Positions 1-64,000 of a DNA stretch of 64,000 nucleotides are shown here, piece by piece (position 1 is the first letter of the stretch; every line of letters begins with the position of its first letter). Origin of the DNA: Thuidium tamariscinum (lineage: Eukaryota; Streptophyta; Bryopsida; Hypnales; Thuidiaceae); NCBI GenBank assembly GCA_947034885.2, contig OX344757.2, positions 9,796,001 to 9,860,000 on the forward strand, given 5' to 3'. Below the pieces are notes generated by a model. It was not told the DNA's origin and searched no databases. It saw only the letters and a list, made by a program, of their open reading frames with translations. The translations under genes and the position numbers were made by a program.

Positions 1-38
<38 letters not shown>
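1..38. repeat. (TA)n simple repeat
   Basis: The window opens in an uninterrupted TA dinucleotide run. It lies at the edge, so its full length is unknown. Confidence 0.95.
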
Positions 39-41
<3 letters not shown>

Positions 42-1020
42 CAATTGGTGCCTAGAAGTAAAATTCTAAGTCTAAAATGGTGATTGGTAGGCAAGACAAA
101 AAAATTATAAAAATCAAAATAAAGTTTCCAAAATTTGTTTCTCATAGAAAGCATTATATATATAATTTATCTCTTAATAGATTTTTCACAATTTTTTCAA
201 AGAAAATTGATTGAAAGGAGTTTATTTTTTAGGCAATTGGATGCCTAATTTCCTTATTAAAAAATGGGCAACTTTAAGCCTATAGAAAAAAATGATGATA
301 AAAGTACTAAAAAATGTCAAATTGTAATCATAGACCTCTACATTGTTGTCAAAATGCTTCTAAAACCTCATTTCATATGTCATGTGCAAAGCTAATACAT
401 ACAAAAATTGTACACTCAAAATTGGCTTCCTTTTATTAAAGCCCCCTAATTTAAAGAGCTAGATAACTTAAAACCTTCTTGAATGGAAGGCCACACAACT
501 ATTTGTCCGGAAAAAAAACTCCAAAAAAACTAATTGAAAGGATCAAGTTTGCTCGCTAGAACAATCTCATTGTTGGAATTGTGTTTGAAATTCATCATCC
601 AACTATATGTGTTTTAGTTCTTCATTTAATTTTGGACCTGCTTTTACTTGTCAATTTTTTGAAGAATAAATTAAGATTGTTTTCTTTGAAAAAATTTCCT
701 TGAACTTTCAAATCAATTCTTCAACAAAAGTTTTTTTAAATCACAAGTTGTGCAAAAATTTGAAGCTAAGAATATTCAAAGCTTTAAAATATGAGGCAAG
801 CAAGGTCCAAAAATAACAAATTTTTTTACTTCAAACAAAAATATCTTGCAATGTACATAGTCTACGTTTTTTGACACATTTTAAAATCATTGTAGTGCAA
901 GATCTTATGGTTGGATACACTAAAAAAAACAATTCCTATATTTTTTTGCACTCTGCAATAGAAATGATAGTTTTAAATGGAATTTGATGAAAAAAGGTCT
1001 TGAGACTCCAAGGACTAAGA
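39..1020 (-). mobile_element. Degraded TTAA-family element, left part outside the window
   Basis: Diverged copy of the dispersed family seen whole at 7431-8363 and 25763-26688, in the same orientation as the latter. Shared landmarks are a 'caattggtg' segment at the left and a degenerate end near 1000-1020 where the family normally reads GTCCTTTAGGGGTTAA. No coding capacity is visible. The boundary is approximate. Confidence 0.5.
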
Positions 1021-1995
1021 ATAAAAATGTTTACATCCTTCAAAAAGATCTACCTATATGATCCTTATTGTATTCTAGAATATTGATAATACTAGAAAAT
1101 GTACATAAGGTAGGACCACCCATATCTCATTACTCAAATGGTTTTAAGACCAATGATGAGCAATATGATGCAACGAAAACTTTTTCCATGTAGAAAAATA
1201 GGAAATATAGAGATTGCCAATTTTTTGTAATTTTATCCCCAAAATTGAAATGTCAATGAATTTTGGGGGCTAAAATGCTTTGGACACATAGCCAATGTCT
1301 AGACTCTTTCAATTCCAACCATTCAAGAAGTACTTTCCTGCTCCCTATTTCTTATTTTCTTGCTTACTACTTCGAAAACATGTGTCATGATCTTGTAACT
1401 CCCAGCCTTGAAAAGGAGACAAAAACAATATTCCAAGCTTCAATTGGAATTAAAATTTGTTCCAGCCTTGGTAGGAAATAACTGCACTCTATAAGTTGGA
1501 TATAGGTCCCTAGATGGAAATAGGATGACCTACCTTGACATCACACAACCAGACAAAGATTCTTCTATGTTGAAAAAAATGTATGCTTTGCTAGATACTT
1601 GGGAGGGACTTTTGAGTTGCAGTACTTCAAAGATTGGTTGAAGAGCCATCAATAAGACAATTTTGGTCAGTGTAGGGTCCCTTCTTTTCAAGGATGCAAA
1701 AAGAAGTTATGAAATGCCTGGCTTGGCTTGTGTGGCTCCATCCTCCCAACTCATTGGGGACCACATCATTCAGTGTATTTTACTTGCAAGCCATGCCACT
1801 AATACACGAGCATCCTCTCCTACAATCCTACCCACAGCTTTTCCTCAGGTTGGTCAAGGTTGGAGGCAAAGAACAAAGTCCAATCTTCACAAGGGAGTGT
1901 GCTCACAAAGCGACCCTTGAAGGGCTGGTCAGCCTTTTGGTGGGCTTAAGATGTTTGGAAGTATTTTCCCTTATTTGTCACTTGAAGAAAAATTA
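1021..1995. other. AT-rich intergenic stretch, nothing recognised
   Basis: Open frames of 70-100 codons at 1263-1481 and 1663-1996 show no domain, no plausible splice signals and no family resemblance. I see no gene here. Confidence 0.5.
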
Positions 1996-2480
1996 ATGTG
2001 GAACCTAACACAAGTTGTTTCATGTTGTTTGGACCTTTTTTGAATTTCTTATGAATTTTCAAAGAAATCTGTCATAGAACCTATTTTTGATTTATAGCCC
2101 TTGCAAAACCCACATACCCATGGTTTGAAAAAAGATATGGGATTTACCAAAAAATAAATAAAAATATATCATGCAAAAATAATAATAGAGAAGGTTCTAA
2201 AATGAGACCCTTATCAAAATTCAAATGGAAGCTTGAATTGATTATTATTTTTTATTCCAAGTATTTTTTAGCATCAATAAGAAGGTAGTTGGGATGTCAA
2301 TTCTCATTTTGAAAAAAATTTAATGAACACCTATCCACTTAATTAAAAATAGAGCCATTGTGGCTCTTAAACCAACCATTGGAGAAGTATGAACCAAATC
2401 TTATTATGCTATGACATAATCAAATGAATAATCCACTCTCTAACCATTATGTATTCATTTTAGAGCCACCTAGAAGACTA
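1996..2480 (-). repeat. Dispersed repeat, reverse copy of the 8.8 kb and 48.3 kb family
   Basis: Read in reverse this matches 8800-9320 and 48310-48780. Shared landmarks are 'acacaagttgtttcat', a run containing 'cccacatacccatg', and an end near 'agccattgtggctctta'. The copies are clearly diverged. No coding capacity is seen. Confidence 0.55.
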
Positions 2481-2947
2481 TTTGAAGGAGAGGGTTGGTT
2501 TAAAAGCACACTCCTATATGTTAAGTATAAAAAAACAATTCACTACCACGTCGTATGGTTACATGTCTCCAAAAATGTTTTTTTTTGCTAAAAGTTGATA
2601 CTTATACTAAAAATGGCAGTTATGGAGTGTTTTGGTGAAAAGATAGTAAAAAAACTTTGAGGGTTTAAGGTCAAAGGGTTTGTTGGAGAGTTCAATATTT
2701 TGGTGCAAATTAACAACAAATTGCTAGAAAATCATGTTGGCACTAGCCAAGCAGGGGTCCAAAAGATTAATAAGCTTCAAAATTTTGAAGCTTGTAAGGT
2801 AGAAGGCTTTTAAACAGAGTGGGTTCTAAAAAGGTACCCTACCTTAAATGTATAGTATTTGTACATATTGCTTTTTCATAGCCTTCAATAGTGTAGTAAC
2901 GGTGTACATGTCTAAATATGTATTCATTTTAGAGCCACCTAGAAGAC
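2448..2947 (+). repeat. Pair of exact 31-bp direct repeats
   Basis: The same 31 bases, centred on 'tttagagccacctagaag', occur at 2448-2478 and 2917-2947, about 470 bases apart. The sequence between includes a piece (about 2815-2905) of the repeat family also seen near 48.2 and 55.1 kb. This fits a local duplication or insertion footprint. Confidence 0.8.
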
Positions 2948-3989
2948 ATGGTACAATATTTTTAGCTTTTTACTACTTTGAAAAAAAGTGCACTAATGGC
3001 TTGCACCAAATGTTGCAACAACAATGAAACAAGAAAGGAGGAGACTTTGAGGTGTAACTATGAATGACTTCATTTTTTGTAAATGAAATTGAAAACTGTT
3101 GAATATGGTACAATGTTAATGGTAGAGAATTTTCAAAGAGGGATTGGAAGGGATGTGTTTGTAGAATTGAACACCATTGTTGTTTGTGTTTTCCTTTCAA
3201 AGTACTCAATACTAGGTAATTCTTGAACTCATCATTGCCTAAATTTTGAAAAAAAATATATTTAATTTTTTTGTAAAACTTATTTATTTACTCTAAACTT
3301 ACTACAAATTAAATGGGATTAATTTCCCAAATGCCAAAAGTAAATTAATACCAAACCTACATGTGCTGCTAATAGTGTATAATATTGTACAACATCTTTT
3401 ACATTCTTAAGTTGTTTGAATGTTGAAATTGATGATTAGAAAATATTTACATGAAGCTTCTAATATCTTCAATGACTACTCTTTGTTCAATCAATTAAAA
3501 AACACCTACCTTTCAAATACTTGAAAACTATAATTTTTATTTCATTGCTTGAATGAAAATTTGTTGTAATTGACAAAACTTATGCATTACACATACATGT
3601 GAAACAAATATTTACAATGGAGGGTTGACAGTAAAAACATCACTACTTATATTCTCATAAAGTAATTATGCTTATATGTGACAAAATATGCAATTGTACA
3701 TTCTATAGAAACTACCAATTTCTTGTAGAATATTAGTAGAAGTCAATAGAGTACTCTAAAATATCCTAAAATGCATTTTTGTAGACAAAGTATGATTGGA
3801 AAAAAAATTCATAATGCTAAAAAATCAATGTTCCTACAATAGTATTGTACATAATAGATAAAAATTTGTAAAGACTATCAACTTAACATGTGGATCATAA
3901 TTCGGTTCACTTACTTAAGTAGAGAATTCTCTACTTCTAGGATTGTACCATTTGAAACACTTTTCAATTTTTTTCACATTAAATGCAGC

Positions 3990-4425
3990 TATTAATGGTT
4001 AAGTAAAAATGCAAGAATTATATTCAAAGTTAAATTTTTAACTTCATTTGGGCATAATGTAATGGCTCCATTTGTAAAAAAAATTGAACTACAAGAAGTT
4101 GGAGAACCAAGTTAATGTTTATCTCCCAAAATCCGCTTGGGATTTTGGAGCCTCATGTAAGAGTTATGGACAAAATTCTAGAGTGTGTGGAAGGGAGATG
4201 TTTTTGGACATTTTCAAAGCCCTTCTCTAAAATTTGTCCATAACTTTTAGATGGAGTATCGAAATATCAAAAAGATTTTTGGAAATAAGAGTTTACTTGA
4301 TTCCCCAACTTTTCTTAGTTTGAAGTTTAAAAAAAAAATATTGTACCATGTCTAAATGAGGTCTGAAATTTGACTTTTATCACAATTCCTGCATTTTCAC
4401 TTAACCATGAGTGGTGGAGCTCTTC
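3990..4425. repeat. Foldback (long inverted repeat), about 215-bp imperfect arms
   Basis: The left arm (with 'atggttaagtaaaaatgca' near 4000) is mirrored by the right arm (with 'tgcattttcacttaaccat' near 4390-4410). Deeper parts pair as well, for example 'ttatggacaaaatt' near 4166 with 'aaatttgtccataa' near 4229. This is a MITE-like foldback with no open frame of interest. Confidence 0.6.
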
Positions 4426-5444
4426 TTTGTCCTAATTCACATATCCCACATGGTTTGTTTCACCTACCACTATCCCACTAGTATAAAGAGCTTCTCTCCT
4501 CTCCTAGTTCTTCCCAAGATTGGTCAAGAAGTTCAAATGAGAAAGTGGATAAAGAATTGAAATATGTGGCACAAAAGCCACTTCATTTGATTGTATTGTA
4601 CTTTGTTGCTTGGATGTATGGATTGACAACTTTGGAGGAATTCTTGTTGGTTGACATTGCAGGGAGGGTGTGCAAGGATGGGGAACAAGTCAATTTAAGG
4701 CAAAATAAAAGCAATTTCTGCCCGCATTGCAGCCCTGCCTCGAAAAAGGCTCACTGCGTCAAACCAGCCCCCTATAATAACACCAAAATAGTTAAGTTAC
4801 TAACTTAACAGCCAGTGTGGACGTACCTTTAACTTAGTCTTGAACATTGAAGGATGGTGGGCACCCTTTCCCTGCCTCAGTTTCTGTGCTTTTGTGAGAT
4901 CATGATAAGGTAGAGGTACCTCTAATGGATAACTTAACCCTGACACGCCAAGGAGGACGTTATGTGTCTGATAAATGACAAACAATGTTTCCTTGTAGGA
5001 CAGAAGTGTAACTATTTGTCTTTGGTACTAAGGGTGAAAAGGAGAGATCTTCTAGAGTACAGTGATTTACAATGAGTATTTTTGGCTTATTCAAAGTAGA
5101 TGATGTTACACGCTATCAAAATGCATAATTTTCATGGTCACGAGTAACCTTTTTTTTCCGGCACCATGTGGCCAGATTGCACCATTTCAAAATAAATGTC
5201 TTTTTGTTCACCAGATAAAAGTAATCTTTTTTCGCCAGAAATTTTCTAGTTCTCTTTGAAATATGGATGAAGTTGCCAAATTTGGATGAAAAAGTGTATG
5301 AATATGACGGAAAAAGTGTTTTTAAGTCTAAAAGATGGATGAATGTAAAAATACAATGCTTCACCCAATTTGAAGTGATTGCCATCTTGGCACTTCCTCA
5401 AAAAGTAAAAAAAAAGGGTTGGTCACGAGTCCATTGTTCAAGGA
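4426..5444. other. Intergenic, no gene recognised
   Basis: Several short open frames exist on both strands (4545-4808, 4800-4985, 5116-5385). None shows a known motif, and the two strands overlap with equally poor frames. Confidence 0.45.
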
Positions 5445-5448
5445 TCAA

Positions 5449-5983
5449 CACTTAAAGGATTGAGGTCTCTTTTATGTCAAAACCACTCAAAACTGCCATT
5501 TTTGTTGTATTCATCTATGAAAACAATTAAAACATCTTTCTAAAGAATCTAACTATAAGATCTTAAACATAACTTGTTTGAGATCATGCGGTAAAAGTTT
5601 GACCATATAGATTGAAAGATATGAGCAATTAAAGTTAATTTTTCAAAAAGATGCTCAAACTACCCAAGAAACAATATTGTCTATAACTTTCTTCATTACT
5701 ATTCCAAATAGAATGAATCAAAGCTTCAGACAAAAATATATGCTTTTAAAGTTTTAATTTTGTCTTTTGCAAAAAAATTTGTGGCCCGCTAGTTCAGTTT
5801 TGAACTTTTTGTGTTATTAATTTTGCTATCAAGTACCAATTGAAACAAAAATTATACTCCCACAAAGCTAATCAATTTTTCTATCTTATGAGAAAGTTTC
5901 AAAAAGTTTCACCAAAAATTGAGGTCATAGGAACTTGCCCAAAATCCATTTTGTCTCCCGAGTGAACAATAGTCCTTTAGGGG
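5449..5983 (+). mobile_element. Non-autonomous TTAA-family element (535 bp)
   Basis: The right end reads GTCCTTTAGGGG and is followed by TTAA. The left end is a mutated form, CACTTAAAGGATT, preceded by TCAA. The interior ('accactcaaaactgccat', 'gatcatgcggtaaaag') is shared with the copies at 7431 and 25763. There is no transposase frame. It is shorter than the 930-bp copies, so it probably carries an internal deletion. Confidence 0.65.
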
Positions 5984-5987
5984 TTAA

Positions 5988-7426
5988 GCATTTTATATCA
6001 TAGACATGGCAGACATTCATTGAAGGATCAAGCTTAATGTGTGCAAAAATAAGGACAAGGAAAAATACTAAAAAAGAGAGAGAAAAAAAGAATCCTCAAG
6101 AATGAATGTTTTATTGCATTACAAAAAATCTGAACTTTGCAAAGAATCATTAACTTTTGTTTGATTTTTGCCTACAACACAAATATAGAAGAATAAAGAA
6201 TTTCAATTTAATTTTAAAATTTTAAAATTATTTTTAAAATCATCAATTTTACATGGCACTAGTAGTGCTTTATCATTTCAATTTTTGGGTAATTGTATTG
6301 CTATGGCTATAGTGTTGCGGCCTTTTTGTAGGGTTCGGATGAATATAACTGTGGATTTTGCATTGGACCCATTCTAGTCTTATAGACTAACCTACAATTG
6401 TTAGCTTTGGAACTTCTTCCTAATTAAAGAGGGAAGAGAGAGATGATTGGACAAAAAGGTGGAAAAAATAATCTTTTTTAATGAACAAGACATACAACTA
6501 TTGTTTACTATAGGTCACCTTATGAAGCCATTACAACATAGGGGACCAAAAGAGGTACCTCAACCTTAAAAGAAGAAGTCCAACCTTTATTATTAAGTTG
6601 GTATGAATTGGTGTGAATTTGAGAGTTTGTCCATCTTGGGTCCTACCTATAGTTTAACCAATGTAGTAGTATGAGTTCAAGTTTTTTCATTATAAGTAGA
6701 TCAAGCTCAATTATAGTGATGTTCATGAATGAATGGAAGGACTCTTTGAATCACTTGCCTTTGAAGTATAAATATACTTTTCTATATTTGCACTATAATA
6801 ATAGAAAAGAGCCCCCCCCCCCTTTCTATTTAAGAATGTTATATGGTTCAAAACATTTACTTGAGGCCATTATTTCTAGTAAATTTTGCAAAATTCTTTG
6901 GTTTTGCAAGTAGAAATTATCTTGATCTATAATAAATTTTCAACAAAATCACTAAATACCGTGTCTAATAATCACATTTTTCTTCCAAGATTTTTCTCCA
7001 TCATTCTTTATTAAGATTACAGTTACATTAGAGGAGATTTGAGGTCCCTAGAAGACTGCAAGTTCTTAGAGTGTAGGGATGCAGAAATTGTTGCGGGAAC
7101 GCAGATTTGATGTGGTCGAGAGAGTGCCATGTCATTGATTTTTTTTCCTACAATAAGTATTGAAAAACATTTTTTACATTCACTATAAAAAATATTTGTA
7201 TTCATCTTAGAGTTTTTATTTGCTTTTGGATTCTTAACAAACAAAAGTATTTTTTTATAAGCATTAAGATTGTATGAAGTAACAAAATGTAGTGAAATAA
7301 GGGGATTGAACATGACCCCTATACATCACCTTTGGAAATTGAAGATGAAAGTAGTATGCCCTATGCCATTGACACAACCACCAATATGCCATTTGTAACT
7401 GCTACAAAAATCATGGCTAAGCCCTT
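5988..7426. other. Intergenic, AT-rich repeat debris
   Basis: No gene seen. About 7030-7145 ('gaagactgcaagttcttag', 'gcgggaacgcagat', 'atgtggtcgag') belongs to a dispersed family with relatives near 12.6, 32.25 and 51.0 kb. A run of ten C lies near 6811. Confidence 0.45.
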
Positions 7427-7430
7427 CTAA

Positions 7431-8363
7431 CCCCTAAAGGACTGAGGCATTTTTTGGCTTAAAAACCACTCAAAATTGCCATGTTTGCTACTTCTTCCCA
7501 AAAAAACAAAAGAAAATAATTTTTCTTAAAATCTAACCATAGGATCTTGTAAATTACTTGTCTGAAATCATGTGGTAAAAATTTCATGAAGTTTGGCTGT
7601 ACGGATTGGAAGATATTAGCATTCAAAGTTGGAAATTTTTTTTTCTAAACTCTAACTTGCAATTTCAGATGACTTTGACTGCCATTTGTTATATATTTTT
7701 TTCAACTTGGATCATGAAGTTAAAATTTTTTGTGTTGAATACTTGAGTTGAGAATTAGGGGAAAAAATTTCAAAAAAAACCCACTTGATTTTCATTCATT
7801 AAAAAATTATTAAGTAGAAGTAGATCTAAGATTGAACAAAACACTAAGTTGTTAATAACTTTAAGATGTAATTGAAAAACCATGATCCCAAAGGTGAGCT
7901 TGTTCGTGAAAACATCCTAAACCCTATCAAAAAAGAAAATTTTCAATTTTTTAAAAATTGCATTCAAAAATGAATTCTATAAGTTACTTTTTGAAGAAGG
8001 TGCTTAGATTAGATTGCCTGAAATACAAGATTGTCCGTAACTTTCTCATTATTTGTCCAAATAAAATGAATCAAAGCTTCAAATGTAGAACAAAACATAA
8101 TATTTGAGAAATTAAAATAAAAAATAAAAAAATATTTTTTATGTGTTTTTTTTTTCTGCCCGGCAAACTGCTTTTTGGACTTAGAATGGCTTAAATAACT
8201 TTTGCTTCCAAGCACCAATTGAAATAAAAATTATATTTTTGGAAAACTAACCTGATTTCTTGTCTTCAAAAAAAAATTTCAAAAAATCATAGCAAAAATT
8301 CAGGTCATACAAGCCTAACAGAAATTTCAAGTGTCCCCCAAGGGGACTTTAGTGCTTTAGGGG
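7431..8363 (+). mobile_element. Non-autonomous TTAA-family element (933 bp) with CTAA on both sides
   Basis: The left end is CCCCTAAAGGACTGAGG and the right end GTGCTTTAGGGG, which together form inverted ends of about 12 bases. Both flanks are CTAA, matching a four-base target duplication. The interior is AT-rich and non-coding. This copy and the one at 25763 define the family in this window. Confidence 0.75.
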
Positions 8364-8759
8364 CTAAAATCTACTTTTACATACATTTCTAAATCCTTTA
8401 AATATGACAAATTGTTACAATAGAAGTAGATGTTTTTTTTATCACTTGTGCTATCAATTTATGTATTAAATTTTTTCTTTTTACATAGGTTTAAAAAATA
8501 CTATTACCAAATTTTTCTAATCAAAAGTCAAAATAAAAGTCAAAATGTCAAAGCAATGTCACTGCAGGAGATGACATATTCTATAGCTTGTCGACCTATG
8601 GCTTAATGACCCAATTGCTCTCCATAATTTGATTTCTAATTTCTATCTAATTTTTAAATTTTTGATAAAAAAAAGGTTTGAAACTCAATATCTCTCACTT
8701 CATGGGTTGACAAACAACAAAACTTGCTTTGCACACATGTGGCATTTTGACAACATCAA

Positions 8760-9320
8760 TGGAACCCTAGTTGAGTTGATTTATAAGAGAGGGTTCTAAA
8801 ATTGAGCGGGTATTTTCAACCGTCTAATACGGGATGTGAAATAGACACTTCAATGTGGGAAAATGAATTGTGGATTACAATGGACCTTGATAAGATTTGT
8901 TTTTACTTCTACAATGGATGCTTTAAGAGCTACTCTGGGTTCATTTCTAACTAAGTGGCTAGGTGTTTACTAACTTAATTCAAAATAAGAATTCATTGTT
9001 CAATTACCTTTTTACAAGTATTGAAAAATTTGAAATAATGATTAATTCAAGCATTCATTTCAGATTTAGAAAGGGAAGCTTTTAGAAACCATTTCTATTG
9101 CTTTATACATGTTGCAATGCTCATTTTTGAACAAGCCCTGATTTTTTTTCAAACTATGCATGGATGGGTTTCCCAAGGGTCTACGATCACAAATAGAGAC
9201 CTATACTAGATTGTGTTTGAAAATTCATAAGTAATTCAATAATGCTTCAAAAAATATGAAACAACTTGTGTTAGATTCTTCATCTATTTTTCTTTGACTG
9301 AAAAATAAACTAAAAATATG
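8760..9320 (+). repeat. Dispersed repeat, copy 2 of the 48.3 kb family
   Basis: Shares long colinear similarity with 47,930-48,780: 'aatgaattgtggattaca', 'aactaagtgg', 'catgttgcaatgct', 'atgcttcaaaaaatatgaaa'. Reverse relatives lie near 2.0-2.5 kb. No coding capacity seen. Boundaries are approximate. Confidence 0.6.
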
Positions 9321-10799
9321 TCCATATCAGGAGATACATGAAAAAGTCACATCAACACTTAGATGGTTGCTTTCTGAGCCTCCTCCCTTAGATCTTAATG
9401 CATGTTCCAACCAAACTACAAACAATGATTGTTTTAAAAGTATTAATAGTATAAATATCTGTTGCAAGGAAACTATAAGCTAAAAGACTTCAACCCTCCA
9501 CTAACAAGGTTTTTTTCCTTGATTAAATTTTCACTAAAAAAGTATGCAAATTTTTTTAAAGGATATATTTGGCAAGATATTCTTCATTGTTATTGGTGGA
9601 TGAAATTGCTCAATTGCTACTAAATCTTGAAACAACATTGCTCTATTTCTATTGAAGTCATAAATTGCTTTGTACACTCTTTTTAGAGAAATCAATGAAT
9701 TTTTCACTTACCCATTTCTATGGATATAAATAGTTTCATCACACCACTAACGGTAGTAATTTTGTTTGTTTTTAAAAATTTTAAGGGAATCTAGATTTGG
9801 GTTCTAGGAGAGAAGAAAGTGGTTGAGGTTAGGCGACACTCAAATTTACTTTTCGTGCAAAAATTTTCTCCAAATTAGGAATTTATGTAAGTTGTATGAC
9901 TTCAGAACAAAAAACCCCAAAACATCTTCACCAACTATAACTCTTAGATTGGTGCAAAATAGGGCAACCAAGTTTTGAAGAGTAGTGCAAAATTGGATGC
10001 ACATGAGTCAGTCTAAAAACTGTGGCTCACAAGTTCAATTCAAGTACATGAACTATAGCTCATTCATGTACTTGGGCTTCAAAGTCTAATATCTTCCTAA
10101 TTCAAGTGCATGAAGTTTTAAATGGTTTTTACAACAAAAATGCAACCTCAAAGATTACAATTGGTAGGAAAAGTCAAGTAAAATTAAATGCAAGAAAATC
10201 ATAGCTTCACAAGATGTGACAAAACCTAGTAATAGAACAAAGGTGCCCTTCTACATGTAGCTACAGTCTATATCTATATCTCCAACTTTGGTATATTTTA
10301 GACGAAACAAATATAAAGTTGTTGAATCAACATCTACATAGGTGGCGATAGGGTGGCAAATCCTAGTAGTCATGGTCAAGGTAGTGGCTACTCAGATGTG
10401 ATTGAAGATTTACATCTGACTTTTAAAAAAGAATTCCTCTAAATTTTTCTAAAGGCTTGGAATGGAAGATAATTTTTTGATGCTTATAGTCTTTTTATTG
10501 CCTAAAAAACCCTGAGTGATGGAAGATAGCTTTCTGCACTGCCAAAATAAAATGAAATAAAAAATAAATGAAACGAAAACAACCCTCAGTCAACAGTGTA
10601 GCTGTGTAGACTGTAGAGTCAATACGTTACTTCTGAAATGAATGTCAACTGTCGGAACTCACTATTTGGACCTTTTCCACCAGTCAAAAAAATCATAAAG
10701 CATTGACCATTTTGACCATGCTGACCTGTAGTTTAAATTATGATGTGAGTTCCTTTTTCTTTTTCTTTTGCACAAATGAAACAGAATAAGATAAGTCAC
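9321..10799. other. Intergenic, nothing recognised
   Basis: AT-rich sequence with no long open frame, tRNA-like fold or convincing element ends. Confidence 0.45.
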
Positions 10800-10801
10800 T
10801 A

Positions 10802-11073
10802 AGGGCAAAACACCCATTCCCGCACTTGTTCCTTGCAGTGGACTGTAGATTCATCTAAATACGTCAATAGACTTCCCTTAATGTGTTCGCCACATGTATG
10901 ATTATAATTTGCTGACAAAATTGAATGACACATAAGGTGGGAACATCCATTCCCGTCCATGTATCCATTCCCGTCCATATGTAGCACGGGGGCACATTTT
11001 TCAAAGAAAACTGTACACCCCTGCTACATATGGACGGGAATGGATACATGGACGGGAATGGGTGCTTTGCCCT
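10802..11073. mobile_element. MITE with inverted ends and a nested hairpin (272 bp)
   Basis: The left end AGGGCAAAACACCCATTCCC pairs with the right end GGGAATGGGTGCTTTGCCCT, and both sides carry TA, consistent with a TA target duplication. Inside, about 10939-10985 and 11019-11062 form a second inverted repeat with tandem copies of 'ccattcccgtccat'. The element sits in a diverged repeat whose relative is at about 59,600-59,930. There is no coding capacity. Confidence 0.7.
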
Positions 11074-11079
11074 TAGGGA

Positions 11080-11340
11080 AATTTGGTTGGCTGAGTGCTG
11101 ATTTTTGCAGGGTTCAATTTTGGGGGTACCTGTAGGATGGTTCCACAGGTTTAAAGAGCCAACACTTTGAAAATTTGTAGAAATTACATACTATATCCAA
11201 TTTTTTTTTTGAATATTCATGATTTTCACTCACCAATACTAGAAAAATATCATTTTTAGAAAACATTGCCTCCAACTATGCTGAATTCCTTATTTGGACG
11301 GTTTTGGGTGTTTCCACTATATGATGATGTGAGTTCATAG
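11080..11340 (+). repeat. Dispersed repeat also present at about 59,650-59,930
   Basis: Shared landmarks are 'aatattcatgattttcact', 'ccaatactagaaaaatatc' against 'ctgatactacaaaaatatt', and 'caactatg(c/t)tgaatt'. The other copy lacks the MITE found just upstream here. Confidence 0.5.
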
Positions 11341-12560
11341 AAGACCAATAGTAACTTACATCTTCCATTTGAAGTGGGCCCAGTAGGGTGGATTTACCTC
11401 AATGAAAAACACAGAATTTTTTAAATTTTTTTGCCAATTCTGAATTCATATTTGCAATGAGAGACCTGAAATGAGATCGGAGTAGTCTTAAATGCACCCT
11501 AAATACGATACCAAATAAAGAACTTGTTTTTTACTTTTACCTTGGAGAACCCAAAATCTACCTTGTCCGTTGGGGCTACTTTAAATGGAAGATTTATTGT
11601 CCTGTGATCAATTCAGTTTTACAGTTGAATAAAGTATAGGCAATTGCACAACCAGCTTGCTACAAGTACAATTTTTCACCTATACTTTCCAAGGAATGTG
11701 CCATGCTCGTCAACATCCAACAACATTGTGTTGGCTCTATACCACTCCTTAAAACCGAAAAGTGTCCAAATCAAGTGACTGTTTTGTAGATTGACAATAG
11801 ATTTTGTATTATATTGGTAGTAGAAGGGTAGTTGATTTTTAAAAAACTTTTTGAACCTTCTAAACATGTTTTTAATTTATCATTTCTAAATTTGTTGTTG
11901 TTATTATTTCCCTTGTTTTGATACACCTCTAAACTTAATGTTTTTTTCTCTCTTTCATAGCTTTTAAATTATCTAGATAGTTGTAGTATTTGGTGAAGTA
12001 TTGACTTTGCAGAGAAACATCTCAATGAGGAGCGAATCTTTTTGTCCCTAACTCACTTCTATAAGGTGTTTATGAATAAATTGGTTTCTTCATCATTAAT
12101 GTCTAAATTTTTTTGTTTTTTTATTTGTGAATTTTGATATTTTTTTCTATTAAATTGTCATAAATGCAATTGGATCTTTATTGCCATTGTAGAAAAAATT
12201 TCAAAAATAAAGACTTTATTGTATGGTTTTTGGATATTATATGACTTAGTTATAATTTTTCACAGTTTAACCTCAAAGATTTCTAAAACCATGCTCTAAT
12301 TTTGACATATCTTATTGTCCTAGGAGTTTAACCTTTCACCGCCCAGTGGAACCAAATGTATCCACTATGAATTATAAAAAGGTTCTTCATGAGGTGCTAG
12401 GCAAGAATTATGTTAAAATCAAGTCTAAGCAATTTAGACAATTTCAAAGATCATTTAGTTTGTAGAATGAGCAAGGTCAAACAAAATCTACTAAAGAAGC
12501 CGATTCTGAAGGAAATGCAGCCAATTATGTATGGAAACTTACTCTTAATGCCATGAAATA
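11341..12560. other. Intergenic, nothing recognised
   Basis: AT-rich. The frame at 11676-11867 (-) has no recognisable domain and no supporting splice context. Confidence 0.4.
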
Positions 12561-12930
12561 CGCTCCTAAAGGCACATTCTGCCTTGCTGGCAAGCATAAG
12601 AGGATTTTCAGTTGGTTTACTAGATTGCAAGTTCCCAAACACTGGGAATGCATTGAGAACTTTGGGAACGTACTGCTGATGTGGTCGAGCGACTCCCATG
12701 TTAGAAAATACTAATTAATTAATCATTTTAATTAATTATTTAATATTTTTAAAATGTTTTCTTGAAAAAAATCATTTTTTAAATCATTTTTTTTCTTTTT
12801 TAAACATTCTTAATTTTTTTGAATTTTTGATTTCTTTTTTTCAAAATTCAAAAATTCAGACTAGTAGGGAACTGATCTGCAGCAGTGGGAATTGTTTCTG
12901 CGAACACCCTTGAAGCAGTCTTCTTGGAGT
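12560..12930 (+). repeat. Dispersed repeat family also at about 50,985-51,300
   Basis: Colinear with 50,985-51,300: 'gcattg', 'gaaaatactaattaatt', then a T-rich block, then 'aaaattcaaaaattcaga' and 'cagtctt'. Partial relatives (left half only) occur near 7,030 and 32,230. The element type is unknown and no coding capacity is seen. Confidence 0.55.
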
Positions 12931-14347
12931 CCATGAATCCTTTTTTGCAAGGCTTGCCCATGAGCCCACCTTTAATGTAGAATGTGCCTTGGGGGCGCAT
13001 TTGCTAGTATCACGAGTTTGGGTGTCAAGAATAGGGCAACACAATCTCCAACAAATCTTTGGTTTTCATATTCTAACTAGCATTAGGTAGTGTCAAACTA
13101 TTGGCCTTAGGTTGTATTAAGAGGAGAAGAGTGTAGTGCTTAGCAAAGAAAAGGTGGTTTTGTTGCTACAATCTTAGGGATGGTGTGGTGTAGTCTCTCA
13201 ATAGACAACATTGTTGGGGCTCCATAGAAGCAGACACCTTCTTTGACCCTTCTAGATACTTCTTAGATGAATAGTTTTGTGTTGCAAGGATTAGGTTTGG
13301 AGATTCCCTTTTTGGATGTTGAGTTTCTAAATTCAATAACTTGTCTGTGGTGCAATTAAGAACCAATAAATTTTCCTCGATGCAGGTTTTTAAAATTCAC
13401 TACCTTTTGTAATTCATTTTCCAAAACTTTCAATTTGATTTCAGTTTTTGATCCAATTGTGCTTCGAGTGCCTAAATTCTTGAGTATGACTGTTTGAATA
13501 GTATCACTTGTGTGTGGATGATTGTTCACAAATTGTTTTGTCATCCTATCATTCATTGTACATTGTCTATGACCCTTATGTGTCACCAGTCACCACCCTT
13601 CTATGCTTGTTGTACTGACCAGCATTAATTAGTCACTTGCTCACAACCTACACTGGTATCTTAGGCGGAAAATCCTTGTTCCTTGTACATACTAAGTTAC
13701 ATCACAATGAATTAACTAAACCAATAGGTGCACAATTTTATCCACTCACTAACCACAACTCTATGGAGGTACCCTCCAATTTTGAAGACAAGCCAACAAT
13801 CACACCAATTGTGAGAAACTACAAAGCACTATTGAATGCAATTTTCATTTATTCATTGACATTTGTGCCTAAATGCATGAAATTTGAATGTTGGAAATTT
13901 GATCAATTGAACAAAACCTTTGGCCTTGCTTGGAATTCTTTGACCAATTTGTGCAATAAAGATGCCAAATTTTTCACAATTCTCTTGCTATATGCCAATA
14001 TCTACTAGAGTGTTCAAAAACAATCTTCCCAACAAATTTGACTGTAGGCGGTGAAGGATTAAACAAATTTTTCTTAATAATTTTAATTAAGGAAGAAAAC
14101 CTAATTCATGTACAACATTATCATTTGTAAAGTTTGACAAATGAATACTTTTTTTTTCTTATTTAGGTTCATATAATTGACCTACTAATATCTCTACTTT
14201 ATATTCTAGATGAGGTTCTAGATGCTTGTCCCATTATGTACTTGTTATCTCTTTTTATATGATCCTTGTGTTTTAGATACTTGTCTGATCATATCATGGT
14301 TAGTTATTTCCTTTATTGTCATTGTCTCTCTTTAGATGCTATCATTA
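12931..14347. other. Intergenic, possible decayed coding debris
   Basis: Contains the longest intergenic frame in this part (13,637-14,008, + strand, 123 codons). It opens at a TTG rather than an ATG and shows no family resemblance, so I do not call it a gene. Decayed transposon sequence is possible but unproven. Confidence 0.35.
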
Positions 14348-14351
14348 TTCA

Positions 14352-15130
14352 CCCCTAAAGGACTGTTGTTCCTTCAAAGGACAAATGGGATCTTGGACAT
14401 GTACCTACACCTATACTCCTACAGTCTCAATTTTTGTCTTCAATTTAAATTTTTTTTGAAGATAGAAAAATTAATAAGCTTCATGGAAATATGATTTTTT
14501 TTCAATTGGTACCTAAGGACAAAATTTATGCCCAAGTAAGTTCAAAACAAGGGAGAAGAGCCCCCCCCTTCAATTTAAATTTGAATTAAATTTTTTTCCC
14601 AAAGGATTACATTTTTGTCTATGTGGAAAGCTTTGATTCATTCCATTTGGATTTGTTATGAGAAAGTTATGGACAATCTTGTTTTGGGGGCAATTTGATC
14701 ATCTTCTAGAAAAAATAACTTGAAGAATTCATTTCTAAACACAATTTTTACGATTTCTCAAAAAAATGGTTTCATATGGTTTAGTTTTTTTGCTTAAGAA
14801 AACTTACAATTGGGATTAGTGCATTTTTATTCCATCTTAGAGATTTTAATCATTTAGATTTTTTTTCCAAAATTCTCAAATCAATTCTCCATTGTAAGTA
14901 TTCAAAGCTCAAAACTTTGTGCCACAAAAATTTAAGCTAATAAGGTTCAAAGTCAAAAAAATCCAATCTTGCAATGTATTGAAAAACTTGTTTGCTTTTT
15001 CCCTTTAAATGCAAAAATCTTGCAATTTACGCAATCAAAATTCATGAATTTCTTCTACATATTTTCATACTAGTTCTATAGGTTTAAGAATACCTAACCA
15101 ACATGAGAATGTGACATAGGTTCCAAGACT
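14352..15130 (-). mobile_element. TTAA-family element, right end degraded
   Basis: Begins CCCCTAAAGGACTG preceded by TTCA. The next 250 bases follow the copy at 25763 ('ctcaatttttg', 'gatagaaaaattaataagct', 'gtcctttagg'-type end expected but not found). The right boundary is an estimate from loss of similarity. Confidence 0.5.
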
Positions 15131-16900
15131 CGTCAATAGTGAGAAGAGAGGTTATTTGATTTATTTACAATATGAGCTTTATTAAATTAACAAACCCCCC
15201 TTATGTAATTTCCAAATGTAATCACAAGATCAAATGATATAGATTAATGCTTTTGTATTTTGATATCCATATTGTATTTTGATAGTTGTATCCATATTTT
15301 TGTAGCTATAATCATATCCTATTTTGGTATCCATATCTATATTTGAATGTATGTATGTATATGTATCAATATTTGTATATTTGTATATTTGTATATACAA
15401 ATTATATTTTAGTCAACAACAAGGCTAGAGGTTTTTGTTTTTTTTTCAAAATTAATCAATGGATTTTTTTGTACTAGGGGAGGGGAAGGAGAGAGGAGGG
15501 GAGGGGGGAGGAACAGAGGCCTACATCTATTCAAGGGATAGTAGGAACCTATAGTTAGATGTACGAAAAATTTTAAGTGTCTTTTTTGATGCAAAGTATC
15601 TATACAAAAGGATTTGGCATTGTAGTGTAAAATCTATTGCAATTGCAATTTGGGTTAGTTAACCCCTAATTGTCCAATCGACCATATATGATCAATTTGA
15701 AATTTCAAGCCCATTTTTGAATGGGCAGTTAAATTTGTGTGACCGTTTAAAAAAATATTTTGAGCAATTTTAAGGATTAACTATTGAAAACTTTCATTTT
15801 TCATTGAAAAAAGTACATATTTGATTATTGAGAGGTCTTTAAAGGCATACATATTCTATGAGTGAAGTGTAAAGCTTGCCAATTTTACTTCATTTCCTAG
15901 CTTTATGCAATTTCACTTAATTTGAGATTTAAAAAATTGTATATGTCCATTTGCTTTGAAAATGGTCCCAATGGAAAGAGGAAAGTGTTTTTATGATATT
16001 CACCATTGAAAATTTAAACATACAACTATTGATTTGGAGTTATTTGCGATTTGTATTTATACAAATAATTGCATTTCAACAATTGCCAGGTGGATTGTGT
16101 AATGAATTTAATAGCTTTTCATGTGAAATTAAATTTTTTAGAAGCGCATTTTAGTGTGCTAACACTTTTTGTAGTTGTGCATGTGACCTCAAATCCCCCC
16201 CAAAATTTATATGTAAATTTAAGAAACATTGTGGGAAAAAGTAGCATACTAAATATAGAAAATGTACTCTTATCTTGTTATAATCTCACAACTCCAATGC
16301 AGTTTTGTGCTCAAAATTTGTGTACTTACTAATAAACAAGCTCTTTAAACATCTATGTGGTTAGATTTTGAAAAAAAATCAATTTGCTTCTCTAGGGATG
16401 ACTACAAGTCCATGCACTTTATTCATAGTCAAAATACACTTGAAAAGGCTTGGGCATTTAGGGGTTATTGCTTGGCCAAGATGAGTAAACTCTACCTCCA
16501 ATATAATTTTTATAATAGTGATGGTCCTAAGGTTAAATTTTTTCCCATCATCTATTGCATAGTCTATCATACGAATTACACTTCATTCACATAATTTTTC
16601 TGTTAGAATGATTTACAAGAATCAAACTCAAATTTAATGAGATGTTTTTACATTCTAGATATTGTATAATTTGCTTAACATAATTATTAGGCAACTTCAA
16701 ATGATAAGTTATGGCCTAAACTTCTATGATGATAAGGTACAATCATAGATTATACATCTCAAATTGAAAATCTACTTATTTTTAGGGGGCTTTTACGTTA
16801 GGACATGGAATGGGTATACGAATCTTGTATGAATGAATACTAGATGATTGGTCTATAACATGTTGAGGACAATCCAATCCAATTTATTACATACAGTAAT
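15131..16900. other. Intergenic, simple repeats and a G-rich tract
   Basis: About 15,340-15,400 is a degenerate TGTATAT/TATTTG microsatellite-like stretch. 15,477-15,513 is a purine tract with four runs of four or more G on the + strand, separated by loops of 1, 12 and 1 bases. No gene recognised. The frames at 16,069-16,594 lack any motif. Confidence 0.45.
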
Positions 16901-18324
16901 AGAATATTCAGCATGGGCAGTAGGCGGCGCCTACAGATTCTCTCCCCTCCCCAAACCCGTGGACGCTCCCGAGGTGTGAACGCGACCTCAAGAAGAGTCC
17001 CGTTCACACCAGAGTGAAACTAGGAAGCGTGGCAGTGGGTTGCCCTGCTAGCTTGCCTCCACCTCGCAGCTTCTCCAAGCTCCTCTTGCCTTCCCGTTTT
17101 GCTTCCCCTTTCGGATTCCTCCACAGCCGAAAGCGCTCGCGCACAGCGTTGACAGACAGACAGCAGCAGAAACGTCAGTCTTCGTGTCACCTTCTCACGC
17201 TGCATCTCGCAAGTCTCCCTATCCTTCTTTCAATTCTTGTCACGGTGTCCTGAGTTCAGAGAACGCGACTCTTTCTTTCTGCCGCTTGCTTACTTTGTTC
17301 GTGATCCTCGCAACTTAGTAATACTCGGAGACTTGGAGTGTACTTGCCATCCATCTCCTGTATGTGAGGCTTTTTTGTTTTATAAAAGCAGCCGGTCGCG
17401 AGGATTCTAAATTTGGAGTGTCGTTTTGATCCGCGCGGGTTTGGGAGCGGCGTGCTTTTGGTGAGGATTCTATCGGAGAATTTAAGTGTCCTTAGATAAT
17501 TTATCACTTTTGGATTGTTCGTGAAGCGAGTTTCTATTGTTTGGCGTTCTTTCTTTACAATTGCGCTCAAGGAAGGTGCGGCTGGTGAAGGAGTAGGTCT
17601 GAGTCGCCAATTTCTTGGAGCGCGTTTGTTTTTCGTTTGTGAAGAATTTGTATTGGTGAAGCGACGTTGATACTTGGTATGGTTTTGAATTCCCTCGGCT
17701 TGCGTTCATGCGCGTTTTTTGAATTGCAGTTTGTGTCACTGGTCATGGCGACGGCGGAGTTGGTGATTAATTAACATTCTTTTTAGTCCAGCGGTGAGTT
17801 AGCAATGGTCTAGTTTTATTGTGGCTAAGGAGAATTCTTTTCGCGCAGTGCGGGTCCGGTATAATTCTATTCCGTCTTTCGTGGTAGCCTGCATAGCCGT
17901 GTGTCTCGCTGCGTTCTCTCACCCACGACTTCAGTCGCTCGCACCCCTTGGCTTTGTAATTGTTCGAGCTCTCTGTTTTTCTTTTGGCTTTACAGCTGAT
18001 TGTGTGAAGGCAAGAGAGTGCTCAGGATTTGAGGAACGACCTTGATTATGGAGGAGACAGTAGGTCACTTGATTGGACTCTTCTTCTCGTCCTTTTAGGG
18101 AAACGGAATTCCCGTCCATTTGCGTTCTGTTGCTTATGTCGCTGCGTTCATTTCGTTATGAAGCGAACGGTTGTGTGCCTCTAATCGTTTTGGCATGTGG
18201 CATAGTGTTCAATTGTGTTTTATTCACCTACTGTTGTGAAATTTGCAGAGTATCGTTTTGCCTTTGCGCCGCAATCGAGTGGATGCATAAATTCATTGGG
18301 CGAAGGCGTTGGAACTAGATTAAC
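16900..18324 (+). promoter_or_regulatory. Presumed promoter and long 5' leader of the F-box/LRR gene, with short upstream ORFs
   Basis: Base composition changes from AT-rich to balanced at about 16,920 and stays so up to the start codon at 18,325. A short inverted repeat (GGTGTGAACG at about 16,973 with CGTTCACACC at about 17,001) marks the proximal end. At least two upstream ATG frames are closed within the leader: one of about 31 codons beginning near 17,679 and one of 16 codons beginning near 18,048. The transcription start is not visible, so the leader length and any leader intron are uncertain. Confidence 0.45.
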
Positions 18325-21160
18325 ATGGATTCCAGAGAAGGTGAGCAAACGGCGCTTTACTTTTGGGTTTCTTGCTTACTTCTGCTGCGAAGGGCCTTTA
18401 AAAAATTCCGACAAAATTTAGGAGACTTGTTTATGGTAAAGGTGCCGTAGGTCTTTTTTTGAATGACGGATCTTTTATGAAAGTTGTTCAGTGATTTGGT
18501 GTGGCTGGTATCTTCTCTTATCTCTGCAATTCGTAGACGAAATTCTTGTCAGTTTGCTGTTCTTTCTCACTCCCGTTTCAAGAGCCTTGTCCATAACATC
18601 TCTTGAGATTTGAGACTGGATTTCCTTTCCGATGGTCAATTGGTAAAGCTGTACGTCCGATGGACTATTTTGGACATGTGATTAGGGTTGCAAGTCTTTT
18701 GCCGTAAGCGGCTTTAAAGGATGGACTTACGGTACAGTCACGTAGCTAGCGTAATATTTTAGAGCTTTGCATCCTATCAGTGTCGCATTTTTGGCAATTT
18801 ACGTGGTGATGAGTTGAGGATTATGAGTGAGTCAGGGAGAGGTCATCATTGTTCATTACTGATTCAAAGTGGGGAAGAATTTAGACCCATGCGCGGATGA
18901 GCTATACTTCTCGTAGTAGTGACATTTGCTCGACTTCCACAAAAACTCAACTTGTTTAGCATAATGGTTCCGAATGAAAGACTTTGGTACTTTAAGGTGA
19001 GAATCAAACGATGGATGCTTGCAGTAAAAGCGATTCTGAATTAGGATTGTGTTTCTAACATCGGGAATTTCAAATTGATATTTTTTTCAATCTTCGGCGG
19101 ATACAAGGGCTCAGTTCCCCGCCCCCTCCCCCCCCCCAACCCCCCAACCCCCCTTTTCGTATTCACCGTCATTGCCTTTGAATTTAACTGTCGAAGATGT
19201 GGTTTATGGTTTCGTGTTCAGGGCAAATATATGACCTTCAAGCCGGGTACTACACATCGGAAGTTGGTGTCGACGGTAGTGACTTGGACTCCTTGGGAAT
19301 GTTCGAGAGGATGACGTGGAAAGGTTTGCCTCAAAGTTCCGGCTCGTTCTGGGTCTCCGAAGATGATGAGATGGAGTCGGCTCCTCGTGATATGAAACAT
19401 AGGTGGAAGAAGATGATGCAAAAAAGAATTATAGGCATGGGGTCAGAGGATGCTGGAGATGAAAAGCAGGGGGATATGGCTGAATCTAAGTGGAAGGATA
19501 TGCCGATGGAGCTGTTAGTTCGAATTTTAGCACTCGGGGATGATAGGACAGTGGTGGTAGCCACAGGGGTGTGCTCTGGTTGGCGAGATTCCATTTGTGC
19601 GGGCGTTACTGATCTATCTTTTGCATGGTATTTATGACAGTTCTTTCATCTGATTAATTTTGATTCCCCTGCCGTTATGGGCCATTTTTTTGAAATTTAA
19701 ACTTGAAAGAATCGATTGTTCAGGTGTAAAAAAAGCGTGAGCAACCTAGTGCAATCTGTGGCGCGTAAGTTCTCCCGCCTCGAAAATTGCAGCATTCGAC
19801 GCTGTTCGTATCTCACGGACGATGCTATGAGAGCAGCTGTTGCTCATTGGCATGAATTGAGGTCCTTGGACTTGACGAATGGAACACGCCTTACAAACGT
19901 TTCGTTAATTGCTCTTTCCAATGGCTGCGCTTTACTGGAGAAGCTGGACCTTAGTGGTTGTGTGGGCGTTTCTGAAGCTGGACTTGTTGGACTTGCGCAG
20001 CATTGCAAGCACCTGAGGCACCTGAACCTCTGTGGTTGTGATAATGCCGGCTCTGATGCTGCTTTGGTGGTAAGGTCTTCAAGCTTGTGACGCATCATAA
20101 TATTTGATCTCTGATATTTTGTAATTTCTTTCGAAACTGAGTTGCCTTCCTACCTCCTTTCTTGTTTTCATTTCTGTTCATTTCTACTTGAGATCTCGGC
20201 AAGCTTACTGGGGTTGGTGGAGGCATTGCTGACAGGCCCTGCATATTTTGCTTGGCAGGCTTTAGCTCAAAATTGCAGTGGGCTGCAATACCTGAATGTA
20301 GGATGGTGTGAAAAAATAACAGATGTGGGTGTAACCGCATTGGCACGTGGGTGTCGCGATTTACGATTTATTGACTTCTGTGGGTGCCTACAGATTACAG
20401 GTTTGTCAAACACAACTTTTACTTAATATGTCATCGATCTTAATATGGGGAACAATTCTTGTGTCTTTCAAACTTTCTGATAATACCGTCTCTACTCAGG
20501 ATAGTTAGAATTCAGACCAAGGGCTATAATCGACCCAGTTCTATTGTCCACCTCAGGCGTTTCCACTAACTTTGCCCTACCACAGATCAAAGTGTAATCA
20601 TCTTGGCCGACAACTGCCTCCGTTTACGAGTTCTGGGCTTCCACTGCTGCCGCAACATCACCGACCTCGCCATTTACTCCCTCGTGAACAGCAGCAAACG
20701 CCGAGATGCATTGCGAAGCAACAAGCGGAGCAGCAGCACAGGCTCCAACACGAGAGTTCGGGACCGCAACGAGTATCCCACCACCAGCCGAAGTTCCTTC
20801 GGCTATAGCAGCGCAGGGAGCTGCAGTTCCAGCAGCGGAAGCAGCTGCAATAGCAACGCCATCAGTACATCCAAGGGTGGGGGGTTTGATACTTCCTATC
20901 TAAGGGATCCTGCAGGCTATGGCCTAGTGTCACTCAACCTTAGTGGCTGCACGGCTTTGTCCGCTCAAGCTGTGCAGGCCTTGTGTGATACCTTTCCACA
21001 ACTGCATACATGTCCAGAGCGCAGGTCTGTCATCACAAGCGGATGTCTTAATCTGACCAGTGTGCGTTGCATTTGTGTGATTGAAGCTCGCCGTGAGCGG
21101 TTGAGCCGAGCTTCTCGTACTGCCACCCAACCTTCCCATCCAAGACATCTAACTTTGTAA
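18325..21160 (+). CDS. F-box/LRR protein, SKP2A/SKP2B-like
   Basis: Probable substrate receptor of an SCF ubiquitin ligase; in Arabidopsis SKP2A acts on cell-cycle regulators (established for that protein, inferred here). Model: join 18325-18340, 19222-19627, 19724-20069, 20259-20400, 20586-21160, giving 494 residues, all introns GT-AG and in phase. The F-box lies at about 95-132 (key core WKDMPMELLVRIL, then GWRD). Cys-rich LRRs of the 'LDLSGC/LNLCGC' type follow from about 150. The C-terminus (SGCTALSAQAVQALCD, then LHTC, SGCLNLT) matches Arabidopsis SKP2A/B as I recall it. A Ser-rich insert at about 338-402 and a longer N-terminus make it larger than the roughly 360-residue Arabidopsis protein. 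The start was chosen because the 16-base first exon splices in frame; a second in-frame ATG at 19,197 would otherwise be used. Confidence 0.85.
19117..19156 (+). other. C-rich tract in intron 1 (G-quadruplex potential on the minus strand)
   Basis: Runs of C4, C5, C10, C6 and C6 separated by one to two bases lie about 65-105 bases upstream of the exon 2 acceptor at 19,221/19,222. The complementary strand could form a G-quadruplex, and in the pre-mRNA the tract is a poly-C stretch upstream of the 3' splice site. Confidence 0.7.
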
Positions 21161-22009
21161 ATCCTCTCTGCGGTTTGCTTGCTTGCCTTGTATCTTCCTC
21201 CTCTTCTTACTCGTTTTCCCAATTACGTAGAGAACGCTGTATGATACTTATGATTTGTCAATAAGGTTTTGTAGCTATAGGATTTAGTACAATTGTAGTA
21301 TAAATTTGAATATTCCGGTAGTAGAGTAACTTATCAACGAAGGTATGCGAGCTTTTATGGTTCTGTAAGGGAAGCGAAGGAACATTCAGGCACTGCAACT
21401 CTTAATTTTATTTCAAGTGCCATGCTGCCGGGATCTAATTAATTTAAATTGTGAGAGGCTACAGACGAAGTGAAGTGGGCCTTTTATGCAAGTTCTATTG
21501 ATCTTTGGGGGAGCTCAGGCTTATCCTCCCAAAGGGCATTACAAATCTCTGGCTTGCATGTTTTCAGATATTGGGTCGAACAACGTTTTGGGGTATGCGA
21601 CTATTCTCTTGAAAAAATCAACAATGCTTGAAGAGGTGCAACACCTATCGCTGCTGAATTTTTGTAGTCTGATTATAGCTCCTTTTTGCTGAGTTCATGT
21701 TGATGTGCAGACTTTTGCATGAGATTTATTGGGGATTGACTTTACAATATGTTTATTCAATTCTGTTTGTAACTTTTATTACTGCATGTCGGTACTATTT
21801 TGGTAGAGGGATTGTCTGCGCAAGATTCTATATCAAGATGCCCGAGAGTCATAGATTCTAATAATGTTCAAATATGTTTCATTTTTGTGAGGGAATTGCG
21901 TACCAATCTGTATTGCATATCATCAACCCTTTGAAGGACGGCTGTAAAATCGTTCATTTTGATGCCGTGGGAATCAATAGTTAAAAGTCCAAAAGTAATC
22001 ATTGGAAGT
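21161..22009. other. Presumed 3' UTR and downstream flank of the F-box/LRR gene
   Basis: Composition stays balanced for about 600 bases past the stop and then drifts to AT-rich. No second gene recognised; the short frame at 21,486-21,692 has no motif. Confidence 0.4.
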
Positions 22010-22230
22010 TACAGAATTGGAGAATATCTCCCCTTTTCACTCAAAATTTAGAAGTCAAAGAATTGTAAAAGATTTTCCCATTCCACTCAAAATTTAGAAA
22101 TCAGAATTGTAGAAGATCTCTTTTCACTCAAAATTTAGAAGCCAAAGAATTGGAGAAGATTTGCCATTTCTATTCAAAATTTAGAAGTCAAAGAATTAAA
22201 GAAGATTTTTCCTTCACTCAAAATTCAAAG
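22010..22230 (+). repeat. Short tandem repeat array, about 45-bp unit, 4-5 copies
   Basis: The unit core 'cactcaaaatttagaag' followed by 'tcaaagaattggagaagat' recurs at about 22,037, 22,083, 22,125, 22,172 and 22,216, with diverged copies of 44-47 bases. Confidence 0.8.
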
Positions 22231-23989
22231 GATAAATAGATGAACTTGTCCTACATGTAAGGATTCTCTATCATCCATTAGACACCAAATGTCCTTGCCG
22301 GTGATTAAGGGTAAACCCTAATACACCGAGAGTATATAATTTGGTCAAAATCCTCTACCTTGGATGTTTCATTTTGCCATTGAAAAATCAATGGAATTTT
22401 TGTTTTTTATTTTTTAGTGATTAAGTTACATGTCTTATATGAAGACTAACATTGAAGAGCTTAAATGTTCAACCTTTAAGAATCAATGTATAGTTGGAGA
22501 TGTAGTTTTCTTTCTCAATAGTGTTTGGATGAAAGTCATCTTAATTTGTAGAGATACTTTACTAAATTGTTGTCTTATCTAACGGTTGGATTTGGCATTA
22601 TTAAAGCACATATTTTTCTATAAAAGTGTAAATGACAAAGTATGTTAAGTAGTTGACTAAGTCAAAATTGCATTGATTCTAATTCAAAATGGGATTTGCA
22701 AAAATAAAATCATAGATTTGAAGAATACAAAAATTTCAAAACATCACCATGTGTAGAAAGAACCTCATTTCAAATCCATTCCAACAAAATTTACTCAAAA
22801 AATGACAATATTTTGCTTGTAATTGAATCTAGAAAGAATTTTAAAATTTTTCTTTCAAAAATTATAGAAAAATATTGGTGATAGCATTGGTGAATCTAAT
22901 TGCACTAGTGAAAATTGAAAATGAAAGTCTAAAACTTTTATGTGCATATCATAATCAAAATTATTCTTCAAAATTGTACTTTATAATTATTTTTTTGAAA
23001 TCATCAATTTTGGTTATGACTTTGGACACTTAGGGGTTAAAACTTTTAGATTTTTTTGTGAAATTTTGAAACTACTATGAAGTTTTGAATAAAAAGTGAA
23101 AAATTTAATGTCAAATGCAATATACGCTTCAAAAATCTGAAAATTTCTCTATAGGTGTATATTACAGTCTAAAGCAATATGGTAAATTTAAAAAAAGATC
23201 TTGTCATTCTAAAATTGCAAATTAGCCTTCTTCAAGACCAAAGTTCAAATTCTAGTGAAACATTGAATTTTAGGAATTTTTTTTAATTGGTGTAGAATTT
23301 AAACTTGATAATACTCATTTCAATCTTTGGGCTCAAATTTTTCAAAAAAATCATCTTTATTGCTTAATTTCAAATCTAGAGGAAAGGAGACAAATTGTCA
23401 AAATATACTACATGGTGATCTATATTTTGGGAATCAACATTTCTCTTAAAATATTACTACCATTATTCATTGAATTTTTGTTGCCCACACCTATACACCA
23501 CTCTTTCCAATGAGTCTTATTTAAAAAAATGAAATTCAATTATTCTCTACCTCTTCCTAACACGTGGCTCCAAAGCTTTTCATTTGTTAAAAGGACATTA
23601 TTTCTATAAATACAAGACTACCTTTGTAAGGACAAATGACCTATCACTAAATTATTTTGCCAAAAATGATCTTAGTGCATTCTTTATGTGTGGTAATCTT
23701 GAAATCATCCACTAGCCAATTTTTTGGCAACAAGCATTCATTAGGCATGTTTAAGGAGACATGTCTATCACTACTTTTCAAATTTCAAAGTCCTCTTTGT
23801 ATGTTCCCATTTTGCAACTAGATATGAAATCATTTAAAAATGAAAATAATTCACATCTTGTATAAGGCATATACATTTCATATTTCTTTTAGAATATTTG
23901 GAATTGTTGTGAATTTTGAAAAAAAATTCATATCAAATGGAAAATATGTTGCAAAAATAAAAAAATTTACTCTACACATGTACAATATA
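22231..23989. other. Intergenic AT-rich stretch, nothing recognised
   Basis: No long frame or clear element ends seen. Confidence 0.4.
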
Positions 23990-24557
23990 CTACCTCTGTC
24001 CCAAAATGATCTTCCTATTTTACAAAATATTATGGATTAAGGCCAAAAATAACATTTTAAAGTCCCCTTTGGATTTGTAAGCAAAGCTTGGTTCATTCTT
24101 AATATCTTTGAAACTTTGAGTTTTAAGAACCTTTTCCAAAGTGCAATTTTAGAATATAGGAAAGTAGAATTTTGGAGGCATTTTCAAAAAGCACCAATAG
24201 GCACTTAAATTTTGAATTTGAGGTTGTTATTTTATGGGTGATTAGTATGGGCCTAAGACCATGTGTGAACCTTTGTTCCACCTACCAAAGCTTTACCTCC
24301 TTCAAGTAGGCAACACTCAAAGAGATGCAAAAAATACAAACAAAAAGTGTTGATTAACCCCTTTAGTCATTTCTTTTGTCTTTTGATTGATGATATTATG
24401 AATGGAAGGGAAATTATTGCTTAAAGTTGTTTTACTAGTCTTGGACAAGAATTAAAATCCAAATTTGACAAATTTTCATATCACAAAAGGCAACAAGAAG
24501 ATCATTTTGGGACAAAAAATTAAGGCCAACAAGAAGATCATTTTGGGACGGAAGGAG
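23990..24557. mobile_element. Stowaway-like element, 568 bp
   Basis: The left end CTACCTCTGTCCCAAAATGA and the right end TCATTTTGGGACGGAAGGAG are inverted repeats with few mismatches, and TA flanks both sides (23,988-23,989 and 24,558-24,559). These are the classic Stowaway/Tc1-mariner MITE ends. The right end is tandemly doubled: 'caacaagaagatcatttt' occurs twice, about 38 bases apart. It is longer than most Stowaways and non-coding. Confidence 0.7.
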
Positions 24558-24559
24558 TA

Positions 24560-25758
24560 GTTTACAATATTGTTGTACAATTCAATTTATTGTATCATTC
24601 TAAAATCACAAAGTCAACAATCCATGGTTATAAGCAAAATGCAATAAAATTTGAGTTTTAGAAATTTCTCGAAATTCCAAATTAAAAAAGAAAGTGGATT
24701 TGATATCCTTTGTTTCATCAAAAATTCTAAGAATATCAGTTCATGGCAAAAATTTAGATGAAGGAAAAGGAGTAGAAATTGCCAAAATATACTATAACAT
24801 AATCCTTGGATTTTCCATATCTTATGAAGGAAAAAAAAATTAATATCACAAGGAGGGAATATACAACACCTAACATTGAAAATGGATTCAAGTACCCCCT
24901 TTAGGCTTCTTAAGAATAATTGTTTCCAAAAGTTAAATCATAGAAGACAAATAAAATTGCTTTTAATTTTGGTTAAAAGTCCAACAAACAAATTTCTAAA
25001 GATAGAAAAACTAACTTTTATAGGTTATGAAAGGAAGTTGGAAATTGGTAATAATTTCAATTCAACCAATTTGACGCTAGGCTATAATGATTTCTAAACC
25101 CCTTTAGTACATTGTTGAATAAATTAAGTTAGTTTTAATATCTCACTCATGTAATAGATTCAACACTTTTACCTAGTATATAATATTTTATGAACAAAAA
25201 AAGATGCTAATAATATAAATATTTGATAAGATTATTTTTTCCATAAAATTATTTTTTTAGATTTGGATATCTATTTTTAAAAGTATCTTCAATTGAAACT
25301 ATTGCTTGGATAAAGAATTCACTTGATAAATTTTTGTATCAATACATGATACATGCTACATTTACAATGAAGTAAAAAACTATCAAATAAGCTCTTTAAA
25401 TTACTATATATATTTTTTGCTTCTTGAAATATGAAGAATGGTTCCAAACATGAAAAAGGCTACAAATGCCATAGCTTTTGTACAAGGTTGTGCCTCAAAA
25501 GGATAAAGCATATGTGAGACCTATTTGTAAAATTGTCCCATCTAAATTTCAACCTAAAATGTACAAAATTCATACATGAAAGCCTAAGACCAATTTTTAA
25601 CAGCTATTACAGCTATTTTTAATAGTTTTTACAACTATTTTTAACATTTAAGAAAAATTCATGGTTTATTCATATGGAGCCCAAAAAATGCATTCTTAAA
25701 GAATCTAGAATACTCTCTGCAATTGCAAACAAGCCCCTACAAAAGCTTTCACAGTTGA
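24560..25758. other. Intergenic, nothing recognised
   Basis: AT-rich. The frame at 24,876-25,097 has no motif. A short run of 'cagctattacagctattttt'-type repeats lies near 25,600. Confidence 0.4.
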
Positions 25759-25762
25759 TTAA

Positions 25763-26688
25763 CCCCTAAAGGACCATTGTCCCCTCGGGGGACAATTTGG
25801 AGTTCGAGCAGGTTCCGTAGACTTCAATTTTTGGTGAAACCTTTTGAAACTTTCTTACAAGATAGAAAAACTGATTAGCTTTGTGGAAATGTAATTTTTA
25901 TTTTTATTTCAATTGGTGATTGGGAGCAAAAGTTATACCACAAAAAGTCCAAATTTTTGTTCGGCAGGCAGAATTTTTTTTGCAAAATTTCAAAGTTTAA
26001 TTTTTTAATTTTTTTTTCTGAAATAATATATTTTTGCCTACATGTGAAGCTTTGATTCAATCTATTTGGACTTATAATGAGAAAGTTATGGACAATCTTA
26101 TTTCTCGGACAATCTAAACAATTTCTCAAAAAAATAACCTATAGGATTCATTTCTAAATGCAATTTTCACATTTTTTCAAAAAAAATTGTTGGACAAGGT
26201 TATGTTTACTTGCTAGAACAATCTCACCATTGGAATTATTGTATTTCAATCCCACCTTAGAGTTATTAACCATTTAGTTTTTCTTTAAATCTTGGACCTA
26301 CATCTACTTAACAATTTTTTAAAGAATGAAAATCAAGTGTTTTTTGTGTAAATTTTTTTCTTAAACTCTCAACTCAATCATCAGACACAAAATTTTTTTA
26401 ATTCAAAGTCTATAGTGCAAAAAAATTCAACAAACGGCAATCAAAGTCATCTGAAATTGCAATCCACAGTTCAAAAAAAATTGTATTTCCAACTTTAAAT
26501 GCTCACATCTTCTAATTTATACGTTCAAACTTCGTGAAAATTTTACCACATGATCTCAATCAAGTTAAGTACAAGATCCTATGGTTAGATTCTTAAAAAA
26601 TTATTTTCTTTTGTTTTCTTGGATGAATGCAACAGAAATGGCAGTTTTGAGAGGTTTATGACAGAAAAAGGCCTTGGTCCTTTAGGAG
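25763..26688 (-). mobile_element. Non-autonomous TTAA-family element (926 bp) with TTAA on both sides
   Basis: Left end CCCCTAAAGGACCATTGTCC, right end GGTCCTTTAGGAG, with TTAA immediately outside both ends (25,759-25,762 and 26,689-26,692). It lies in the opposite orientation to the copy at 7431-8363 and matches it along most of its length. No transposase frame is present. Confidence 0.75.
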
Positions 26689-26692
26689 TTAA

Positions 26693-27396
26693 TAGGAACC
26701 ATTATCAAACCCTTATTCAGACACATTTAGGTGTTGTTACCTTAGCAAAGCTGCTTGTTCAGATATCAAATAGCAAAACATTTCTTAAAATGAAGGGCAA
26801 TCATGCTATCACTACCCTAAACATTAGGATTGCAGACTCCATGCACCTCTACAGTCAAATCAAAACCTCAAATCAAGAGCAAATGGAAAATAAAGGGTAT
26901 TCAAGAAAACTACAATTGCCACCAAGAACAAAACATTAAATTCAATAGCCACCAAAGAAAGGAAGTAGTTGTATTGCCATAATAATTGATATATACATCA
27001 CCAGACTATACCCTGTCAATAAGACCTGAGTATTCATGCACAAAATGGCACGGTTATCACAAAACATATCAATCAAGATGGCAAGTTCGTTGCCATGAAC
27101 CTTCTGTACAATACTTCCTCCAGAAAATCCAAGTGAATCTGTTGTAAAATTTGTTACAGCTACGCCTCGTTATGATCAAACGAGGATCAAAGGGCCCAAA
27201 AGAAAAATGGTTTAAGTTACCGTTCCAGCACCTAATCTTGCGTTTTCTTGTCCAACTGCAAACACAAAGTGCTTCTCCTGAACTCACTCGTGCAGCTGAA
27301 GGCGGCACTTGGAAAAATTTGGTGTCTTCAGCAGACCTCAATCCTCAAACTCGTTCTTGAACGACGAAATGCTCTTCGCAAGTTTAGTGAGAGAAG
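26693..27396. other. 3' flank of the BED/SAM gene
   Basis: Composition rises toward that of the gene from about 27,050, consistent with the 3' UTR of the minus-strand gene that ends at 27,397. The opposite-strand frame at 27,151-27,360 shows no motif. Confidence 0.4.
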
Positions 27397-30300
27397 TTAA
27401 AATGTTGTCGCAGCACCATGGTCAAAAGTATGTTTGACCTGTGGTGGTTGTCTTTGCGAAGCAACATCCACTTCCCTCAACATCTCAAAGCGGCCATTTC
27501 CTTGATTAGCTTGGTACGCTAACAGATTCGTATAGTAGCCCGCCCTTCCTGGTGATCCACCTGGTCCAACCTGTAAGAAGAAGTAGAACATGTTCATAGG
27601 TTAACAAGCGAATAAGCACAAGAGTCTCTACTCCAAATAAAAATTTCACGTCTCCTTCCATTCAATCCTCAATATATTCCTCAATGATTGACAATTTCAA
27701 AAATCCTATGTCACATGTTAGAATACCACTATTCCTATATCTACATGTCACAATTCTATGGATGTAAGAAATTCAGTGTTTGGAATGATGGACCCAACAT
27801 GCAATTATTGTTTTCAATTTATTGAATACAAGAATTGTGTACGTTTCAGTGAACTCAGTTTCCCCCTGGAGGTAGAGACAATAAACGTACTAGACTTCAA
27901 GACGAACAGAATACATGCAGCGCTGACATATGTCAGAGAAGTTTATCGCAGATTGCGATGAAAAGCCACAGAAAGCCGAGCAGAAAAACACAAGTGAAAC
28001 GCAAAACACGTGATCTTACATCTGTGACATCTGGATTTGGTAGGGATAAATTAGGAGCTGTAAGGCTCGAAGGAGATACTAAATGCGGTGATTGGAGTTG
28101 TTGCCCCTGTTGCTGTTGTTGCTGCTGCATCCACTTAGGATAGGGGTCGAGTTGTGTAACTTCTTCACTATCTGAGGACCATGTCTGTGTAAGCATCGAT
28201 GGGCGCTAGCTTTGAGCTACATCAAACAAAACCAAAATTCAGAAAGAATTGGAAAGTTAATCACAGCGGACTAGTCTAGAGAGCAAGAGACTATCCCTAG
28301 TAGTCAGTGGTAATCTACCAAGGGAGATAGAGTCCGAAAAAACTCACCAATGCATGCCACTTCTTTACATGTATCCTCCGATTCCGGCCATTTCTCATCT
28401 TCTGGTTGTGCAAAAAATATTTGCTCTGCATTTCAATACACAAACAGAAATGAGTTTGAAGCCACAATAAGAGTTCCTCAAGTGGACAGAAACACATGCA
28501 GTGGCATACAAGTAAACTGCAGAAGATCTGGTCGAAAACCTTGCTTTCGAATACACGTCAGGCAAATGCATCCACAACACTAGACAATGAGAACATTACA
28601 AAATAAATGATTCATTTTTGTCACCTCTTTGCCACTTCTTTGCAGCACCCTTGATCCCCCACTCCTCACCAAGCGTAAGCTGGTGATGTTGGTTAATCGA
28701 TTCTAATAAAGACGGGAGTTCATCAAGATTAGACATGAGAGTTTTTGCAGTGAATCCCATCTCCTTAATTTTGACGACGGTTTCAGGTCGAAGTCCAAAA
28801 CCTTCAAAGAAGGTGTCAAGGTCTATGGAGGCGATAATCGAGCTCTGACAAACAATAAAACAAACAACTTCACGTCATAGGATGCTAAATCAGATTCCCA
28901 CAAAATGCTGAAAAGACCGAACAAATCCAACGCATAAGGAAAACAATACAAAAACCTCGTCAGACTCAAAAGGCTTTGCACATGCCCATCTTGCCATATA
29001 CAACAGCAGTATCAAGAAATGCACACGATGTTTCTAAATTTCAAGGCTCTCTGCTACTCAGTCCCAGAGACTCATCCGGGTACGTTCAAGCGTGACCTCT
29101 TGCGTTAAGCATGAGGGTAACTAGTCTGTAATATGTCCCACGCTCATTAGAAATGCTCCAGAACGAACGTTTCAAACATTCACGAAAAAGCTTATGTGCA
29201 AGACACCTTCCCGCTAAATGACAACGCAAAATTGAATATTTTCTACAAACAAAATCATCTATTCTCTCTTCTTGCCCGTTTAGGAAGTACCCTCTGTAAT
29301 AATTACTAGGATTAGGTACCAAGAGAAAGACTTCATTTCACTCACATACTAAACACAGAAGCTGAAGGAGACCCTAAATTTCCTCCTCGATTAAACAACG
29401 AACCACTTCAGATTACTTAAGTTGAAGCAACAAGCATGAGATAAAAGGCTTAAACTTTCAAAGACATTACCAATTTAAACCAACTCAAATTAACCAGAGC
29501 AGCCCCAGATCAACCCTCACTTTGCAACAGCTACTTGTCCTTCAGTATCTCTCAGCGTAAATCATCACTCACAAACGTACCTCTCCTAAAAGTCGAGCCT
29601 ATAGAAGAAGCAAGGTGATCAAAAGGATTTTAACCACGCTTTTAAGGTTTAAAATTCTCAGATTATTCCAAACACAATGATTGACGTTCCTTTAAAATGA
29701 ATCTACTTGCTTAGAGTTAATCTGGGCAGTCTGGTCAAATCGGAAACTAAGAATGGCGGATACTATCCCCGCCCTAATTTCAGAAAACTTAATTTTTCTG
29801 CCGGAATCCAAAAAGTCATTCACGACCACAAGGGAAAATTGAATTCGATGTCGTTCATCGCAAGCTAATCCCGTAAGGACCAATGATTCATGATTTTAAA
29901 AGTGATCTCATCATAAAATTCAGATGAGGCCCAAAAAATTCATCATCACAATAAGTGAAGAACTCTTCATAAGTTGGTCAAAAGAAGAAAACAAAATTGG
30001 AGTAAAGACAGTTCCGATATAATTTCCTCAAGAGTGCTAAGACAAACATAAGGCCAAATTCGGGCCTCATGGTCGTTCAAAGTTAAAAAAAGCGAACCAA
30101 TCCCGTTCACAAGGAACCCACAGAAATCGCATTTGCAAGCAAAATCAATCTTCAAACCAAGGATAACGTCGTTTTGTAAAGGTAGGGTTTTCTTGCTTTG
30201 GTTCAGTATTGTGTATTGTTTCGCGGAGTTGCTATTAGGAAAAGTCACACTAGCCAGCCTGTTCATCAACGAATTCGGGGAAAGCTTACGCTGCACAAAC

Positions 30301-30905
30301 GATGAGTACAAGATTTTCATCCAATTCGGAGAAGCTGAGCAGGATATCAAATGAGAGTGGGCCACGTGAAGTCTTCAGCGAACTGGGGAAACCAGAGGAA
30401 AACTACTGTGACTCCCCTCATGACAATGAAATGAAAAAGGAAGAGAGAAGAAACCTAAAATGGAATTTGAAGGCATAATTGTTTGTACCATTCGCAAGAG
30501 CAGTTCTTGCTGCGAGTTCATCCGGTCGCCCTTCCGCCCCGACGTGAGCGCTTTCCCGTCGAAATGCTCGGCACTTCCAGACGAATGATCCGACGCCGAC
30601 GACGCCCCGCGCGGCCCTCCCGCGGAACCCCGCATCTTGCCCCCCCCTGGCTTGCGCTTCTTCTGCGTCTGCTCCCGGGCGATCTCGATCAAGCGAAGCT
30701 CCTCGCGTGCCTCGTCCGGCACCGTGGGACACCCTGTCACGCCCGCCTGCCGCTTGTTCCCCAGCAAATGCGCCCGGATCCGCATCGCATTCCCCTGAAA
30801 CTCCTTGTCGCAGTGAATGCACCGAACCAGCGTCGCCATTCCATGCTTCTCCGGCTCCTTGATCACGATCACGTGGTTCCATTCGATGCCTTTCACCTTC
30901 ACCAT
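27397..30905 (-). CDS. BED-type zinc finger plus LEAFY-type SAM domain protein (novel architecture)
   Basis: Model on the minus strand: exons 30905-30489, 28844-28625, 28425-28348, 28171-28020, 27570-27397, giving 346 residues, all introns GT-AG with matching phases (0, 1, 1, 0). Exon 1 encodes a BED-like finger with W9 and ligands C29, C32, H46 and C59, then a basic KKRK stretch and a Gly/Ser-rich linker. Exon 2 (residues about 146-212) reads like the N-terminal SAM oligomerisation domain of LEAFY: KIxExGFTxxTL, then GEEWGIKGAA. A poly-Q tract starts at about 254. The C-terminal exon (GYYTNLLAYQ and on) is unknown to me. No LEAFY DNA-binding domain is present. Inference: a self-associating DNA-binding factor. 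Start: first ATG before the BED core; an upstream in-frame GTG was not used. The 1.6 kb first intron could hide an exon, and two adjacent genes cannot be fully excluded. Confidence 0.65.
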
Positions 30906-31060
30906 CGCTCTCCCTCTCTTTCTCACACCCTAAATCCCAATCCACAGAAGCAGCAAAACGTCCAATGCCCGCAAAACTAAAACCCTACCCACACCCTCCC
31001 TCAAACCCTAAAATGTCACCGCTTCTGCAAGAAAGGAAAGGAAAATATTGAAAACGGAGG
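30906..31060 (-). promoter_or_regulatory. Proximal promoter/leader of the BED/SAM gene with telo-box motifs
   Basis: Two copies of AAACCCTA (about 30,981 and 31,003 on the + strand, so TAGGGTTT on the gene's strand) and a related CCCTAAA near 30,928 lie within about 110 bases upstream of the start codon. Telo-boxes of this kind are known near the starts of many plant housekeeping and growth genes. The transcription start itself is not seen. Confidence 0.45.
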
Positions 31061-32966
31061 CTTGAATGAGATGATTGTGTTTGTTTCCATTCCGGTAGCG
31101 ATGATTCCAAGACACAGCGAAAGAGAATTCGAAAGCATGCGCGGTTGCGATGTCTGGTTCTCTCCGCAACTGCGGAATGACCCTACCACTGAGTCTGTGG
31201 ACGATGCAGTCTGTAGTGAGCTTCGTTGCCCCTTTCTTTTCCATTTCCGACTTTTTCTTTTCCATTTTCGACTTTTTTCTTTCCATTTTCTTTTAAAATG
31301 GTGAAGAACTCTCTACGGTTCTGAGAGCATCTTCAGTCCCAATGGTATATTGGGCCTTCAAATTTGTTTCTAATTTTTTGCTATGTAATTAGAATTTGAA
31401 ATTACTTTTGGTAGAATCATGTCCCAAACTATTTTGAGTGAACATTAAAAAAATTCAAATTTAGATATTATACAATGAAAATAAATTGCTTCAAAAGCAA
31501 ATTAAAAATAAAATTTATGGAAGCTTTAGCAAATCAGTCTTACTTAAAGCAAATTTGCTCAAGTGCACTCCAAAAATACCTTGTAAGTTGTTGCTTGTAA
31601 AATTCATTTGGTATTTGTGACATTTAAATAAAAAACATTGTAGTTTCAATGTGGGAGTAATTTTTATAGTAACCTCTAGATTGATTTGGGTTCCCAACAC
31701 AACCTCATACCTTTGATTTGACCAAAATTCATGAAATTCTATGTGTATAAGTAAGAAGTGCATTTTGTGAATTTTAAATACTTAAAAAAAAATTTAGGAT
31801 GACTATTTATTATTTCAATAAAAGTGAATTTAGATGTTTAGAATTTTTTCAATTTTTCAATTTAGTAACATGATTTAGAGAATAACTAGACTTCATATTC
31901 TTGCACTAATTGAATTACTAATTGAGTATGTAAAATCAAGCACCAAAATTAGGTACTTAGATAAATGAATTTGAGTTTGACTAATGCATATATACATTTT
32001 AATGGCAAGGACCTTTACAAGTTTATTTATAAAAGGCTCTAAAGGCCCTATATACAATATCATATTTGATTCTTAAAATATACATTAAATACAAAACCTA
32101 TATCATTAGATTTAAAATATGACAATTAGTATTTTTCATTTGAATGTCATTTTGATATTTAAAACTTGTCACATTCAAATATAATAGAACACCATACAAT
32201 AAAAATATGTGACGCATTAAATGACATCTAAGGCCTTGGAAGACTACAAGTTTAGGACTATAGGAACGTAGAAACTATTGCGGGAACATAGACATAGATC
32301 CAATATAGTCAAGAGAGGACCACATCATTGATTTTTTTTTGAAAAAAAATCAAAATTTGAATTTTTTCATTTTTTAGGATCAAAATTTATTATTTTATTA
32401 TTTTATTTTAATTTTATTTTTAGTAATTGCTGGCTAACAGTGGCCAACAATTATAAGAAGAGTTTTGAAATAGACTTCCGAAGGCCTCAAGTGTCTTCTA
32501 ATAATTTTGTAAATTCTCAACCACATAAGAAGTTCAATACTTATTAGAGCCAAATGCCAATGAATTTGATTCAATATGACAACACTATCACTACCTTACA
32601 CTTGATTTTGTAGACCTTCTATGTCAAATACACAAAAAAAAAAACCATGTCGCAAGTTGCAACTACCATTGGATTATATGGAGAGCATCCGGGTATCAGG
32701 GGCTTTCTGGTCCCGACTTGGCGGGTAAAAGGGCTGGCGGATAACAATCAGGAAATTGGCGGAAGTCACCCTGAACCCTAAAACTTTAGTATTGCAAGCA
32801 GGTTGCTCGCATCACTGTGGTTGCTCTTTGCTAGAAGACACAGAAATTCGAACGAGGTTACTCCAAATTTTCTTGGATTCTGAAACCTGTCTGCCTTTCG
32901 AAGCATTTAAAAACAATTTGTAGTGATTTTGAGTTTTTTTGAAAGAATTTGGGGCAAGGAGGAGCG
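31061..32966. other. Intergenic between the BED/SAM gene and HYPK
   Basis: 31,300-32,650 is AT-rich debris, with a partial dispersed repeat at about 32,225-32,345 ('gaagactacaagttta', 'tattgcgggaaca') related to 7.03 and 12.6 kb. A pure (A)n(T)n-rich stretch follows. 32,690-32,966 is balanced and contains GAACCCTAAAAC near 32,772, probably the HYPK promoter and leader. Confidence 0.45.
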
Positions 32967-33299
32967 ATGGCGGACGAGGGTGTGGAAGTGGCGGGGAAGC
33001 CAGACTCCAAGGACTTGCAACAGCAGAGCAAGGCACTTGATTCCCTGACGGACCATGTCGAGGACCGTCAGCTGGACTCCACGCGCGTGCAACAGGCGAT
33101 GGCCTCCATCGCGGCCACTTCAGATGCGGATCGGAACGCGCAGAAACTCCGGGAGAAGGAGCTCGCGGCGGTGAAAATCAATGCCGAGGATGTGGACATC
33201 ATTGCGAACGAGCTCGAATTGGATAAGAAAGTGGCGGAGAGGACGTTGCGAGAGCACAAGGGCGATGCTGTAGCTGCGATTCGCTCTTTCTTGAAATAA
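32967..33299 (+). CDS. HYPK: HYPK homologue (huntingtin-interacting protein K), NatA-associated
   Basis: Intronless gene of 110 residues. HYPK binds the NatA N-terminal acetyltransferase (NAA10/NAA15) at the ribosome and modulates its activity; it also has chaperone-like behaviour (family knowledge). The C-terminal NAC-like UBA domain is clear: VKINAEDVDIIANELELDKK, then AERTLREHKGDAVAAIRSFL up to two residues from the stop. The N-terminal half is acidic and charged with a 'TDHVEDRQLDS' region, as in the family. The start is the ATG followed by GCGGAC (MADEG); an upstream in-frame TTG at 32,949 is not a plausible start. Length and order agree with plant HYPK. Confidence 0.9.
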   Translation: MADEGVEVAGKPDSKDLQQQSKALDSLTDHVEDRQLDSTRVQQAMASIAATSDADRNAQKLREKELAAVKINAEDVDIIANELELDKKVAERTLREHKGDAVAAIRSFLK

Positions 33300-33487
33300 T
33301 AGGGTTTTCGTTTGAATTAGGAATTTCGCTCCTTTGACCTAATATAGGTTGGCAGGACAATCGTAGCGTTGCCTTGTTTTTTCATGACAATCGTTTTCCC
33401 GAATGGTAGAACGAAAATGTTTAAGTGCATGCGAGAATAGGTCTCTAAGTGTGGGCCGAGCTGTTGGTTTTCAGCAGCCAGCTGTGA
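33300..33487 (+). other. Presumed 3' UTR of HYPK
   Basis: Directly follows the stop, with balanced composition and no further coding signal. Confidence 0.4.
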
Positions 33488-33937
33488 GTCAAATTGCATA
33501 CCCGTACACTTCAATTTTTGCCGACTCTTCGATCTCGGTATTCAAGCTGAGATGTTTCAGCATTAGTTTCCTGTCGTATGTCTGTTTTCCTTAATTCGAA
33601 TGCTTCTGAAACTTGCTCTTTGTGCAACTCGATTGGGGCTCGTCTGGTCCTGTGCTACAGTGTTCTCAATTGGCCTGACATTACTTCTTGAGGTACGACG
33701 ATTAGACTTCACATTTTTGAGTGAACAGCATACCGGTACACTTCAATTTTTACACTCTTGTATCTCCTTACTGAAGCTGAAGACATTAATCTTCTAGCTT
33801 TTGGAACATTTGCTTCCTATCGTATCTCTGTTTGATACGATGGCTTAGGAAACTTGCTCAAATGGGGATTGACTGAATTTGTATCGCGTTGGGCTCAATT
33901 TGTCTGGCATCTCTTCATGTATTCTCTTGAGGTATGA
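33488..33937 (+). repeat. Diverged direct duplication (two copies, period about 240 bp)
   Basis: About 33,488-33,702 and 33,728-33,937 share colinear blocks: 'cataccc/ggtacacttcaattttt', 'aagctga', 'ttcctatcgtat/ttcctgtcgtat', 'gaaacttgctc', 'ggggctcgtctgg/gggctcaatttgtctgg' and 'cttgaggta'. It lies just downstream of HYPK. Confidence 0.65.
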
Positions 33938-34700
33938 TCATGACGTCGTTTGCACTCTTCCGCAAGATTGGTGGTAAATTCTCTTTGGAAGCCACTTGGC
34001 GAGTCCTACTGGCTCTTCCGTTCAAACTAGATTCATGGTACATGATTCGCTTCGTTTTCTGCAGTTTGTACTCAATTTCAGATTTGGGTTGGTCATGTAG
34101 TTTATTCGAGAACGCCCAAATTTTCGCCGAATATTGGCAGGTGGCCCAGTGACTAGAAAGTACGGTTATATTAGAATATTGTATATGAACTTCTAGAGGA
34201 ACGCGGTTACAAACATGGTGCTTCGTGGAACCAAAGAGCACTGTCCGGACCATTTCAACACTGAAAAGGCTCCCCAGGGCCTCGATCTATGCCTGAACTA
34301 AATTTGACCTGTTTGTGTCATGTGATCTACGTCAGTCACAAGAGAGGTGAAATCTACAAGGGTTGCTTCATCCATTCGCCCGTGGAGGTGGCGGTCACGC
34401 GGTTTGATGACTCACCATAACTTTTTTAAGACTTAAATATTTCTCACTGCAGGTGTGACGAACTGTCTGTAGAGTCTGTGGAGTTGTCCCGATGTGGCTA
34501 AAGCTGTATTACGGTACTACCCAGTGTATGTATAGGGGAGAGAATGTACCCGAGGTGTACATTTGAGGGGAGAGGGTGTCATCTCACTCGTTTGAGAGGA
34601 GGGTTCTTATAGCAGGGCGCTTTGCTTTCGCTCCAAGCCACAACCTTTTGAGGAAGATGACGACGTTGTAAGAATGGAGTACATAAATTCTTTAAGCTTG
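33938..34700. other. Intergenic, no gene recognised
   Basis: Balanced composition. An acidic frame ending in FEEDDDV at about 34,630-34,671 before a GTAAGA could be an additional upstream exon of the next gene, but the implied intron would be only about 50 bases, so I do not include it. Confidence 0.3.
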
Positions 34701-34721
34701 ATTTAGACTGTGCAGAGAATT

Positions 34722-35353
34722 GGAGTGACATTCGCTCAGACACCGACGACGAGGTTGCTGTTTTCAATTTGCATGTCTGGTGAGTGCCTGATCCCAGTTA
34801 ATTGGATTGTTTTGTGTTGTAGAAGCTTGGAGCTTGCGTTTGTGTTTTGGCTGGACCGAGAGGTCTACATGTGGTTAAAATGTTGGTTTGCTTAGTTGAG
34901 AAATGTGATTGTCATTGCATGTTTCAAGAATGTGACTGGAATACTGGAGGATTGATGAGCTGCTGGTAGCTGGGGTCAGTGTAGGAGTGGGATCAGGTCC
35001 TTACGTTCATAGTATCCTCCACATTAGTTAGTTTATAGTCTAAATTGACAGAATGACTTTAACTGGGATTTTGTTGCAGTGGCTTGTCGACAGGGTTAAT
35101 TAAGGCCATGGAGTATTATGATGATGGTGCCTACGAGCGAATCAGCAAATCGATTGCGGAGTCACGACGTGGGACGTGGATGCCGCCACGGCGTCGTAAC
35201 AGAATCAAGAGGAAGGTTGTCGCCAGTTGCCTTGTGACGCTTCTTGGGATCTGCTGCTGCGCGTACAGCAGCGCGGACCCTGCTGGACCCCTGGAGTGCG
35301 ATGACGAACCTGTCATTACCAAAGATTCTTTCGTAAACATCAGTTTCCAGTAG
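34722..35353 (+). CDS. Possible small single-pass membrane protein (hypothetical, 5' end uncertain)
   Basis: Two blocks join in phase: an acidic exon ending at 34,779 (NWSDIRSDTDDEVAVFNLHV, donor GTGAGT) and an exon at 35,080-35,353 (acceptor TTTTGTTGCAG). The second exon carries an ATG at 35,108 that alone would give 81 residues. The second part reads EYYDDGAYERISKSIAESR, then a very basic patch (PPRRRNRIKRK), then a hydrophobic stretch (VVASCLVTLLGICCCAY) that could span a membrane, then an acidic tail. The basic patch before the segment suggests a cytosolic N-terminus. I do not recognise the family. No ATG opens the first exon in frame, so the true 5' end is unknown. Confidence 0.4.
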
Positions 35354-38002
35354 CCTAAGTTAAACACCCTGACCTCTTTAATCTGACTGCCTATCAATTT
35401 TTAGAGGTCGTATTAAAGAGGTTTGAGTGTAGACGATGCAAGGGACGGAAGTGCATCGAGTACCAATATCTTGATCTTCAGCTAGTGCCAAGCCTGTGAT
35501 GGTTTTACTTGGTGCATATTTTGAAGTTTGTCTGGACTTACAGAGGGAGAATAATTCTAAGAGATAGCATCAGGTTGCTTCCAAGTTGCTCTTTCCTGGG
35601 GCTCTCTCTTTTGCGCAGAATATCAAGTTGGGTTATATATTTGCTACTATGGCATGTTTCAGAGCTCCAAGATTGGGACATTCAAGTGCCCAGAGCTTCG
35701 AAAACTAGGATCGGTATGGATCTGAGGTTTTTGCTCGAATTTCGTTGAAACCTGCCATTTTATCAAATATGAAGTTGAATTGTACTCAAGTTTTAAAGTA
35801 AACCAAGCTACCATAGCAGTGTAATTATGTACATTATCTGTCTCCATTGTATGCACTATTTCTGATCTACTGTGGTGTCTTTACGAAAATACACATTTTC
35901 ATTTTCGGCAATAGTTCGAGGAAGAGATTCTTAGAACTTATGGAGGAACCTATTTGGCTTTCATACAATCTGGTAGTTCAGATGTTTGTGGATCCATGAA
36001 ACTTTTCTGTTAAACTTAGCTTCTTTAACAACTTTCTTGGATCATTCTGCATACTGGAAATGATTTGTGTTTGTTTTTGTTTGTTTGGGGGATGCTGTAC
36101 CTTGTGCAAACTATTGAAAATTTGCTTGCAAATTATATGTGAAAATATGATTGCATATTGTGTGCTTTCATAGGTAATGTGCCAGGTGCTTAAAAGCATC
36201 ACTTGAAGAGTTGTTGTCATTATGTATATCTCCTACATCAATATGTACCTATTGTTGTTGAAGCAATTTTAGATCATTTATAAAAAGAAACTTCATTGAT
36301 TTCTTATAACTTTTGTATACAATACTCAAATCATGCAATCTTTGGTGCATTTAAAAGCTCCTTTCATTTGTCAATTAGAATGTGTATTTTCTTGATATAT
36401 CTAATATAGAAACTATATATAGTAAGAAAGTGGTGTTTTTAGGTGTCCCTATCTAATAGCCTTATAATAATGTGGAGAACAAAATGTGTTCAATGAATTA
36501 CCTTGAATTTTGATGTAGAACTTAAGATTACACATTTACATTTGATCATAAGATGATTGTATGGTTGAAGATTGCTATAAAATGCAAGCTTGTCTATATA
36601 TTGTAGGATAGATAGACAATTGTATTTTTATTATAGTAAAATTGTAGAAAGACCTCCTTGCCTTCCCAATGCAAAATGTTATGTTTACTTTAATAACTAT
36701 TGACTAACTACTTAGGTGATTGGCTTGCATCTTTCCATTATTAAATCCTCAATGGTTCTATGAATACAATTTGTATATGAAAACCTTGGAAATTGTAAGT
36801 AAACTCCATTCTCTAAATTGCATTATGAACAAATTAAAAAATCATCTCCAAATTCAAATTCTATAAGCATTAATAAGAAGATTCAAATTAATTTTGGCCA
36901 AATTCATTATGGCCATTGTAGTCCAATTTAGAGCTTTATTTTTGGATCCAATTCATTGTTGTTGCATTCTAATGTAGTTTTTATTGCATTGAGTGTACAA
37001 TTGGAACTAGAATTGGGATGGGAAGTCACCATTTAATGAATTCAAAGAACTCACTTGTGTAGCTTCTACATAGTCATGGCAAAAGGTTCATTCATTATTT
37101 TACTAAACCAAGGGGGATATTTGAATTTCCATTGGAACCATTTAGGAAAGTAGGAGAATTACATTAGCATCTAAATAAACAAGAATAGTTCCTCCTTAGG
37201 GTCGCCAATGGGAAGCTATATGTTTTTGCTTTGATCACTTTTAATGTGCATGTTTTCATCCAAAAAAAATTTGATAAAAATAAATATGAAATAATCCTTA
37301 AATAATCATTCTTATATAAAAGAAAAAAAAAATTATAAATCCAATTATTATAACTATGTGCATGGAACAAATGGTCCATAATGAGTTTTCCTAAATCATT
37401 ACATAGTGTGTTGTATTGGATCTAGTAGCAATGTACCTTTGGTTACTTAGGAAGAGTAAATTATTATATACTAAGTTGTACTGTATATTCTTGTTTCCAA
37501 GCCACCAAATTTTGTTGGTATAGCCCTCTTGCCCTCATATCTTAGATGATTATATTTTGTCCAAACTAGTAGTTAGAACATACCTACTGGATTAGTAAAG
37601 ACTTCAACATACAAAACCATTGGTAGGGTTTTGAAACTACATGTACATTTGAAGTCATGAGGTTGCAACTAATCTAATGGGATATATTTCACTTTATTTT
37701 TCAAGCAACTTCCAAAGTTGGATGAACTCATGATTAATTTTCAACTTGCACAACTCTTATTCTATACCTTTAGTATTTGAATTGATTACTAAAAAATTGA
37801 ATCTATAGAGGATTCAATTAGTCGAAGATGGTGGAATATCCCCCAAGGTTTGTTAGATAGACTCAAGCTTATGAACATGACAACAAAAAATAGATTCAAT
37901 ATTTTCAAACATTCTCGTTTCTTCTTATTGCTACTTCAGAAGTGTACATGAAGACATGTTGCTGTACAAGTCTAAAAACTACAACTACCACTATCTCTAT
38001 CT
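35354..38002. other. 3' flank and AT-rich intergenic, nothing recognised
   Basis: A stem (ACCTCTTTAAT near 35,371 with ATTAAAGAGGT near 35,412) lies shortly after the stop of the preceding frame. From about 36,200 the sequence is AT-rich without frames or clear element ends. Confidence 0.4.
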
Positions 38003-40671
38003 CTAAGACTCGGTCTTCAAGGGCCAAAGACCACCCTGTGCGTCACCCTTGTTTACACCGCTAAACTCTTCAATAAGTTCATCAACATGACGGCACACGT
38101 CTTGAATGTAAGGCCGTGATTCCACTGATGGATTCACCATCTGTTTGACAAAAAGGTGGAGTGATTTTGGATACGGTGGGCTTGGCCCAGGAGGACATTT
38201 CACGACCCCGCTTACTATAGCCAGATGCAAGCTTCCCCCTTGCTCATTTAGAGCATACTCAAAAGGTGACATACCATACCTGAAACAACATTACATTGCA
38301 ACATTCTTAGATACAAAAAGAAGCAGAGATTAAGAAAACTTGAAAAATGAGTCTTGCACTTTGTAAATTAAGAAAGCTACTATTGTTAGATCGTTACATA
38401 GTTTCTAAGTTGCATTCAACCATGTACAACAACTGAAATTGAAGTAGTTTTCGACCTAAACATCTCTAGAAATACTACAGGACATAATTTAACAGAATAG
38501 CTAGAATTAGTTAATTTTGAGCCGACTTGCAAGACAAAAGCGATCTCAATCTCATCATGAGTTAGATTATTCACGAAAACAATCTCCACATGAAAAGGTA
38601 GGCACGCTTACATGATAGCATAGAGTGTGCACCCAAGAGCCCAAATATCGGTGCGCTCATCTAAAAGCGTTTCGCTCGGGGTGTCCCAGAGCTCGGGTGC
38701 CCTATATGGAGCTGTGCAATGCTGCGAGGCCCATTCCTGCGTCACAATACACAAAGCATGAACAACAGATGGTATTCTCCACAGACTTCCCTATTCAAGT
38801 TTTGATTACGAGCAAAACTTCCTAAAACATTAAAATGTAGTAAGATCCTTTCTGAATGTGGTACCTGCACCACCATTGCCTCCTTTCGAGAATGGATTTC
38901 CTTTCGAGCAGGCTTGGCACTACCAAAGTCCATTATCACTGCTACCGGCGGTTTGTTCCGTGGTAGGCTAAGAAGCACGTTTCCAGGTTTCATGTCATAG
39001 TGAGCATATGGCGGATCATGAGTGTGCATGTGCTTCAATCCTGCACATATCTGGCATAGATATTTGTTACAGAAAACTGTCCAGTTGGAGACAAATAACA
39101 TGAAAATAATGGTCATACATAGAGAAGATACAAATGAGCATTGATTACATCACAACAAACAAAGAGCGAGCGAGCGAACATTCTGCATCCTACGGCACAT
39201 GTTTGTACTTTGGTCTCAAATCAAAGTCAGAAAGTGGTGGAACAGACAATACTTACCTGCCGGAATATATATAAGACAGTGATAGTCGGGAAAAACTTCT
39301 TTTCTGACTGCATACGAGTCAAGTGGTCAAGGAGTGTCCCATCCCGGTGAAATGGGAACAGCAAGTAAGCCTCCTGACTCTCTGGTATGTCATTCTGTAC
39401 TCCATCATCACACACACTCTGAATATTCCATAGACATGTGAAGAATTGTTCATAAATCGGATTTGAACATAATTTGCTCCCTCAAAGTAAACTAAAACAG
39501 ATGAAATCGTTCGTAGCGTACTTCGACAGGGATGACATCCGAATCTAAAAGATGAAGCAAATTGGGATGGTCGAATAGTTTTGAGACTTCAATCTCCTGT
39601 TTCACCAACACCCGCTGCTCCTCGGATTGAATCAGGAACTTCTTTATCGCATACATTCCATCTTCTGTTGTCATATTCAGCAAATGGAAGATTCAGAACA
39701 AGTACGCAACCAGAGTACCAGATCCATTGACAACTGTAGCAACCCGGAAAACCACATCAAAGACGCCACACGGCATGCCTAATGGCAGTAACCAAGACAA
39801 AGCACGGAGAGGACGGGTGTAGTAGAGAGGCCCCCCTCAGCAGCCCGGGCGATCTGTAGGGTATGGAAGGTTACCAGGTCTTATCATAAGTCTGAAGGTC
39901 CCCAGTATACTTTAAAAAAACAAAGGTCAAAGAGATCAACCTCTACGGGGCGCTCCTTCACAAATTTTGATCAGTCATTAATCGGGACATGCCGTACAAC
40001 CATTCCAGTATCATCAAAACCCTACTCATAGGATTTGTGATATTCGAGGGTCTTTAAAAGAGCACCAAAAAGTTGGAAAAGGAGTGTTCATCTGTGGCGG
40101 GGGACAGATGTAGTATCGGCGACCTCCGCTGCAAGATGTCTCTGTGAGGGACATCTTAAGTAGAAGACATCTAGGGGTGCCCAGTATACTGCAGGGGGGG
40201 TCGCCGATACTACATTCTACCCGAAGAGGGCAGTCATAGCAATATGAAAAGGGTCTAAACTATAGCAAAAGGGTGCAATCTATGCATTCATAGCGTCATG
40301 AAAAGAGTCCAACATATAGCAAAGAACTTACATAGATTAGACCCTTTCCACGATAAGCACTTTCCTTAACCGTGTCCCAACCAAACGAATAAAAGGGTTA
40401 GTAAAGCGGATGCAACAGTAGGGATTTGGAGTCAGAAAACCAAAAGAATGGACAGAGAGAGAGAGAGAGAGGAAGCGAAACCCTAAAACACACCAGAGCG
40501 CAATGGATCGTCAGGCTTCTCGTTCAATTCTTTAACGAGATAAACGAATGCAAATCCTCCTTCCCCGATCTGGCGTTGAATCCGAAACCGTCTCTCTCCA
40601 ATAAAAATCTCCCCACCCCCACCGCTGACAGCTGCAGTCAGGGCGTGCAGCCCCGACCATGTGCACCCCAT
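38003..40671 (-). CDS. STK16/NAK-type serine/threonine kinase (plant AtPK3-like)
   Basis: Six exons on the minus strand: 40671-40494, 39664-39522, 39418-39257, 39050-38865, 38736-38612, 38279-38003, giving 356 residues with all phases consistent. Kinase landmarks: Gly loop GEGGFAFV (36-43), AIKK (Lys 67), Glu in KQEIE (about 83-85), catalytic loop HYDMKPGNVLL (Asp 180, Asn 185), DFG (202-204), APE (236-238), and DERTDIWALGCTLYAIMYG. The N-terminus MGCTWSG fits N-myristoylation with adjacent Cys palmitoylation, as known for STK16-type kinases, so membrane or Golgi association is likely. The HRD motif is replaced by H-Y-D, as in the plant orthologues (H-N-D in the Arabidopsis protein as I recall it). 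In mammals STK16 acts at the Golgi and in secretion; the role in plants is less clear. The start was chosen because it restores the MGC motif; an upstream in-frame ATG at 40,821 would bury it. Confidence 0.9.
40108..40215. repeat. Short element or hairpin inside kinase intron 1
   Basis: ATGTAGTATCGGCGACC at 40,108-40,124 is perfectly mirrored at 40,199-40,215. A second, inner stem pairs AAGATGTC (40,133) with GACATCTT (40,150), and a further 'agacatct' follows at 40,164. The 108-base unit is more GC-rich than its surroundings. It could be a tiny MITE or a structured RNA in the intron. Confidence 0.65.
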
Positions 40672-41935
40672 GGCCCCTCTTCTCTCAAGCTCTCTCTTCA
40701 CAGAACTCCCAAACCGTTCCAACGAGGAAACCCCGCAATCTTGGATTGAGCGCAATGGGGAGCCTTCAGCAACCAAGCCACGCCATCGGTGCCACTCCAA
40801 GGACTTCAAATTCAAGAACATGGTCTAGCAATCATCCTGCTTTCGCAAAATGGATTCAGAGTCAAAAGCGCAGAGTCAATATCGATTCAGAGATATAAAT
40901 CACAGACGATGATTGATTTGAAAGTGGGAAGTGGCAAAGGGAAGATCTAAGAACGGGACTCAACGTCTCAAAGACCCAAACAGGGTACTGAAAGTTTTTG
41001 TGGAGATCAACCAAGAGAATGAGGTGACCCATTGAAGTGGACCGCAAGAAACGCTGGATCCTGAAAAGAATATTACCATACCTGAAGTTACGGTTTGCTT
41101 TGCTTTGCTTTGCTTCGCTGCGCGTCATTTTGGTGCGTGCCCAGTTACCGCGCTGCCACGAGCATGGCATTTGTGCAAGCGGGAACCCTAATCAAGACTC
41201 GGATGATATGAGCAAAATCAAAAGCGGAAGGAAATCAGTTGAGGATACTAGCTTATATGCGAAATCGAAAGCAAGATTTGCATGAGATTTGAGATTTCGA
41301 GATGCGATCGGGGTTTGCTTTCTCGGAGGAACAGAGCTCGGTTGCCGACTGGCGGTCGGCTACGCATGGTGGCCGACTGGCGGCTGGAAGAGGGGGACTT
41401 CGTTCTTCCTGACTGCTGAGAATTCCCCTTGAAAACTAGTAGTCCTAAGAATTCCTTGAGAAAGAGTATGTGGTGCATCGGGAGCGAAAGGCGGACATGA
41501 AATTCTCAGAGAAATCGGAGTGTTGTGTATTCTCCTCCGCGGGTGAAGAAATAACATTTTTGAAAAATTTCTCAGGGAATTTCTTGAAGCCCTCGACTTG
41601 GCGCAAGTATTGTAGCTCTCAATCCAACTGTGCAAGCCAAAAATTCTTGCGGAATTGTTGCGAATAGCATAAAGGGGGGTCACGGCTCCTTCACGCGGAA
41701 TGGCTCATGATTGGCTGCACTTTTGCCTCACTGATTTCTTCGACTTCACAAAAAACCAGTCCTTGGATGAGTTGTGACTATCCCTAGTGTAACTTTACAA
41801 AGAATCTTCTCATTCATATTCTCACTAGAAGTGCATAAAAAATCTTATAAAATAGAAATACAAAAAGCAAAATGCTAACAGTAAAACAATTGAACACATC
41901 ATAACTATGGACATTAAACAATTAAAGACATCATA
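40672..41935. other. Upstream region of the kinase gene
   Basis: Balanced composition up to about 41,750, consistent with the promoter and leader of the minus-strand kinase. A short repeated phrase 'ggccgactggcgg' / 'ttgccgactggcggtcgg' occurs at about 41,340-41,390. The overlapping frames on both strands show no domain. Confidence 0.4.
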
Positions 41936-43028
41936 GGTTGAATGCAAGAAACACTTAAAGCCATTTGTCACACCTTAGTTTCTGATTTTTTTTTGCTTAT
42001 AAATTTGTTATTCTAGCTCCAAATAACTCAAAATTTATAGGGAAGCTACTCATACCATTATATACCTTCTCTAAATTTTGAGGACTTTTCAAAAATAATT
42101 TACTATTTTTAAACAACCCCAAAAATTTCTTGCAATGGATGATTTAGGGGTTTTTAGCACCATTTATCTCCAACAAAATGAATTTTGATCTGAAATTTGG
42201 AGAGGATGGTCTCTTAGTAGACTTATAGCCAGTATTCAAAGGAATTTCAAAAATACTTATTTTTATATGGTGTAAAAGTCTACAAAGAGAGCTTCTTTAT
42301 GCATTTTTTTCCAAAGGTATAAAACATTATTTTGGTGAGTTTTTTAGTCAAATCTCATCACTAAAAAGTCTTCTCAAATTTTTTTTTAATATTTAAATAT
42401 ATATATATATATATATACTATTTTTTACAAATAAAAATTTCAAAAGTTGTATTTTCTTCATCGAAATTCTATGTGAATTCTATGTCCAAAGTTCTGGTGA
42501 AGAAAATACAACTTTTGACATTTTAATTTATAAAAAATAGTATATTGTTTTTTAAAAATTAAAAAAAAATTACATTTGATAAGACTTTTTGGTGATGAAA
42601 TTTGACTAAAAAACTCACCAAAATAATGTTTTATACCTTTGGAAAAAAAATGCAAAAAGAAGTTTTCTTTGTAAACTTCTACACCACATAAATATAAGTA
42701 TTTTTGAGATTCCTTTGAGGAGTAGCTATAAGTCAACTAAGAGACCATCCTCTCCAAATTTCAGCTCAAACTCATTTTGTTGGAGATAAATGGTGCTAAA
42801 AATCCCTAAATCATCCATTGTGAGAAATTTTGGGGGCTGTTTAAAATTAATAAATTATTTTTGAAAAGTCCTCAAAGATTAGAGAAGGTATATAATAGTT
42901 ATGAATAGCTTCCCTATAAATTTTGAATAATTTAGAGATAGAATATAAAAATTATAAGCAAAAAACAAATAAAAAACTAAGGTGTGATAAAACACAACAA
43001 GTAATACAAGTGTTTCTTGCATTCACCC
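41936..43028. repeat. Very long inverted repeat (arms about 540 bp) - foldback element
   Basis: The left arm starts GGTTGAATGCAAGAAACACT and the right arm ends AGTGTTTCTTGCATTCACC. Paired blocks run through to the centre: 'ggatgatttaggggttttta' with 'aaaatccctaaatcatcc', 'ggagaggatggtctctta' with 'aagagaccatcctctcc', and 'gttgtattttcttca' with 'tgaagaaaatacaac'. The turn is at about 42,470. No clear target duplication is seen. There is no transposase frame. A transcript through it would form a long double-stranded RNA. Confidence 0.85.
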
Positions 43029-44630
43029 CATAGTGTCTCCATTGCAAGGTCAAGAACATAGTAAACACTTCAAATTTGTTGAACCTTGTTGGTGCTTTAT
43101 CAAATTTTCACAATTCACTTGCTAAGTCACTGATCAATTTTAGCAGATTTTGAATTACCCACTATTTATTATCACCTTACAATGTAAATATATTTGGAGA
43201 TGTCTTGGTCATTCAATGACTAAAACCATCATGTATTGAGATGTTATTGTTTTCTATCTTTATAGAAAACGCTTCACTCCACTCTACTTGCCGCTTCAAT
43301 TGTATTGCTATATGCTCATATATGTTTTCAATAATCATTGATGATCTTTGTATTAAATTGCACATACTTAAGAATGACCTCTTCTAGCTCTATTGTGGTT
43401 TAGTTTTAGCAAGCATACTTGAAAATATCTTTTCACTACTTCTTTCAATCTTTTTGAAAACCTACATGATTGTCTTTCCACTCTCCTTTCCATAAGGTAT
43501 TTCTTCTTGAATTCGGTGTGATGAATTTCAACAATCTTTCTTAGTCTACAAATTCTCTCATGTTTTCCATAATCTACATGTAAGTTTTGTAGCAATACAA
43601 ACACTAATCTACACTAGTGTTTCTCTTTGACTTTTGCATCAATACAAACATTGTCCTTAGGCACTTTGATGAAGCGATACATGAAAGTTAGTGAAAGTAT
43701 GTTTGAGAACAAAGTTTTGGATTTAGTACTTTTTGTCTTCCTATAATGTCTTGTCTACAACACTACAAATATCCATCTACTCTACAATCATCACATATTT
43801 TTCGGATAGAGCCTCAACAAAGCAACATCCATTAGAAAAACTTGAGAGCAAAACAAGGATGTGAATATAGAAGGGTAGGGAAACATTTTTGAATAACAAA
43901 CCGTGAAGACTGTCATACAACCAACCTGGCACTACTTGCTCCAGTTTAGCTCCAAAGTGACATCAGTACTCATCTCAGGCATACAGAAGTTACGAGAACA
44001 CTATAAGAAACCTGTGTTTTGGATAACAAGCCTTAATTTCTTAAAATGAATTTTAGGTGATGTCAATGTTTACAACCCAATGTTTTTATGTAAACATTGA
44101 TGTTATGTTGGATGCTCTTGTTCACAATAGAACATTGAGTTGTAAACATTGATATTTGTTTAAGAAAATTAGGGCTCATTACCTAAAACGTGGGTTTCTT
44201 ATAGTAGAAGAAGAAAGAAGTGTACTTTCATGCCTGGATGATAGACTTTTTGATGAGATTTCCAATCAACAAGCACTCGGCAAGGTGCAATTACTATCAC
44301 AAGGGCAACAAGATGGGCAATTTCATCTTTGTTGTTGCTAAACTGTCCTTTTTTGTCCAACTAGCTTGGTTGTGTGGGTGGATATAGTGTATTCAATGAA
44401 GAATCTCTTTACATTAATGAATTGTTCTGACAACCTTTCTAAAAGCTCATATTTCTTCTAATGACAATCTTCAACTTTAGGTAGTAGTTCAAGATCATAT
44501 GAAAATTGTAGACAACTATTAGGAATGGAAGTGAGAACAACAAATATAGGAATGCCAAGTGCTATAACTACATAATAAAAGATTTGCTACCTTGAAAGGG
44601 TATTGAACACCTGAAGGTACTTATAATATA
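43029..44630. other. Intergenic, no gene recognised
   Basis: AT-rich. A short palindromic stretch at about 44,055-44,155 ('gatgtcaatgtttacaac' mirrored by 'gttgtaaacattgatat') is a small foldback. The frames at 43,368-43,604 and 44,156-44,341 have no motif. Confidence 0.4.
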
Positions 44631-44777
44631 CTCCCCTCCATCTTAAAATGATTATCTACTTTGAATGTCATGTTCTTCTAAGGTTGTTTTAAGTAGGTAA
44701 AAAAATACTTCCTTTGATGACTAATTTTATTTAGGTTGCAATGAACATATATAGACGATTGTTTGGGACGGAGGGAG
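44631..44777. mobile_element. Stowaway-like MITE (147 bp)
   Basis: TA flanks both sides (44,629-44,630 and 44,778-44,779). The ends are CTCCCCTCCATCTTAAAATG and, at the right, TTTGGGACGGAGGGAG, the classic Stowaway terminal sequence. Non-coding. Confidence 0.8.
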
Positions 44778-45373
44778 TACAATGTGATGAAAAGTGGCTG
44801 TCACAGTTTTTTATTAATTTTCCTACCCCCTCCCTCGTTAAAAAAATCAGCAGCCATTGGATTTGAATTTTAAAAAATCCCACCCCCCCTCCAAGAAAAA
44901 TCAACAACTGTCGGATATCGATATAGTAGAGCATACGGTACAGGATACGGGTACATAATACAATACTGAATACAGGTACAAATACAATATACGGGTACTG
45001 ATACTGAATGTCATTTATCCCATATTCTTTGTCTCCCAACCCACCCTCTCAGAATTATAAGTGGGTGGGGGAGGGGGGATTCACAAGTTTAAACAATTTT
45101 AAAATTTAAAATTTAATACTTATATCAGATTGGGTGGAGAGGGGGGTTAAAAAAAAATTTAAATTTAATGTTTGAATCAGATTGGGGGGGTGCATCAATT
45201 TTTAAATTTTTATAGTTTATGAGCTCATTGTGACACAATTTGTCACAATGACAATGAGCTCAAAAGAGGCAGTCACTGCCTCACTACCTCACATTGTGAG
45301 TGCAGATGACTAATTTTATTTAGGTTGCAATGAACATATATAGACGATCATTTGGGACGGAGGGAGTACATTG
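44719..45373 (+). repeat. 66-bp direct repeat pair carrying a Stowaway right half
   Basis: About 66 bases that run from 'gatgactaattttattt' through the Stowaway right end occur at 44,719-44,784 and again, nearly identical, at 45,308-45,373. The 520 bases between include C- and G-rich tracts and a hairpin (TGAGCTCATTGTGAC at about 45,220 with CAATGAGCTCA at about 45,254). Confidence 0.8.
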
Positions 45374-46091
45374 TGAGCGCAGTGTAGAGATTGGTTGCTG
45401 CCTCTTTGAAGTTTCTTTAAAATTCCAGATCAATTGCCAACTCAGTTTTGGGGTATTCTGAATCCACAGCTTTAAAATATAAAAAGTTCCGGAGCAATTG
45501 CCACCTTGGTTTAGCGCTTTTAGGATGCAGGAAGATTCAAAAGTTCAGAAGAATGTAGGGATGTTTCGAGGCTTCCCTGTCGACCCTGCCTTTCATCAGG
45601 TGATCGACGTTTGGTTCCCGATTCTAAGGAACCGAATCCTAAGATATGGACTTACCCAATTGAAAACTCACTAAAAATTCTGGAGTTAATTTGGAAGAGA
45701 CCGATACGTCTACTACGCAAACACTGACGAGCACTTACTCTCTAAGGTGGGTGGTCCTCAAAGGTGAGCAGCTATGGAAAGATTGTACAGAACTTGCGAA
45801 TGTGCAAGCTCACGCTTAATCTTTACTGAAAAGGAAATAAATTGCTTGCTCTTGTTACAAACCTGATCGCAAGAATCCGATGCTTTACTCGATCAGAGCT
45901 CATTTCACCAGGTTCCCTTCAAGAAAATGCCACATGTAATAAGCTTTGGAACACAATTCTCTTAATAGGATGACTTTTTCTACATCAAGAGAAAACTGTA
46001 ATCACCTGGTCAGGAAGCATCAAACCTCAGCCAAGTAATAAGCTAATCCACTTGATTTTCACATGGAAAAAGCCAACTCCTCAACAGATGA
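45374..46091. other. Presumed 3' flank of the ARF-GAP gene
   Basis: Balanced composition, no frames of note. The 3' UTR boundary is not visible. Confidence 0.35.
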
Positions 46092-47274
46092 CTAGGCCTG
46101 CACAAACTCTCCAAACTCTTCATCGTCATCAAACACTACCTCAGATTGTTCCGCATTTTTATGAGCATGATCAGCACCAGATTGTGAGCTAAAGGGAACT
46201 TGTGAAGCTAAGGCTGAGTTGTTAGTACAAGGCTGGCTGGGTCGACGCGACTTCACTTGGCTGGATTCACCCAGAGACCTCGGAGATGCACAGTCCGGAC
46301 CACATCGTAGAGTTCCTTGAGGCAACAATTTCACTTTGGGATTCACGCTTCTTGTCGAGGCATCAGGGTGAACAGGCTCAACCACCTGCAAATGAGAATA
46401 CAATCATGTCGGCATCCTATCCGACTTGCAATTCTCAGCATGTGACATGCAAATCAATTACACTTAAGAACTCAATTAGTAGACAGGTTTTACTTACCTG
46501 TGGTGTTACGGAGGGCGGTTCTCTACTTGTAGAGCAGAAAAGCTTTCTCTCATACTTGTCGCGAATCCATTTCTCGACTTCATAGTCTGGAGAGTCGGCA
46601 TTCGGGCGTTGAAAAATTGGAGGAGCATTTTCTGCAACAGTTAACAATGATGGTTCTGAGCTGACAATGGAAATCGCACACAAGGTGGAATTGTAAACCC
46701 TAAACCACAGAGCTCACTAATTTGCAATAAATTAGTGCGGGGGAGAAATTGCTAATAGATTCCAACATTTTCAATCAAATTCGGAAGGGCAATAAGTACG
46801 ATGACGGAATCGCATCTTCCCAATACGAATTCGCAAAAATATTTCTTTTATAGCTCATTCGATGATGAGCTCATTAAGCTCACTGTAGAAATTACACACA
46901 ATGTGGAATAGTAAACCCTAAGCCCTAAAACCTCCCAGAATTCGCAATATATTAGGGATTGGGAGAAAACTGCCCCTAGATTCCGGCATTTTCAACCAAT
47001 TTCGAATGAGGAATGGGTACGTACCTTCCCAGTACGAATTCGCAACAATATTTCCTATAGAACTCATTCGATACACTTCATCGGGGCTCCATCGATCCAA
47101 CCCCACAGTCTTGGTCCGCGTCACGTGTGTTCCTATTGACCGATGGATTCCGTAACAGCGATTGCACAGGAAGACGGCCAAGCTGATGGAGGCGAATCGG
47201 GGATAACGCCCCCCGCAATCGGCACATGCGTCATTTCCTGGTCTCTTGAGCAACTTCCGCAACTCTTGCTCCAT
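46092..47274 (-). CDS. ARF GTPase-activating protein (ArfGAP zinc-finger protein)
   Basis: Three exons on the minus strand: 47274-47025, 46631-46498, 46385-46092, giving 225 residues, phases 1 and 0. ArfGAPs stimulate GTP hydrolysis on ARF small GTPases in vesicle traffic. The zinc finger C17-x2-C20-x16-C37-x2-C40 is intact, followed by GIHRSIGTH with the catalytic Arg 45, then VGLDRWSPDEV, SIGN and ANSYWEG, all ArfGAP hallmarks. Residues about 84-125 complete the domain (NAPPIFQRP, then EVEKWIRDKYERKLF). The C-terminal 100 residues are Ser/Pro-rich and end in an acidic DDDEEFGEFVQA tail; DDEEFGEF-like stretches resemble adaptor-ear binding motifs (inference). The usual Trp of 'RWAS' is Phe 27 here. 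It is short compared with multi-domain ARFGAPs. The start is the first ATG ahead of the domain. Confidence 0.88.
46671..46866 (-). pseudogene. Decayed tandem copy of exon 1 end plus intron start, inside ARF-GAP intron 1
   Basis: 46,671-46,866 matches 46,890-47,070 at an offset of about 220 bases: 'gtggaat', 'gtaaaccctaa', 'gattcc(a/g)(a/g)cattttcaa', 'acgaattcgcaa', 'aatatttc' and 'ctcattcgat'. The downstream member includes the last part of true exon 1 (encoding RMSSIGNIVANSYWEG). In the intronic copy this reading frame contains a stop and the GT of the donor is lost, so it is a pseudo-exon. Confidence 0.75.
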
Positions 47275-47869
47275 TTCTCTCCGCTACGTTAGTGAACTCT
47301 GCATTCGTCCAGCACCAAATATTTCCATGCTAACCCTTCTATAATCCTCTCGACTCGCCATTTCTAAGGTAATCCACGCCACAACAAACACTAGCAGCCC
47401 GAGTTGGCTGGAATGCGCAATTAGTGACACTGACTTAGCAATTTGGTGAAATTACATGAAAGAAATTCGCATTGAAACAGTAGAATAAAGATGCGTTTCT
47501 CAATGCGTGCAGCAGAATATGGCAACTACAGTTTCGAGAGTAATATCTGAGACGCATATCTCATTAGGTTTGAAAATTTCGTGGAGCATGCGTCTTTCAG
47601 TGAGACAAATGTGAGCAAATGCAGGTCATGTTTAGCTTCGGGAATGCAAATTCTCGTCTTCTCGACATTCTTAACCCTTAACGTCGACGCGGATGCCAAA
47701 CGTCCGATGGATGACAGAGAATCTTTCACTGTGGGAAGAAAGAGCAACCATTCATCTTTGGAATTTTGTGTGGAAATGGGAGATCTTCTACAGTACTTTG
47801 ACTTGTAATGAGCACTTCTGGAATTTTTTGAACAAGTGACTTTCATGGTATCAACATGTATTGGAGAGG
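47275..47869. other. Upstream region of the ARF-GAP gene
   Basis: Balanced composition just upstream of the start codon. The frames on both strands around 47,526-47,846 show no motif. Confidence 0.35.
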
Positions 47870-48310
47870 GTTCATAAACTGCTCAGGCTTTTGCACCTGT
47901 CCATTAGGAGGCTCTGAAATGGATAGTTGATTGTCAAAAAATGAATTGTGGATTACATTGAAGCACGCTAAGATTTGGTTTTTGCTAAGGTAAGAGGTCC
48001 TATAATGGACCATCTAAGGGCTGAAACAGAATTTCAGGGAGGTAAAACTTCTAGAAATATTTTTCAGTAAACTTTCCTTGAAAGACAAGTAGAATTGACA
48101 TCTTACCCAAGTCCTTTCGTATTTTTCTAAGCTTTTTTGAATTAGTTATCAAAATTTGAAGTTGAAAGGACATAGGGCTCTAAAATGGTACCCTAGCTAA
48201 AATATACATTGCTGAAGGCTATGAAAAAGCAACATGTACAAATACTGTACATTTAAAATAGGGCACCATTTTAGAACCCACTCCAATTAAGAGCCATCTA
48301 CCTTAATTGA
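47870..48310 (-). repeat. Dispersed repeat with internal hairpin (relative at 55.04-55.37 kb)
   Basis: Read in reverse it follows 55,040-55,370: 'gaaacagaatttcaggga', 'acttctagaa', 'aaactttccttgaaagaca' and 'gaaaggacatagggctcta'. An inverted repeat lies inside: AGGGCTCTAAAATGGTACCC (48,173) with GGGCACCATTTTAGAACCC (about 48,261). A shorter piece occurs at 2,815-2,905. Confidence 0.65.
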
Positions 48311-48785
48311 ATGGATGGTTTCAGAGTCCCAATGGCTTCATTCTCAACTAAGTGGTTAGGTGTTTCCTGATTATATTTAAAATAAGAATTAGTTGTTGAA
48401 GTACCTTCTTTCAAGTGTTCAAAAATCTGAAATAATGATTTATTCAAATATTCATTTTAGTTTTAGAAAGGAACACTTTTAGAAACAAATGCTATTACTT
48501 TTTACATGTTGCAATGCTAGTTTTTGAAGCAAGCCAGATTTTTTTTCAAACTGCACATGTATGGGTTTGCAAGGCCTACTAATCACAGATAGGGCCCTAT
48601 GTCAAACTGTGTTTGAAAATTCATAACTAATTCAATAATGCTTCAAAAAATATGAAACAACTTGTGTTAGATTCCTCGTTTATTTCTCTTTCACTGAAAA
48701 ATGAGTGAAAAATATTACCATCCAAAAAAATACATGAAAAAGGCGGACCAGCCCTCAAATGAGTGGTTTATGAGCCTCCTCCCCT
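48311..48785 (+). repeat. Dispersed repeat, copy 3 (relatives at 8.8 kb and 2.0-2.5 kb)
   Basis: Colinear with 8,930-9,320; see the shared landmarks 'aactaagtgg', 'catgttgcaatgct' and 'atgcttcaaaaaatatgaaa'. It is adjacent to the preceding repeat and may be part of one larger element of about 0.9 kb. Confidence 0.6.
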
Positions 48786-50150
48786 ATGATTTCAAAGTCT
48801 CCAGGGTTCGTCCTTCAAGGATTAAACCTTAGGCAAGGCTAAGGCAAGGGATCCATTAACTTAGGGGTTGTCTCACCTTCTTTGAGAATGAAACTCTTAT
48901 AAATAATGAGAGGCAATGATCCCAAAACTGGATGAATTTCACTCCATTGCTACTTAATTTCATCATGCCCCAATGCAAATTTAAAAAAATCTTCCAGAAA
49001 TGAACATTTGACTAAAAATCCAAAACCTATTTTGAGATCGTTGATGAGAGGTATGGAATGAAAAGAGGAGCCAATAAGAGCCCTTCTCTGATGAAGAAGG
49101 TGTAACTTCCCTTACCATCATGTGAAGAATGAAAATGAACACATGAACCATTTGAATGACAAAAAGTCTTCTAAGTAGGATACAATTGCAATTGTTCATT
49201 TTCAAAATTTTGTGCAAAAAGGGAAGATCATAGACAATGGTTTGAACCTCCAATGAACATTTTTTTTAAAGTAGATAATGTCATATAGTGCCAATGGACT
49301 TTGGTAAGATACCATAGGAATGTTCAAGGGTTAATTTTCTTCATAGCTTCTCAATTTTCAAGACCATTCTTCATCTCCAAAGGAAAAAAACAAAAACTTC
49401 TTAATCTTAAAATATGAGCCTTCTACAATTTACAAAGAGAATATTATATCCTCATTGTTTGAAGATTGAGAACAAGAAGGTGTAATGATCCCTATTCATT
49501 AGAGGGGATTTGAGGCAAGGGAGGGCCATTTTAGGTGTGTTCCACTTGTTGTTCTAAAAACAAATAAAAAACATTTGGTTGTTGTTAAGCTAGTAATTAT
49601 CCAAAAAAAATTTAAAATAAAAATAAAAATTGGTGGTTTTGAAATGTGAATTAAAGTAAAAAAAAATATTTTAATTTATTTTTTATTTTTTATTTTAAAA
49701 TGATGTGGCTGGATCTAAGCCACATCACATTCCTGTCATTGTATAGTTCCCTCGTTCTCTACAATCCAAGAACTTATAGTCTTCTTTAGAGTTGAATTTC
49801 ACTCTAATGACTTCTCATGAATCATAGGTCCTTTTCATTGTACTAAATCTTGAATGCAAACTTGTTCATGAATTATTTTTGTTATATTGTTAGTCAAAAA
49901 GAAAAAATCACTCTAAGAGAGACCCTAAGCCTCCTTATTTAAGAGCATTATACATACATTTGATTTACCCTCAAAGGATTAATTTGCAAAGCTCCATTTC
50001 AATCACCACATGGTTTTTTGGTGTATTTTTTGTAATATAAGGTGCATGAATTGAAATTTACACTAGTAACAAAAGTTTGTCCATGTATTAAACTAGATCC
50101 AAAGACATATGGTACTTTTGATTTAGATCAAAACTACAATTTGACATTTG
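48786..50150. other. Intergenic, nothing recognised
   Basis: AT-rich, with a reverse relative of the 7.03/12.6 kb family at about 49,500-49,790 ('gatttgag', 'gatgtggc', 'agttccc'). The frame at 48,981-49,253 (-) shows no motif. Confidence 0.4.
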
Positions 50151-51396
50151 ATTTCTAAAGGTATTTGACTATATTTTCATCAAAAACACTCTAAAATGCC
50201 ATTTCTAGAATATGTACCATTTTTAGGGGAAAAAAACATTTTTAGACATATGCAACTACCAGATCTTGTAGTAAACCAGTTTGTAAAGATGTAGAAATGA
50301 CAAATATTCAGTCTTTTTTCAACCCTACAAAAAAATAGGCACAGTACTTTGAGATGGTCACATTTGTATGAAAGAATGTCTCAAAAGGTGCTTGTTCTTT
50401 GGATTTGTTCTTCAAACCAAGTTGGCTATATGCTTGAAATTTTTTAGATCGTTTGGAAATGCACAATATATAGGAAAAAAATAATAAGTAGAAAAAAGTA
50501 GAGTATGATCTAAGATACTAAATTATTAACAATTTATTTATGGAATAAAAAAAATATCAATCCTAATGGTTTTAATGTTGTAATAAGAAACCTACATCTA
50601 ATGTTTTATTTTCTCCAAAAATATTTAAAATTGAATAAAATAAAAGATTTCAAACTTATTTGTAGAATAGAGGTTTTACAACTTACTACTTGTAAACTAT
50701 CCTAAACTAAAACTCTTCATAAGTTTTGGATCATTGATCAAAATGGAATGATTCAAAGCTTTCCACTTAGACAAATATCTAATAAACCAATTTCAAATTT
50801 TTATTTCTTAAAAAAATGCTTTTTTAAGAAGTTTTTTGAGCTGCCCGAGCTGCCCAAAGATAAAAGAAAATCACATATCATGCAATAACTTCTAGACCAT
50901 GTAGTCAAAAATTATGAAAATTATTGGGCCTTAAAGGTACTCCTTGGACACATGTGAAGATTTCAAAGTATAATTTAAGGATTTCTGGTCAGTTTAGAAG
51001 ACTATGAGTTTTCAAATGTTGGAAACGCATTGGAAATGCTAGGAACACTATGCTAATGTGATCAAGCAATTGCCATGTCAGAAAATACTAATTAATTTAA
51101 TTAATTAATTATTAAATGTTTTTTAAAAAAAATTGAATTTTTTAAAAATCATTTTCTTTCTTTTCAATACATTCTGAAGTTTTTAGGAAAAATAATTTCT
51201 TAATTTTTTTTTCAAAATTCAAAAATTCAGATGTGCAGGGGGCTGGTCTACAATAGTAGGAACAACTTTAGGAAACAACCCTGAAACAGTCTTCCAGAGG
51301 CCGAGAAATCTACTTATGAAAAAAACCCAACTCCATTCATAATGAGCTGCATAGAATTGCTATGTCACCAAAAAATGCAATTTGGTCCTTTAGGGG
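50151..51396 (+). mobile_element. TTAA-family element interrupted by another repeat
   Basis: The right end GGTCCTTTAGGGG is followed by TTAA (51,397-51,400). The left end is degenerate (TTCTAAAGGTATTTGAC), and the following 'cactctaaaatgccat' matches the start of the 7431 copy. Its length of about 1.25 kb exceeds the 930 bp of the intact copies, because the 12.6 kb-type repeat (about 50,985-51,300) lies inside it. Confidence 0.55.
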
Positions 51397-51400
51397 TTAA

Positions 51401-52094
51401 AGGGTACAACTAAATCATGCTTTTGTTATATTTAAATTGGAATGAACAAAAAAACTTTAATATGAAGATGGTGTATATAATGGTATTCACATTTGTGGAG
51501 AAAATTCAAATTTTTTATTTTAGTTGATATTACTTTTCTTCATATTTTCTCAAAAAGTCACAATTATATTAAGTTACTACCAAAAAAAAAGGACTAATCA
51601 ATTGAAAGATTTTTACTACTAGTACAAAGAATCAGTGTTTAATTTGTTCTAAACAATATTAATGGATAAATTCAATGAATTGTGAGTTTGTAGTACATAA
51701 AAATGATGTATTATAATGTACAAATTATTTATTTATTTATCCACATTAAACAATATATTATTGTACAAATAATATGATCATACTTATTTTTTCAAACAAA
51801 GTCTAAACAATAAGTACTTTTGGTAGAAAAAAATGTATAATGATAGACATAATAAATAATATATTCATAACTAGAACAATGGTCCGTACTAATCAAGCCA
51901 TCAAGCCATCATGATGGAATGATGATTGTAAGGACCTCCAAGGTTTATGCTTTGGACATGGCCAACATTATTGACATGCTCATATGCTAGTACATCAATG
52001 ATAATGTTAGCTTATTTACTATTTACATGTAATTTACAACTAGAGGATTACAAGGTTTTCATAAAGTTTTCATGATTAGAAGGTAGCAATGATT
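51401..52094. other. 3' flank of the aquaporin gene
   Basis: AT-rich with no frame. The 3' UTR boundary is not visible. Confidence 0.4.
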
Positions 52095-55000
52095 TTAGCG
52101 GCGAAAGATGCGAATAGGGAGGCTTGAAGTGTCTTCTTCTTTGAGACGCACTATTGTGTAGGTTGTAGCGCCCATGACCATTCCTGTGATTGGCCCAACG
52201 ATGTAGATCCAAATGCTTTTGTAATTATTTGCTGCTATTGCTGGGCCTAAGCTGCGCACTGGATTCATTGATGCTCCTGATGTTGAGCTGCTATCACAAA
52301 CCAATTTGGATTATGTTTGAACATGCATATATTATTGAAGCATGTGCAAGCTACTCAAGATGACCATATCCAATTTTTATTACAATGTCCTAAAAAGTGG
52401 TAGAAATTGCCAGATCCATTAATAAGCATATGCAACATTGTATCTTCATAGCATGACTAGTTCTTAAAAAATTGAAGAAACAATGATAATATGGTGCCAA
52501 GAAAATGAAATCATGAAAAAACAAAACTAAAAGAGACCATGTATTTAATGTGTGGGTTTTGTGTATTTTGTATGTGAAGAACAAAATTTATAACTTAACT
52601 TTTTGTCTTATTTTTACTTAACCTTGAAGCGCTTTGACATCCATATTCTAAACAATGAACAGAGGGATTAAGGTAGTATTTCATCCAATTAACTTAGACT
52701 CATTTATCAAATGTAACACTTGAATTTAGAAAAGACAATCTTCCTTAATGACCAAAATCATTAAATTCTGGTAAATTATCTATTTGTACAAAGCTATAAG
52801 CGAAAATGTGCAAAAATTCAAAAAAAGATTGAGACATTTCAGGGTTAAGTTATTTCATAACTCTGATTAAATACTTTTTGATGGTGTTCAAATCTACTAT
52901 GGAATATGATAACAACATAATTTGATTCTTTGTTGCATTTAGGATTGTAGATAGTCATGGTGAGTAGATAAATTAGATAGTAATGTAGAAATTCCTTCAT
53001 CTTGTGCTTCTAGAAGATGAGAGGAAACAACTCTTCTATTTCTTAAGGCAAATAAATTTTCTATTCTCATCTCTAGTTCAAGTTTAATGATTTAGTTTTA
53101 AATGAGATCCAATTACAAATAGGATTCAATGGTAGACTTCATGGAGTAGAGAGAAAACTTTGTACCTAGCTACCATAATGTTCATCGTGAGACAAGCACC
53201 AACTGCAATGCCTGCAAGTTCTCCCACCTACACAAAAATGCATTTTCAATGTTAGAATGTCTCTTTTAGGGAGTGGTGACGGGTCATTGCAAGAGACACC
53301 GGTCCTATTTCATGTCACAATGAGAACCACTTTTTTGTTCTCTACTATAACTTTCGGAGATTAAGTCCAATGAACATGAAATTTTTATTGAACATACCTA
53401 ACTTGAAGGTTACTAGATCCCTTATTTTTCAGAAATAAAAAAAAACAATTTATATTTAAAAATCATTTTTGTTGAACGTCACAGTTTATAGTTTATAAAA
53501 ATCACTACGTTATGAGTGCCCAAATTTAATGATTTATAAACAAAACTTTCATGATATATACATATAGGTGTAAAACTTATAACTTTTGAATGAAATCTAA
53601 AAATATGTTATTTCATGTCCTCCACATGAGTGCAAAATTTTTTCCATTGCACACAATTTTTGAACATTGAAGATGGTTCTAAGATTGTTCTTTTGGAGAA
53701 ATCTCATCAAAATCAACTCTTTAAGAATGGAAAATTTTTAGTTTTAAGAAAATTTTATTTTCCTATTTTTTACAAATTAAAATGTAAAAGTACCAATTTT
53801 CATGAGATTTTGCACTTTTCTAATTCCCCTACTTAGAGATTTTTCCTATAATTTTCCTTTCTAGGGTACCTTCTTTTTAAAGATATATACATGAAACATA
53901 TTTATTATTATTTTTAAAAATATTTTTTCTAATTTTAAAGTCCTCCCGAAGGAAAAAAAGAACACTGTGAAAACGCTAAGCTTTTTGGACGGTGTTTCTT
54001 GCAATGACCCCAACTTACTTTAGTGCTTTGGTGATAATTATACCTAAGTATGTTAATTTCTAATCATATAAAGGATTTTAGTTTTTTAGTGGTTACAATG
54101 AAATGCAAATGGTCAATTCTCTTTACGGTTAGAATTGAAAAAGAAAAAGTGATTTGTGATGACATCATAGAAGGTTGAACAACACTACCTTCATTGAAAA
54201 TTCTGCATGAAATACTAATATTGCACATGAGGTAAGAGAGCACAACTAAAGTTTTATTACCTCTATCACCTTGAGATAAGGCTTGACAAGGTAATGTAAT
54301 GGAACAAAATGAACATATTTTCATAAATATAGACTAATTACCTATAACATTGACATTGTAGTCACTTTGTAGGTAGGTAAAGTTGATAGTGCTATGGTTC
54401 AATGATAGCGTTTTGAACATTCGCTAATTCCATTGTTTTCATATAAGAGATTTGGACCTTTGTTGCTTCTCAATTTCACTTGGTGGAGGTTGAAAATTGA
54501 TCTAATGTTAGTAGCCAAGTTGGCCTCACATTTTAGCATTTGTGACTTTTTCACTTATCCCAAGTTTGTTTGCTATTTGAAGGAATGAAAAGCAATAGGC
54601 CGTTTGTACTAGTGGAAACTAGTGTTTCATCACAAGACTCTTGTTGTGCTTCAGGTTTCCATGGTGAATGTTAGATGAAATAAGTAAATGACACTCCTCT
54701 AAGATGAAAATGTGACAGATTTTGTGACAAGAGTTGTGACAAGCATTATGACACTATATTCTTAATATAATAGATATGAAGAAAAGTTCCCCCAAAACTA
54801 TCTATACCTTAAGATAGGCTAATTGTTTGTTTGTTATGTTGAGATCTCCCAACCCATGCATTCCCCAATCCCGTGCTTGATACCATTGAAAAGCTCTCAG
54901 TGAGAAAGGGTGCATAGGCTTTGTTTCGTGGCATTTGGACTCACGGTGAGAAAATTATTGAATTTCAACGTTTTCATGAATTAAAAAAATCAAAAATTAC

Positions 55001-56939
55001 TTTTACTTTGATTTTGACTGTGGCAACGGCACAAGGCACACTAAGGTAGAAGGCTCTTAAATGGAGCGGGTTCTAAAATGGTGCCCTATCTTAAATGTAT
55101 AGTGCTTGTACATGTTGCTTTTTCATAGCCTTCAGCAATGTACTGACAGTGTACATTTTAGCTAGGGCACCATTTTAGAGCCCTATGTCCTTTCAACTTC
55201 AAAATTCGATAACTAATTCAAAAAAGCTCAGAAAAAGATTAAACAACTTGGGTTAAATGTCAATTCTACTTGTCTTTGAAGGAAAGTTTACTGAAAAATA
55301 CTTCTAGAAGTTTTACCTCCCTGAAATTCTGTTTCAGCCTTTAGATGGTCCATTATAGGACCTCTTACAGTCTTTAGTGCACAAAACTTGAAGCTTTTTC
55401 AGCGTTTGAATGCTGTAAGTTGATGTCACAGGGTTGGTTCATTCGCTATGGATGTTGCATGAACTTTGAGCCAGCCGGATTCAGATTCTGTGCAGCAAAC
55501 AATGGATGGAAGATCGAGACAGACAGACAGACAGAACAAGCAATTGTAGAGTGAAGACTTCACTTACAGCGCGCGTGTCTGTTGCAACGGCGGTGATCAC
55601 AAACATGAGGATGAAGGAGATGATGAACTCCATCACAAACGCAGACCACTCGCTGCCGTGCGGGACTGTCACTCCTCCGTGCATGTATGGATGGAAGATG
55701 CCCTTGAGTGCAAACGAGGCCGCAATGGAGCCCAACACTTGCGCCGCAATGTAGAATGGCACCTGCATTGCACTCACCAAACAATATATTCATTAACGTG
55801 ATTCGATCAAGAGCTTAAGCGCGCTTGCATTGATCAATTCCGTGTCTGACTGGAGAATGGTAGAGACTGATAAGTCCGATTGAGTGGCATTGTTACAATA
55901 CTCGTAACCAACCACTCAATCATGGTTAACATTGCTTTATTACGGGTTTAATCTCATCTAATTTCTATCTGTTTGAAAGAATCTAAACTCTGACTGTTTT
56001 GTTTTTTCCAGGATCCCGAACAAATTTCAGAACCCAGCTAGCTGCTGCTCACCTGAACCCACGGGAAATGGCGAAGGGCAGCGAAGGCTATGGTGATGGC
56101 AGGGTTAACGTGGGCACCGGAGATGTGGCCTGTGGCGAAGATGACGATCATGATGGCCAGCCCCGACGTTGCGGCGTTCCCCAGCAGAGTGACGGACCCT
56201 CCCGTCTTCTCGTTCACTATGGGAGTGGCCGTCGCCGCGAAGATGAGGAAAAACGTGCCGATAAGCTCCGTCGCAACCTGTTGAGGCATAGCTTTGCACA
56301 TGATTGAGCAGGTCAGTGGACGCGCGTGTGTGTCATCACATAATTATCAGACGATTCAAGACCATACTTGTCAACATGGCGGATTCCCATGCCAGACTGA
56401 GTGTCTAGTGCTCAAAAATTTCGAGAGGATGACGATGCTTTGCTAGGCTCAGAAATCCAATGTGGAAATTGGACAAATGTCCTCAAATTGGGTTGGTTTA
56501 TGTAAGAATTGGAGAAATCCGTGTCCTTTTCTCTCCAAATTCCATTCCTAGTGTATCCTATTTGACCGTGCCCTGTTTCACTGGACATTGACTGTGTAAT
56601 TCTTCAAAATTCCAAACATTTTGAGCTCAACAGGTTGTCCACAAATTCGTCTTCGCAACTCGGAAGCCAACTGAAGCTCTCTGCTGAAGAACGATCAGTT
56701 GACGTATCAAATGGTGAGCAAATCCAAATGATGCTGTGGAAACCCATGTACGAACGTACCTTGCGAGGGAGGGAGACGATGGGAGGTTGCGCCACAGGCA
56801 TGGTGAAGATTCCGTTCTCCAGCATAAACTCCACTGGGAAACACTTGGCCGCCGCAGCTGCACTGTGAGTGGAGAGCTCTCGGTCCATTCCTGCCGCACT
56901 TGGAATGGACAACTGACGCTCCGGAGGCGCCTCAGTCAT
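52095..56939 (-). CDS. NIP-family aquaporin, NIP5/NIP6-like (boric acid/metalloid channel)
   Basis: Five exons on the minus strand: 56939-56760, 56277-56053, 55762-55568, 53227-53166, 52287-52095, giving 284 residues, all junctions in frame. Plasma-membrane channel of the NIP class; NIP5;1 and NIP6;1 of Arabidopsis carry boric acid. Loop B has N118-P119-A120 in GHISGAHVNPA; loop E has N229-P230-V231 (NPV rather than NPA), as in NIP6;1. Counting from the NPA motifs places the selectivity filter at Ser 98, Ile 217, Ala 226 and Arg 232, against A-I-G-R in NIP5;1. The C-terminus (LPIRIFRR) resembles the NIP5;1 end (PVRSFRR). For exon 5 the inner of two AG acceptors (52,288) was chosen because it keeps the family loop length; the outer would add one Ser. 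Introns carry dispersed repeats. Upstream AUGUAA motifs are listed separately. Confidence 0.9.
55040..55375 (+). repeat. Dispersed repeat inside aquaporin intron 3
   Basis: Same family as 47,870-48,310 (reverse). It contains the inverted repeat GGGTTCTAAAATGGTGCCC (55,068) with GGGCACCATTTTAGAGCCC (55,165). It lies within the 2.3-kb intron between exons 3 and 4 of the aquaporin gene. Confidence 0.7.
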
Positions 56940-57141
56940 CCTTCAAGTAATTTTCTGCAGAAACTAAGGGCTGGCCTCTACACACACTCTCTCTCTCTCT
57001 CTGACCTCAAAAAAATACCAAGCCTTGTTCTGCTACTCTTCTAGTTCTGGCTGAGGATCTAACTACATTCTGCAACACCGGGTTTTTTTTGTCTTCTTTT
57101 TTTTTTAAGATGTAAGAGATGGGTTGCTACAAAGGAACGCT

Positions 57142-57147
57142 TTACAT
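57142..57147 (-). promoter_or_regulatory. AUGUAA minimal upstream ORF, copy 1 (aquaporin leader)
   Basis: ATG immediately followed by TAA on the coding strand, about 200 bases upstream of the start codon, with A at position -3 (aacATGTAAagc). In Arabidopsis NIP5;1 this motif stalls ribosomes under high boron and triggers mRNA decay. Whether it is transcribed here is not shown. Confidence 0.5.
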
Positions 57148-57284
57148 GTTTGAGAGGTTTTTAATAAGGTTTCATTAAGGAAGCGTCGTTCTTGCCACCT
57201 GAGCGGAATTATTCAAACTAAACAGGAACTGAGATTGAGTTCAATTCGAATTTTTTCCCTTTTTTTTCTTTTTTCTATGCGGGT

Positions 57285-57290
57285 TACATC
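57285..57290 (-). promoter_or_regulatory. AUGUAA minimal upstream ORF, copy 2
   Basis: On the coding strand: cagATGTAAccc, about 346 bases upstream of the aquaporin start codon. Second of three within 170 bases. Confidence 0.45.
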
Positions 57291-57305
57291 TGCAACTGAT
57301 ACACG

Positions 57306-57311
57306 TTACAT
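57306..57311 (-). promoter_or_regulatory. AUGUAA minimal upstream ORF, copy 3
   Basis: On the coding strand: agtATGTAAcgt, about 367 bases upstream of the aquaporin start codon and only 15 bases from copy 2. The -3 base is A. Confidence 0.45.
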
Positions 57312-57464
57312 ACTCTGCAGTTTTTTCTTAAGCTGACGTTAAGAAATTGTCGACGTTTTCGACCCAAGCAACTGCAGCGAGACTCAGTAAGATTGATAAA
57401 TTTCAGGTGCGTCCGGAAAGAATTATTGGTTGAAGACGAAGCGAGACTGCGTGAGGAGTGATCA

Positions 57465-57656
57465 ATGGCACTGGCAGAATCAAATGCAGAACCGCAAAAC
57501 GAAGGTTATCATGCAGACACTATAATTTTAACTGTAGAAGTGCTCCAGCGAGAGGAGATCGAGATGGAAAACAGTCGAGAGAAGAATGATCCAAAAGACT
57601 CAGCAAGTGGAAAAAATTCCAGTCAAGTTGTCGAGGGCGTTCATGCAATCTTGTGA
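57465..57656 (+). CDS. Doubtful small ORF, divergent from the aquaporin gene
   Basis: A 63-codon frame beginning with a true ATG (MALAESNAEPQNEGY), highly charged in its second half (EVLQREEIEMENSREKND). The start lies 525 bases from the aquaporin start on the opposite strand, so the two could share a bidirectional promoter. I recognise no family and see no convincing donor at its end. It may be chance or part of a leader. Confidence 0.2.
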   Translation: MALAESNAEPQNEGYHADTIILTVEVLQREEIEMENSREKNDPKDSASGKNSSQVVEGVHAIL

Positions 57657-60073
57657 TGAAGCATCAGACAGTTTGTTTCAAATCTAACGGGTTCAGAGCT
57701 AGTTTCTGACAAAGCATGGAAGACAGAAGCAGCTGCAGCTAGTCCAGTAGTGCAAGGAGATGAAGTGCGAAGACGACGAAGACGAGGATGGCGATGAAAG
57801 AGAGGATTAATTCACGTGAGATCAACTTCAATATTTGTACCCGTGAGGAGAATTTACGATACTTGATTTGGAGATGGAAAGTCTAATTCTAATGCAGACA
57901 TGGTTTATCAAAGGCAATAAAACGGTAAACCTGGCCTGGCCGTGCAGGGGCAGCTGTACGTGATCAACCGTGACCTTTGATATTGTCTCATCAACAGTTT
58001 TTGCCTCATTTTTCGCACCGTTGGAAAGCTAGATGCTTGCATGTTCAAGTCTGCTTTATAGGCTCACTTCCGAGCTCCGAAATTGTGATATAAAAATGGA
58101 GAGCTTTCAGTACTGTAAAAAGTAGGACAAGGATTGCTTTCGATTTCTTATTTAAACTGAATTTCAAGACTTAGTACGCTCTCGAACGTAAAATCTACAC
58201 CCAGTTCTAGTTTTCTTCAACTTTGTGCAACAATTTCTGGCGCCTAGAATCAAGCCGATTAAACAAAATTTATGGACGATTTTAGTTTCCAAACAACAGC
58301 CAGTATTACGAACACAGTGAGAGCATAATATATATTTTCTATAATCTATAATTCCCGGATTACCATTTCCCGGTTCACAGGGTTGCCAACAAGGGCAAGA
58401 GAATTTGTGCAGAGATCATCTGGATTACTTCTGACATTTCCGTAAACGTGAAGACGACCGACCGACCGATAATCTCTCTGTAAAAATTCGCGTTTTGCAT
58501 TCTCATTTCCTTTCACTCCAAGTTCATAACTTAAGCTTGCATTAGAGGTACCCAGGACGGAGAGCATCTTCAAAACTGAGCTGCAGACAAAATCATTCAT
58601 TCATGTTCCAAGTCTTGAAAAGCCAGACGGAGGCCGGAGCGTTCCATCACATCCCCAAATTTTACAATATTTCAGACCCAGATTGCAGCTTAATTAATTA
58701 CTTGATTGAGCCAAATGTTTTTCAGTTCCTCGATCGGACGGGTTGGAAGTGTCGATTTCCTTTAAAAAAACAACCACGTTGGTGCTGCAAGTGGCAACAA
58801 TACAGTATCTTCCTGCTGAATGCATGATCTGTCAGTCAGTGCACGACCCGTGTCGCCAGTGGCAGTGCAGTTGCACCTCGACCTTCCTGCACCGACGTAA
58901 GGGTATGATACTCCCAAAAATTAGTTGAGGATTCGGAAGTGTACCTTCAGTTCCATAATTTACAGTAGTCACCGAGCTCCGAGGTATCTTCATGCATAGT
59001 ATCCAGATTCCAGAGTCACGTTTTAGAATCTGGCTTTAATTTCATTCCATAGTTTATGTTTCATTTCATAAAAGACGTAAGTTACAACGCTATTTTGTTT
59101 TTGCTTTTTCAGAAGGAGGCCAGCGGGAGATTGAAGAAGGGAGTTTGTAAGGTAGAAACCGACCCCTTCTTGCACCTATTCCCATTTTTATACATGTTTT
59201 TGTATTATAGACTACGCATTAGAGAAAATTTGGACTCTCGAGAGGGGTGCCAGGGTTTGACAAGCTTCTCTATGTGAAGAGCCCTACTGAGCTTGAAAAA
59301 GTACAATCTCTCTTACGAAATTGTAATTTACCTTGTGTGAATATCTTCATTGTCAATTAAAATATATATGTTAGTTTTCTACAACTTTTATCCACTTGAA
59401 CATGAGTGCTTGTGTACCAAGGCTTTGACATTTGGCTACATTATTGTACAAAAGACACTTGGTGCACTACAATTGGAGGAAAAATTAAAATTCTCACCTA
59501 TGCCAAATAAATGTAATCATGGGCCCTTTTGGCACTTCTTAGTAGCCTTCTAGAGACTCCACATTTTTTCTAATGACCTAATTGTGTCCCTAAACTTTGC
59601 TTAATGTGTTCTCTGAATGCATAACTATGATTTGCTAACACATTTAAAGGACACATTTTTAATGTTGATTCGTTGATTATTGATTTTTTGAAGATCTTGG
59701 ATTTGGGTGCACCTATGGGATAGCTTCAATGGTCTAAGCAACTAAGAGTCTAAGATTGTGGAAAATCATAGTATTTACATACTAATTTTGAGAATTTTTT
59801 TTTTAATATTCATGATTTTCACTTGCTGATACTACAAAAATATTATTTTTTTGGAAAAGGTGCTTTCAACTATGTTGAATTGTTTATATTGACATTTTTT
59901 GGTGCTCTCACCTTATTTCTTTCAGTTTGCTCAAAAAAGCATTCCTCAAATTGTTGGTTCTTAAAATTTTGTTCTTTGAAGAAGGAAAATGTAGGATGAA
60001 AGAATTAAAGTAACTACATCTAAAATCTTTCAAATAAACAATTCAACTTAGTTTACATTATTTGTAATATTGG
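57657..60073. other. Intergenic, no gene recognised
   Basis: 57,657-59,300 is balanced in composition, which would suit a decayed or non-coding gene, but no frame has a motif or a good splice chain. About 59,600-59,930 is the second copy of the repeat at 11.1-11.3 kb. Confidence 0.35.
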
Positions 60074-60655
60074 AGATCTATAACAGGTGTAGACTTCAGA
60101 CTTAAAACCGTATTGGTCCTAGGTATGCAATTCTTGTATTACATATAAGGATCATTTGCATTAATATGGCTTCTAAAGAGGATATCTTTTATTAAAATTA
60201 TATCAAATTAAAAAGAATAGAAAATTAGGTGAAGACTGAATTAAATGTAAAAAAATGATTAATTGCATAAGTTTTAGAAAAAAAAATCACAATACATATA
60301 AAAAATTGAAACATAAGCTTATGCATAATTTTTAAAAATTTGTACAAGAAGTTCTCTCTAATTAAATTAAGTTTTTATCAAAAAGCCCCCAAAGTTTGGT
60401 AGCTTGTCCTATAATAAATGTATAAAAAAAACTCATATCATTACATTTTTAATGCTATTGGTGCCCTCAAAAAATATACATTTCATGTATATAATTATTA
60501 CCTTTTGGGATTTCTTGTCAAAAGGCTACAAGAATTTCTTACATTATAGCAAATTATATCCATGACAAATTTCGTTAAAATGACGTTATTCCATTAGTTT
60601 GACACTTTTGAAAATTCAAGCAATGCAGTCTGAAGTCTACACCTGTTATAGATCT
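60074..60655. mobile_element. Element with perfect 29-bp inverted ends (582 bp)
   Basis: 60,074-60,102 (AGATCTATAACAGGTGTAGA and nine more bases) and 60,627-60,655 are exact reverse complements. The interior is AT-rich and non-coding. No perfect target duplication is obvious (TTGG at the left, TTGA at the right), so the family is unassigned. Perfect ends suggest recent insertion or selection. Confidence 0.75.
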
Positions 60656-61444
60656 TTGAAATCAATACATGCTATAGATATCTAAAATCTAGACCTATCC
60701 AAGATGTTTCAAACTGCGTGGTCTAAAATCTAAATCTATATGTATCTTAGATGTCTAAAAATCTATACTTGTTCTAGATACCAGTTTTCAATTCAAACTG
60801 CGCGGTTTGAAAAATGGCATTTGGAATACCACCATTTTAACAAAATTTGTCATCTCCCTTGAGATTTGACTAAAATGCATTGAAAGTGATTATAATTAAA
60901 TCTGTATAATATAGGAGTTGCACATCTCAAGTGTTGGTAGTCAAAAGGAGATTCTACATTCTCTTAAAATGCATTTTTTGGACACTATGTGAATAAATCA
61001 CAAATTTTGAAAGTGTTGAAAATAGTTTTTTCCAAAATCAATCATAGACTCTCATGAATAGTAGGAATACATTTTAGGCAAGAATTTGTAACTGTGTGTG
61101 GTTTTGGAAAGCAAGCAATTTTAGATGTAGTTACCTTTGTGCATCATTCTAATATGGATTGAAGTAATTTATGGAGTAGGGTAGTTCAATGCTTTGAAAG
61201 TAACCACTTCAAGGTTGGTTTGACTATCATGGTTTGCTTTGTCTTTTACATGAATTTCAATGAATGGGATAATTTTTAGCTAATTTTTTAATCGAAGAGA
61301 AATAGTGACATCTAGAATGTGACGACACAAGTGATTTCATATTTTTTGAAGCTTGCGTTATTGAATTACTTTTGAGTTTTCAAAGATTTTTATCAAAAGG
61401 CATCTATCCTTGGTAGTAGGTTTGGCAAATCGTAGTGCTCGTTG
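60656..61444. other. Intergenic with degenerate internal repeats
   Basis: 60,656-60,820 repeats short phrases such as 'atctaaaatcta' and 'caaactgcg(t/c)ggt'. Otherwise nothing recognised. Confidence 0.4.
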
Positions 61445-61838
61445 TTGATAGATGGATGAAATTTGACCAATAGACTAGGGACACTACTTGATGGGGCTAA
61501 GTTCCCTATAAAAATCACCTATTTCACTTTCTTGAGAATCAAATGGAAATAGAATCAACATCAATCCGACACATGCACACAACCTATAAAAAGTGATTAG
61601 AAAACCAAAAAGAAACATGGGGACTTGCAATAAACAAGCTTGATGTTGATAGATGGATGAAATTTGACCAATAGACTAGGGACACTGCTTGATGGGCCTT
61701 AGTTCCCTATAAAAATGACCTATTTCACTTTCTTGAGAATCAAATGGAAGTAGAATCAACATCAATCCAACACACGCACACAACCTATAAAAAGTGATTA
61801 GAAAACCAAAAAGAAGCATGGGGACTTGCAATAAACAA
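61445..61838 (+). repeat. Tandem duplication, two copies of a 201-bp unit
   Basis: 61,445-61,645 and 61,646-61,838 are nearly identical, differing at about ten positions. Each starts 'ttgatagatggatgaaattt' and ends 'ggacttgcaataaacaa'. Recent, with no coding content seen. Confidence 0.9.
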
Positions 61839-62776
61839 CTAGGAAGGGTCTTATATGCTACCGTGCTCATGTCAAATCAACTTTGCAAGATTCTGTTTTT
61901 TTTATAAGAAGGTAGTTGTCCTTTCCAACTTCCAATTTCTATGCATAAATATCCACCGGTCCCATCAAGATATTTGAAGATGGACCAAACCACATACTTT
62001 TTCCATCCATAGTTCAATCCTAAACTAAAATGTGATAAATTTCAATGCGCTTTCACTGTATCCTCGATCCATTCAACGACTATCTTATTCCAATTTCAGG
62101 ACCACCCAGTGTTTGTTTTTTCAGTCAAACTACACAGCATGCACTGAATGGGGGATGTTCCCTCCAGATTTAAACGACTGTGACTGTGCTGTGACCAGTC
62201 CCAGCACTAGAGTCTGGCCCCATGAGGCCAAAAAAAAACACTGGGACCACTTCATGTCTTTTTTTGAGCTAAATGTAAGGTCGCTTTTAGAGCAGACTAG
62301 CTTGGTACTTACAGTCCTTGCCTTGGACTTTCATTGACTGATTGCTGGATGCTGTGCCAGTGTGGTACCGAGTACAACAAATTAAGAAAGTACTATCGAT
62401 CTCACTGATTCTTTGATTTGATCAACTAATCTCAACCATATTTGATGACGAAATTTCAACGAGATTGGACTATTGGAGAGGTCTCGGTCACCCAACTGAC
62501 ATGAAAGTCTGAAACCTCCGAAATACTTCGATCAGTCCTAGCTTCAATGAAATCAGACTGAGTTCAAGGACACCCAAAGATGACTTGAGAGCGATACTAA
62601 AGCCAACAGCAGTGTACCTACTGCAGCAGTTTCATTACTGTGGTGTGCTCAATTCTGTCAAGTTTGCGAGATTCGTGGCGCCAAGAATTGCGAAATTCAG
62701 ACACACAGAGTTTTAAGAACTAGGGTTGGTATGGATTCAAGTTTCAACTTGCGCACCCTGACCGAAATGGTGTCTA
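61839..62776. other. Intergenic, nothing recognised
   Basis: The frame at 62,032-62,337 has no motif. Composition is balanced from about 62,030. Confidence 0.35.
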
Positions 62777-62866
62777 CTCCCTCTGTCCCACTATAAACTT
62801 CCTAACGAGGCTGATTTACAGTCTTTGCAGGAAGAAATTGGGAAGCTTTTCGTGGGATAGAGGGAG
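62777..62866. mobile_element. Stowaway-like MITE (90 bp)
   Basis: Left end CTCCCTCTGTCCCACTATAA, right end CGTGGGATAGAGGGAG, with TA on both sides (62,775-62,776 and 62,867-62,868). This is a compact canonical Stowaway. Confidence 0.85.
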
Positions 62867-63727
62867 TATTAGAGTACTTAATTATTAGAGTTTTGATGCT
62901 CTGAAGCCTGCCATTGACATAAACAATTCTTACCTTATCTGAATTTCTACACTAACGCATCAAATGTTCTTAAATAGTTTTCCCTTTGGTAGCATCAGAG
63001 AGATCGAGTCTCCGTGAGCAATCTGACAACAAAGGGTACGTACACGTCCTAGTTACGTACTATCAGCTCTTGATCGAAGCTGGCCAATGCAAAGCAGTTC
63101 TTGATCGATCGACAAGCGCAGTATGATTGGAGTCGGATGTACTGAGTTGCGTAAGTTGTGAACTTGTGATTTTATCCTCGATCGATTGCAGTGGTAATTC
63201 TACGTACCTGCCTACAGTACCGGTTTAATTTCGATCAGGATGGATTAATTGTAAGCTTGATTTTGCAGACGACATCGATCGCTCGTACATGGCCACAGGA
63301 ACCACTTGTTTGCAATTTTTCCAAGTCTTCAATCAGTCTAAAAGTCAGCAAAGATTGTCACTAGCTTGAGCAAGCTGAATAATTAACTTCATGCATGGAC
63401 ATGAGCTGATTGCATTACCAGCCACTGATCTCAAATTGTACTGAACTGACCCGGCTGGATCAGCTTCAATCGAGATTATTGATAGCGTACAGTTGTTTAA
63501 TTCTAAGTGCATGTCAGTGTGGTGGCAATAATTGAGAGAACTTCGTTTCGAGGCAGTGGTCAAGAAAGGCCAAGTTCGGTACCCCTAGAAACGACAAACA
63601 TAGCGGCTCACTGGGTTTCCAGAGGAATTAATCTTCAGGAAAACAGCCAAAACTCCTCCTCTGAACATGTGGGTTTCCTTGGAGCATGTATGAATTGAGT
63701 CTTGGGTTTCTGTACTGGAAAGTTTGA
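62867..63727. other. Intergenic, nothing recognised
   Basis: Balanced composition with several GATCGATC-type palindromes (about 63,050-63,290). No frame with a motif. Confidence 0.35.
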
Positions 63728-63731
63728 TTAA

Positions 63732-64000
63732 CCCCTAAAGGACTGAAGTCCAAATAGGTTCTAAAGCGTCATTCCATTTGAAGAGTCATAGATCGAAATA
63801 TCACTTAGTTATTAAGATCTTAACCGTACAATCTTTTATTAAACATGTTGTAGATGATGTGTATCAAATTTGGAGTCATTTGACCGCATAGATTTAAAGA
63901 TTTTAATGTTTTAGTGCTAAAAATGAATGCTGAAATTTCCATAAAAACACATTTGGAGGTGAAATTTGATTTCTAAACCTACTCAAATGAGAAAACTTTA
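63732..64000 (+). mobile_element. TTAA-family element, cut by the window end
   Basis: Preceded by TTAA (63,728-63,731) and begins CCCCTAAAGGACTGAAG, the family left end. The next 200 bases are a diverged version of the 7431 copy ('taaccgtacaatctttta' for 'taaccataggatcttgta'). Confidence 0.65.

What the first reader, a model, noticed from the sequence alone, without database searches (positions are those of the whole stretch)
27397..30905. BED zinc finger fused to a LEAFY-type SAM domain, without the LEAFY DNA-binding domain
Seen in the sequence: exon 1 carries a C2HC BED-like finger (C29, C32, H46, C59). Exon 2 carries a segment that aligns along its full length with the LEAFY/FLORICAULA N-terminal SAM domain (LDxxFxxxGxR, KIxExGFTxxTL, GExxGIKxA). 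The remaining exons are poly-Q and unknown, and the strongly conserved LEAFY C-terminal domain is absent from the gene. From family knowledge, SAM_LFY is confined to LEAFY itself, where it drives oligomerisation. Inference: an ancient domain shuffle produced a second transcription factor able to self-associate through a LEAFY-like interface, perhaps even with LEAFY, but binding DNA through a transposase-type finger.
Basis: partly seen in the sequence, partly recalled or inferred. Interest (0 to 1): 0.88.

Follow-up and report, generated by a model that had tools for sequence, protein, structure and literature searches.

The report
LEAFY-type SAM domain without LEAFY
A plant gene appears to join a transposase-style zinc finger to the self-association domain known from the flowering regulator LEAFY, while lacking LEAFY's own DNA-binding part, which suggests that LEAFY's assembly module was reused in a second regulator; the joining of the two parts still needs RNA proof.

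Summary
On the minus strand (30905-27397) five open exons with GT..AG introns give a 346-residue model. Exon 2 encodes a SAM_LFY domain: 41.3-45.2 bits, cut-off 25.2, no other SAM family at E up to 10; best solved structure is Ginkgo LEAFY SAM, E 1.1e-5. It is far diverged (22 of 64 columns identical), yet the five published LEAFY polymer-interface residues read T, T, E, K, R. No LEAFY DNA-binding domain was found in the frames scanned nearby. The exon 1 finger (C29, C32, H46, C59) fits zf-BED best but below threshold (12-17 bits, cut-off 20.6). Not shown: that RNA joins finger to SAM (frame allows it, but rival first exons exist), the exon 3/4 junction (weak acceptor), expression, or conservation in other plants (no plant collection was searchable). 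Most likely a BED-like/SAM_LFY regulator that self-associates and might co-assemble with LEAFY: a new arrangement of known domains.

The parts
30489..30905 (-). exon 1, 139 codons, ends in phase 0; carries the BED-like finger
   Evidence: open from ATG to a GT donor; donor in the 89th percentile of 265 GTs; GC 63%, third-position GC 81%, annotated frame has the best codon score of six; two donors inside it, at 30828 and 30897, score higher and are also phase 0
30729..30881 (-). BED-like C2HC finger, residues 9-59 (W9, H11, C29, C32, H46, C59)
   Evidence: zf-BED is the best Pfam match for this region: 12.2 bits in the full model, 14.4 in exon 1, 15.6 and 17.2 trimmed, cut-off 20.6; single-sequence model shows three strands, then a helix 40-48
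28625..28844 (-). exon 2, phase 0 to phase 1; SAM domain exon
   Evidence: acceptor second best of 273 AGs in 26900-31400; donor in the 90th percentile of 265 GTs
28635..28820 (-). SAM_LFY domain, residues 148-209; interface residues T171, T174, E181, K208 and, just beyond, R212
   Evidence: Pfam SAM_LFY E 1.5e-10; 4ude E 1.1e-5; helical single-sequence model whose short Foldseek list is led by SAM domains, not significant
28348..28425 (-). exon 3 (model), no known domain
   Evidence: acceptor 95th and donor 97th percentile
28020..28171 (-). exon 4 (model), poly-Q at about 28107-28127; 5' border doubtful
   Evidence: open frame, but the acceptor is in the 62nd percentile; the strong acceptor at 28216 (98th percentile) gives a stop after AQS in this phase
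27397..27570 (-). exon 5 (model) with stop codon
   Evidence: acceptor 99th percentile; no Pfam match at E up to 10
28956..28997 (-). rival 14-codon first exon that would give a SAM-only protein through a 111-base intron
   Evidence: phase 0 with a better donor score (2.2) than exon 1 (0.6); but 0.57 such exons are expected per shuffled intron 1

Best explanation
An intact plant nuclear gene encodes a fusion of an N-terminal BED-like zinc finger with a diverged LEAFY-type SAM domain, followed by a low-complexity tail. Most likely it is a transcriptional regulator: the finger contacts DNA (inferred from family), and the SAM domain polymerises head to tail through the mid-loop face (T171, T174, E181) and the end-helix face (K208, R212), giving cooperative binding to clustered sites. 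Because both faces resemble those of LEAFY, it could also enter LEAFY polymers and divert or cap them. Shown: the SAM_LFY assignment, the interface residues, the open exons, and no LEAFY DNA-binding domain in the frames scanned nearby. Inferred: the splice from finger to SAM, DNA binding, self-association, contact with LEAFY.
For: SAM_LFY above cut-off and no other SAM family at E up to 10; LEAFY is the only solved-structure match at E below 0.3; alignment score far above 5000 shuffles. Published interface residues T72, T75, E83, R112, R116 (PMC4844672 section 5, read) fall on T, T, E, K, R: the first four by the alignments, the fifth by ungapped continuation. Exon 1 ends and exon 2 starts in phase 0, with the second best acceptor of the region; the SAM exon has no ATG of its own before the domain in its open frame. 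The one other first exon found inside intron 1 is of a kind expected by chance. For the finger region zf-BED is the best match in all 4 forms scanned. The exon 1 frame has the best codon score of six.
Against: The finger is below the zf-BED cut-off, and its last C lies 13 residues after H46, against 7 in the published plant numbering (H45, C52). The exon 1 donor is moderate (0.6); two donors inside exon 1 (30828, score 1.5; 30897, score 2.2) are also phase 0 and would drop the finger, and a 14-codon exon in intron 1 scores 2.2. Codon scores favour the annotated frame only for exon 1, not for exons 2-5. AF2 models came from single sequences with modest confidence (mean pLDDT 68.5 and 59.9), and no Foldseek match is significant (best E 5.4 and 0.92); 4ude is not in the list. 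No relative was confirmed in the collections scanned, which are prokaryote genomes and viral contigs.
Confidence: 0.52

Rival explanations
1. Two transcription units: a BED-like finger gene that ends in intron 1, and a small SAM_LFY-only protein starting from a short exon inside intron 1 (for example 28997-28956). The SAM-only protein would act as a small interfering protein that caps LEAFY polymers.
For: A phase-0, 14-codon first exon with a better donor score than exon 1 joins the SAM exon through a 111-base intron; exon 1 can read on to its own stop within intron 1.
Against: Such an exon is expected by chance: mean 0.57, and at least one in 44% of 300 shuffles. Exon 1 is open up to a usable in-phase donor.
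Confidence: 0.18
2. The gene is a real fusion, but the finger is not a BED finger: another small zinc finger, perhaps not DNA-binding.
For: zf-BED score below cut-off; other weak metal-binding or finger matches follow; no convincing solved-structure match.
Against: zf-BED is the best match for the region in all 4 forms scanned and rises as flanks are trimmed (E 0.2, 0.04, 0.016, 0.0051); W9, H11, CX2C, H46-L47 and a following C agree with residues published as conserved in plant BED fingers.
Confidence: 0.12
3. A decaying or chance exon capture (pseudogene): a SAM exon derived from LEAFY lies downstream of a finger gene and yields no working protein.
For: Weak acceptor at exon 4; the strong acceptor at 28216 gives an early stop in this phase; codon scores of exons 2-5 do not favour the frame.
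Against: Five open exons with no internal stop; interface residues retained although only 22 of 64 columns are identical to Ginkgo LEAFY.
Confidence: 0.1
4. One gene, but the mature mRNA uses a donor inside exon 1 (30828 or 30897), so that the finger is spliced out and a short leader is joined to the SAM domain.
For: Both donors are phase 0 and score higher (1.5, 2.2) than the exon 1 donor (0.6) by the approximate weights used.
Against: The exon 1 frame stays open far beyond these donors and has the best codon score of six, with third-position GC 81%.
Confidence: 0.05
5. The segment is an ordinary SAM domain that only resembles LEAFY's.
For: Foldseek of the weak model lists animal SAM domains (5 of 10 matches) and not 4ude.
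Against: Pfam lists SAM_LFY and no other SAM family; phmmer finds LEAFY and no other SAM chain among 13 matches; those Foldseek matches have E 5.4 or worse.
Confidence: 0.03

Closest known systems
LEAFY/FLORICAULA (SAM_LFY PF01698 + C_LFY_FLO PF17538)
   Same: SAM_LFY domain over profile positions 6-70 of 80; both head-to-tail faces retained in sequence
   Different: no C_LFY_FLO in the frames scanned nearby; N-terminal finger; 45 bits where a Ginkgo segment scores 122
Plant zf-BED genes (22 classes; PMC9296551)
   Same: W-x-H, CX2C, H-L and a following C, as in the conserved residues printed there
   Different: below the Pfam cut-off; no SAM or LEAFY partner domain in the section on classes that I read, which does not spell out all 22, and no 'LFY' in the main text; no hAT dimerisation domain in the model at E up to 10
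SAM-domain transcription factors such as Drosophila Yan and TEL (both named in passages of PMC4844672; other details recalled)
   Same: a DNA-binding domain plus a polymerising SAM domain in one protein (inferred here)
   Different: different DNA-binding domain and SAM sequence family; here the SAM is of the LEAFY type

Membership tests
SAM_LFY domain family (PF01698) | profile score above the curated cut-off of 25.2 bits | tested here: met
   41.3 bits in the model, 45.2 for exon 2
SAM_LFY domain family (PF01698) | head-to-tail interface residues T72, T75, E83, R112, R116 | tested here: met
   T, T, E identical, R112 to K, fifth R (by ungapped continuation); residues from PMC4844672 section 5, alignments
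SAM_LFY domain family (PF01698) | SAM fold, five helices, similar to 4ude | tested here: inconclusive
   helices 9-14, 20-29, 33-38, 43-54, 64-72 plus a short 3-6, mean pLDDT 68.5; 5 of 10 Foldseek matches are SAM domains but at E 5.4 or worse, and 4ude is not listed
[quoted passage not shown]
   absent from the model and from the frames scanned
zf-BED (PF02892) | profile score above the curated cut-off of 20.6 bits | tested here: not met
   12.2, 14.4, 15.6 and 17.2 bits in 4 forms
zf-BED (PF02892) | W-x-[YH]-F, CX2-4C and H-[LT] motifs with a later C (PMC9296551 section 17) | tested here: inconclusive
   W9, H11, C29-C32, H46-L47, C59 present (by eye); F is V, the G and T before H are N and A, and C59 lies 13 after H46 against 7 in the published numbering
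one fused gene | RNA joining 30489 to 28844 | not testable with these tools
   no RNA data held; phases agree
DNA-binding transcription factor | sequence-specific DNA binding and nuclear location | not testable with these tools
   none

The most novel reading that the evidence does not exclude
SAM_LFY is not private to LEAFY: early land plants keep a second, long-diverged SAM_LFY regulator that carries a transposon-derived BED finger and co-polymerises with LEAFY, steering or capping LEAFY assemblies on DNA. LEAFY-family surveys would miss it because they keep only full LEAFY proteins, and BED surveys because its finger is below threshold.
Probability: 0.25. Interest if true: 0.85.

Novelty: new variant of a known kind. 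Interest (0 to 1): 0.62.

Why it matters
LEAFY proteins are characterised by two Pfam domains, SAM_LFY and C_LFY_FLO (PMC6588583 passage), and LEAFY's SAM was reported to have no sequence homology with other SAM domains (PMC4844672 passage). A SAM_LFY protein without the LEAFY DNA-binding domain would give LEAFY a possible polymer partner or antagonist, and a new handle on what LEAFY oligomerisation does outside flowers. It would also add a partner to the domains found with BED fingers in plants.

Tried and rejected
Searches for relatives of the SAM exon in genome contigs and viral contigs and of exon 1 in viral contigs: 127, 81 and 10 stretches matched a pattern, none confirmed by tblastn. 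These are prokaryote genomes and viral contigs, so this says nothing on conservation in plants. tblastn of the model against the window found no second copy; the one match outside the gene has E 9.0. NCBIfam: 0 families for exon 1 or exon 2. PDB sequence search with exon 1: 2 matches, best E 0.41, not convincing. Foldseek of the exon 1 model: 140 matches at E<=10 (50 shown), none at E<=0.001; a Hermes hAT transposase chain is rank 26 at E 3.7, which I do not use as evidence. Codon-usage test trained on 1161 codons from 9 window ORFs, of which 7 have a Pfam match at E<=0.01 (20570-21157, 56607-56942) have none but lie beside matched ORFs: it favours the annotated frame for exon 1 only. No tRNA gene.

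I considered that the SAM might belong to an ordinary SAM family and rejected it. Literature: 'SAM_LFY' with 'BED' 0 papers; 'LEAFY', 'SAM domain', 'BED' 1 paper, the LEAFY structure paper itself; 'SAM_LFY' 3 papers, of which I saw passages of two and the listing of one. Seven further searches showed no such fusion in titles and abstract openings; three of these lists were capped at 20 of 230, 551 and 456 papers. That the architecture is not in print is claimed only for these searches of one open-licence library; domain databases such as InterPro could not be asked. Papers: PMC4844672 (passages, sections 5 and 6), PMC6588583 (passages, section 11), PMC9296551 (abstract, passages, sections 6, 15, 17), PMC8742948, PMC4701952 and PMC11063897 (passages).

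I also corrected the description of the codon training set and the wording on the zf-BED rank.

Full report
What was checked. The finding names a minus-strand gene at 30905-27397. I read the sequence, listed open frames and rebuilt the model: exons 30905-30489, 28844-28625, 28425-28348, 28171-28020 and 27570-27397, all introns GT..AG, 346 residues and a stop. That it is a land plant is an inference from the SAM_LFY domain itself (plant-specific, recalled), the introns and the AT-rich context; I did not identify the species.

The SAM domain. hmmscan against 24736 Pfam models gives SAM_LFY at 41.3 bits for the whole model and 45.2 bits for exon 2 alone, cut-off 25.2, covering profile positions 6-70 of 80 (6-69 for exon 2); no other SAM family appears at E up to 10. 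Against solved structures the best match is the Ginkgo LEAFY SAM chain 4ude at E 1.1e-5; the other 12 of 13 matches, all focal adhesion kinase entries or constructs, start at E 0.37. A pairwise score of 93 to the Ginkgo segment compares with a maximum of 42 in 5000 shuffles; 22 of 64 columns are identical. The Ginkgo segment scores 122.1 bits and the same stretch here 44.9, so the domain is a distant cousin, not a recent copy of a typical LEAFY.

The interface. PMC4844672, sections 5 and 6, names T72, T75 and E83 on the mid-loop face and R112 and R116 on the end-helix face, and shows that T75E or R112E in Ginkgo LEAFY SAM makes it monomeric. Counting along the Ginkgo sequence from T72 reproduces T75, E83 and R112, and the alignments put T171, T174, E181 and K208 of the model on these four; the fifth, R212, follows by ungapped continuation. 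So four are identical and one is a conservative change, in a domain that is otherwise about two thirds different. That is the best sequence evidence that it can still polymerise. The structure model from the single sequence (mean pLDDT 68.5) is helical; 5 of its 10 Foldseek matches are SAM domains, but at E 5.4 or worse, and 4ude is not listed. I treat this as weak support only.

The finger. For this region zf-BED is the best Pfam match in all 4 forms scanned: full model 12.2 bits (E 0.2, third row of that table, after SAM_LFY and a weak match elsewhere in the protein), exon 1 14.4 (0.04), residues 1-85 15.6 (0.016), residues 6-60 17.2 (0.0051), cut-off 20.6. As a test of one family named beforehand, E 0.04 over 24736 models is about 2e-6 (my division), so this is hardly noise, but it is below the curators' threshold. 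Of the 13 N-terminal positions printed as conserved in plant BED proteins (W7, H9, F10, C20, C23, G33, G38, T39, L42, K43, H45, L46, C52; PMC9296551 section 17), my alignment by eye gives 7 identical (W, H, C, C, H, L, C), two conservative changes (L to I, K to R) and 4 different or not placed; the last C lies 13 instead of 7 residues after the H. The single-sequence model has three strands, then a helix at 40-48, as I recall a BED finger to have, with no significant structural match.

One gene or two. Exon 1 ends and exon 2 begins in phase 0. With approximate splice weights that I recalled, the exon 2 acceptor is second best of 273 AGs in 26900-31400, and the exon 1 donor is in the 89th percentile of 265 GTs. 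The SAM exon has no ATG upstream of the domain in its open frame. Listing ATG-to-donor stretches with a donor score of at least 0.5 that reach the SAM exon in phase, I found four: exon 1 itself (score 0.6), two shorter forms of exon 1 ending at 30828 (26 codons, 1.5) and 30897 (3 codons, 2.2), both of which would drop the finger, and one inside intron 1, 28997-28956 (14 codons, 2.2). In 300 dinucleotide shuffles of intron 1, stretches like the 14-codon one arise 0.57 times on average at score 2.0 or more, with at least one in 44%, so that one is no evidence by itself, but it keeps the SAM-only rival alive. RNA would decide.

The tail. The exon 4 acceptor at 28171 is poor (62nd percentile), and four other AGs lie shortly before it, the first at 28216 (98th percentile), which in this phase gives a stop after AQS. 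Other donor/acceptor pairs also reach the poly-Q frame. The C-terminal third of the model is therefore uncertain. Codon usage learned from 9 window ORFs does not favour the annotated frame for exons 2-5; I report this as a result against, though the exons are short and AT-richer than exon 1.

No LEAFY DNA-binding domain. C_LFY_FLO was not listed in the three minus frames of 23001-32900 (E<=0.5), the three plus frames of the same stretch (E<=0.1) or the three minus frames of 33001-39000 (E<=0.01). SAM_LFY itself is recovered, the weak finger is not. The rest of the window was not scanned in six frames; of 48 ORFs of 95 codons or more, 10 were scanned: 7 gave matches (HYPK, ArfGAP, aquaporin twice, kinase, F-box, leucine-rich repeats) and 3 none.

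Why it could have been overlooked. The LEAFY survey in PMC6588583 kept only sequences with an intact FLO_LFY domain (section 11). The BED survey in PMC9296551 states a pfamScan e-value of 1.1e-50 (section 6), describes 22 classes with no SAM or LEAFY partner in the section I read, and states that Physcomitrella patens and Selaginella have no zf-BED genes (passage). A sub-threshold finger joined to a SAM_LFY domain would pass through both nets. None of the ten literature searches showed such a fusion in its listing, within one open-licence library and with some lists capped.

Mechanism, graded. Shown: SAM_LFY identity, retained interface residues, open exons. Likely: finger of BED type, one spliced gene. 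Inferred: DNA binding through the finger, cooperative binding by head-to-tail polymers, mixed polymers with LEAFY. PMC4844672 reports that the Physcomitrella LEAFY SAM joined to the Arabidopsis LEAFY DNA-binding domain complemented the lfy mutant (passage), so LEAFY-type SAM function is conserved from moss; whether this far more diverged SAM shares it is open.

Verdict. It is a new combination of known domains, interesting because in the papers I could read SAM_LFY is described only from LEAFY. The score is held back by one genome, no RNA, a sub-threshold finger, competing donors and no test of conservation.

Noticed in passing
window 32943-33296 (+): HYPK-type UBA gene (E 2.9e-19), transcribed away from the BED/SAM gene with about 2 kb between their starts.
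   Followed up: partly
window 31233-31290: 21-base tandem repeat, 2.8 copies at 91%, upstream of the gene's start codon.
   Followed up: no
window 61443-61838: 201-base unit, two copies at 95%.
   Followed up: no
window 22005-22225: Tandem array with 46- and 87-base periods.
   Followed up: no
window 55484-56343 (-), 46921-47283 (-), 38745-39149 (-), 19188-20087 (+): Ordinary gene pieces: aquaporin (MIP), ArfGAP, protein kinase, F-box with leucine-rich repeats.
   Followed up: no
window 30489-30905 against 27397-28844: Sharp drop in GC at the third codon position, from 0.81 in exon 1 to 0.28-0.47 in exons 2-5: consistent with different origins of the two parts, or with a 5' GC gradient.
   Followed up: partly
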